Source: a virus
Direction: 5' to 3' (one strand)
Length of the DNA stretch: 26,207 bases
IMG/VR virus record: IMGVR_UViG_3300029309_000302
Span: 1-26,207 of that record
In this document: piece after piece, positions 1-26,207 of the stretch
Layout of the letters: each line of letters opens with the position of its first letter
How positions within the stretch are numbered: position 1 is the stretch's first letter
The notes under the pieces: generated by a model
Databases searched by the model: none
The model's input: the letters and a program-made list of their open reading frames with translations, nothing else
What the model was told of the DNA's origin: nothing
Program-made: the position numbers and the translations under genes

Positions 1-639
1 CAGGCCATTATGCAGTCATCACACATTACTGAGGACTTGTTCCGCAAGTTCAACAGGTTTGAACAACGAGAAATGCAAGGCCTACTTGATTACTCTAAAG
101 AGGCATGGGTTAATGGCAAGAAAGCCACATACGTACTCCCAGACAACCAGATCGATATGTTTGACTTGGAGGCAGAAGATCACATGGAAAGCGAGTACGG
201 TATATTTGTATCTGATGCAGGTCGAGACCTTGAGAAGCTCGATCAGGCTAAGCAGCTGTCTCAAGCCATGATACAAAACGGTATGAAGACATCAGAAGTT
301 CTTGACCTATTTGATACAGAGAACTTCCCAGGCATCAAGTCTAAGATTCGTGCAGCAGAAAAATCTAGAGAAGAGCTTGAGCAAAAGCAACAAGAAGTAC
401 AGAATCAACAGAAGCAACAAGAGATGCAACTCAAGCAACAGGCTATGCAACAAGAGCAGCTTGAGAAAGACAAAGACAGGCAGGTACAGATTGAGACTGC
501 TCTTATAAATGCAGAAGCTCAAGACACTACAGGTAAACTAAACCTAGATCTTGAGAAGATGATGAAAGAGCATGAAGTAAAGCAGCGCGAGCTTGCTATC
601 AAAGAGAAAGAACTAGATAGAAAGAATGACGCTCAATAA
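1..639 (+). CDS. Portal protein, C-terminal part (cut by window start)
   Basis: The reading frame is open from base 1, so this is the 3' end of a longer gene; the first in-window ATG (10) is probably internal. About 212 residues are visible. The first ~115 are mixed alpha/beta (KFNRFEQREMQGLLDYSKE is a recognisable piece). From about residue 120 the chain becomes a long Gln/Glu/Lys-rich coiled coil ending in KELDRKNDAQ. Portal proteins of crAss-like and related Bacteroidota phages often end in such a tail. The dodecameric portal is the DNA channel at the capsid vertex and binds terminase and the connector rings. The position just upstream of scaffold and capsid genes supports the call. It overlaps the next gene by 14 bases. 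The family call rests on remembered resemblance; a different head protein with a coiled-coil tail is the alternative. Confidence 0.68.
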   Translation, partial: QAIMQSSHITEDLFRKFNRFEQREMQGLLDYSKEAWVNGKKATYVLPDNQIDMFDLEAEDHMESEYGIFVSDAGRDLEKLDQAKQLSQAMIQNGMKTSEVLDLFDTENFPGIKSKIRAAEKSREELEQKQQEVQNQQKQQEMQLKQQAMQQEQLEKDKDRQVQIETALINAEAQDTTGKLNLDLEKMMKEHEVKQRELAIKEKELDRKNDAQ

Positions 640-1063
640 TAAACAAAGACGGGAGCTCTTAGATAGAGCGAGGGCTTCAGGCTACGAAGGTTCGATTATA
701 GATGTCTATCAAGGACACCGTCAGGGCAGAGACGTAATCGCCGAGTTTGAAGCACAAAAGCAGGGTAATATTGCTGTCACCCCGTCGCAGCAGCAAGCAG
801 GACTTGGCCCCGCTCACCAGGCAGGTAGGACAGGAGAAAGTATGGTATTCCCGAACATCGGTCCTAACGCGACGATGACGACTGCAAATAAAGGTTTAAA
901 AGTAAACCTAGATGTGAAAGGCTATGATGACCGAGGGCATTTGGTAAAATCATACGACTCCGTCCCGCCTGGTGTTAAAACCCTACCCATGGGACCTAAA
1001 GCAACTACAGTAGTGGAAACCCCAGCTAGGTATAGAGCAGGTGGATTCCTAAGTGATATATAG
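626..1063 (+). CDS. Conserved small head-cluster protein, unknown function
   Basis: A 145-residue, mildly basic protein translated from an ATG inside the portal gene's last codons, which suggests coupling. The N-terminus looks helical (NNKQRRELLDRARASGYEG). The middle is rich in Gln, Gly and Pro and probably disordered. The C-terminus has a beta-like stretch and ends in ETPARYRAGGFLSDI. Short YRAGGF or YKxGG tails recur in structural and cargo-type proteins of crAss-like and marine Bacteroidota phages, which is the main hint that it ends up in the virion. No enzyme motif, membrane segment or signal peptide is visible. The place between portal and scaffold suggests an assembly or internal capsid role; I cannot assign a biochemical function. 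Confidence 0.6.
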   Translation: MTLNNKQRRELLDRARASGYEGSIIDVYQGHRQGRDVIAEFEAQKQGNIAVTPSQQQAGLGPAHQAGRTGESMVFPNIGPNATMTTANKGLKVNLDVKGYDDRGHLVKSYDSVPPGVKTLPMGPKATTVVETPARYRAGGFLSDI

Positions 1064-1088
1064 TAATAGCAGTTATAAAAAATAATTT

Positions 1089-1096
1089 TATAGTTG
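1089..1096 (+). promoter_or_regulatory. Possible Bacteroidota-type -7 element before the scaffold gene
   Basis: TATAGTTG matches 7 of 8 positions of the Bacteroidota -7 consensus TAnnTTTG. It lies 29 bases before the scaffold ATG, the same spacing as the TATATTTG box before the 15560 gene. No convincing TTTG -33 element is visible about 19-21 bases upstream. The call is weak and based on sequence alone. Confidence 0.22.
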
Positions 1097-1125
1097 CACT
1101 TTAAAACCAAACAAATATTTTTGCA

Positions 1126-2259
1126 ATGAGTGATGAGAAAAAATTAGACTTCAGCGCAATATCCTTCGACAATGTCGTGGGTGATAATGCTGCAGGTCTT
1201 GAAACAATTCCAGAGCCTCAAGAAGTTGAGGTAAAAGATGAAGCTCCTGTTAGTGATGAACTTGACAATGATGTTGAGGACATTAGAGAAGAGGAGACTA
1301 TAGGAGATGAAGACTATGAGGACGGCGTCGATGAAGATTACCCTGAAGACGACGAAGAACTCACAGTTGAAGACTCTGACGAACAAGAAGGAGAGGACGA
1401 AGTCCTTGAAGAGTCTGTAGCACTAGAGATAGCTGATACACTAGGCTTTGAAATGGAGAGCAACTACGCTGATACCGTAGAAGGCTTGACAGAGTTCGTT
1501 AGAGATATATCTCAAGAAGTCGCTGAAGACCAGATAGAGGATCTATTTCAACAGTTTCCTATGGTACAACAGCACCTGGATTACGTCCTTGCAGGGGGTG
1601 ACTCAGAAAAGTTCTTTGAAGCATACAATCCAAGCTTGGATTACAACAACTTCCAGATCAACGAGAGTGATACAGGAGTTCAAGCGGCAGTGCTGTCACA
1701 GTACTTCCAGGCCAAAGGTCATGAACAAGAGTTCATTCAAGAGATGATTGAGGATTATCACGATAGTGGTAAGCTTTTCTCTAAAGCAGAAGCAGCACGT
1801 GCAGCGCTTGGGGAAGCTCAAGAAGTACAAAGACAGGCGCTTCTAGAAGAACAGCAACAAGAGCATGCTCAGATGGAGCAAGAGCAGGAGGAGTTCTGGG
1901 AAGGGGTAGCTGACGTTATCGAAGGAGGTAACGAGTTTGCCGGTATACGTATACCTGATTCAGACAAAGCTAACTTCTTTGACTATATCTCTGAGCCTGT
2001 TGATGAGTATGGGAGTACTCAGCGTGATATTGATTACGCTAACGCAGATGTGAAAGTAAAGCTAGCAATTGACTACCTGATGTTTGGTGGTTTCCAGCTA
2101 GAAGATATAATAGATACTAAGGCTAGAACAAAGAGTGTTCAAGGACTTAGAGAACGTATTGTTAGAAATGAGGGGCAAGTAAAGAATGCTAGACGAGCCC
2201 AGCGTTCTAAACCTAAAGCATTTGATCCAGATCAACTGGACATAAACGCGCTTTTTTAA
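1126..2259 (+). CDS. Probable capsid scaffolding protein
   Basis: A 377-residue acidic protein directly upstream of the major capsid gene, the classical place for a scaffold. Residues ~35-100 are almost solid Asp/Glu with few hydrophobics. A folded, helical middle follows (~95-230), including QQFPMVQQHLDYVLAGGDSE. A Gln/Glu-rich coiled coil spans ~230-265 (QRQALLEEQQQEHAQMEQEQ). The C-terminus is basic (KNARRAQRSKPKAFDPDQL) and would suit binding to the inner face of the capsid shell. Scaffolds guide procapsid assembly and then leave or are degraded. No protease motif is visible in this gene. The family is very divergent, so the call rests on composition, coiled coil, basic tail and gene order rather than on residue identity. 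Confidence 0.7.
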   Translation: MSDEKKLDFSAISFDNVVGDNAAGLETIPEPQEVEVKDEAPVSDELDNDVEDIREEETIGDEDYEDGVDEDYPEDDEELTVEDSDEQEGEDEVLEESVALEIADTLGFEMESNYADTVEGLTEFVRDISQEVAEDQIEDLFQQFPMVQQHLDYVLAGGDSEKFFEAYNPSLDYNNFQINESDTGVQAAVLSQYFQAKGHEQEFIQEMIEDYHDSGKLFSKAEAARAALGEAQEVQRQALLEEQQQEHAQMEQEQEEFWEGVADVIEGGNEFAGIRIPDSDKANFFDYISEPVDEYGSTQRDIDYANADVKVKLAIDYLMFGGFQLEDIIDTKARTKSVQGLRERIVRNEGQVKNARRAQRSKPKAFDPDQLDINALF

Positions 2260-2275
2260 TTAAGCAAAATAACTT

Positions 2276-2290
2276 TTAAAACAAACAATC
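2276..2290 (+). promoter_or_regulatory. A-rich translation leader (TTAAAAC motif) of the capsid gene
   Basis: TTAAAACAAACAATC abuts the capsid ATG. TTAAAAC starts exactly 15 bases before the ATG, as it does before the 15560 gene (TTAAAACACAAAGCA). A related TTAAAACCAAACAAAT sits 10 bases further from the scaffold ATG. No Shine-Dalgarno sequence is present. Bacteroidota commonly rely on A-rich leaders instead. Confidence 0.35.
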
Positions 2291-3754
2291 ATGGCATTGA
2301 CTAACGTACTGAAGACGTACTACAATGATTCGCAGATGACTGACACCAATTCGTTGGTCAATGCGTTGTTGGAGAAGCCAGAAGAGCTCTCCCCAATTAT
2401 CACGCACCTTGCAGGTCGTGAAGAGAAAAAATTCCCATTGTCCTTTATGACAGAGGGTGTCGGTAACACTAAGTCTATCGACCGTTTTGAATATGAATAC
2501 AGAGTGAAGACTCATGAGGTGAACGTTCGCCCAGTGGTTTCTGCAAATGGAACTGGTGCTGGTGGATCAACCTTTACTATTGTTTTCCCAGACCGCTGGT
2601 TTGTGTTCCCATACACGCTCGTTTCTGAGAGTGGTGTTCTTGCACGTATTATGGAAGAGCCTCGTCAGGTAAGTGGTGGGTATGAGTACATAATGAAGCT
2701 TGTATCTCCGGATGCTGCAGCTCTTTCTGCTACAGATACTAGTGGAGATCTTTCTCCAGGTTCAATGTGGGGCATGCTGTTCGCAAACGTTGGAATCGAC
2801 TTCTCTCGCGGAAACGCTTCTAACTGGAGTGCACCCGGCTTGGTGAGATCTAAGATTGGTACTGTTCGTAAGTCTTACCAGTTCTCTGGTAACGCTAAGG
2901 ACTATGTTGCTGAGTTTGAGCTCCCATTGAAGGAAGGTTCTAGCACTCGTTTGTGGATGGACTATGAAGAGTATCGCCACATGTTGAAGTTTAAGGAAGA
3001 GTGTGAGATGTACTACTGGTACGGCCAGAAGACTCATGACTCTACTGGAAAGACTCAGATGGTGGACGAAAATGGACAGCCAGTTGTTTCTGGTCCTGGT
3101 CTCTTCGAGCAGATCATCAACAAAGACACGTACTCTACTTTGACTCAGAAGAAGATTGAGGACGTGATTGGTGACTTGTTCTACGGAATGACTGACGCTA
3201 CCGATAAGCAGGTGACATTGTTCACTGGTATTGGTGGTGCACGTGAGTTCGACAAGGCTCTTCGTAACTACTACGCTAATGGTATTAGCTCTACTAGTGT
3301 AAACACTAGTGCTAATAACTCTTACCTCAGAACTACTGAGTCTAAGTTTATCACAGGTAGCGGTCGTAGCCTTGGTATCACTGGTTACTTCACTTCGTAT
3401 GATCACGTCGATGGTCACACAGTGAACGTGGTCAAGGTTCCATTGTTCGATCATGGTCCTGTTGCTCAGGCTTCTCGTAAGCACCCTGACACTGGATTGC
3501 CACTCGAGTCGTACAGAATGACATTCGTCGATCAGTCTACGTATGACGGAGAGAACAACCTCCAGATGATCAATAAGAAGGGTCGTGAGATGTTGCGTTG
3601 GGCTGTTGCTGGTTCTGTTGTGCCTAAGGGCTTCACAGGATCTGACACTCGCGCAAGTGATATAGACGGTGCTTCTGTGCACATGTTGAAGACAGCTGGT
3701 ATCCTGCTCCGCAGATTCGATACTTCGCTTGATTTGCAGTGCACTGCATCGTAA
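2291..3754 (+). CDS. Major capsid protein (HK97-fold-like, crAss-like group)
   Basis: A 487-residue protein of the expected size for the capsid subunit of crAss-like and related phages. The N-terminal ~60 residues are helical. The C-terminal part has the look of this MCP group: LFTGIGGAREFDKALRNYYA, then SLGITGYFTSYDHVDGHTVN, VPLFDHGPVAQASRKHPDTG and ENNLQMINKKGREMLRWAV. Hundreds of copies would form the icosahedral shell. Codon use is distinct from most neighbours: CGT for Arg, TTG for Leu, AAG for Lys and GCT/GTT are favoured, where the 7639 tail gene uses AGA, CTA/TTA, GTA and ACA. This fits very high expression. A GC-rich hairpin follows the stop codon. The scaffold precedes it and connector genes follow. 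The HK97 fold is inferred from family resemblance, not from a visible motif. Confidence 0.82.
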   Translation: MALTNVLKTYYNDSQMTDTNSLVNALLEKPEELSPIITHLAGREEKKFPLSFMTEGVGNTKSIDRFEYEYRVKTHEVNVRPVVSANGTGAGGSTFTIVFPDRWFVFPYTLVSESGVLARIMEEPRQVSGGYEYIMKLVSPDAAALSATDTSGDLSPGSMWGMLFANVGIDFSRGNASNWSAPGLVRSKIGTVRKSYQFSGNAKDYVAEFELPLKEGSSTRLWMDYEEYRHMLKFKEECEMYYWYGQKTHDSTGKTQMVDENGQPVVSGPGLFEQIINKDTYSTLTQKKIEDVIGDLFYGMTDATDKQVTLFTGIGGAREFDKALRNYYANGISSTSVNTSANNSYLRTTESKFITGSGRSLGITGYFTSYDHVDGHTVNVVKVPLFDHGPVAQASRKHPDTGLPLESYRMTFVDQSTYDGENNLQMINKKGREMLRWAVAGSVVPKGFTGSDTRASDIDGASVHMLKTAGILLRRFDTSLDLQCTAS

Positions 3755-3773
3755 TTTGTGTTTGGTTTGCATA

Positions 3774-3799
3774 GGGGGGATTGGTCAAACTTTCCCCCC
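3774..3799 (+). terminator. Hairpin after the major capsid gene
   Basis: GGGGGGA (3774-3780) pairs with TCCCCCC (3793-3799) to give a 7-bp stem with a 12-base loop, 20 bases after the capsid stop codon. Only GTTT follows rather than a long T-tract, so it may act as a partial terminator or as a 3'-end stabiliser for the abundant capsid message. GTTTGCA flanks the hairpin on both sides (3765-3771 and 3800-3806). Confidence 0.6.
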
Positions 3800-3830
3800 G
3801 TTTGCAGCCAACTTTCAAACCAAACATTAA

Positions 3831-3887
3831 GTTATTCTTTCTCTTTAAAAGAACGACTTAGTTATTCTTTCTAAACTATAAAAGAAC
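3831..3887 (+). repeat. Tandem leader repeat, two small hairpins before the 3888 gene
   Basis: GTTATTCTTTCT occurs at 3831-3842 and 3861-3872, exactly 30 bases apart. Each copy is followed by AAAAGAAC (3847-3854 and 3880-3887). In each copy TTCTTT can pair with AAAGAA, giving two weak AT-rich hairpins. The second AAAAGAAC touches the ATG of the next gene. The whole gap 3755-3887 (133 bases, the longest in the window) holds this repeat and the capsid terminator. It may control translation or carry a promoter; no TAnnTTTG box is visible here. Confidence 0.5.
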
Positions 3888-4694
3888 ATGAACAGAAAAA
3901 TTTACATACGCCGTAAGGAGACACACAGTTATCTCCCGAAGGAAGTGAGACTAGGAGCTCGCGTTGCAATTGGTTCTATATTCGTAGGACGTCAACCACT
4001 CAGAGGAGTGGAAGGAGAAGAGGCAAAAAAATACCTCCCAGGTATAATTGGTCTACCAGCTGAACACCCAGATTTCCCTGCTAGGGAAAAAGATTACTGG
4101 GCTAGTATGAGAGTTAAGATCCCATTTGAGGGTAAAGAACTCGATATTAGCACTCATGAGAATGGAGATCCCATTAACGTAGAGGACTATATTACATACA
4201 AGTGGTGCTCTAAGCATAGACAGGTAGCTGATAGCAAGGAGGAAATGGATGCCGTCTCTGGTAAGAAGTTCTACATATATGATCCTAAAAAGGATCTGCT
4301 CAAGAGGAACAAAAGAGTTCAGATATCTAAAGATGCAGATAAAGAGTTTATCAAGGCATCTGCAGATGCAGCTAGAATGAGAAGATTGTTGAGGGTGTTG
4401 AGTAATTCTAACCCAGACAAGCTCTCTGCACTAGAAGTAGAAAACAATCTGTATGATATCAAAACAAAGAATCCTGCTAAGTTCTACAAGGCAGCTACAG
4501 ATAAAGACTTAGATCTTAAGGATGAGATCGCTGAAATGATACAGAAGGATATCATCCGCAAGATTGGGAACCAACATATTCACGGAGATGAAACTCTCGG
4601 TGAAGATTTGACAGATACAATAGTGTATTTTAAGAACAAGAAGAACTCTGGGGCAGTAAACGCACTAAGAGCAAAACTGAAAGAAGTCAAGTGA
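3888..4694 (+). CDS. Conserved head/connector-cluster protein, unknown function
   Basis: A 268-residue protein resembling hypothetical proteins next to the capsid gene in crAss-like and other Bacteroidota phages. The recognisable N-terminal half has KYLPGIIGLPAEHPDFPARE, then DYWASMRVKIPFEGKELDIS and DPINVEDYITYKWCSKHRQV. The C-terminal half is helical and highly charged, ending in NALRAKLKEVK. There is no signal peptide, membrane segment or catalytic motif. Its place between capsid and ring/connector genes and its lack of enzyme features suggest a head-completion or connector role, which is inference. The start ATG follows the paired leader repeats. The stop codon overlaps the GTG start of the next gene (GTGA). 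Confidence 0.66.
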   Translation: MNRKIYIRRKETHSYLPKEVRLGARVAIGSIFVGRQPLRGVEGEEAKKYLPGIIGLPAEHPDFPAREKDYWASMRVKIPFEGKELDISTHENGDPINVEDYITYKWCSKHRQVADSKEEMDAVSGKKFYIYDPKKDLLKRNKRVQISKDADKEFIKASADAARMRRLLRVLSNSNPDKLSALEVENNLYDIKTKNPAKFYKAATDKDLDLKDEIAEMIQKDIIRKIGNQHIHGDETLGEDLTDTIVYFKNKKNSGAVNALRAKLKEVK

Positions 4695-5875
4695 CAATAG
4701 AAGAGATGCATATAGCAGTCAACCTGGGAGTCCAAAAGATTGGGTCTTTCCAGGTTGATAATCTCTTGCCTGAAGAGATTGATCATGAGCTAAACTTAGC
4801 TCAGCGTCGTTTCATCAAGCAGAGATACTCATCTACATCCAACCAAAAGGGTGTAGGCTTTGAGCAGTCTCAAAAAAGAATAGATGACTTAAGAACTCTC
4901 ATTGAAGATTTTACTGCGTATGAAACGTTCTACATAGGTCCTATGTATAACTCTAGTTCAAAGGGGGTAATATTCATAGATAGGGTCAAGTTGCCTTTAG
5001 ACTATATGCACCTAGTAAACGTACGCAGTAAGATATTTCACAACTGCAATGGTCCTATATCTACGTCCATTGATAATCACTTTGATCACTACCTAAGAGT
5101 ACCTGTTACCACAAGCGTAGATGGGTATAACTTAGTATCTATAAAAATACCTGATGAGACAGGCAATATACTCTTAACTGCAAAGAGTAGCCCAAACGGA
5201 TTAACCATAGATGAGTTGAGGGATGATTCCTACACACATGGAGTTGAACCTAGCTTGTCCCCTAATGATACATTTAGTGACTTGTCTAGTGCTAAAAGAT
5301 CAGCAGACTCTCCTCACGCAGACGCTAACGAGATATTCTTAAAGATAACTACAACTAACACTGATGAATCACCGTTTACTAGATACCTAGGAACTGATAG
5401 ATCTTTATCTGGTGCTTATGCAGTATTATCTTTTAAGAATGCTGCAGGAGAAACTTTTGACAGAGCTATTCTACAACCACCTGTAACTCTATCTACACAG
5501 AAAAGAAAGTTTGTGGATACAATAGTAGCAGGGTCAGGACTAGTAGTCAAACAGACCCTGTGCAAGTATGTGCAACATGATGATGTATATAAAGTATTGG
5601 ATGACCCATTCTCTTCAACAAAAGCATCAGCACCGCTGTACACAATGCAGGAAAATTTTGTAGATTTATACTCAGACCCAACTTTCGTTCCTGATAAAGT
5701 TGTAATAAAGTATTTACGGAGACCCGCTCTAATGCGTAGAGCAACAGGCAGCGGCTCCGAACTGCCCGAACACACACACGATGAGATCGTGGAGATGGCA
5801 GTGAAAAGCATCTTGGAGGCTATACAGTCTCCTAGATATCAATCACAATCTGGGGAGGTCCTAGAAAGTGAATAA
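4691..5875 (+). CDS. Ring/connector (tail-stub) protein, crAss-like type
   Basis: A 394-residue protein starting at GTG, the only non-ATG start chosen in this window. The GTG overlaps the preceding stop, and the peptide TIEEMHIAVNLGVQKIG matches the usual beginning of this family; the next in-frame ATG (4706) would remove it. LLPEEIDHELNLAQRRFIKQ and GFEQSQKRIDDLRTL follow. The C-terminus carries the typical ending, PDKVVIKYLRRPALMRRATG, then LPEHTHDEIVEMAVKSILEA and a Pro-Arg-Tyr-Gln piece. In crAss-like phages such proteins form stacked rings between portal and tail. Residues ~185-270 (Ser/Thr/Asp-rich) may be an insertion relative to shorter family members. The exact ring position cannot be told. 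Confidence 0.7.
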   Translation: MTIEEMHIAVNLGVQKIGSFQVDNLLPEEIDHELNLAQRRFIKQRYSSTSNQKGVGFEQSQKRIDDLRTLIEDFTAYETFYIGPMYNSSSKGVIFIDRVKLPLDYMHLVNVRSKIFHNCNGPISTSIDNHFDHYLRVPVTTSVDGYNLVSIKIPDETGNILLTAKSSPNGLTIDELRDDSYTHGVEPSLSPNDTFSDLSSAKRSADSPHADANEIFLKITTTNTDESPFTRYLGTDRSLSGAYAVLSFKNAAGETFDRAILQPPVTLSTQKRKFVDTIVAGSGLVVKQTLCKYVQHDDVYKVLDDPFSSTKASAPLYTMQENFVDLYSDPTFVPDKVVIKYLRRPALMRRATGSGSELPEHTHDEIVEMAVKSILEAIQSPRYQSQSGEVLESE

Positions 5876-5888
5876 ATTTTGTTTTATC

Positions 5889-5897
5889 ATGAATTAA
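5889..5897 (+). promoter_or_regulatory. Minimal upstream ORF (Met-Asn-stop)
   Basis: ATG-AAT-TAA lies 7 bases before the ATG of the 5905 gene and out of frame with it. It arises from a near-direct repeat, ATCATGAAT, at 5887-5895 and 5903-5911. It could hold or reload ribosomes, or be chance. Confidence 0.2.
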
Positions 5898-5904
5898 AAT
5901 AATC

Positions 5905-7107
5905 ATGAATCAAGTTTTTGTTTCGAATCACATGGCCGGAATACAGGCCAACGCCGATCACTCCCTTTGGAGCTCTTTGGTACACACAACAGGGGCCGCT
6001 GATGGCCACGACGCCTGCATGGTAGGTATCTGGGACCCATACGGACAGCAGTTCCTCGATGGTACTACTGCCGCATTGTCTCTAATTCAAGCTCAAAGCC
6101 TTATTGGTATAGCAGAAGCAACTAAAGGTTATGCTGACTTTGTTCAAGGTACTGATGCGGGTCAGGTTACGGATGCTGAAGCCATTTCAATTGCAAGTGC
6201 AGGTGATGTTCCAATTAACTCATTGCCTACTAGCCCTGCTTTCTTGAACAGAGCGTTCCAGATTGTTCAGGCTATGCCTACAGGTAATCCAATTGCTTCA
6301 CCTATCATTCATACTAACCAGCTCACTAGATTGAAGTGGGATGTTAATGATCCACCGGTTAAGCACAAGTTGGATATTGACACTGATGCTGGCTTTGACC
6401 CAATTGTGGCAGGTGATGAGATGACGCTCGTATTGAACGTTCGTTTCCCACATGATGCTGCATTCTACGAAGCTCAGATCAACCCAAGCGGTTCTGTAAC
6501 TTCTGTTACTCCTGCTTTGTCTGCTGCTTTTGACAATACTAAGCGTATTTATAAAGTAAGCGCAATTGCTACTAACGACACTGAGGCTACGCAGTCTGGT
6601 GTTCTTGTTTCAGCAATCAATGCTGATGGTGACGTTAAGCAACTTGTTACTGCTGCAGATGATGGTAGTGGTATTACTTTGGAAGCTAACTTCTTTGGTA
6701 TGATCATCGATGCTACAGTTCTTAAGAATGGTGACAAGGCAGGTGCTGTTACTGATGAGGCGGATATGACTATTGGTGTTGGATCTTTTGCAGAAGTTCT
6801 TTCTGCTGAAAAGAAGGCACAGTACTCACAAGGCTTCTTCAACAGACTGTACCTCCCAACAGGAGATTTGCAGCATGCATCAGCAACTGCTGGTGGATTG
6901 TCATCTCAGACAGTTCTTTACAACAGACTGACTCTGGAGTATGTAAACAAGTCTGGTAAGATGCCTGGCTTCAATGGACAGGGTAACACTCACACTGCTA
7001 CTTTGTACGTGCCTAAGGCTACTTATGCTGGTGACACTACTCAGCTTGCAGTGGAGGCAACATTTGGACTCATTGATGCTACAGCATCTAAGGAGTTTAT
7101 CTGGTAA
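5905..7107 (+). CDS. Second abundant virion protein (function uncertain)
   Basis: A 400-residue protein, rich in Ala, Thr, Asp and Gly, predicted largely beta. I do not recognise the family with certainty. N-terminal pieces are VFVSNHMAGIQANADHSLWS and ACMVGIWDPYGQQFLDGTTA. The C-terminal third has QYSQGFFNRLYLPTGDLQ and ends in IDATASKEFIW. No signal peptide, membrane segment or catalytic motif is seen. Codon use resembles the capsid gene (GCT, GTT, AAG, TTG, CGT) rather than flanking genes, and like the capsid gene it is followed by a strong hairpin. Both point to a protein made in many copies, such as a tail-tube, capsid decoration or other major structural protein. It has its own AT-rich leader with AAATTTTG (5874-5881), near the TAnnTTTG box. 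Confidence 0.62.
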   Translation: MNQVFVSNHMAGIQANADHSLWSSLVHTTGAADGHDACMVGIWDPYGQQFLDGTTAALSLIQAQSLIGIAEATKGYADFVQGTDAGQVTDAEAISIASAGDVPINSLPTSPAFLNRAFQIVQAMPTGNPIASPIIHTNQLTRLKWDVNDPPVKHKLDIDTDAGFDPIVAGDEMTLVLNVRFPHDAAFYEAQINPSGSVTSVTPALSAAFDNTKRIYKVSAIATNDTEATQSGVLVSAINADGDVKQLVTAADDGSGITLEANFFGMIIDATVLKNGDKAGAVTDEADMTIGVGSFAEVLSAEKKAQYSQGFFNRLYLPTGDLQHASATAGGLSSQTVLYNRLTLEYVNKSGKMPGFNGQGNTHTATLYVPKATYAGDTTQLAVEATFGLIDATASKEFIW

Positions 7108-7126
7108 TCATCTAACTTAAATTAAT

Positions 7127-7160
7127 GGGGGTGCAATTGGGCACCCCCTTTAATACTTTT
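7127..7160 (+). terminator. Intrinsic terminator after the 5905 gene
   Basis: GGGGGTGC (7127-7134) pairs perfectly with GCACCCCC (7141-7148), an 8-bp stem with the loop AATTGG, followed by TTTAATACTTTT. It starts 20 bases after the stop codon. It is the clearest terminator in the window and ends a unit encoding a probably very abundant protein. Confidence 0.8.
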
Positions 7161-7165
7161 AAATC

Positions 7166-7627
7166 ATGGCAGCACGATCAGTATATAACGACACCAAAAT
7201 AAGAGTGAAAGCAACTAAGCTTTTACCTAGAACTAGATACACTGTAGAGATTACCGACCTGACTACTGGTCGCACTACTAAGTTTTCTCAGAACTCGCGT
7301 AAGGGAACCTTTACTAGAACTGTACAGTTTAAGACTGCGGGTGTTGTGCGTACTATCGTTAGAGATTCTAAGGGAGGAATAGCTAAGGAAAGTTATTCAG
7401 TCTCCACTGCAGAGATAGATTGTTGTATAGCTAAGCTCGTACATGATGCTATCAATTGCACTTGTAAATGTAACAAGTGTGTTGAGGACCTTAAGAGAGC
7501 ACATACTATTCACCTTCTTCTGCAGTCTGCAAGACATGAAGCACATGTAGGACTTGCCGAAACAGCCAATGAAAAGGTGTTGAAGGCAAAAGATCTTTGT
7601 ACAGAAGTCTGCGCTTGCGGGTGCTAA
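7166..7627 (+). CDS. Small virion protein: Ig-like domain plus Cys-rich helical domain
   Basis: A 153-residue protein in two parts. Residues ~10-80 read as a beta-sandwich of Ig/FN3 type (ITDLTTGRTTKF, then TFTRTVQFKTAGVVRTIVRD). Residues ~85-153 are helical with ten cysteines at 86, 87, 98, 100, 102, 105, 145, 149, 151 and 153, as C-C, CTCKCNKC and CTEVCACGC clusters. The clusters could bind zinc or form disulfides after release from the cell. Similar small CCIAKL proteins stand next to tail genes in other Bacteroidota phages as I remember them, without known function. It lies directly before the giant tail gene, suggesting an adaptor or tail-completion role. No signal peptide is present. 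Confidence 0.6.
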   Translation: MAARSVYNDTKIRVKATKLLPRTRYTVEITDLTTGRTTKFSQNSRKGTFTRTVQFKTAGVVRTIVRDSKGGIAKESYSVSTAEIDCCIAKLVHDAINCTCKCNKCVEDLKRAHTIHLLLQSARHEAHVGLAETANEKVLKAKDLCTEVCACGC

Positions 7628-7629
7628 TA

Positions 7630-7638
7630 ATGATTTAG
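7630..7638 (+). promoter_or_regulatory. Minimal ORF (Met-Ile-stop) abutting the tail gene start
   Basis: ATG-ATT-TAG ends exactly where the ATG of the 2,108-residue tail gene begins (TAG-ATG, same frame). It could pass terminating ribosomes to the main start, or be chance. With the one at 5889 it is the second start-stop mini-ORF in a virion gene leader here. Confidence 0.2.
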
Positions 7639-10600
7639 ATGGCATATTCATCAAGTAAACCGACAGGAGCCAAGAGCCAAAAGAGTTCTAGTTTTAGTTC
7701 AAAAGGAACTAAGAAGAAGGTAAGTAAGGTATCAACGTCTGGAACTTCAACTACGGTTGGGACTACACAGCCTATACAGGAAGATGATAGTACACGTAGT
7801 AGTGGTGCTGTAAGAAACGTTACTGAGCCTAATTATTATGCTGCGAGACACTTCTATGTAACACCTGGAAGTACAAGAGATACAGGAAGTGCCCTAGCCC
7901 CTACTACGGTCCTATGTCCACTCAAAGTACACCTAGGGACACTTGGACCAATAGGTCAACCAGATGGAAGTATAGCTAGTAATAGCACAGGACAACTATG
8001 GACAGGGGGCCAGGGATTTGCTGAAGTAACAGGTGTAGTTCCTATTAAAATAATAAGAGCGCACGATGGGTTTACATATACGGGCAAAGACGTAGTTGAT
8101 AGAATAGATAAGGTAACTTACGACTACAAAAAAGGAGGTCATAAAGTAATAACAGTGCACTATGACACGGAGACTACTGGTGACACAGTCTTTGAAAACT
8201 ATCTTCACTCAGTTGCACTGCAGATATTCTTTAGTGATGGATCTAAAGTAGAGGTAACGCAGCCTATAGTAGCCGGTAACATAGGAGAGACTAAACCCAT
8301 AAAGGAGGATAACACGATTACGTTTTACAATAACGATGTAGGTAATATTGGGGGACTAGAGTGGGAGGATATAAACGGTGTCTTTGATGATGAGTTTAGC
8401 ATAATATCTGCAGGATCGTTCTTTTCAGGAAACTATGTATACGCTGATGACTCATTCAGTTTTCACAAACACTACTACTGGGGTACAGATCCTAAAGGGG
8501 ATAGAATAGGAACTGTATATAATCAGCAGGTCCTAGAGACTTACACTAACTCTACAAGCCGGTCAGGTTCACTAGATAGTCAGCAGACTGGAGTATGGGA
8601 CTGGGATGAAAGATACGCTATAGGATACGCCAGTAATAACTTTGCAACTAAAACAGGAGCCGATGGATTTGATTACTCCGCAGCCTTAAGCAGTGTAGGA
8701 TCACAATACTACACTTTGTCTAAGTATAATATTACTGGGGCAGTGTTAGGGAGTAACGCCCCACAATGGGGGGCGGTAAATAGTGTTGGTTATTGGAATG
8801 CAAGTGAGACTGCGGCTGCTCTTTCACAGGCCCCATCAAACAGATTTGCACCTGTAAATGCCTACTATAATGGTGGTAAAGGCACTACCATTAGACATGC
8901 TGGCATGTGTATAAGCGTCCTTGGTGATGGAATAGATATAGCTAATGTAATGGCCGGTGAACTTACTGGTAAGCACCGAAGGGGCACACAATTAGCTTTA
9001 GCATTAAGAGCTTTCTTAAAGGGTATGTACACAGACAGCGACTTTGGTGGAGGTCCTAACTATCTACAGGGTACAATTCTTGCCTGTGACGAGTTTAATG
9101 TAACATCTGAAATATTTAACAACGGGGAAACAGTTGATGCGTACTGCATATCACAAGAAAATACTCAAAACGTGACGGGAGGCGCGTCGGTTTTTACCGC
9201 TTCCAACGGAAATGACACTTTTGTAAATCTGTTAGTAGGAAATAGAAATTCAGCCTTTAACGCAATAGGAGTTGACTCTTTATCAAAGGCACAGTATGCA
9301 GTATTTGCCGCTACGATGGGAATGTCTTACAGTCCTGAAACGGATGAAATTAGTACGGAGCAAGATTATGCGTCAGCTTGTTTCATCACGAACGCTTCCT
9401 CCGAAGCTGGTAAAGGGTTCCTACTACCGTTCAACGTAAGAAACGGGAATAACGATACTGGTTTTAATACCAATTTTGGGGCAAACTTAGAACCACTGAC
9501 TAATTCACCAAATTATATAGGGAATGTTCGTATAATCATGAAGCCTTTCTTGTCACACGTAGAGTTTCCTGTGAGTGCAAGTGGTCAGTATAAAGCCTTG
9601 GTTAGAGACCCAGGTCAACAGGATGCAATTATTTCTGCAACATCTAGCGAAGCAGTGGAGTTTGCATCTGCTCAAGGGGTTCCTGACTTCATAGAGTCTA
9701 ATCTATACGAGAGTCCTATTATACAAGGTGCTGTAAATGCATTACCAACCTTGTTGAACCTAGGTAGTTTTGCAAACATAGCGTATACGTCTCCTACAAG
9801 CGTAGCAAACTGTGATCCTCTGAGTCTTTTACACGTTGACCCTAAGTTAGACGCTTTAGGATATCAGAGTCCAAACCAGACTGTACCTTATAGCTTAAGC
9901 ACTAGGCAACCTTGGGGTAGAGTCAATGGAGTTCCTAAAGAGCAACACTATATAGCTGGGGGCATAGACTATTTTAGTGATAACGCTAAGTATCGGATAA
10001 CTGTTTTCCCAAAAAGTACTTTAACTAACCCTAGTACAGCTGGGTCTCCACAGGGCCCAGAGGTAGAGTTTCTTATGAAACAGTTATACAATTCTGGTAT
10101 TAGACTACCTAATGTATTAACCTTTGAGGGTACAGATATAGGAATTAGCGAGTTTGGTGGTGGTATATTTCAATTAAGTGGCTTCGCTAATTATCAATTT
10201 AAGAGTGGTCTAACAGCAGAAGGTCAATCTCAAGAGAGTTCAAATACTTTAGGTAACACACTAGACATATATGACTTCACATATGTACCAGGTAAGAATC
10301 TTTTAGATAATGCTGGATTCCCTATAAATACTGATACTGTATCCCCAAATAGCGAGGTTACAGGTTCAGCACCAGAAGATTTAAACATCGTTACGTTCAT
10401 TCCTAATGGAGAATTTACGGATACTAGAGTCCTTTTGACATCAGAGGGTCCAGATCTTGATAGGCCATTTATTGACATAGATATAGAGGATTTAGCTGGA
10501 GAGAACTATAACTTGATTAATGATCAAGGTTTGCAGTTCAATACTGTAAGTAGACTGTCTCTTAACAAAAACTTAGGGCACATTGGTAGTGAGCCTACTG

Positions 10601-13600
10601 GTCAGGTATCTGAATCTCCATTTAGTTTAAACTTTGACTTCATAGTGTTTGGATTAACTGATTTTGAGATTGGTCCCCCTGTAGAGGAGATAGTAGGGTG
10701 CACAGATCCAGCAGCTAATAACTATGATGAAGAAGCCAATGTTGATAATGGTAACTGTATATACTGTAGTGAAAATGCTCCAGGAGATGTCGTAGATCCA
10801 CATGAGTTTATATCAGAAGGCATAGGAGGGGAGGTATTAGACGCTCCAACTGTAATAAGTAATAGTGACGCATACGGAGGTCTACAGGTGGTAAATACCG
10901 ATTGGTACGTGGGCAACCTTGGAAATGCTGTAAACTTTTCAAATCCATTACAAGGTGTAGCTGCGGATAATCCTAGTGGTACTTCACAATGGACTTCATT
11001 CCAAGCCGTTTTTAACGTAGAGGCTTCAGCCATCATCGGGGCAGCTCAGAATGGTGGATCAACAGTTAGCACTGAAGAGTGGTTAAACTACTGGACTACT
11101 TCCGTAGATGCAAGTTCTTTCAGTCTTCTTATATTTAACATAGACGCATTTGATTCAGATTCATTTGAATGGGCTAGTCAGTCAGGGGTAACAGCTTACA
11201 ATAGCTTACCAATAGTAGAGGGAGCCACAGCAGTTACAGTATTAGAAAACCATGGTACCGCCGTAAACCCTAAGTTTGGTACGCAGGAGGGTGATGTAGG
11301 CAACGTTAGTCTAGGGCTAGAAGCAGGTAAACACTATGCAGCTATACTAAGAATAGAAATTAAAGAGTGTAATCAAGACTATTTTATGGCTTTCAACTTC
11401 TGGGTTTTGTACTGTGACTGTGAAGACAACACTGCACTAAACTTCGCAGGTAATGATTGGTCATATCCTTGGAGTGATGAAAACTCTTACCCTGCAGGAT
11501 ATAGTAATAGTGCCTTCTCATTCTGTACTAGTGGACAGTACAGTAGCAGAACATGGCTAAGATCTAAGAGAAGTAGTGAGACGGACGGTCTATGTCGATA
11601 CCCAGAGCCATATGTAGACTGTAACGAGTTTATAGATTTCTGTATAACATCGTCAACCTTTGAGTGTGAGCTTACTGGTAACATAGTTGATGGATTCACC
11701 AACATAGGAAGTGGTAGTGTATACGTAAATGTATTTGGGGTGTATACAGGATCGGACATAATAGGCCAAGAATACGCTTTGGTAGTTAACGGTCAACTGT
11801 TTCAGTTTGTACTGCAACTGATTGAGGTAGGTACAAATGAAGTAATTCAAGAGGTGGCAGTAACAAATATAGATGACTATGCTGCACTAGGTGCTCCAAA
11901 TCCACAGAACGTAAATGGTGTAAACATAGCGTTTAACAATGTATCACAAGGACAGTACAATGTAGTCCTTAACCAGATAGGTGAACTATTCCCGGGTCAA
12001 GACCCAGAGGCCGGTCCATGTCTGGGACTATCACCTAATGGTACAATAGGCACAGTAAACGTAGGGGAGGGTGAAAACTGTGAAGAAGTGGTCGGAGGAT
12101 GTTGTGATCCTACAGCAATTAACTATGTAGAAGGCTGTACTGATGAAGTAAACGGCATACCATTTACCGTATATGATGATACATGTGAGTATTTTGACTG
12201 CAGCAATGTATTTCAGAGCGTAAGAATAAATGGCTTTTCAGTCACCAACTCATTAGCAGAATGTGCCACCCAAGAGGTAGACACAGACGGAGATGGAATT
12301 CTTGATACTACAGAAAACTTCTTAGGGGACACAAGTAGTGGGGGAGTCACATTTACAGTCTTTGACCCTGATGAGCCTACACCATTTAACATAGCAGTAA
12401 TTGCACTAGTTAATGGTAATGAGAGTGACGCTCTGGAAACTTTGCTATCATTTTATGATGCGAATGCTGAACAAATAACAAGTAATAATACAGCTAACGC
12501 AATACCTATAACTCAAGGTAGTACTGTTGTAGGAGGGTATCTCCCAACAAATGTAGTTACAGTCCCGCAAGGTATGTTTTCTGCAACAGGCATGTATGCA
12601 GGCAACTTCTTAGCATTTGCACTACCACATACCATAGACCCAGCTTTCACCCTTACAATATGTGAGGAGCAACAATTAGAATTTGCCAATGACTTTGTTA
12701 GATTTAATGTGCTGCTTGACACTTCATTTATTACGGATTGCAACGAGCCTTGTAATGAGCAAGTGAATCCTGAGGATTGTGATGACTACGTAGGAGGGTG
12801 CACAGACGTTTCAGCTACTAACTTTAATGAAAATGCTAATTATGATGATGGAACATGTGAATACGGGGGTACAGAGACATGTATAACTAACCCAAGTCTG
12901 CCAGAATGTGAGGAGTGTGAAGACGAACAGGGGGTGGGTCTTAGAAACTGCGATGAAACCTTTGGTAACGGGGAGGGATGTGGCGACCCACAAGCATGTA
13001 ATTACAATCCTGATGCCTTGATACCTGTTCCCGCACTATGCGAATACTGCTGTGATGGTGATGAAAACTGTGTAGAAAACGAAGATGAGGACGATTGTGA
13101 AGATGAAGATGGTAATGTAGATCCTAACTGTACAGATCCTACATGTCCAGATCCTACTAACCCACAATGTGATGAGGTTGTAACTAACCCCTGTCCTACT
13201 GAAGCAGAATGTCCACCACCCCCAATCCCTGACTGTATAGCACTAGGAAACTGTGATGATGGGGGACCTGGAACTGGAGACCCTTCAGTAGACATAGAGG
13301 ATGAGGTAGTAACTATAGAGGTGTCTTGTGATCCTATGTTCAACAACCAAGATTTTGAGACTTGGAGAACAGAAGCTATGACCTGCTCTGCAAATGAGGG
13401 CAGTAAGATGTTATTCAAGCTCAGAGCTGGTGTGAAAGATCACAATAAAGACGATTTGGTTAAACTTACTCTGATTAACTATCTGTTTAACCAGGGTGTA
13501 GATTTACCATGCTTGTTTAGCTGTGACGAGTATGACAATAAAACACAGAACACTAGGTATAGAGATGTAGATTGTGCAAACAAGTGGAGAACAAACGGGT

Positions 13601-13965
13601 CTCAAAGATGGACACCCAAGAGCACGTTTAATCAAGGAGATACAGTAAGGATACTCAGAAACGTCAGAGGTAAGACAGTAGCATCCTACTTTATAGCTAA
13701 AAAAAATGTACCAGCACAACAGATAAGACCAGACCAAAGAGGTGTAGATAACGAGTACTGGGTAAGATGTATAAATGTCAGAGGACAGAAGAGCACCACA
13801 CCAAATGGAGTAACATATCTAAGAACTCTATATGAGTTTATGCGCAAGTTCTGTGAAAACTGCAGTATAGCAACCTTGAGTTCAGGAACAGCTGAAAACG
13901 AAACCAAGCCCCCATCTATGGATACAGGGCTCAGGGACAACGATGACTTTGAAATAACATTCTAA
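7639..13965 (+). CDS. Giant tail / host-contact protein with GCTD-type Cys repeats
   Basis: A 2,108-residue protein, the largest in the window. Residues 1-60 are Ser/Lys/Thr-rich and probably disordered. A beta-rich body follows to ~1010 (SFHKHYYWGTDPKGDRIGTV; LQGTILACDEFNVTSE; YKALVRDPGQQDAIISATSS). From 1020 it changes character: Cys repeats of the form GC-D-A-NY...DG-C begin near 1020, 1486, 1720 and 1780, with a degenerate unit near 1262, separated by beta domains. DTDGDGILD (1548-1556) fits a thrombospondin-3/EF-hand-like calcium loop. Residues ~1805-1870 are a Cys/Asp/Glu/Pro-rich linker, and ~1895-2108 form a mixed C-terminal domain. Size, modularity and the fibre gene just after it suggest a tail or receptor-contact protein. 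The repeats are typical of exported Bacteroidota proteins. No enzymatic motif was recognised. Confidence 0.68.
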   Translation: MAYSSSKPTGAKSQKSSSFSSKGTKKKVSKVSTSGTSTTVGTTQPIQEDDSTRSSGAVRNVTEPNYYAARHFYVTPGSTRDTGSALAPTTVLCPLKVHLGTLGPIGQPDGSIASNSTGQLWTGGQGFAEVTGVVPIKIIRAHDGFTYTGKDVVDRIDKVTYDYKKGGHKVITVHYDTETTGDTVFENYLHSVALQIFFSDGSKVEVTQPIVAGNIGETKPIKEDNTITFYNNDVGNIGGLEWEDINGVFDDEFSIISAGSFFSGNYVYADDSFSFHKHYYWGTDPKGDRIGTVYNQQVLETYTNSTSRSGSLDSQQTGVWDWDERYAIGYASNNFATKTGADGFDYSAALSSVGSQYYTLSKYNITGAVLGSNAPQWGAVNSVGYWNASETAAALSQAPSNRFAPVNAYYNGGKGTTIRHAGMCISVLGDGIDIANVMAGELTGKHRRGTQLALALRAFLKGMYTDSDFGGGPNYLQGTILACDEFNVTSEIFNNGETVDAYCISQENTQNVTGGASVFTASNGNDTFVNLLVGNRNSAFNAIGVDSLSKAQYAVFAATMGMSYSPETDEISTEQDYASACFITNASSEAGKGFLLPFNVRNGNNDTGFNTNFGANLEPLTNSPNYIGNVRIIMKPFLSHVEFPVSASGQYKALVRDPGQQDAIISATSSEAVEFASAQGVPDFIESNLYESPIIQGAVNALPTLLNLGSFANIAYTSPTSVANCDPLSLLHVDPKLDALGYQSPNQTVPYSLSTRQPWGRVNGVPKEQHYIAGGIDYFSDNAKYRITVFPKSTLTNPSTAGSPQGPEVEFLMKQLYNSGIRLPNVLTFEGTDIGISEFGGGIFQLSGFANYQFKSGLTAEGQSQESSNTLGNTLDIYDFTYVPGKNLLDNAGFPINTDTVSPNSEVTGSAPEDLNIVTFIPNGEFTDTRVLLTSEGPDLDRPFIDIDIEDLAGENYNLINDQGLQFNTVSRLSLNKNLGHIGSEPTGQVSESPFSLNFDFIVFGLTDFEIGPPVEEIVGCTDPAANNYDEEANVDNGNCIYCSENAPGDVVDPHEFISEGIGGEVLDAPTVISNSDAYGGLQVVNTDWYVGNLGNAVNFSNPLQGVAADNPSGTSQWTSFQAVFNVEASAIIGAAQNGGSTVSTEEWLNYWTTSVDASSFSLLIFNIDAFDSDSFEWASQSGVTAYNSLPIVEGATAVTVLENHGTAVNPKFGTQEGDVGNVSLGLEAGKHYAAILRIEIKECNQDYFMAFNFWVLYCDCEDNTALNFAGNDWSYPWSDENSYPAGYSNSAFSFCTSGQYSSRTWLRSKRSSETDGLCRYPEPYVDCNEFIDFCITSSTFECELTGNIVDGFTNIGSGSVYVNVFGVYTGSDIIGQEYALVVNGQLFQFVLQLIEVGTNEVIQEVAVTNIDDYAALGAPNPQNVNGVNIAFNNVSQGQYNVVLNQIGELFPGQDPEAGPCLGLSPNGTIGTVNVGEGENCEEVVGGCCDPTAINYVEGCTDEVNGIPFTVYDDTCEYFDCSNVFQSVRINGFSVTNSLAECATQEVDTDGDGILDTTENFLGDTSSGGVTFTVFDPDEPTPFNIAVIALVNGNESDALETLLSFYDANAEQITSNNTANAIPITQGSTVVGGYLPTNVVTVPQGMFSATGMYAGNFLAFALPHTIDPAFTLTICEEQQLEFANDFVRFNVLLDTSFITDCNEPCNEQVNPEDCDDYVGGCTDVSATNFNENANYDDGTCEYGGTETCITNPSLPECEECEDEQGVGLRNCDETFGNGEGCGDPQACNYNPDALIPVPALCEYCCDGDENCVENEDEDDCEDEDGNVDPNCTDPTCPDPTNPQCDEVVTNPCPTEAECPPPPIPDCIALGNCDDGGPGTGDPSVDIEDEVVTIEVSCDPMFNNQDFETWRTEAMTCSANEGSKMLFKLRAGVKDHNKDDLVKLTLINYLFNQGVDLPCLFSCDEYDNKTQNTRYRDVDCANKWRTNGSQRWTPKSTFNQGDTVRILRNVRGKTVASYFIAKKNVPAQQIRPDQRGVDNEYWVRCINVRGQKSTTPNGVTYLRTLYEFMRKFCENCSIATLSSGTAENETKPPSMDTGLRDNDDFEITF
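10696..13047 (+). repeat. Dispersed GCxD protein repeats in the giant tail protein
   Basis: Four clear units start at 10696, 12094, 12796 and 12976. Their shared form is Gly-Cys-x-Asp, then Ala-x-Asn-Tyr/Phe-(Asn/Asp), then acidic residues and a closing Cys, about 24 residues in all. Example starts are GCTDPAANNYDEEANVDNGN and GCTDVSATNFNENANYDDGT. The units differ at DNA level, so they are old or selected rather than recent duplications. Confidence 0.8.
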
Positions 13966-13966
13966 A

Positions 13967-15517
13967 ATGGCAAAACGAATAATAGACCTAGACCTAAAGT
14001 CAAAGAGTGAATCTGTGGCTAATGAAAGGCTGGTTGTACAAAATACAAAAACACAGAGGTCCAGCTCCTACCAACTAGCGGACATATTCCCCATCCTACA
14101 AGACGGGGGAACGACCTCTGGTAGTAAGAGTTTAGGCAGCGCCCTAGGCACATCGACTGTAACCTCTCTGTTTGTAGGTGGTGGATTTGGTAACTCACTT
14201 ACAGGTAATGAGAATAATACTCTCATATTCAAGGGAGTTAGATCTAATGATACAGTACTAGAGATAAAGAACGAGACGTTAAGCTCAGATGTAACTAAGA
14301 CCAACTTAGTACTAGACTTCAATCAGAGTAACTTAGATCTTAGCGCTTGTAATAACACAAGCTCTGGGTTTTTGTCTCAGGCAACACTGAGCAATACTAA
14401 CCATGTTACAGGCACCTTACCTGTAGCTAATGGTGGTACAGGGGCAACTGTATTTGCAGACAAGTCCGTTATCATAAGTCAAGACTCTGGAACTGATACA
14501 TTATCCGCAGTAGCAATGTCCACAAATGGGCAGATACTTATAGGTGGAACATCTGGACCAGCAGTGGGTACACTAACTGCAGGAACTAATATTACTATTA
14601 CAAACTCAGACGGGGGAATAAGTATAGCATCTGCTATTGGTACTATATCATCTACCCTAGACTTAGATAATAACAACATTGACTTAGGAACAGGGTTCTT
14701 GTCTGGAGACGGATCAGCAGAGGGAGTAAGACTAGACTCTACAGGTAAAGTGTTTATAGGTAGCAGTACACCAACTGCCTACTTTACTAATGACTTAAAC
14801 ATCAACTCTAGTATATCATTAGGTCCTACAGACGGCAGTACAGCTCAGAAAATATCTATGAATGCTTGTACGTCAGGATCAAGCCCTGCTCTTACGATAT
14901 CTGGATCTAGCGCATCAGGAACAGGTAATGCAGGCGGTAATGTCCTATTGAAAGCTGGGGCAGGAGATAGTAACGGTAACGGGGGAGATACAGAGATACA
15001 CGGTGGACTTAGAGCAGGATCTGGTACAGACGGATCAGTAGTAATAAAGACTGGAGCATCTGGGACTATAACGACTGCTGTAACAGTAGATGGCTCACAG
15101 AATACAACTTTCTCTGGGGGTATCGTACAGAGAGGAGATGCAGGTATAGTACTGCATCAGAATGCCCCAGCTACTACTGATGACGGAACAACTGTCGTAT
15201 CTGCAGCTAACGTATTAACTGGTATAGTGACATGTACCCCAACAGCAGACAGAAGTAAGGCTACAGACACAGCTGCTAACTTCATCAGCACGTTAGGACT
15301 TACAACAGACGATGACGCATTCGACTTCAGTGTAATTAACCTAGCTACAGACGGAACATCATTTATCACATTTACAGGAGGCACAGGAGTGACTCTTGTA
15401 GGCAGTGCAATAGTCTCTGCACAAGACAATGCAGAAGATGCATTCACTTCTGGTGTAGGAAGATTCAGAATTAGAAGAACAGGTTCATCTGCAGTTACTA
15501 TGTACAGAATAGCCTGA
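13967..15517 (+). CDS. Tail (or head) fibre protein
   Basis: A 516-residue, Gly/Ser/Thr-rich protein starting one base after the giant tail gene. The N-terminal ~45 residues probably dock to the virion. At 149-161, GTLPVANGGTGAT is a hallmark of many phage fibre shafts, followed by a GTLTAGTNITITNSDGGISI piece. Residues ~320-365 have the repetitive GGNVLLKAG / GGDTEIHGG pattern seen in trimeric beta-helical fibres. The last ~115 residues (from about 400: TVVSAANVLTGIVTCTPTAD; FRIRRTGSSAVTMYRIA) match a beta-rich C-terminal domain common in marine phage fibres. It probably forms trimers that contact the host surface. Whether it projects from tail or capsid cannot be told from sequence. Confidence 0.8.
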   Translation: MAKRIIDLDLKSKSESVANERLVVQNTKTQRSSSYQLADIFPILQDGGTTSGSKSLGSALGTSTVTSLFVGGGFGNSLTGNENNTLIFKGVRSNDTVLEIKNETLSSDVTKTNLVLDFNQSNLDLSACNNTSSGFLSQATLSNTNHVTGTLPVANGGTGATVFADKSVIISQDSGTDTLSAVAMSTNGQILIGGTSGPAVGTLTAGTNITITNSDGGISIASAIGTISSTLDLDNNNIDLGTGFLSGDGSAEGVRLDSTGKVFIGSSTPTAYFTNDLNINSSISLGPTDGSTAQKISMNACTSGSSPALTISGSSASGTGNAGGNVLLKAGAGDSNGNGGDTEIHGGLRAGSGTDGSVVIKTGASGTITTAVTVDGSQNTTFSGGIVQRGDAGIVLHQNAPATTDDGTTVVSAANVLTGIVTCTPTADRSKATDTAANFISTLGLTTDDDAFDFSVINLATDGTSFITFTGGTGVTLVGSAIVSAQDNAEDAFTSGVGRFRIRRTGSSAVTMYRIA

Positions 15518-15522
15518 TTTTA

Positions 15523-15530
15523 TATATTTG
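15523..15530 (+). promoter_or_regulatory. Candidate Bacteroidota -7 promoter element
   Basis: TATATTTG is a perfect TAnnTTTG, in the short gap after the fibre gene and 29 bases before the ATG at 15560. It would start a transcript covering the holin and following genes. The -33 TTTG element is not evident at the expected spacing, so confidence is limited. Confidence 0.35.
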
Positions 15531-15559
15531 TATTATTGTAAACCTTAAAACACAAAGCA

Positions 15560-15970
15560 ATGTCAGCTACAAAAATAGAAGCTACAAATAGAGAGTTACT
15601 TGAGATCTTCAGAGGTCTTGAGTCAGTGAAACAAATTAAAGGAGCACGTTTTAGTGTTCTCGTTGGTAAAAACTTAAAAGAGTTGAGACATAAGCTAGAG
15701 CCTATTGAAAAGGCAGCTATGCCACCTGTTGAGTTCCAAGAGGTATCTGTAAAGATGCAATCCCTTGTTGAAGAGCAAAACTCAGAAGCGATGGAGCAAC
15801 TTGAAAAAGATAGCAAGGAAATCATAGAGGATAGAAAGGCACAACTGCAGGCTGTAGAGGATATGTTAGATGAGTCTACAGAGGCATATCTGCATATGAT
15901 TAAGGAGTCTCAACTCCCAGAAGACATTACTGGTGAGCATATAGAGAGGCTTCTTAAAATAATAAATTAA
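15560..15970 (+). CDS. Coiled-coil protein, unknown function
   Basis: A 136-residue, acidic, almost wholly helical protein. The N-terminus (NRELLEIFRGLESVKQIKGA, then RFSVLVGKNLKELRHKLEPI) resembles small proteins of marine phages that I remember only as hypothetical. Residues ~55-115 have heptad-like spacing and charged repeats typical of a coiled coil. No signal peptide, membrane helix or catalytic motif is seen. It begins a new unit after a probable -7 promoter box, with a TTAAAAC leader like that of the capsid gene. It ends immediately before the next gene (TAA then ATG). A chaperone or assembly role for the following virion proteins is possible but not shown. Confidence 0.6.
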   Translation: MSATKIEATNRELLEIFRGLESVKQIKGARFSVLVGKNLKELRHKLEPIEKAAMPPVEFQEVSVKMQSLVEEQNSEAMEQLEKDSKEIIEDRKAQLQAVEDMLDESTEAYLHMIKESQLPEDITGEHIERLLKIIN

Positions 15971-16372
15971 ATGGCAAGCATTACAACAAGACTTAGTGTA
16001 AGGTCTAGAAACCTTTTCAGCAATGCTATTGGTGCAAGACATGACAAGTCTTTTGCCGTTAGCAGCGATGCAGATAGACGCATCAAAACAATCAAAGAAG
16101 CATCAGGATCTCCCGCTGTCCTAGTGGATGCTTCTGATTACTATACGAGCACAGACATAACTCTGTTTGTGTTTATTAAAAACGCCACTAGCACGGCTGA
16201 TAAGAATCTGTTCATTCTTGTAGGATCTCAGATCATAGCTCGTCTAAAGCCTGGTGAGTATATCCTTTGGCCATGGCATGTAACCAGCGGAAGCAATGAC
16301 GTTAAGATCTATTCAAACGATGCGACTACTGGTGTAAAGGCTGAGTACTTTGCTGCTAAGATGACGAACTAA
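15971..16372 (+). CDS. Small beta-rich virion protein, paralogue of the 24338 product
   Basis: A 133-residue protein with no signal or membrane segment. Residues ~63-131 read as a small beta-sandwich: ITLFVFIKNATSTADKNLFI, then LKPGEYILWPW and TGVKAEYFAAKMTN. The same order of elements occurs in the 24338 product (YVYIKN, LGAGEFAILP, VVAEYGYWTKG), and both begin MA-S/T-I/L-TT-x-L. The two are probably paralogues or share a fold. Such small beta proteins are often capsid decoration or head-fibre-associated proteins in marine phages, which is inference here. It starts immediately after the preceding stop codon and is one base from the holin gene. Confidence 0.6.
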   Translation: MASITTRLSVRSRNLFSNAIGARHDKSFAVSSDADRRIKTIKEASGSPAVLVDASDYYTSTDITLFVFIKNATSTADKNLFILVGSQIIARLKPGEYILWPWHVTSGSNDVKIYSNDATTGVKAEYFAAKMTN

Positions 16373-16373
16373 G

Positions 16374-16805
16374 ATGGGTAAGAAGATAAAAGATACTGGC
16401 CTAGGTAAGTGGTTAAAGTCTAAAGCCCCAAATGTACTTGAAGTAGTTGGGGATCTTCTCCCAGATCAGGGAGGCCTCGGTATAGTTAAGAATCTCATAG
16501 ATAAAGATCCTGATGTAGACACTGCTGAAGGAACTGCTGCTGTAGATGCAGAGATAAAGTTCCAAGAGAATGTTACATCAAGATGGCAAGCGGATATGGG
16601 GAGCGACGTAAAGCTGGCTAAGCTAATACGGCCAGTGACGCTTATTTCCCTCATGGCTATGTTTATGGTAACTATGTTCATAGACAGCATGGACAATGTG
16701 CCATTTAATGTAAAAGACTCCTATGTTGATTTACTCCAAATCCTAATGCTCACTGCATTTGGTGCTTACTTCGCTGGTAGGACGATAGAAAAAGCCAAGA
16801 AGTAA
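16374..16805 (+). CDS. Holin, 3TM-type
   Basis: A 143-residue protein. A cytoplasmic amphipathic N-terminal half (KWLKSKAPNVLEVVGDLLPD) is followed by QENVTSRWQADMGSDVKLAK and then two clear membrane helices at about 85-105 (LIRPVTLISLMAMFMVTMFI) and 118-136 (YVDLLQILMLTAFGAYFAGR), ending in the basic tail TIEKAKK. The RWQADM...LAKLIRP run before the first helix and the FGAYFAGR-type second helix are typical of the family named for the gene-transfer-agent 3TM holin. Holins permeabilise the inner membrane at a set time so that endolysin or its activators can act. No endolysin gene is visible in this window. It sits in the late operon among virion genes. Confidence 0.78.
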   Translation: MGKKIKDTGLGKWLKSKAPNVLEVVGDLLPDQGGLGIVKNLIDKDPDVDTAEGTAAVDAEIKFQENVTSRWQADMGSDVKLAKLIRPVTLISLMAMFMVTMFIDSMDNVPFNVKDSYVDLLQILMLTAFGAYFAGRTIEKAKK

Positions 16806-16825
16806 GGTAACTGTAAACCTAACAT

Positions 16826-17962
16826 ATGACAGTAAATGAAATAAAAAGTTTCCTAGAAGAGAAACCAGGTTACTTAAAAAAGAGTGCAGAGGCACTCTCA
16901 GGCCGACTAGAGTGTTCTGTTGAACTATGTGAGACTGCACTTTACGAAGCACGAAAGAAAGCTAAGGGACAGCCTGAAGATAACGCTAACAGTAATGACA
17001 GTGTTATCACAGAGTTCCAAACGTTCCTTGACAAAAATGGCATCGCACCTGCTGATGTATCTAGCGTAAAGTTCTGGCAGACTGTGTCAGGACAACAAAG
17101 ATTCTCTGTAGTTACAAAGGGAGAGTCTATGAGCGTAGAAGCAATTAAGCAGGAGATTGAGGAGTTTGCAGCTAGTTACAGCCCAAAGGCTGCAAAGGTT
17201 GAGTACAAACAGTTCTCTGACCCTGTAGTGTATGAGGTATCTCTACCTGACATACACTATGGTAAACTCCACAATCTATCACTAGAGCAGGTAGAAGAAA
17301 ACTATCTAGCAGTAGTCGGTGACTTGATGGCAAAAGCACAAGGACTACAGATAGAAAGGATATTGCTACCTATAGGCAATGACGGTATGAACTCAGAAGG
17401 GCTTCGTATGTCAACCACAAAAGGAACACCACAACAAGACAATGGTAGTTGGAAAGACACATTTAGAGGCTATTGCCAGTTAATAGTGTATGCTATAGAC
17501 TATCTAACTACAATAGCTCCTGTTGACGTACTAGTGATATCTGGTAACCATGACTATGAACGCATGTTCTATGCAGGAGATGTTCTTGCAGGATGGTACA
17601 GAAACGATGCCAACGTTAGTGTGGATAATGATTACAGTTCTCGAAAGTACTATGAGTACGGACAGAACATGCTAATGTTTACACACGGCGACAAAGAGAA
17701 ACCGGCTGATATGCCATTGATAATGGCTACAGAACAACCGGAGATGTTTGCTAGAGCTAAGCACCGTGAGGCACATTGCGGACATCTTCACAAAGAAATG
17801 GTTAATGAGTACAGAGGTATCAAAGTACGGTTTCTACCATCTATTTGTCCTAACGATGAATGGCACAAGCAGATGGGGTACGAAGCTAAACGAACAGGGC
17901 AAGCATATATATGGAATAAGCAAAGAGGACTTGAAGGCTATTTACAAACGAATGTTATTTGA
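16826..17962 (+). CDS. Calcineurin-like metallophosphoesterase
   Basis: A 378-residue protein. The N-terminal ~50 residues are helical (EIKSFLEEKPGYLKKSAEAL), a linker follows, and the phosphoesterase domain begins near 135. All five metal-binding blocks are visible: DIH (D142, H144), GND (184-186), GNHD (240-243), THGD (286-289) and GHLH (319-322). These bind two metal ions that hydrolyse phosphomono- or diesters. The substrate is unknown; in phages such enzymes are variously linked to nucleic-acid or nucleotide cleavage. The helical N-terminus may bind DNA or a partner. The position between holin and connector genes, not in a replication module, is notable. The gene overlaps the next one by 11 bases. 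Confidence 0.88.
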   Translation: MTVNEIKSFLEEKPGYLKKSAEALSGRLECSVELCETALYEARKKAKGQPEDNANSNDSVITEFQTFLDKNGIAPADVSSVKFWQTVSGQQRFSVVTKGESMSVEAIKQEIEEFAASYSPKAAKVEYKQFSDPVVYEVSLPDIHYGKLHNLSLEQVEENYLAVVGDLMAKAQGLQIERILLPIGNDGMNSEGLRMSTTKGTPQQDNGSWKDTFRGYCQLIVYAIDYLTTIAPVDVLVISGNHDYERMFYAGDVLAGWYRNDANVSVDNDYSSRKYYEYGQNMLMFTHGDKEKPADMPLIMATEQPEMFARAKHREAHCGHLHKEMVNEYRGIKVRFLPSICPNDEWHKQMGYEAKRTGQAYIWNKQRGLEGYLQTNVI

Positions 17963-18239
17963 AGACGACATAGAAGACGATTACGATTTCTCTACCTCAA
18001 TAGAAGACGAGATAGAGATACTTGATGAGGCATACAGAAATGCATTTGCTGTAGCCACAGGCAAGATGACTGTAGTTGAGCTTTTGTCAAGAAGCTCTGA
18101 TATGATCTTCTTGCCTTTTGACCCTAGTGATCCCTCTGCACTTAAGGTTATCATAGACGATATGATAAAGTACTTTGAAGAAAACGAAGAATATGAAAAA
18201 TGTGCTAAGCTAGTTAGCATAAAAGGGCTAGATCAATGA
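17952..18239 (+). CDS. Small acidic protein, unknown function
   Basis: A 95-residue acidic protein. I chose the ATG at 17952, which overlaps the phosphoesterase stop by 11 bases; the longer open frame upstream (to 17748) lies wholly inside the phosphoesterase and its extra residues do not look like a protein start. The N-terminus is Asp/Glu-dense (LFEDDIEDDYDF). The rest is helical, with GKMTVVELLSRSSDMIFLPF and MIKYFEENEEYEKCAKLVSI. Similar short proteins with FLPFDP and EEYEKCAKL-type ends occur in other Bacteroidota phages, as I recall, without a function. It overlaps the next gene by 4 bases (ATGA), so the three genes are probably translated together. Confidence 0.6.
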   Translation: MLFEDDIEDDYDFSTSIEDEIEILDEAYRNAFAVATGKMTVVELLSRSSDMIFLPFDPSDPSALKVIIDDMIKYFEENEEYEKCAKLVSIKGLDQ

Positions 18240-18898
18240 CTTTAGATGAGATTGCATACAATATCCTAAACCTAGTTAGGGCTGGTAGATCTAGCAATGA
18301 TGATATTATATCATTGGATCAGATCAAGTTCAACGTACAGCACTACCGTGCTATGTTTATACGTAGAGACTACAACAGGAATGGGTTTGTATCCAATACA
18401 CTAGAACAGGACTTAGGGTGCTTGGACCTAATTAAGGTTGACGCTTCTAAGTGTTGCAATCTCCCTATAGACTGTCCAGTATATAGAACTAAAAGAAAGC
18501 TCCCTAGAACAGTTAGATTTAACTTTAGGGATGCTTTTACATTTATAGGTAAGCCTAATGGAACAGGCACTATTCCTAGAGTAGAGGCCTATGAAATAGA
18601 GTACATACCATATGATAGGTATACATCAGGACAGACTAAGTTCTATGTCATCGATGACTTCATATACGTATACAATCCAAATGGACTTGAAGCTATAAAC
18701 GTAAGAGGGGTCTTTGAAGACCCTGAAACCGTAGCAGAGTTTGCTACATGCAACCAAGGGGAATGCTATGACGATCAGTCCCCTTACCCACTCCCTATGG
18801 ACATGGTGAGCTTGATAACTAATGGAATAGCTTCAGGAGAGCTCGTGCTCATGTCACAGGGCATAAATGATACTTCTAACGATAGACAACAAAACTAA
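18236..18898 (+). CDS. Connector/ring-type structural protein, crAss-like group
   Basis: A 220-residue protein beginning TLDEIAYNILNLVRAGRSSN and continuing ISLDQIKFNVQHYRAMFIRR, a helical start seen in structural proteins of crAss-like and other Bacteroidota phages. The middle has paired cysteines (CCNLPIDCP) and a beta-rich part with FTFIGKPNGTGTIPRVEAYE and KFYVIDDFIYVYNPNGLEAI. The C-terminal part has LPMDMVSLITNGIASGELVL. The end, LITNGI plus a helical tail, parallels the EIVEMAVKSIL ending of the 4691 ring protein, which suggests a related ring fold. It probably joins portal and tail. No enzymatic motif is present. Confidence 0.68.
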   Translation: MTLDEIAYNILNLVRAGRSSNDDIISLDQIKFNVQHYRAMFIRRDYNRNGFVSNTLEQDLGCLDLIKVDASKCCNLPIDCPVYRTKRKLPRTVRFNFRDAFTFIGKPNGTGTIPRVEAYEIEYIPYDRYTSGQTKFYVIDDFIYVYNPNGLEAINVRGVFEDPETVAEFATCNQGECYDDQSPYPLPMDMVSLITNGIASGELVLMSQGINDTSNDRQQN

Positions 18899-18900
18899 TT

Positions 18901-19242
18901 ATGGGATTAAATACAACAAGAGAAAGACTGCTAGATAAGCAGGTAAAAGCATCACAAGCTAGTAAAGCAGCCAATGAGTCAGTATCATCCACAAACAAGC
19001 TGTCACTTGGCGATAACGGCTGTGTGATGATCAATGGCAACGCTGCTCAAAGTGTAAGTGCAGGAACGTACTTCGCAGTACAGTTCTTGAAAGCATGTAC
19101 TCCTACAGCTCTTACCATAGGTAGTAGCACAACTGTTACTGGACAAGAGATACCTGCAGGTACTATACTCTACGGAGATATCACAGCCATCACTGGTGAC
19201 AGTGGGGCATTGTACGTACTATATAAAGGTGATCCTACGTAA
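18901..19242 (+). CDS. Small virion-associated protein, unknown function
   Basis: A 113-residue protein. The first ~35 residues are helical and Lys/Ser/Ala-rich (RERLLDKQVKASQASKAANE) and look like a docking segment. Residues ~36-113 are beta-like (SVSAGTYFAVQFLKACTPTA, then QEIPAGTILYGDITAITGDS). An A-G-T-Y-F / A-G-T-I-L pattern of this type is common in small capsid- or tail-associated proteins of marine phages. Its stop codon shares a base with the next start (TAATG), linking it to the LamG-like gene. No signal peptide, membrane segment or enzyme motif is seen. Confidence 0.55.
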   Translation: MGLNTTRERLLDKQVKASQASKAANESVSSTNKLSLGDNGCVMINGNAAQSVSAGTYFAVQFLKACTPTALTIGSSTTVTGQEIPAGTILYGDITAITGDSGALYVLYKGDPT

Positions 19243-20015
19243 TGTCTTTAGGACTGGGAACAAATATCACAAAAGTACCATACCCGTATCCTACGGGAGG
19301 CGCTGTCGAGACACAGAACTACTCTGTGTACTTAGACGGAGCTAGTGATCGTATACAAGGACCCAACCTGGCAAGTACTTGGTTGCAGGTCTTTGATGCA
19401 AATGCTGAGTTTAGTCTACACTTTGCTGTAAAGCTAGACGCTCTAAACTCAACTATAAGCTTTACTGGTACGAGCACTACCTTCTTCTGGATACAGGTAA
19501 ATTCAGATGGCGACTTAAATATTTCAGCCACAATTAGCGGCGGCCTTGTGGGTAATGTGACATTTGACACTAGTATGTCTACCGGCACGTGGTATGATAT
19601 AGTCATTACAGCAACTAATGATACAACTAGATCCTTTATTTGTTACGTAAACGGTAGTGCGGTAAGCATATTGACCACAAATGCTGCATTTAACGCTTCA
19701 GCAGATATAGCTGCTATATCAGGTAAGTTCACCGTGGGTACCTTCCTGAACGTAATAGACTATGACCTTAGAATAGATAGGCTTGCTTCTTGGAGCACTG
19801 TTCTTACTGCTGCTGAAGTAGCAGAGATCTACAACAACTACCCAGATCTTACAGCGGACTCAGGAAACTATGCTGAATCTGCCAGACTGGTAACATACTA
19901 CAAGATAGAAGAAGGATCAGGCACTACCATGTCAGATAGCTCTGGTAATAGTCACAGTGACCTCACTGTTGTCAACGCAACTGGAAACTTCTGGAGTACA
20001 GATACTAGAATATAA
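19242..20015 (+). CDS. LamG/concanavalin-like jelly-roll virion protein
   Basis: A 257-residue protein. After a short N-terminal arm (SLGLGTNITKVPYPYPTGGA), residues ~26-195 show the LamG_3-type pattern: NYSVYLDGASDRI, FSLHFAVKLD, TGTWYDIVITATNDTTRSFI, CYVNGSAV and a YDLRIDRLASWSTVLTAAEV...IYNNYPD segment. The C-terminal ~50 residues (LVTYYKIEEGSGTTMSDSSG) are the recurrent companion motif of these domains. LamG-like jelly rolls often bind glycans; on a phage this would serve surface attachment. It is coupled to both neighbours by TAATG overlaps. Cytoplasmic synthesis without a signal peptide supports a virion part. The ligand cannot be inferred. Confidence 0.75.
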   Translation: MSLGLGTNITKVPYPYPTGGAVETQNYSVYLDGASDRIQGPNLASTWLQVFDANAEFSLHFAVKLDALNSTISFTGTSTTFFWIQVNSDGDLNISATISGGLVGNVTFDTSMSTGTWYDIVITATNDTTRSFICYVNGSAVSILTTNAAFNASADIAAISGKFTVGTFLNVIDYDLRIDRLASWSTVLTAAEVAEIYNNYPDLTADSGNYAESARLVTYYKIEEGSGTTMSDSSGNSHSDLTVVNATGNFWSTDTRI

Positions 20016-20269
20016 TGGCAACGACCTACGTAATCATAGAAGCAAGCGAAGTAAGTTCTGTAGACTTCTCACAAGTATGTGAGGACTCTGCAGATACTGT
20101 ACGCTACAACCTTGACAACAGCAAAGCACTTGTCAAGTTTGATGGTAATACCCCATCATTCCTAAACGAGAAGACACAGTATACTCACACTGAGATAAGA
20201 GCAATATTAACCGATGAAGCGCAAGGCTGGTACATAGCTGATCCGCAAGCATATCTAGATAGCTTATAA
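20015..20269 (+). CDS. Conserved small phage protein, unknown function
   Basis: An 84-residue protein beginning ATTYVIIEASEVSSVDFSQV. It continues with YNLDNSKALVKFDGNTPSFL and a C-terminal HTEIRAILTDEAQGWY piece. Proteins with the same VDFSQV...DT-RYN-D opening are frequent in marine phage structural clusters, as I recall, always uncharacterised. It is coupled to the LamG-like gene by TAATG and lies two bases before the next gene. A small alpha/beta fold is likely, with no catalytic or targeting signal. It may be a partner or chaperone for neighbouring virion proteins. Confidence 0.6.
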   Translation: MATTYVIIEASEVSSVDFSQVCEDSADTVRYNLDNSKALVKFDGNTPSFLNEKTQYTHTEIRAILTDEAQGWYIADPQAYLDSL

Positions 20270-20271
20270 TC

Positions 20272-20544
20272 ATGGCAACACCCGCATGGCAAAGAAAAGC
20301 AGGCAAGAGTAAGTCAGGAGGACTTAATGCTAAAGGTAGAGCCTCATATAGAAAAGCTAACCCTGGTAGTAAACTTGCTGCACCCGTAACAGAATCAAGC
20401 CCTAAGGGTAAGAGAGCAGGACGCAGAAAATCGTTCTGTGCTCGTATGTGTGGAATGAAATCCCGCAGAACCGGAGCTAAGGGTAAAAGAGATCCAAACT
20501 CACGTATTAACAAAGCACTTAGAAAGTGGAGATGCAGATGCTAA
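20272..20544 (+). CDS. Small basic PAWQRK-type phage protein (DUF6321-like)
   Basis: A 90-residue, strongly basic protein. It opens with ATPAWQRKAGKSKSGGLNAK and GRASYRKANPGSKLAAPVTE, and continues with GRRKSFCARMCGMKSRRTGA and DPNSRINKALRKWRCRC. PAWQRK-GLNAKGR(A)SY followed by a RRKSFCARM block is a conserved phage signature, which I believe corresponds to DUF6321. Function is unknown; charge and size suit nucleic-acid binding or packaging with DNA. Four cysteines, including a Cys-Arg-Cys end, might bind metal. Its stop codon shares a base with the ATG of the exported T9SS-type protein. Confidence 0.8.
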   Translation: MATPAWQRKAGKSKSGGLNAKGRASYRKANPGSKLAAPVTESSPKGKRAGRRKSFCARMCGMKSRRTGAKGKRDPNSRINKALRKWRCRC

Positions 20545-22604
20545 TGAAAAACTTACTTACTATATTATTCATAGGGCTGTCTAATATTATAGCAGCACAA
20601 CCAAGCTGGGTTAACCTAGAGTTTCAGACCGACGCATACGGAGGTGAAAGCACTTGGGAGATATACATGGTTGGGTCTGACAGCACTTTTGTATCAGGAG
20701 GACCCTACCCCGACTCTTCTTATACAGAACAGCTAATACCTCTACCATCAGGTGAATACAACCTTGTAGTCAGCGATGCTTTCGGGGATGGTATTTGCTG
20801 TCAGTTCGGTGAGGGATGGTTTAAACTAAACAATGACTGTGGTCTTGACCTGTCAGTATTTGACTTCAGCACAGAGCAGATAACAGTTCCTTTTGTCTTA
20901 GAGCCGTGTGCTCTTCCTATTCCTGGATGTACAGACGATGCATCTAATAACTACAATCCGTGGGCCACTGTAGATAACGGCACATGTAATGTAAGCGAAT
21001 GCCCAGAAGGTCAGGCCTTTGTATCTATGGAGTTGACCTTAGATAACTGGCCCAACGAAACTGGGTTTACCCTTGTTGACCTAGCTGTTGGTCAGTTCTA
21101 TGAGCAGGTGCTACCAGGAGGATTTAACTTTGGGGATCAGCTAGCCACATACACCTACGACTTCTGCGTAGCACTTGGCTTTGAACTTATTCTGACAGAC
21201 ACATACGGAGACGGACTCAACGGGTCGGCAAGTGGTGGTCAAGACGGAGGCGTGGTCATCACTGCATGCGACGAGGAGGTTGTCTGGGAGCTAGAAGATT
21301 TGGCCTACTCAGACAATAACGGAAACGTTCACTATTCGGGAGCTGTGTTTGTAGAGCCCTGTGCCCCTGACAGCGTAATAGTCGGATGTATGGACGACGA
21401 TTACGTTGACTACAACCCAGAGGCTACAGCTCAAGACACATGTGAGGTTCTACATACTTGGGGATGTATGAACCCAGAAGCATTTAACTACGACTCAACT
21501 GCTACTATCTCAGACCTCAACAGTCCGTGCCTTACAACAATAAGAATCGGTGACGCAGCAGGTGACGGTTGGGGTAATTCACATATAGGTGTTAAGCAAG
21601 GTGACTTGCAGTGGATCTTTACCATGGGTCCTGGTCAGTTTTCTCAGTCATGGGACTTGGTGTTAGACTCTGATGAAAAGGTAGATATATACTACTTTGA
21701 GATAGGGGGACCGCAACAGCCTCCACAAGAGACTGAGTTTCAGACACTGCACAACTCTGTTCTTGTCACAAACGAGCTAGGTGACACACTCATGGTTGAA
21801 GGTCTTAATCCATTCTTCGACAACGGACAGGGTGCTCTGCAACCGTTCAAGAACCCAGAGTGGAATGTATACAGCTTCATGCCATACTGCGGCACTAGCT
21901 GTGTCCCGTTTACGTATGGATGCACTGATGAAACTGCACAGAACTATGATTCTGAAGTCAACACAGAAGACGGTAGCTGCTACTATAACGCTGGGTGTAC
22001 ACAAGCTGGATACCTAGAATACTACACACAAGGATATGATGCAGACTACGACGACGGATCATGTGAGACGCTGGCGGTCTTTGGATGCACTAATGCAGAA
22101 GCACTTAATTATGAGCCTGAAGCCAATGTAGACAATAACAGTTGCATAGCTGTAGTAGAGGGCTGCATGGACCCCGACGCATACAACTACAACGAGGAGG
22201 CTAATACATCAACACAGTGTCTGTACGATGCAGGATGTGTAACAGGTCCAGGGGAACCATACTGGGCCAACGATTACTGCTACACGTGGGTTATCGAAGT
22301 TGATCCCTACTGCTGTGAAGTTGGATGGGACGCAACTTGCATAGAACTATATGACTACTGTGGTAATCAAACGTCTAGTGTAGATATGACTGTTCAGTCT
22401 TTGCTTCACTTCTTCCCTAATCCTACAAATGGAGATATTCGTGTACAAGCTCCTATAGGCACAATTATTACAGTTATAGACGCCTCAGGTAGAAAGGTTA
22501 TAGAAACACAAGACACTAGAATACACCTACCATCCGCAGGTGTATATGTAATTATGGCTAACTACAAGGGCCGAATCAAAAAAGAAACAGTAGTAAGGCA
22601 ATGA
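20544..22604 (+). CDS. Exported repeat protein with T9SS C-terminal sorting domain
   Basis: A 686-residue protein. I chose ATG 20544, which overlaps the preceding stop (TAATG) and starts the signal peptide KNLLTILFIGLSNIIAAQ; in-frame ATGs at 20526 and 20532 lie inside the previous gene. DxxGDG-type beta domains centre on 78 (DAFGDGICC), 219 (DTYGDGLNG) and 337 (DAAGDGWGN). GCxD repeats start at 128, 281, 307, 459, 484, 514 and 540. A Cys-rich module spans 579-606 (EVDPYCCEVGWDATC). The end (612-686) has the type A T9SS sorting pattern: FFPNPTNGDIRV with PNP at 625, TVIDASGRKV, then LPSAGVYVIM and a basic KETVVRQ end. In Bacteroidota such proteins cross the inner membrane by Sec and the outer membrane by the type IX system, and are anchored on the surface or released. 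In a phage late operon this implies display on the infected host cell. Confidence 0.88.
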   Translation: MKNLLTILFIGLSNIIAAQPSWVNLEFQTDAYGGESTWEIYMVGSDSTFVSGGPYPDSSYTEQLIPLPSGEYNLVVSDAFGDGICCQFGEGWFKLNNDCGLDLSVFDFSTEQITVPFVLEPCALPIPGCTDDASNNYNPWATVDNGTCNVSECPEGQAFVSMELTLDNWPNETGFTLVDLAVGQFYEQVLPGGFNFGDQLATYTYDFCVALGFELILTDTYGDGLNGSASGGQDGGVVITACDEEVVWELEDLAYSDNNGNVHYSGAVFVEPCAPDSVIVGCMDDDYVDYNPEATAQDTCEVLHTWGCMNPEAFNYDSTATISDLNSPCLTTIRIGDAAGDGWGNSHIGVKQGDLQWIFTMGPGQFSQSWDLVLDSDEKVDIYYFEIGGPQQPPQETEFQTLHNSVLVTNELGDTLMVEGLNPFFDNGQGALQPFKNPEWNVYSFMPYCGTSCVPFTYGCTDETAQNYDSEVNTEDGSCYYNAGCTQAGYLEYYTQGYDADYDDGSCETLAVFGCTNAEALNYEPEANVDNNSCIAVVEGCMDPDAYNYNEEANTSTQCLYDAGCVTGPGEPYWANDYCYTWVIEVDPYCCEVGWDATCIELYDYCGNQTSSVDMTVQSLLHFFPNPTNGDIRVQAPIGTIITVIDASGRKVIETQDTRIHLPSAGVYVIMANYKGRIKKETVVRQ
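20925..22220 (+). repeat. Seven GCxD protein repeats in the T9SS-type exported protein
   Basis: Units start at 20925, 21384, 21462, 21918, 21993, 22083 and 22161. Their form is GC(T/M)(D/N), then A-x-NY-(N/D), then an Asp-Gly/Asn run and Cys, for example GCTDETAQNYDSEVNTEDGS. The unit near 21993 is degenerate. The form is the same as in the giant tail protein encoded about 8 kb upstream. Confidence 0.85.
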
Positions 22605-23647
22605 AATACTTAGTAACCATACTGCTGATAATCATACCAACTATCAGCTATGCGCAAAGCACATTCTATAAAGAAGTTCTTAGAAGAGCAACATTCTACG
22701 GAGCGGTTAATGGGGGCAATTCGATATCTGATGATGACACATATTCTGTCTCTACCGGACAACTTGCAACCGGAGTTATCGAAACACCATTTGACTACAG
22801 TCTTACGCTTGGCGTCCGCAAGATTGCGCGTTTTGGCTATGAAAACAGAGCTAACATATTCTATGATGGCACTGAAAAGACGTACGGGGATGCAGCCACT
22901 ATTGGACGATACTCAGGATTTGAGTTCCTCGCAGAAGCAGACTGGAGAAGACAACAAGGTAAAAACTTCCTAGACCAAGATTACTTCGTTAGATACGTAG
23001 CAGACTGGTGGGTAGCAAAAGCTGAGTGGCTGCAGGACGGGTTTGCAGACATACAATACTTTGAAGGATCGCAAAGACTACGCCTACGCATAGGTGATAA
23101 GCTATCTATAAATGCAGGTATAGTGCAAAGGATATCAGAGCCCTATGGCTATGACCCACTACAGGAATGGTTGTTAGAGAACAATGAGATACACTACACT
23201 GCACTAGCCATACAAGAAGGCTACACTGTGAACTTTGACGAAGGAGAGTTCCTATCTCCAAACGGTGCAGTCATAGCCAATAGCTCTGATGTATGGAGAG
23301 AGGTTGTTATACCTCAAGTGTTGGATGACTATGTAGCACGTAAAAGATCTCAACTTTCTAGACAATGGATACACTCAGCCGTAATTGGGTTTGACTTCTA
23401 TCATTATAGTAAAGACTTCTGGTTTCATTCATGGGGTAATGTTATGCCTTACCACATAAACAATGGAGATGAATACTCATACCACAACTTTGTAAGTAGC
23501 TCACAATGGCTAGACATTGGGGCTGGACTTGTATTTGGTACTAAAATATCTAAAAGCTTAGGAGTATTCACAGAAGGTAAATACAACAGATACTGGAACA
23601 GAGAATGGCATGACTTCTCTATCGGATTAAACTACATACTACTGTAA
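22601..23647 (+). CDS. Probable outer-membrane beta-barrel protein
   Basis: A 348-residue protein with a clear signal peptide (KYLVTILLIIIPTISYAQ, cleavage probably after AYA or AYAQ). The mature part is rich in alternating aromatic/polar strands (YSLTLGVRKIARFGYENRAN; YSGFEFLAEADWRRQQGKNF; QRLRLRIGDKLSINAGIVQR) and ends WHDFSIGLNYILL, a membrane-strand-like finish expected of an outer-membrane barrel. No plug, TonB box or enzyme motif is seen. It overlaps the T9SS-type gene by 4 bases (ATGA), so the two are probably co-translated. T9SS cargo is sometimes encoded beside PorP/SprF outer-membrane proteins; this gene's sequence does not let me claim that family. A receptor-like barrel or lysis-related protein is also possible. 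Confidence 0.7.
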   Translation: MKYLVTILLIIIPTISYAQSTFYKEVLRRATFYGAVNGGNSISDDDTYSVSTGQLATGVIETPFDYSLTLGVRKIARFGYENRANIFYDGTEKTYGDAATIGRYSGFEFLAEADWRRQQGKNFLDQDYFVRYVADWWVAKAEWLQDGFADIQYFEGSQRLRLRIGDKLSINAGIVQRISEPYGYDPLQEWLLENNEIHYTALAIQEGYTVNFDEGEFLSPNGAVIANSSDVWREVVIPQVLDDYVARKRSQLSRQWIHSAVIGFDFYHYSKDFWFHSWGNVMPYHINNGDEYSYHNFVSSSQWLDIGAGLVFGTKISKSLGVFTEGKYNRYWNREWHDFSIGLNYILL

Positions 23648-23931
23648 TGGCAAAACAAATTGGAGAGGACACTAAAGTAACGCTAGACCTAAAGACTATA
23701 GGTATGGCAGCAGCGGGTATTGGTACTATCGTAGCTATGTGGTTTGCACTGCAGGCTGATATTGCTGAAGCAAAAGAACTACCTGAACCTGCTGCCCCTG
23801 AAATAACACGAATGGAGTTTGACATGAAAGACCAACTAGTCCGTCAAACTATCATGACTACGCAAGAAGATGTCACTGAAATCAAAGAAGACATGAAGCG
23901 TATAGAAGAAAAAATCGATAAACTAAAATAA
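23647..23931 (+). CDS. Small membrane-anchored coiled-coil protein
   Basis: A 94-residue protein. A polar start (AKQIGEDTKVTLDLKTIG) is followed by one membrane helix at ~19-36 (MAAAGIGTIVAMWFALQA), a Pro/Glu-rich linker, and a C-terminal coiled coil at ~55-94 ending EDMKRIEEKIDKLK. Similar proteins with the MAKQIGEDTKVTLDLKTIG opening occur in Bacteroidota phage late regions as I remember them; function is not established. One helix plus a long coiled coil recalls inner-membrane spanins (Rz type), and together with the exported proteins around it, a lysis or envelope-bridging role is possible. It is joined to the barrel gene by TAATG. Confidence 0.62.
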   Translation: MAKQIGEDTKVTLDLKTIGMAAAGIGTIVAMWFALQADIAEAKELPEPAAPEITRMEFDMKDQLVRQTIMTTQEDVTEIKEDMKRIEEKIDKLK

Positions 23932-23939
23932 AATGGAAA

Positions 23940-24308
23940 ATGAAAATTGTTCTATCAGTTGCATTATCATTTCTACTATTTTCAACGGCGGTACTTGTAT
24001 TGCCGGGGGAGAGTGCACCAGAAATACCTGATACGGGTATTTGTGTAGTAGAATTTAATGCTCAATTTAACGCCTCAAACTCAGTTCCTTGGGTTGAAGA
24101 TATAGATGATTGTACTAGTGCCAGGATAGATATAGCAACTAGTCCAGAACTACAAAGAAATCATAAGATAGTTGTTGTGCCCACTATTGTAGTATTTAAC
24201 GAAGGAGAAGAAGAGGTAAGATTTCAAGCGAACATTATGATGCAGCTAGAAGCGTCACAAAAGGATGTGCAGGAAGCTGTAGACGAAATCATCATGGACT
24301 CGTTTTAA
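23940..24308 (+). CDS. Exported thioredoxin-fold protein lacking CxxC
   Basis: A 122-residue protein with an N-terminal signal peptide or anchor (KIVLSVALSFLLFSTAVLVL). The rest follows the thioredoxin pattern: CVVEFNAQFNASN (35-47) aligns with the strand and active site VVDFWAEWCGPC, putting N44-A-S-N47 exactly where C-G-P-C belongs. Then comes a helix, RIDIATSPELQRNHKIVVVP with the cis-Pro loop P81-T, and VVFNEGEEEVRF. Without both cysteines it cannot be a normal thiol oxidoreductase. C35 and C58 remain and could pair. It may be a binding or chaperone-like thioredoxin domain in the periplasm. It follows the small membrane protein by 8 bases. I preferred ATG 23940 over 23933 because only this frame gives the signal peptide. 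Confidence 0.68.
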   Translation: MKIVLSVALSFLLFSTAVLVLPGESAPEIPDTGICVVEFNAQFNASNSVPWVEDIDDCTSARIDIATSPELQRNHKIVVVPTIVVFNEGEEEVRFQANIMMQLEASQKDVQEAVDEIIMDSF

Positions 24309-24312
24309 TTAG

Positions 24313-24320
24313 TATATTTA
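24313..24320 (+). promoter_or_regulatory. Weak -7-like element before the 24338 gene
   Basis: TATATTTA matches 7 of 8 positions of TAnnTTTG, in the 29-base gap before the 24338 ATG, and is followed by an A-rich leader (CAAAACAACAGAAAACA). This is the only gap of note after 20544, so a separate transcript for the virion protein downstream is plausible. Confidence 0.22.
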
Positions 24321-24337
24321 CAAAACAACAGAAAACA

Positions 24338-24709
24338 ATGGCAACTTTAACAACAACACTGACACTTGCATCAACTGATGCAACTTCAGATAGGCTTAAT
24401 ATATCAGTTTCTGATAGCCTTACAACAGCTAATCCAGCTGTTAACATAGCTCGCTTGTCTATAGCAACAGACGCAGCTACTAATATCCTTACAGCTGCAG
24501 GTAATTCTAACATTACGTATGTGTACATTAAGAACACAAATACAGATGTTAGTCATGTACTCACACTCAAGATAGATGATGCAACAGCATTCTCAGATCT
24601 AGGTGCAGGTGAGTTTGCAATACTACCTATAAAAGGTGGAGTAGGACTTGAGTGTCAAGCATCAGGTGCTGCGGTTGTAGCAGAGTACGGTTACTGGACT
24701 AAGGGATAA
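24338..24709 (+). CDS. Small beta-rich virion protein, paralogue of the 15971 product
   Basis: A 123-residue Ala/Thr-rich protein without signal or membrane segment. It opens ATLTTTLTLASTDATSDRLN. Residues 61-123 give YVYIKNTNTDVSHVLTLKI, LGAGEFAILPIKGGVGLECQ and VVAEYGYWTKG, the same order of beta elements as the 15971 gene product. Small beta proteins of this look are common near the fibres and capsid decoration genes of marine phages. A virion role is inferred from that and from the absence of any enzyme signature. It has its own A-rich leader and shares its stop base with the next start codon (TAATG). Confidence 0.62.
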   Translation: MATLTTTLTLASTDATSDRLNISVSDSLTTANPAVNIARLSIATDAATNILTAAGNSNITYVYIKNTNTDVSHVLTLKIDDATAFSDLGAGEFAILPIKGGVGLECQASGAAVVAEYGYWTKG

Positions 24710-24939
24710 TGGCTAGCGAGGGTCTCAAGAAATGGTTTGGCAGAAACCGAGGCCGAGGCTGGGTAGACTGTAAAGCATCTAAAGCTGCAGGTAAGTTTGT
24801 ACCCTGTGGTAGAAAAGATGCATCAAAACCTAGGAAGACGGGATACCCGGCTTGTCGACCTACATTAAGTGCGTGTACTAGAGCAGGTATGCGTCGTAAA
24901 AAATCATCAAAACGGGTATCTTGGAAAAATAAGAAATAA
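24709..24939 (+). CDS. Small basic Cys protein (DUF5872-like)
   Basis: A 76-residue, extremely basic protein. Its pattern is GLKKWFGRNRGRGWVDCKAS, then FVPCGRKDASKPRKTGYPAC and RPTLSACTRAG, ending in a Lys/Arg tail. The order W...WVDC...PCGR...YPACRP...AC is recognisable as the short family I associate with DUF5872, found in marine phages and some bacteria. Four cysteines in this spacing could bind zinc. No function is known; DNA or RNA binding is likely from charge. TAATG overlaps join it to both neighbours, so it is produced with a virion protein and the basic modular protein. Confidence 0.78.
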   Translation: MASEGLKKWFGRNRGRGWVDCKASKAAGKFVPCGRKDASKPRKTGYPACRPTLSACTRAGMRRKKSSKRVSWKNKK

Positions 24940-26180
24940 TGAACTACTCTAAAAAGAAAACGTACGGCGGCAAAAAAATGAAAGCCGGCGGCAAGAAAAA
25001 GATGGGCATGGGGGGCAACTACATGGAGCCTTCTAAAGAACTCACCTTCGGTGGGGCGCCTAAGAAGATGAGAGATGGAAAGGCACCAGAAAACCCAGAG
25101 ACCTTTGGTCAGGCATTTGCAAGAGCTAGAAAAGAGCTTGGACCAGGCAAGACTTTTATGTACAAGGGTAAGAAGTATAGCACCAACAGAGCTGATGACA
25201 AGCCAAAGGCTGCTCCTAAAGCTATGGCTAAGAAGTCTGCAGCTGCAGTAAAAAGCGGAGCTAAGAAGCCTACTCTTCAAAAGTCTAAGACTGCTGCACC
25301 ACCTGCTCCTAAGAGCAAAAGAGCGCAAAGAGAGGACAGACGTATGGATCGTAAGTCCAACCGAATGACTCGTAGAGGTATGTCTAAAGGAGACAAGCTT
25401 AGAGCAAGAGCAGACAAGGCCGATGCTCGCATGGAGAACAGAAGAGCTAGAAAGAATGCTAGAAGGCCTCAAGCCCCAAAGGGAGACATGAGCAAGCTTA
25501 ACAAAGACCTTAAGAGGCTGAATCAGATGCAGGACGGTGGACTTAAGGACGTACCAGAAGGCAGCAAGGGTAAGGGCTTGAGCAAGCTCCCTACTAATGT
25601 CCGTAATAAGATGGGCTTTAAGAGATATGGAGGTAAGAAGATGATGGGTATGGGCGGTAAAAAGAAAGCTCAGTTTGGTCTTATAGGTAAGGTCAAAGGC
25701 GCTATCGATGGAGCTAAAGGGGCTGAAGGAGGATTTGGTAGGAAGCTATTAGGTGCTGCTAAAGGAGCACTTGGTGGAGGTCTTGCAGGAAGAGCTATCG
25801 GAGCTGTTAGGGGCGCTATGGGAGGCGGTGGCATGCAAGGTGCTATGGCAGGATTTAAGCAAGGAGCATTTGGTTCAGCAGGAGGTGGTGCACAACAAGC
25901 ACAACCAGCAGCAGCACCAGCAGAAGGTCAGGACATGACACAACAGCAGCAGGCTAGATATGGTGTAATGGACAGACGTAAGATGGGCAAAGGAGGTGCT
26001 AAAAGTGTTATGATTAAAGGAGTAGATGTTGGTGGTCTGACTCCAAGACAGCAAAAGACTATGAAGAAGCACTCTCAGCACCATAGTAAGAAGCACATGC
26101 AGGCTATGACTAACGCGATGAAGAAAGGTATGAGCTTCACACAAGCTCATAAAATGGCTCAGAAAAAAGTAGGAAAATGA
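24939..26180 (+). CDS. Modular Lys/Gly/Met-rich protein, possible DNA-associated virion protein
   Basis: A 413-residue, very basic protein built from short modules. Residues 8-26 are Gly/Lys/Met-rich (GGKKMKAGGKKKMGMGG) and a near copy appears around 229-247 (YGGKKMMGMGGKKKAQFG). Residues 54-82 carry ETFGQAFARARKELGPGKTF followed by MYKGKKYST, a short domain common in marine phages. Residues ~90-225 are Lys/Arg/Ala-rich and disordered. Residues ~244-340 are Gly/Ala-rich (LLGAAKGALGGGLAGRAIGA). The end (366-413) is a basic helical unit (LTPRQQKTMKKHSQHHSKKH) with a GKMSFTQAHKMA-like close, here GMSFTQAHKMA. Such proteins may be packaged with DNA; the Gly/Ala stretch could insert in membranes. 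It overlaps the next gene (ATGA). Confidence 0.62.
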   Translation: MNYSKKKTYGGKKMKAGGKKKMGMGGNYMEPSKELTFGGAPKKMRDGKAPENPETFGQAFARARKELGPGKTFMYKGKKYSTNRADDKPKAAPKAMAKKSAAAVKSGAKKPTLQKSKTAAPPAPKSKRAQREDRRMDRKSNRMTRRGMSKGDKLRARADKADARMENRRARKNARRPQAPKGDMSKLNKDLKRLNQMQDGGLKDVPEGSKGKGLSKLPTNVRNKMGFKRYGGKKMMGMGGKKKAQFGLIGKVKGAIDGAKGAEGGFGRKLLGAAKGALGGGLAGRAIGAVRGAMGGGGMQGAMAGFKQGAFGSAGGGAQQAQPAAAPAEGQDMTQQQQARYGVMDRRKMGKGGAKSVMIKGVDVGGLTPRQQKTMKKHSQHHSKKHMQAMTNAMKKGMSFTQAHKMAQKKVGK

Positions 26181-26207
26181 ACTATCCAAAACTAGGTAAC
26201 TACCAAG
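26177..26207 (+). CDS. Start of a further gene (cut by window end)
   Basis: ATG at 26177 overlaps the preceding stop as ATGA and opens the frame MNYPKLGNYQ to the window edge. The overlap style matches other gene joins here and the sequence resembles the MNYSK opening of the gene before it. Only ten codons are visible, so no function can be given. Confidence 0.5.
   Translation, partial: MNYPKLGNYQ

Follow-up and report, generated by a model that had tools for sequence, protein, structure and literature searches.

A giant cysteine-rich protein, probably a hub-anchored tail appendage, in an uncultured crAss-like virus

Introduction

The tail of phicrAss001 is stabilised by disulfides, and its hub comprises tail hub protein A (THA, gp38) and tail hub protein B (THB, gp39, 114 aa) with the docked fibre gp22, according to the structural report (PMC10172136). 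In crAssphage, the BACON tandem-repeat proteins are tail-region proteins that use a Bacteroidota surface-protein module (PMC6949934). GCxD modules, in turn, occur in type IX-secreted proteins of Bacteroidota.

Here we analyzed a 26,207-nucleotide stretch (the window), positions 1 to 26,207 of the IMG/VR virus record IMGVR_UViG_3300029309_000302, which encodes a giant Cys-rich protein, P0001. The locus shares with phicrAss001 its gene order, a hub-A-like predicted fold of the neighboring gene product, g8, and Cys at the hub. It differs in that the hub-B slot encodes a domain at the end of a far larger protein, in which about 1900 further residues make up a Cys-rich stalk and a variable head. 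Like the BACON proteins, P0001 uses a module of Bacteroidota surface proteins; unlike them, it has a GCxD/Cys-rich module, presumed C-terminal anchoring and no Pfam family. It has GCxD modules in common with the type IX-secreted proteins, but carries neither a signal peptide nor a sorting domain.

Results

A crAss-like block of virion genes

The window comes from an uncultured crAss-like virus of bacteria. Its major capsid protein (MCP) scored 259.7 bits with Pfam Crass_capsid, against a cut-off of 27, and matched 143 records in tblastn searches, all at less than 60% identity. The genes for the MCP, a gp33-like protein, a putative ring protein, an auxiliary capsid protein-like product (g7), g8 and P0001 follow one another in an order that matches phi14:2 and phicrAss001 (Table 1). 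Profile comparison by hhalign gave probabilities of 95.6% for the gp33-like protein, 93% for the putative ring protein (3.5e-7 against phi14:2 g089 and gp34) and 52% for g7, a level of sequence similarity suggestive of an auxiliary capsid protein-like role. The P0001 gene lies in this virion-gene block, and its tail-hub position is supported by the gene order and the predicted fold of g8, in line with the guess, made from the letters in a preliminary description of this DNA, that P0001 is a tail protein.

Table 1. Features of the virion-gene block and of P0001 (positions in the window; residues in P0001)
Feature	Position	Strand	Basis
Major capsid protein, crAss-like	2291..3754	+	Pfam Crass_capsid 5.5e-77; PHROG 11589 5.3e-85
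Putative tail ring protein (R3/R4-like)	4691..5875	+	PF25710 5.4e-5, 23 bits, below cut-off 27
g7, auxiliary capsid protein-like (phi14:2 g088 / phicrAss001 gp36)	5905..7107	+	hhalign 52%, E 1.5e-4
g8, 153 aa, tail hub protein A-like	7166..7627	+	Invariant Cys, predicted fold
P0001, giant Cys-rich putative tail-appendage protein	7639..13965	+	Single ORF, 2108 aa, coordinates including stop
Variable N-terminal part, residues 1-1004, presumed outer/host-facing end	7639..10650	+	Identity, length variation
Cys-rich stalk, residues 1005-1889	10651..13305	+	AlphaFold2 model, FN3-array matches
GCxD module 1, residues 1020-1040	10696..10758	+	Both Cys in 20/20 homologues
GCxD module 2, residues 1487-1516, two overlapping GCxD	12097..12186	+	Cys 1488 and 1516 in 20/20
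DTDGDGILD, calcium-loop-like, residues 1548-1556	12280..12306	+	At site in 3/20 non-redundant members
GCxD module 3, residues 1720-1740	12796..12858	+	Both Cys in 20/20
Acidic Cys-rich linker, residues ~1741-1880	12859..13278	+	Composition
GCxD module 4, residues 1780-1801	12976..13041	+	Cys 1781 in 20/20
C-terminal domain, residues 1890-2108, presumed docking-hub (THB-like) end	13306..13962	+	Homology to ~140-aa phage protein

The product of g8 resembles tail hub protein A

All ten Cys of g8, which contains CTCKC..C and CxxC/CxC clusters, were invariant in 20 aligned sequences. The g8 model (pLDDT 81) has an N-terminal beta domain followed by helical hairpins, as in hub protein A, and aligned with chain W of the phicrAss001 tail assembly (PDB 7qol) over 132 of 153 residues (Z 8.5, rmsd 3.8). 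This entry contains gp38, and we infer from topology and numbering that chain W is gp38. Many FN3-like domains scored as high as or higher than this chain, but over about 80 residues; among the best 50 matches listed, no other aligned over more than 84 residues. Full-length matches in BFVD included a phi17:2 structural protein (E 7.4e-7, TMq 0.75) and proteins of cr118_1 and cr111_1, among them a 206-aa cr111_1 protein (TMq 0.50) equal in length to the gp38 homologue of cr111_1.

Attempts to prove the identity of hub protein A or B by sequence failed across profile comparisons. For g8 against gp38, hhalign gave a non-significant E of 0.022, and the helical part scored 15.6, less than a column-shuffled control (19.6). 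A weak bridge was provided by phi17:2 gp058 (E 0.025 to g8 and 0.0015 to the gp38 family). Searched against the PDB, a four-sequence g8 profile retrieved DnaK chains only, at E 0.056 and weaker, and a 20-sequence profile retrieved one designed protein (E 1.3). Judged by its predicted fold, g8 is most probably tail hub protein A.

Composition and motifs of P0001

Residues 1-1010 of P0001 contain 6 Cys (0.59%) and residues 1011-2108 contain 51 (4.64%), compared with 35 Cys in 5529 residues (0.63%) for 23 other ORFs of the window, g8 and g20 being left out. The C-terminal half is thus very Cys-rich, as described previously, but the accompanying statement that dozens of these Cys lie in GCxD repeats was an overstatement: the GCxD sites at 1020, 1487, 1499, 1720 and 1780, of which 1487 and 1499 form one module, account for about 10 of the 51. 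When the C half was shuffled 20,000 times, no shuffled sequence reached five such sites (mean 0.35, maximum 4), and a DTDGDGILD-type motif arose in 86. The Asp/Glu/Cys linker noted at the same time is present (Table 1), and is mostly missing in the five shortest of 20 homologues. P0001 also carries CEYCC and CxxC.

No Pfam, PHROGs or NCBIfam family and no PDB sequence matched P0001 at E<=0.1, and tblastn against INPHARED phages gave no match. By eye, the N terminus MAYSSSKPTGAKSQKS shows no signal peptide, and residues 1-30 are Ser/Lys-rich. Nor was a C-terminal sorting domain detected with Pfam and NCBIfam at E<=0.1, so P0001 lacks the marks of a type IX substrate.

Cysteines are the most conserved residues of the C-terminal half

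As a lone query in viral contigs, P0001 gave no pattern match, and relatives were reached via g8. The gene directly after g8 encoded either P0001 or a small protein: 26 complete homologues of P0001 were found in this slot elsewhere, and the 64 loci with g8 comprised 26 with a complete giant ORF, 20 with the small protein and 18 that were cut. Conservation was analyzed in 20 non-redundant homologues including the window, and identities were calculated for the window against the other 19.

C-half Cys were the same as in the window in 92% of 873 alignment cells, followed by Trp (53%) and Gly (49%), and 23 of the 51 positions held Cys in all 20 homologues. Cys 1489 and 1500, both in module 2, showed no conservation and changed singly, as did 1515, 1811 and 1813. 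Paired gain or loss was seen for 1979/2044 and 1782/1796, and 1259/1296 and 1335/1343 differed between long and short forms of the giant protein; most Cys pairs with identical patterns reflect this one split. The C-half Cys count was odd in 12 of 20 members, including the window. Near-invariance of these residues is as expected for structural disulfides, and at the sequence level the conserved Cys of stalk and base suggest a cross-linked stalk.

The calcium loop of the preliminary description is present in P0001, but at the same aligned site it is confined to the window, L121 and L125 (whose version ends in Glu). A similar motif lies elsewhere in L150, and none of this form was found in the other 16 of 20 members. 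The DxDxDGxxD loop resembles those of thrombospondin type 3-like calcium repeats. A single motif, the lack of any Pfam match at E<=0.1 and occupancy of the site in 3 of 20 members argue against an array of that type.

The C terminus as the probable docking end

In some relatives, a gene for a protein of about 140 aa takes the place of the giant gene, and this protein is homologous to the last ~200 residues of P0001 (hhalign probability 98%). Of 20 such free-standing proteins, one of which is encoded at L157:10370-10801, 17 were scanned, and all 17 matched the C-terminal profile of the giants at 30-53 bits. Similarly, a gp39 match directly followed the gp38 homologue in nine of ten gut loci, and an ORF occupied this position in the tenth (L211). 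Direct comparison of the C-terminal domain with gp39, which is chain I of PDB entry 7qoj, gave hhalign E values of 0.64 and 0.77 and no profile match, and a hub-domain profile found nothing among PDB sequences at E<=10. As candidates for hub protein B, phi17:2 gp057 and gp056 did not match.

Identity to the 19 homologues in the N half was 13-37%, below that of the C half in every case, and the N-terminal part ranged from 370 to 1358 residues among the 20 homologues. Given the homology between its last ~200 residues and the small protein encoded directly downstream of the hub-A-like gene, the C terminus of P0001 is most likely the virion end; it is probably the docking-hub end, with the variable N terminus as the outer end. 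The earlier assignment of the C half as the tail tip is thereby disfavored.

Structure prediction had been proposed for most of the C half. The AlphaFold2 model was poor (mean pLDDT 60, pTM 0.30), and the C-terminal domain was poorly modelled within it, but three better-modelled stalk regions (~1124-1259, 1325-1484 and 1525-1664; ten-residue pLDDT means 54-91, with one dip to 40) were mainly beta. Foldseek and VIA-align returned weak matches to FN3-like arrays (Z up to 7.9) and unrelated beta or mixed proteins, all with Z under 8, and no phage tail protein was among the best 50 structural matches listed.

GCxD modules in exported proteins

A Flavobacteriales metagenome-assembled genome contains at least six GCxD ORFs outside its phage-type contig. 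Of the six read, five start with a stretch that by eye resembles a signal peptide, and the sixth reads with X's. This agrees with the earlier remark that such modules are usual in exported proteins, to which P0001, having no export signal, is an exception.

Discussion

We put at roughly 60% the probability that P0001 is a tail appendage of the virion, anchored at the hub, with an N-terminal outer end and with stalk and hub stiffened by disulfides after release. Its last ~200 residues would form a docking-hub domain adjoining g8, the candidate tail hub protein A. N-terminal to this domain, the stalk would combine domains resembling beta-sandwiches with GCxD/acidic Cys-rich linkers of the Bacteroidota surface-protein type, and the variable N-terminal half would be outermost and probably touches the host, presumably in a receptor role. 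By analogy with the phicrAss001 tail, the conserved Cys most likely form disulfides after the particle has left the cell. Since the solved crassvirus tail is disulfide-stabilised, disulfides in P0001 are plausible rather than paradoxical. A further-reaching version, which we hold only tentatively, is that the fibre is fused to the tail collar instead of docked on it: a hub protein would have gained, at its N terminus, a GCxD stalk laced with disulfides and a head (together ~800-2350 residues). The appendage would then be an integral part of the collar, locked by cross-links after lysis and varying distally at its N terminus. In the boldest form, the fibre would be flexible in the reducing cytoplasm and armed by oxidation on release.

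Several alternatives were weighed against the hub-anchored, disulfide-stiffened appendage. The Cys, at least those of the hub domain and g8, might instead bind zinc or iron-sulfur, functioning while particles are assembled in the reducing cytoplasm. The CxxC and CxC clusters, the ten invariant Cys of g8 and the CEYCC and CxxC of P0001 would suit such ligands, but some variable Cys are gained or lost pairwise, no metal-binding family matched in Pfam or NCBIfam, and disulfides are reported for the solved hub proteins (PMC10172136); we consider this rather unlikely. Less probable still is the release-dependent switch proposed in the preliminary description, by which the stalk, soft and reduced while intracellular, would become infection-competent upon Cys oxidation and calcium binding in seawater. 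Strict conservation of Cys in a protein without an export signal is consistent with it, as is the calcium-loop motif that the window shares, at one aligned site, with L121 and L125. The calcium part is disfavored in that 17 of the 20 members lack the loop there, the available text on phicrAss001 reports tail disulfides and mentions no switch (PMC10172136), and the present results fit a switch and plain stabilisation alike.

The other two alternatives involve the secreted GCxD protein g20. P0001 might be a non-virion protein that is exported to the surface of the infected cell, as g20 may be; GCxD modules are known from exported proteins, and the window itself encodes one. We regard this as very improbable: P0001 shows neither signal peptide nor sorting domain, its C terminus is homologous to a small protein beside a hub-A-like gene, and its gene sits in the virion block. 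Lowest in our estimate stands a specific pairing of the GCxD stalk with g20, for instance as a superinfection-exclusion decoy. Both proteins contain GCxD modules, and the window and the L006, L015 and L061 records have the two together, but they also occur apart, and the link was dropped: G059 and G061 (63 and 89 kb, possibly incomplete) have the giant protein without g20, G074 and G075 have g20 with the small form, and in 46 of 50 cassette records searched, some perhaps incomplete, P0001 had no match or one of fewer than 90 residues.

If the hub-anchored appendage is real, it represents a tail-fibre architecture whose polarity is reversed and which is continuous with the docking hub. Its modules would be ones otherwise characteristic of exported Bacteroidota proteins, and Cys its most conserved trait. 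P0001 would also offer a concrete site for asking whether disulfides of the virion arise inside the cell or only once it has lysed. The phage collection searched held no record matching P0001, the small protein, g8 of L157 or g21, and the profiles built here could therefore help to find a cultured member of the lineage.

Additional observations

A phage thiol oxidase was sought as thioredoxin (PF00085), and none of 29 records exceeded the cut-off; matches below it were seen in 7 of 29, and the frames concerned, 116-124 aa long, are similar in length to g23. Near P0001, a four-gene phage cassette encodes the type IX-secreted GCxD protein g20, and this cassette was found in phages of differing gene content.

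Cysteine content and conservation of P0001

P0001, the giant protein of the window, carries 51 cysteines in its C-terminal half (residues 1011-2108) versus six in residues 1-1010; in the comparison set of 23 other window ORFs, from which g8 and g20 were excluded, 35 cysteines are spread over 5529 residues. The preliminary description had dozens of cysteines lying in GCxD repeats. The C half is indeed Cys-rich, but the four GCxD modules of P0001 hold only about ten of its 51 cysteines. The motif itself exceeds chance, with five GCxD in the C half being reached in none of 20,000 shuffles.

Across 20 non-redundant giants, the C-half cysteines of the window are kept identical in 92% of 873 cells, followed by Trp, the next most conserved C-half residue, at 53%. 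At 23 positions, Cys is found in all 20 giants; conservation does not extend to the six cysteines of the N half. Cys 1979 and 2044 were both lost in two members (L138 and L144), and Cys 1782 and 1796 were gained jointly in four. The same presence pattern was shared by 12 of 91 Cys column pairs, versus at most one of 66 for the 12 other residue types tested; most of these 12 pairs mirror a single long/short split. These patterns favor disulfide bonds, short of proof, but changes without a partner are seen at Cys 1489, 1500, 1515, 1811, and 1813, and 12 of the 20 members have an odd total in the C half.

The sequence DTDGDGILD, which had been taken as a calcium loop, was confirmed in P0001 as a single copy. 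At this site, however, a DxDxDG-type loop is present in only three of 20 members (the window, L121, and L125, in which it ends in Glu), and L150 has one at another place. As judged from the alignment, the loop characterizes a few relatives and not the whole family, which disfavors calcium as a conserved element of P0001.

Relatives and proposed orientation of P0001

With P0001 as the query, no match was found in phage records. A profile search with g8, the gene product encoded directly before P0001, retrieved 64 loci, in which g8 was followed by a complete giant ORF (26 loci), by a small protein of 134-161 aa (20), or by a cut sequence (18) that ends too early to judge or inside a giant. All 26 giants, which span 999-2553 aa, contain two or more complete GCxD modules. 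All 17 small proteins compared, of the 20, matched the giants' C termini (30-53 bits, with E-values referring to the 17-sequence set; hhalign probability 98%). By these matches, the giant is a small conserved protein bearing a large N-terminal extension.

The N-terminal part varies from 370 to 1358 residues across giants, and its identity to the window was lower than that of the C half in 19 of 19 comparisons. Since the C terminus of P0001 is homologous to a small protein adjoining a hub-A-like gene and the N half is more variable, we place the C terminus at the virion and the N terminus outward.

The ten cysteines of g8 are each invariant in 20 aligned sequences. Its model (pLDDT 81, pTM 0.66) aligned over 132 of 153 residues with 7qol_W, a chain of the phicrAss001 tail assembly (Z 8.5, rmsd 3.8); tail hub protein A (gp38) belongs to entry 7qol. 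Many FN3-like domains scored equally or higher, over only about 80 residues. The best BFVD matches were an unnamed protein (E 6.2e-7), a phi17:2 structural protein (E 7.4e-7), and a cr118_1 protein, with a cr111_1 protein at rank 7. The g8 model thus shows a predicted hub-A-like fold; from sequence alone, the link to hub protein A was not significant. The slot of hub protein B is occupied by the C-terminal domain of P0001, which gave no profile match to gp39, the phicrAss001 hub protein B. The C-half model had low overall confidence (pLDDT 60, pTM 0.30), with three better-modeled, mainly beta regions, weakly resembling fibronectin type III arrays, and Cys-rich linkers between them.

Genome setting and proposed role

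The 26.2-kb virus record encodes a crAss-type major capsid protein with less than 60% identity to each of 143 matching records. In comparisons with profiles built from phi14:2 and phicrAss001 proteins, the genes ahead of P0001 follow crassvirus order: gp33-like (95.6%), ring (93%), and auxiliary-like (52%). The capsid gene of Cellulophaga phage phi14:2 carries MS/MS proteomics annotation, as do the counterparts g089, g088, and g087. Like the window with its g14, this phage has a calcineurin-like gene within its tail and lysis genes. The g17 product of the window is perhaps a further appendage.

Features of the window
Feature	Coordinates	Description
P0001	7639-13965	2108 aa encoded
g14	16826-17962	metallophosphoesterase / DNA repair exonuclease (PHROG 704, 1.6e-58); among tail and lysis-type genes
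g17	19242-20015	Concanavalin A/LamG-like domain (PF13385, 1.4e-10); between tail genes and cassette
g20-g23	20526-24308	four-gene phage cassette; related stretches L003-L082
g20	20526-22604	GCxD protein, signal peptide (by eye) and type IX sorting domain
g23	23940-24308	secreted thioredoxin-like protein, goes with cassette; without CxxC motif

According to a phicrAss001 study, disulfides stabilize the tail barrel and docking hubs (PMC10172136). Another report gives crAssphage BACON repeats as an earlier example of surface-protein modules within tail-region proteins (PMC6949934). The open-access literature searched yielded no description of the Cys-rich hub-fused protein. To the conservation, gene order, domain homology, and hub-A-like predicted fold documented here, we would add a model in which P0001 resides in the virion, its cysteines pair once the particle is released, and its N-terminal half binds the host. 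The preliminary description went further, with a tail tip that may mature outside the cell as a release-dependent switch; such a switch is possible, and the explanation does not need it.

The g20-g23 cassette

Because the cassette and the giant tail protein each occur without the other, we treat the cassette as a separate finding. Of 108 matched stretches, 80 loci were kept; in 51 of these, g20 is flanked on each side by more than 4 kb, and all 51 contain the four genes. The phages bearing them differ clearly in gene content, with different head or replication genes. TIGR04183 was matched at E<=0.01 by 16 of 17 g20 family members scanned; the window's own g20 scored 22.4 bits, slightly below the cut-off of 23, and 17.6 bits under Pfam (cut-off 27). 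Type IX sorting domains have already been noted in proteins of crAss-like phages (PMC6949934) and a cryoconite phage (PMC7468147). The thioredoxin model matched g23 at 1.1e-3 (19 bits versus a cut-off of 96.8). The 348-aa protein of the cassette is outer-membrane barrel-like by eye, and the 94-aa protein is membrane/coiled-coil-like. The cassette possibly serves in host-surface remodeling or exclusion.

One phage has two neighboring g20-type GCxD genes (L011:9953-13254; 690 and 411 aa), suggesting duplication inside the cassette. In the genome collection, g21 had four matches: three (L185, L186, and L187) are on contigs of phage-like character that were binned in MAGs, and the fourth (L188), a 41-residue match not recovered on translating the stated stretch, is close to the end of a contig that looks chromosomal.

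Follow-up and report, generated by a model that had tools for sequence, protein, structure and literature searches.

Two repeat-bearing proteins in a crAss-like phage

This locus raises the question of why one small Cys repeat occurs both in a giant tail-type protein of a phage and in a surface protein directed to the T9SS of its host. The window, i.e., the whole stretch of 26,207 nucleotides analyzed (IMG/VR record IMGVR_UViG_3300029309_000302), belongs to a crAss-like phage (Crassvirales), as identified by its capsid and tail ring genes. Both repeat-bearing open reading frames were found to be genuine at the positions claimed for them in an earlier, sequence-only reading of this DNA. The genes that define the locus are as follows:

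2291..3754, + strand, crAss-type major capsid protein (PF23898, E=5.5e-77)
7639..13965, + strand, 2,108-aa tail-type protein, probably of the virion, whose C-terminal half bears the Cys repeat
16374..16805, + strand, holin (phrog_3427, E=5.8e-22), located 5′ of the cargo in many relatives according to gene order
18236..18898, + strand, crAss tail ring protein 2 (PF25702, E=1.7e-40)
20526..22604, + strand, 692-aa surface cargo of T9SS type A, probably beginning at ATG 20544

The 2,108-aa protein is encoded between the capsid gene and the ring protein 2 gene, and no signal peptide was found in it, suggesting that it is incorporated into virions. The earlier claim that it is made without a signal peptide held, and the claim that it is built into virions appears probable from this and from gene position. 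Its homologues in crAss-like relatives carry repeats at the equivalent place. These relatives were reached via a capsid alignment and via cargo-bearing records; single-sequence patterns recovered none from viral contigs, and INPHARED phages searched with the tail, cargo, barrel, and thioredoxin-fold (Trx) proteins gave no match.

The downstream protein had been called T9SS-type, and it carries both a signal-peptide-like N-terminus (hydrophobic after MKN and ending in AAQ, similar in most relatives) and the following sorting domain:

22407..22601, + strand, T9SS type A C-terminal sorting domain (CTD; approximately residues 628-692; TIGR04183; Foldseek match to the NucA CTD, 8glk_D, TM 0.74 by target length)

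TIGR04183 scored 22.4 bits in the window cargo (cut-off, 23) and matched 36 of 38 cargo relatives. The structure prediction proposed in the earlier reading recovered a CTD fold matching the T9SS CTDs of NucA and RgpB, and the whole-cargo Foldseek search was informative for the CTD only. The cargo has at least 108 viral relatives, and no catalytic domain was recognized in it. A role as a virion protein was rejected on account of the signal peptide and the T9SS domain. In line with the earlier proposal, the tail-type protein looks like a virion component, and the cargo is exported to the surface by the T9SS.

The repeat is common to both proteins

To score the repeat, we used an HMM trained on units of bacterial proteins only and a second one trained on phage units, with 500 shuffles of each protein as the null. 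The best shuffle reached 8.2 bits with the bacteria-only HMM, so divergent units are not significant alone, and no shuffle scored 12 bits or more with the phage-trained HMM. The units are as follows (scores from the bacteria-only HMM unless stated):

10696..10758, + strand, tail unit, residues 1020-1040 (35.1 bits)
12097..12186, + strand, divergent tail unit, residues 1487-1516 (8.0 bits, inside the shuffle range)
12796..12858, + strand, tail unit, residues 1720-1740 (27.4 bits)
12976..13041, + strand, tail unit, residues 1780-1801 (16.9 bits)
20925..20987, + strand, cargo unit 1, residues 134-154 (33.1 bits)
21384..21443, + strand, cargo unit 2, residues 287-306, divergent (8.9 bits; 24.6 bits with the phage-trained HMM)
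21462..21530, + strand, cargo unit 3, residues 313-335 (24.0 bits)
21918..21980, + strand, cargo unit 4, residues 465-485 (33.1 bits)
21993..22064, + strand, cargo unit 5, residues 490-513, divergent (the end alone matches, 4.0 bits; the unit is conserved in orthologues)
22083..22145, + strand, cargo unit 6, residues 520-540 (31.2 bits)
22161..22220, + strand, cargo unit 7, residues 546-565 (19.3 bits)

The bacteria-only HMM found units in both proteins, confirming that the repeat is shared, and a tblastn search of the window with the cargo recovered a tail unit (E=2e-6). At least four tail units and seven cargo units had been counted. Three of the former are solid and the fourth is the divergent one, while a fifth copy, around residue 1260, is elaborated and discernible only by eye (−3.4 bits); five of the latter are solid, one more is supported by orthologues, and one is divergent.

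The repeat measures approximately 21 to 25 aa with two Cys residues, and the number of units varies (approximately 6 to 10 in cargos, 1 to 5 in tail proteins). The residues conserved inside the units are those of a putatively disulfide-stapled scaffold, which, together with the variable unit number, fits the expectation for a stalk or spacer. The repeat is probably a small, disulfide-stapled spacer unit. A literature search on its sequence motifs returned nothing relevant.

Separate recruitment of the repeat is favored

The repeat is common in extracellular proteins of Flavobacteriales. Of the 80 top-scoring loci related to the cargo in bacterial genomes, 55 carried it, one of these (L196) being a phage contig, and proteins related to the cargo are mostly from Flavobacteriales and Saprospirales. 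The unit alignment and tree called for by the sequence-only reading did not set phage units apart as a single clade: the grouping of tail and cargo units against bacterial units was rejected (AU test, p=0.018) on a weakly resolved tree of 21 columns with few supported forks, which is why independent recruitment by the tail and cargo genes is favored rather than proved. With equal sampling, 65% of the comparisons placed tail units nearer to bacterial units than to those of cargos, and 29% placed them the other way round, whereas cargo units were slightly nearer to tail than to bacterial units; because of these opposite leanings, the 17-residue nearest-neighbor comparison is not a main argument here.

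A common Bacteroidota repeat recruited independently, formerly the fallback explanation, is therefore the best fit. The repeat would have been taken up separately by two unrelated phage genes, one for the giant tail-type protein and one for the surface protein, and the shared repeat is best explained as the mark of a shared host world, not of a shared ligand. Taken jointly with the mobility of the cassette described below, we consider this evolutionary account reasonably likely.

Alternatively, intragenomic recombination in a phage could have copied units from one of the two genes to the other. The two genes do share a genome, and the tail unit at residue 1020 has a better best match among cargo units (78) than among bacterial units (72). 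However, tail and cargo units of the window agree at just 5 to 11 of 17 residues, cargo units cluster with the corresponding cargo unit of other phages, and a single phage clade is rejected, so that such copying appears very improbable.

The sequence-only reading had proposed that the two proteins bind the same ligand through the repeat, leading to receptor competition or to self-recognition between virion and infected cell. The repeat is indeed in both proteins, and every one of the seven crAss-like records in which the cargo was seen has a repeat-bearing tail protein as well. On the other hand, a repeat-bearing tail was found in 7 of 11 long, cargo-free crAss-like records (41 to 87 kb for those with the repeat), and in 25 records that include both the cargo and the giant tail gene, the tail protein had the repeat in 11 and showed no unit in 14. 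A repeat-bearing tail is therefore no more frequent among phages with the cargo than among crAss-like phages lacking it. Four non-crAss phages (G001, G002, G007, and G069) carry units in tail-position giants, according to a reading of their structural regions. The pairing is not conserved, since the repeat-bearing tail and the cargo each occur without the other, and the consistent co-presence across phages expected of a competition or self-recognition pair was not found. With one phage clade rejected and scaffold residues being what is conserved, neither receptor competition nor self-recognition through the repeat was upheld, and a shared ligand is very unlikely.

The cargo belongs to a mobile four-gene envelope cassette

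The cargo is the first gene of a four-gene envelope cassette, whose other members are as follows:

22601..23647, + strand, 348-aa predicted outer-membrane beta-barrel, start overlapping the cargo stop (ATGA)
23647..23931, + strand, 94-aa single-TM protein, with one hydrophobic segment from residue 17 and a charged, helical-looking C-terminal half
23940..24308, + strand, 122-aa exported protein with a thioredoxin fold, NxxN in place of CxxC, weak TIGR01068 match

The 348-aa protein is predicted to be an outer-membrane beta-barrel from its signal-peptide-like N-terminus and its modeled fold of approximately 12 strands. Its Foldseek matches (NalP, EstA, NanC, and OmpG; E from 1e-7 to 1e-4, modest TM) are outer-membrane barrels among those listed. 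The two structural models are moderate, with pLDDT 68 and pTM 0.64 for the barrel and pLDDT 70 and pTM 0.30 for the other. The barrel family was present in at least 597 viral contigs and in none of 299 Flavobacteriales genomes, where positive controls were detected. A role as a PorP/SprF partner was provisionally rejected, as no family match was seen. The 94-aa protein, which follows the barrel in almost every intact cassette, is possibly i-spanin-like; it matches phrog_462 ("lipoprotein") weakly, and no lipoprotein was recognized by eye in the cassette. The 122-aa protein scored 19 bits with TIGR01068 (cut-off, 96.8), and all 57 of its relatives have N-x-x-N and none CxxC. As the active-site Cys residues are absent, it was rejected as a disulfide catalyst for the Cys-rich cargo.

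Cargo, barrel, TM, and Trx genes are kept together in nearly all intact loci, and at least four marine phage groups possess the cassette. Portals of these groups are 17 to 20% identical (lineage A versus C) or undetected, whereas between the same two lineages the barrels are 60 to 84%, the TM proteins 68 to 93%, the holins 71 to 89%, and the cargos 39 to 84% identical, the cargo being the least conserved. The cassette is thus mobile and has been exchanged between distantly related ocean phages.

Lysis genes are frequent neighbors. In phages of 122 to 155 kb and in the MAG contig L196, the order is a small membrane protein, cargo, barrel, TM, Trx, and then directly an endolysin (PG_binding_1 plus Amidase_2). 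In other lineages, a holin often adjoins the cassette; among the genomes read through, holin and cargo are apart in G008 and G013. The cassette is thereby linked to holin and endolysin as a spanin-type lysis module would be. Late genes can also adjoin without sharing a step, a caveat for any release model.

Possible functions of the cassette

Repeat homology, the T9SS signal, cassette linkage, transfer between lineages, and proximity to lysis genes were obtained by computation, and a role in virion release can be proposed beside them. Late in infection, the cargo would be taken to the cell surface by the host T9SS, and the remaining products would lie in the outer membrane, the inner membrane, and the periplasm; the joint action of all four on the outer membrane would allow holin and endolysin to free the virions. 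T9SS export is considered to need proton-motive force, so cargo export would have to precede holin firing. No lytic domain was recognized in the cassette members, which counts against release. We give a late release role, including its timing, a somewhat less than even chance, and we suggest more tentatively still that a mobile cassette opens or remodels the outer membrane at lysis as a T9SS-dependent alternative to spanins in at least four marine phage groups.

A somewhat unlikely alternative is that the cargo, with the barrel, excludes superinfecting phages or masks the phage receptor; by covering or replacing this receptor, the displayed protein would keep virions from adsorbing to infected cells and debris. 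Exclusion had been raised in the sequence-only reading; the cargo may act in this way, but no link to the shared repeat was seen. The clustering of the genes for a surface cargo and an outer-membrane barrel would suit it, as would the lower conservation of the cargo relative to barrel, TM protein, and holin and the second, shorter repeat-bearing gene that adjoins the cargo in some phages, and Bellas et al. proposed it for different T9SS cargos encoded by a phage from cryoconite (PMC7468147). However, the cassette occurs in phages with unrelated tail proteins, not necessarily using one receptor, and its neighbors point to lysis.

It is improbable that the cargo is a host-behavior gene (adhesion, aggregation, or nutrient capture) serving infected-cell fitness with no part in release or exclusion: all its domains resemble Flavobacteriales surface proteins and none was recognized as catalytic, but the four genes are tightly conserved in different lineages of phages that appear lytic, and they lie beside holin or endolysin genes.

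Comparison with known systems

The BACON domain, a Bacteroidota extracellular linker, has been recruited, sometimes in tandem, into tail-associated proteins of crAss-like phages, and in one phage cluster, T9SS sorting-domain proteins lie near BACON ORFs (PMC6949934). The recruitment of a Bacteroidota extracellular repeat into a tail protein is similar here, although this repeat is smaller, with two Cys residues, and is also found in the T9SS cargo of a conserved cassette. The shared repeat alone is therefore ordinary, comparable to BACON in crAss tails. The cryoconite "Cryophage" encodes T9SS type A proteins, presumed to use the host T9SS and suggested to act in superinfection exclusion; these genes, for enzymes or PA14 proteins, are variable, belong to a single phage, and were described as a unique occurrence (PMC7468147). 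Our phages likewise encode T9SS type A cargo, but here many phages share one cargo family that is a fixed member of a four-gene cassette.

Like the lysis modules of Gram-negative hosts that contain spanins, the cassette has holin or endolysin neighbors, a short protein of the inner membrane whose tail is charged and looks helical, and an outer-membrane component. Unlike them, it has no outer-membrane lipoprotein spanin that could be seen by eye, and contains a barrel, a T9SS cargo, and a noncatalytic thioredoxin fold instead. The T9SS is restricted to Bacteroidota and relatives, and to our knowledge, phage lysis in T9SS-bearing marine Flavobacteria has been little studied; the cassette offers four concrete candidate genes for it. 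What is unusual is the combination of a surface protein exported via the T9SS with three envelope partners in distantly related marine phages, often beside lysis genes, which would show exploitation of the T9SS to be a conserved phage strategy, not a matter of one-off cargo genes.

A Cys repeat shared by the tail-type protein and the cargo

The sequence-only reading had assigned a short Cys repeat (units of about 21 to 25 aa) to two proteins, a 2,108-aa tail-type protein and a 692-aa T9SS type A surface protein, here called the cargo, and had placed both ORFs correctly. With an HMM trained on 156 distinct units from bacterial proteins only, the tail-type protein had clear units at 1020, 1720, and 1780 and a divergent one at 1487, so that three of the "at least four" units claimed are clear. 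Of the seven claimed in the cargo, five are clear (134, 313, 465, 520, and 546), one at 287 is divergent by this HMM and scores 24.6 bits with a phage-trained HMM, and the end alone was recovered of the seventh (490-513). The top score of the bacteria-trained HMM in shuffled controls was 8.2 bits (500 shuffles per protein). The repeat is homologous between the two proteins, and chance is excluded. It falls outside all Pfam and NCBIfam models.

The window is a complete IMG/VR fragment of a crAss-like phage with the following features.

2291-3754, crAss capsid
7639-13965 (+), tail-type protein
16374-16805, holin, phrog_3427
16826-17962, tail-module gene with a calcineurin-like phosphoesterase domain, 75-89% identity in crAss-like relatives
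18236-18898, crAss ring protein 2
19242-20015, structural-region gene for a LamG/concanavalin-like lectin (PF13385), with just 44% identity over 59 aa to the close relative L006; possibly a second binding protein
20272-20544, small basic protein flanking the cassette described below, DUF6321 (PF19846)
20526-22604 (+), cargo
23940-24308, exported thioredoxin-fold protein
24709-24939, small basic protein on the other flank, similar by eye to the first, no Pfam match

The tail-type protein, whose gene has the capsid gene on one side and the ring gene on the other, lacks a signal peptide and is probably built into virions. The cargo has a signal-peptide-like N-terminus and a C-terminal T9SS type A domain (TIGR04183 in 36/38 family members), whose predicted structure matches the CTDs of NucA and RgpB.

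Origin of the repeat

Among the best 80 of 357 cargo-related stretches in the genome collection, mainly from Flavobacteriales and Saprospirales MAGs and including one phage contig (L196), 55 carried the repeat. Units from tail, cargo, and bacterial proteins were intermingled in a 117-unit tree (37 label changes), and no bootstrap tree held any of the three as one clade. The grouping of phage units against bacterial ones, which the sequence-only reading had proposed to look for, was rejected when tail and cargo units were held together as one clade (p-AU 0.018). Because the tree has only 21 columns and few supported forks, these sequences favor, rather than prove, independent recruitment by the two genes.

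Within units, Gly-Cys, Asp, Asn-Tyr, Ala, and the closing Cys are conserved; unit number varies, and the cargo units are predicted to sit between beta domains. These properties suggest spacer-like behavior. A 1,921-aa tail-position protein in another phage genome (G069, L409:13750-19512) has two strong units and is otherwise unrelated to the tail-type protein, a further separate uptake by a phage structural gene.

Co-occurrence of the repeat tail and the cargo

Occurrence of the repeat on both proteins proved not to be an obligatory pairing across phages, the repeat tail being found in 11/25 cargo-bearing versus 7/11 cargo-free records; all are fragments, so absences are soft. Among crAss-like relatives collected via the capsid, seven records (41-87 kb) had a repeat tail and no cargo, and four (42-67 kb) had neither. 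The crAss-like records seen with cargo had the tail repeat in 7/7 cases (Fisher p=0.12 within the group). Where a tail-position giant was visible in the other cargo-bearing records, units were present in 4/13 of lineage A and 0/5 of lineage B.

A four-gene cassette moved between phage lineages

The cargo family occurs on at least 108 viral contigs. Nearly all intact loci have the order cargo, 348-aa barrel, 94-aa TM protein, and 122-aa Trx-like protein. The phrog_3427 holin often lies upstream of these genes, and about 12 loci have the cargo after the other three. Eight loci (L011, L012, L014, L018, L063, L347, L350, and L353) carry, between cargo and barrel, a second and shorter gene with the repeat (411-521 aa), and L290 has an additional secreted repeat protein on the minus strand after the cassette. 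The barrel family, present on at least 597 viral contigs, was found in none of 299 Flavobacteriales genomes, and positive controls were detected. Its predicted model is a beta-barrel, and the Foldseek matches listed are outer-membrane barrels. The thioredoxin-fold protein has Asn for both catalytic Cys (N-x-x-N for C-x-x-C) in 57/57 relatives.

Capsid and portal sort the phages into crAss-like phages (lineage C), two further portal groups, A and B, and phages of 122-155 kb that lack that portal. Between A and C, portals share 17-20% identity, versus 60-84% for barrels, 68-93% for TM proteins, 39-84% for cargos, and 71-89% for phrog_3427 holins. The holin lies apart from the cassette in some genomes, and the cassette's location differs even inside lineage C. 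The cassette has moved between phage lineages.

Possible role and comparison with known systems

In the large phages and L196, a small membrane protein gene is followed by cargo, barrel, TM, and Trx genes and then a PG_binding_1 and Amidase_2 endolysin. L196 (NZWA01000061.1), binned in a Flavobacteriales MAG, also encodes a DnaB-type helicase and an apparent ribonucleotide reductase. In G008, another phage genome, the holin lies beside an M15-peptidase endolysin, both apart from the cargo. We read the cassette as late and envelope-acting. A tie to release is the leading, if tentative, reading; exclusion or receptor masking ranks next and seems somewhat less likely.

We found no description of the cassette in the literature searched, whose coverage left out most subscription journals and preprints. 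A phage-encoded T9SS cargo has been reported in a cryoconite phage, with a guessed role in exclusion (PMC7468147). Disulfides are known in the tail of one crassvirus (PMC10172136), and crAss-like tail proteins have taken up BACON, another Bacteroidota linker domain (PMC6949934).

Follow-up and report, generated by a model that had tools for sequence, protein, structure and literature searches.

A probable phage-encoded cargo of the type IX secretion system and its four-gene cassette in a crAss-like phage

An open reading frame in a linear virus record of 26,207 bases, the whole of which was analysed and is referred to here as the window, can be regarded with good confidence as encoding a genuine cargo of the type IX secretion system (T9SS), carried by a phage within a four-gene cassette, on the strength of its sequence family and modelled fold. 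A sequence-only reading of the window had proposed a phage-encoded T9SS cargo, and this proposal receives strong support from the sequence family, the fold, family-wide conservation, and the occurrence of the gene in more than 100 viral contigs with phage neighbours. The computed evidence comprises the phage context, the sequence and fold of the C-terminal sorting domain (CTD), a conserved export signal, obligate linkage to neighbouring genes, and purifying selection. The sequence-only reading held up as regards a phage cargo and the absence of a contig mix-up, but overlooked the obligate cassette, prior publication, and the accessory status of the gene.

Results

The portal and capsid proteins of the window match phage families (the portal being phrog_6547), with the major capsid protein sharing 28–29% identity with those of named crAss phages over 94–99% of its length, and by its capsid, portal, and ring proteins the window phage is assigned to the crAss-like phages (Table 1). 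Its own terminase lies outside the window; the terminase of a cassette-bearing phage resembles those of cultured Flavobacterium and Cellulophaga phages, with Tenacibaculum and Maribacter phages likewise among the matches. As these are terminases of cultured flavobacterial phages, a flavobacterial host is likely, and the host would be a marine member of the Bacteroidota, probably of the Flavobacteriia. A Flavobacteriales metagenome-assembled genome (MAG), whose bin includes a cassette contig, contains 44 CTD matches.

Upstream of the cargo, positions 19242–20015 encode a laminin-G-like protein of concanavalin fold, possibly a virion binding protein. The DUF6321 protein stands alone near the cassette in the window and its relatives, and in the PHROG families corresponds to the C-terminus of much longer proteins. 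A groEL-like phage gene is found in one cassette-bearing phage (L175:12291–13859, minus strand), and is annotated in related phages too.

Table 1. Positions of the features discussed, numbered from the first base of the window
Feature	Position	Strand	Evidence or remark
Major capsid protein	2291..3754	+	Phage structural context
Holin-like protein, two membrane segments	16374..16805	+	Inferred; relatives within two genes of the cassette in many loci
crAss-type ring protein 2	18236..18898	+	PF25702, E 1.7e-40
DUF6321 protein, basic	20272..20544	+	Neighbour whose position varies between loci; context only
T9SS type A cargo, 686 aa (predicted)	20544..22604	+	Sequence, family, and fold evidence
Predicted signal peptide, Gln at predicted +1 (Bacteroidetes Q-rule)	20544..20600	+	Q19 kept in 50/50 relatives
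T9SS type A sorting domain, residues 620–686, seven predicted strands	22401..22601	+	Model match, fold, conservation
Beta-barrel of 348 aa predicted for the outer membrane, with signal peptide and invariant Q19	22601..23647	+	12 predicted long strands
94-aa product of the third cassette gene, with a single membrane segment at the N-terminus and a coiled coil at the C-terminus	23647..23931	+	Topology read from sequence
122-aa exported thioredoxin-like protein without CxxC; fourth cassette gene	23940..24308	+	Pfam 17.7 bits, under cut-off

The cargo reading frame was found where the sequence-only reading had placed it (20544–22604), as were the small overlaps with its neighbours, comprising one base (TAATG) shared with 20272–20544 and four bases (ATGA) shared with 22601–23647, with a further one-base overlap between 22601–23647 and 23647–23931. 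The protein is laid out as a signal peptide (residues 1–18), three β-rich domains, Cys-rich GC[TM]D..A.NY repeats, and a CTD (residues ~620–686), with the reported PNP (residues 625–627), VIDASGRKV, GVYVIM, and basic end all present. Nearly all complete relatives of the cargo begin with a basic residue followed by a hydrophobic stretch, and the hydrophobic N-terminus, together with the invariance of Q19, bears out the Sec signal peptide that had been proposed, as judged from sequence. Q19 is also invariant in the barrel proteins of the cassette (28/28), with both cargo and barrel appearing to obey the Q-rule of Bacteroidetes signal peptides (PMC5837995).

Whilst the match of the window protein to the sorting-domain model TIGR04183 (residues 624–685, E 8.6e-5, 22.4 bits) lies just below the cut-off of 23, and that to PF18962 scores 17.6 bits against a cut-off of 27 (21.1 bits, E 9.2e-6, in a whole-record search), TIGR04183 is matched by 48/50 aligned cargo relatives, with a best E of 1.8e-12, and by all 43 of the relative-bearing records, 40 of them above the cut-off. 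The sub-threshold status of the window protein alone is therefore outweighed by the matches of its family. No match of the window cargo to the T9SS type B model (TIGR04131/PF13585) was found. Across 40 aligned CTDs, the columns conserved in at least 90% are P625, N626, P627, G649, T655, G666, and Y668, with P625, P627, G649, G666, and Y668 invariant in 50 relatives and N626 present in 39/40; the diagnostic T9SS residues PNP, G649, G666, and Y668 alone are constant, the remainder of the CTD changing fast.

An AlphaFold model of the cargo, built from the window and related sequences and of low global confidence (pTM 0.30), places seven strands in residues 622–685 at a pLDDT of ~77–86. Fold comparison of the modelled CTD gave T9SS CTDs as the best six of 942 aligned PDB chains, headed by the CTD of RgpB (Z of 10.0 over 64 aligned residues at 1.6 Å, and Z of 9.4), with RemZ and NucA (Z of 8.1), FspA (7.8), and PorZ (7.7) also matched. 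The T9SS CTD is described in PMC11285876 as an Ig-like 3+4 β-sandwich. With the family matching T9SS sorting models and the predicted fold being T9SS CTD-like, both in agreement with the sequence-only reading, a chance PNP-like end is ruled out by the family-wide TIGR04183 matches, the CTD fold, and the conserved columns.

Ig-like domains are frequent in phages, and the cargo could be read as part of the virion, its CTD-like end being an Ig-like module and not an export signal, with a large protein of the structural region (positions 7639–13965) sharing its Cys-rich repeats. This is very improbable given the Q-rule signal peptide in all relatives, the T9SS-specific residues, the specific fold match, and the other exported proteins that the cargo adjoins, the structural-region protein being without an evident signal peptide or CTD. 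The latter is a late protein of 2108 residues with GCTD..A.NY....D.G.C repeats like those of the cargo, and large open reading frames similar to it also occur in relatives without the cargo.

The cargo, a 12-stranded outer-membrane barrel, a membrane coiled-coil protein, and an exported thioredoxin-like protein form an inseparable set, with greedy gene picking recovering the complete cassette in 50/54 loci with room for it, and the remaining four proving complete once all open reading frames were scored. The cargo is present at 75 of the 78 barrel loci, the other three ending at a contig edge within or next to the cargo. The gene order is rearranged in the L025 group, in which the barrel comes first and the cargo last, so that descent from a single ancestral arrangement does not by itself account for the linkage.

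The barrel model shows 12 long strands (mean pLDDT 69, pTM 0.66), with fold matches to Tsx, KdgM, and NanC at Z values of 13.3–14.4. PorV and PorP are absent from these fold matches, an absence of no weight against PorV or PorP/SprF, and the sequence gave no NCBIfam match at an E of 1. A bacterial origin of the barrel gene was considered and rejected, with four MAG contigs matched in the genome collection, one over 41 residues only, and the matching contigs examined (L166 and L167) looking phage-like. The best fold matches are small-molecule channels, Tsx being a nucleoside channel, and one N-terminal domain of the cargo resembles a carbohydrate-binding module fold at a low Z (6.7), both of which would suit a nutrient capture and uptake device in which a surface protein and an outer-membrane channel, following a SusCD-like logic, feed phage replication. 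However, a shared 12-stranded barrel fold is a poor guide to substrate, and sequence searches assigned the barrel to no family, leaving a role in uptake unlikely.

The 94-residue protein has weak PHROG matches only, the best being to a family of unknown function, and no lipoprotein partner for it was identified in the cassette. The L167 relative of the thioredoxin-like protein scores 26.7 bits, above the Pfam cut-off. No Pfam match was found for the holin-like protein encoded at 16374–16805. In L167 (MAG contig NZWA01000061.1), which reads as rich in nucleotide-metabolism genes, the cassette lies between a small membrane protein and a peptidoglycan-binding amidase.

The surroundings of the cassette bear on whether it is an accessory lysis module, in which the coiled-coil protein and its surface and outer-membrane partners would help to rupture the outer membrane when infection ends. 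In 19 loci a holin-like gene is found no more than two genes away from the cassette, in 11 an M15 peptidase gene lies at a distance of up to four genes, and in a few an amidase or DUF5675 gene adjoins it. The order in L167, running from the small membrane protein through cargo, barrel, coiled-coil, and thioredoxin-like genes to the amidase, is of the same kind, and the 94-residue protein, as read from its sequence, would be N-in and coiled-coil-out like an inner-membrane spanin. In contrast, a recognised lysis-type gene lies within five genes in only 35/85 loci, many of these loci being incomplete, and Amidase_2, found in only 4/48 records, is ruled out as a general neighbour. The neighbours of the cassette are late genes in general, and a T9SS-exported surface protein is no obvious membrane-breaking tool. 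Moreover, a survey finds that Bacteroidetes phages use unimolecular spanins (PMC12596118), a type to which the 94-residue protein does not belong. A function in lysis is a serious rival reading, though unlikely on balance.

Relatives of the cargo are encoded in at least 108 stretches in a scan of IMG/VR, and homologues thus extend to other phage contigs. The neighbours of the gene in the window are ordinary structural genes, and many independent contigs carry the same gene in a phage setting, which rules out a misassembly, and with it a host gene or contig mix-up, as the sequence-only reading had maintained. Neither the whole cargo nor one CTD gave a match in the phage collection, and a PDB sequence search with the cargo returned nothing useful.

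The Cys-rich repeat part (model columns 449–616) is matched in 41/148 Flavobacteriales genomes, whose only match to the N-terminal cargo body is on a phage-like contig of a single bin; the repeats thus appear common to phage cargo and host proteins, and the body looks phage-specific. Such widespread repeats would be in keeping with a host adhesion or aggregation protein that was acquired by the phage and alters the attachment of infected cells. However, the near-absence of the body from the same genomes argues against this, and so tight an association with three further phage genes indicates a function dedicated to the phage, making an adhesin of host origin unlikely.

The T9SS CTD occurs in only 3/22 capsid relatives of the window phage, which makes the cargo an accessory gene in its own lineage and rules out a lineage-core gene of the window phage group, and 25/28 cargo records are without the window-type capsid protein. 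Because the distributions of cargo and capsid disagree, the cassette is taken to move between phage lineages. Two sampled cassette records have a portal of phrog_6547, like the window, together with another capsid family (phrog_13704) and a terminase (phrog_6681) related to those of flavobacterial podophages. The view that the cassette is spread across wholly unrelated phages was softened, since these two records keep the window's portal family; contig L167 is the only carrier that looks more distant. No type A CTD was found in seven named phages tested, which include relatives cultured on flavobacteria, and the function of the cargo is therefore not required for infecting flavobacteria.

The cargo body is under purifying selection, with a dN/dS of ~0.02–0.12. 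Of the 58 pairs whose bodies share at least 85% identity, 16 have CTDs that fall below 60% while remaining type A throughout, compared with four pairs in which a body segment of CTD length is equally divergent. In the pair L043 and L061, a body of 92% identity (pN 0.05) contrasts with a CTD of 33% identity (pN 0.50), with the L061 tail resembling that of the L025 group. Tails that are divergent yet type A are as expected if functional export signals are swapped for one another, and the divergence of the CTD is explained in part by faster change and, in the extreme pairs, by tail replacement. In the L023 and L024 cargo, a CTD pS of 0.06 against a body pS of 0.50 suggests recent recombination of the tail.

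Additional T9SS cargo is found near the cassette. A type B cargo lies next to it in several phages (TIGR04131, 45.1 bits against 35; CHU_C, 60.5 against 27), and among the 45 virus records searched, 8 contigs encode one that scores above the cut-off. One such protein, exported according to the Q-rule, is encoded near the cassette at L006:13703–14611 (minus strand), with further ones in L007, L008, L047, L064, L073–L075, L077, and L079, where both cargo types are present. A second type A cargo of 411–521 residues, its N-terminus weakly CARDB-like, lies between cargo and barrel in L010, L013, L017, and L062.

Discussion

The idea of a phage T9SS cargo is not new, having been reported twice (PMC7468147, PMC6949934). 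In Cryophage, Bellas et al. 2020 (PMC7468147) described a phage-encoded T9SS type A cargo, proposed that the host system is hijacked, and termed this a unique occurrence. Cryophage resembles the window in encoding proteins with type A sorting domains, and its cargo, which varies between variants, consists of an endoglucanase, a GH39 protein, and a PA14 protein, all located in variable islands, whereas the window's cargo belongs to a single conserved family and to a four-gene cassette that is obligate. Unlike those islands, the cassette is distributed over crAss-like phages and others, some of which carry type B cargo. The passage of de Jonge et al. 2019 (PMC6949934) on crAss-like cluster 2 places T9SS sorting-domain proteins near head genes, and so resembles the window in reporting such proteins in putative crAss-like phages; the mention there is a passing one, tied to BACON domains, and that passage contains no cassette, fold, or conservation analysis.

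A member of the cargo family is also present in sequence databases as A0A218MM41 (uncultured virus), a “Secretion system C-terminal sorting domain-containing protein” with 53% identity over nearly the whole length, as a database annotation only. The window cargo shares a signal peptide, CTD fold, and motif with bacterial type A cargo (RgpB, NucA, RemZ, and FspA), but differs in being phage-encoded and in having a body that looks phage-specific. Phages of Porphyromonas gingivalis carry Q-rule signal peptides (PMC10367356), and their proteins, like those of the window, are adapted to host Sec export, with T9SS absent from the text of that paper. Neither the conserved cassette nor the exchange of tails nor a type B phage cargo was found in the open-licence papers searched, and all three appear to be new.

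From these features we infer secretion itself, its timing, and a role for the cargo. The cargo would be made late, together with the structural genes, exported by Sec, and cleaved before Q19, with its C-terminal sorting domain then recognised by the host T9SS, through a translocon of the SprA-PorV type, and the protein displayed at the cell surface, where such tails are normally cleaved off. The cargo would work with the 12-stranded outer-membrane barrel, the membrane-anchored periplasmic coiled-coil protein, and the exported thioredoxin-fold protein.

Tentatively, such late remodelling of the surface may mask or replace receptors, with the effect that competing phages are kept out and released progeny are not lost by adsorbing again to the infected cell or its debris. 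Surface masking and superinfection exclusion are ranked first because two of the four products would target the outer membrane or surface, with the masking role drawn by analogy, since the cargo body showed no recognisable enzymatic or receptor-like domain. Lom of lambda, the Lc porin of PA-2, and Cor of phi80 and N15 are phage-encoded outer-membrane proteins that act in superinfection exclusion. The cassette proteins would resemble these in bringing a phage product into the envelope of the infected cell, in the window paired with a T9SS cargo.

Somewhat speculatively, the cassette may be a mobile four-gene module for which the host T9SS provides an essential export step, serving an undescribed surface and outer-membrane machine that acts in superinfection exclusion or in opening the outer membrane at lysis, and whose exchangeable tails track the secretion system of the host. 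If this is true, tailed phages of marine Bacteroidota would systematically reshape infected cells via a Bacteroidota-specific secretion route, and would do so with a conserved module, as opposed to an isolated captured gene. The cassette offers a compact, testable system that bears on how Bacteroidota phages keep out competitors or break through the outer membrane, a matter on which little is known.
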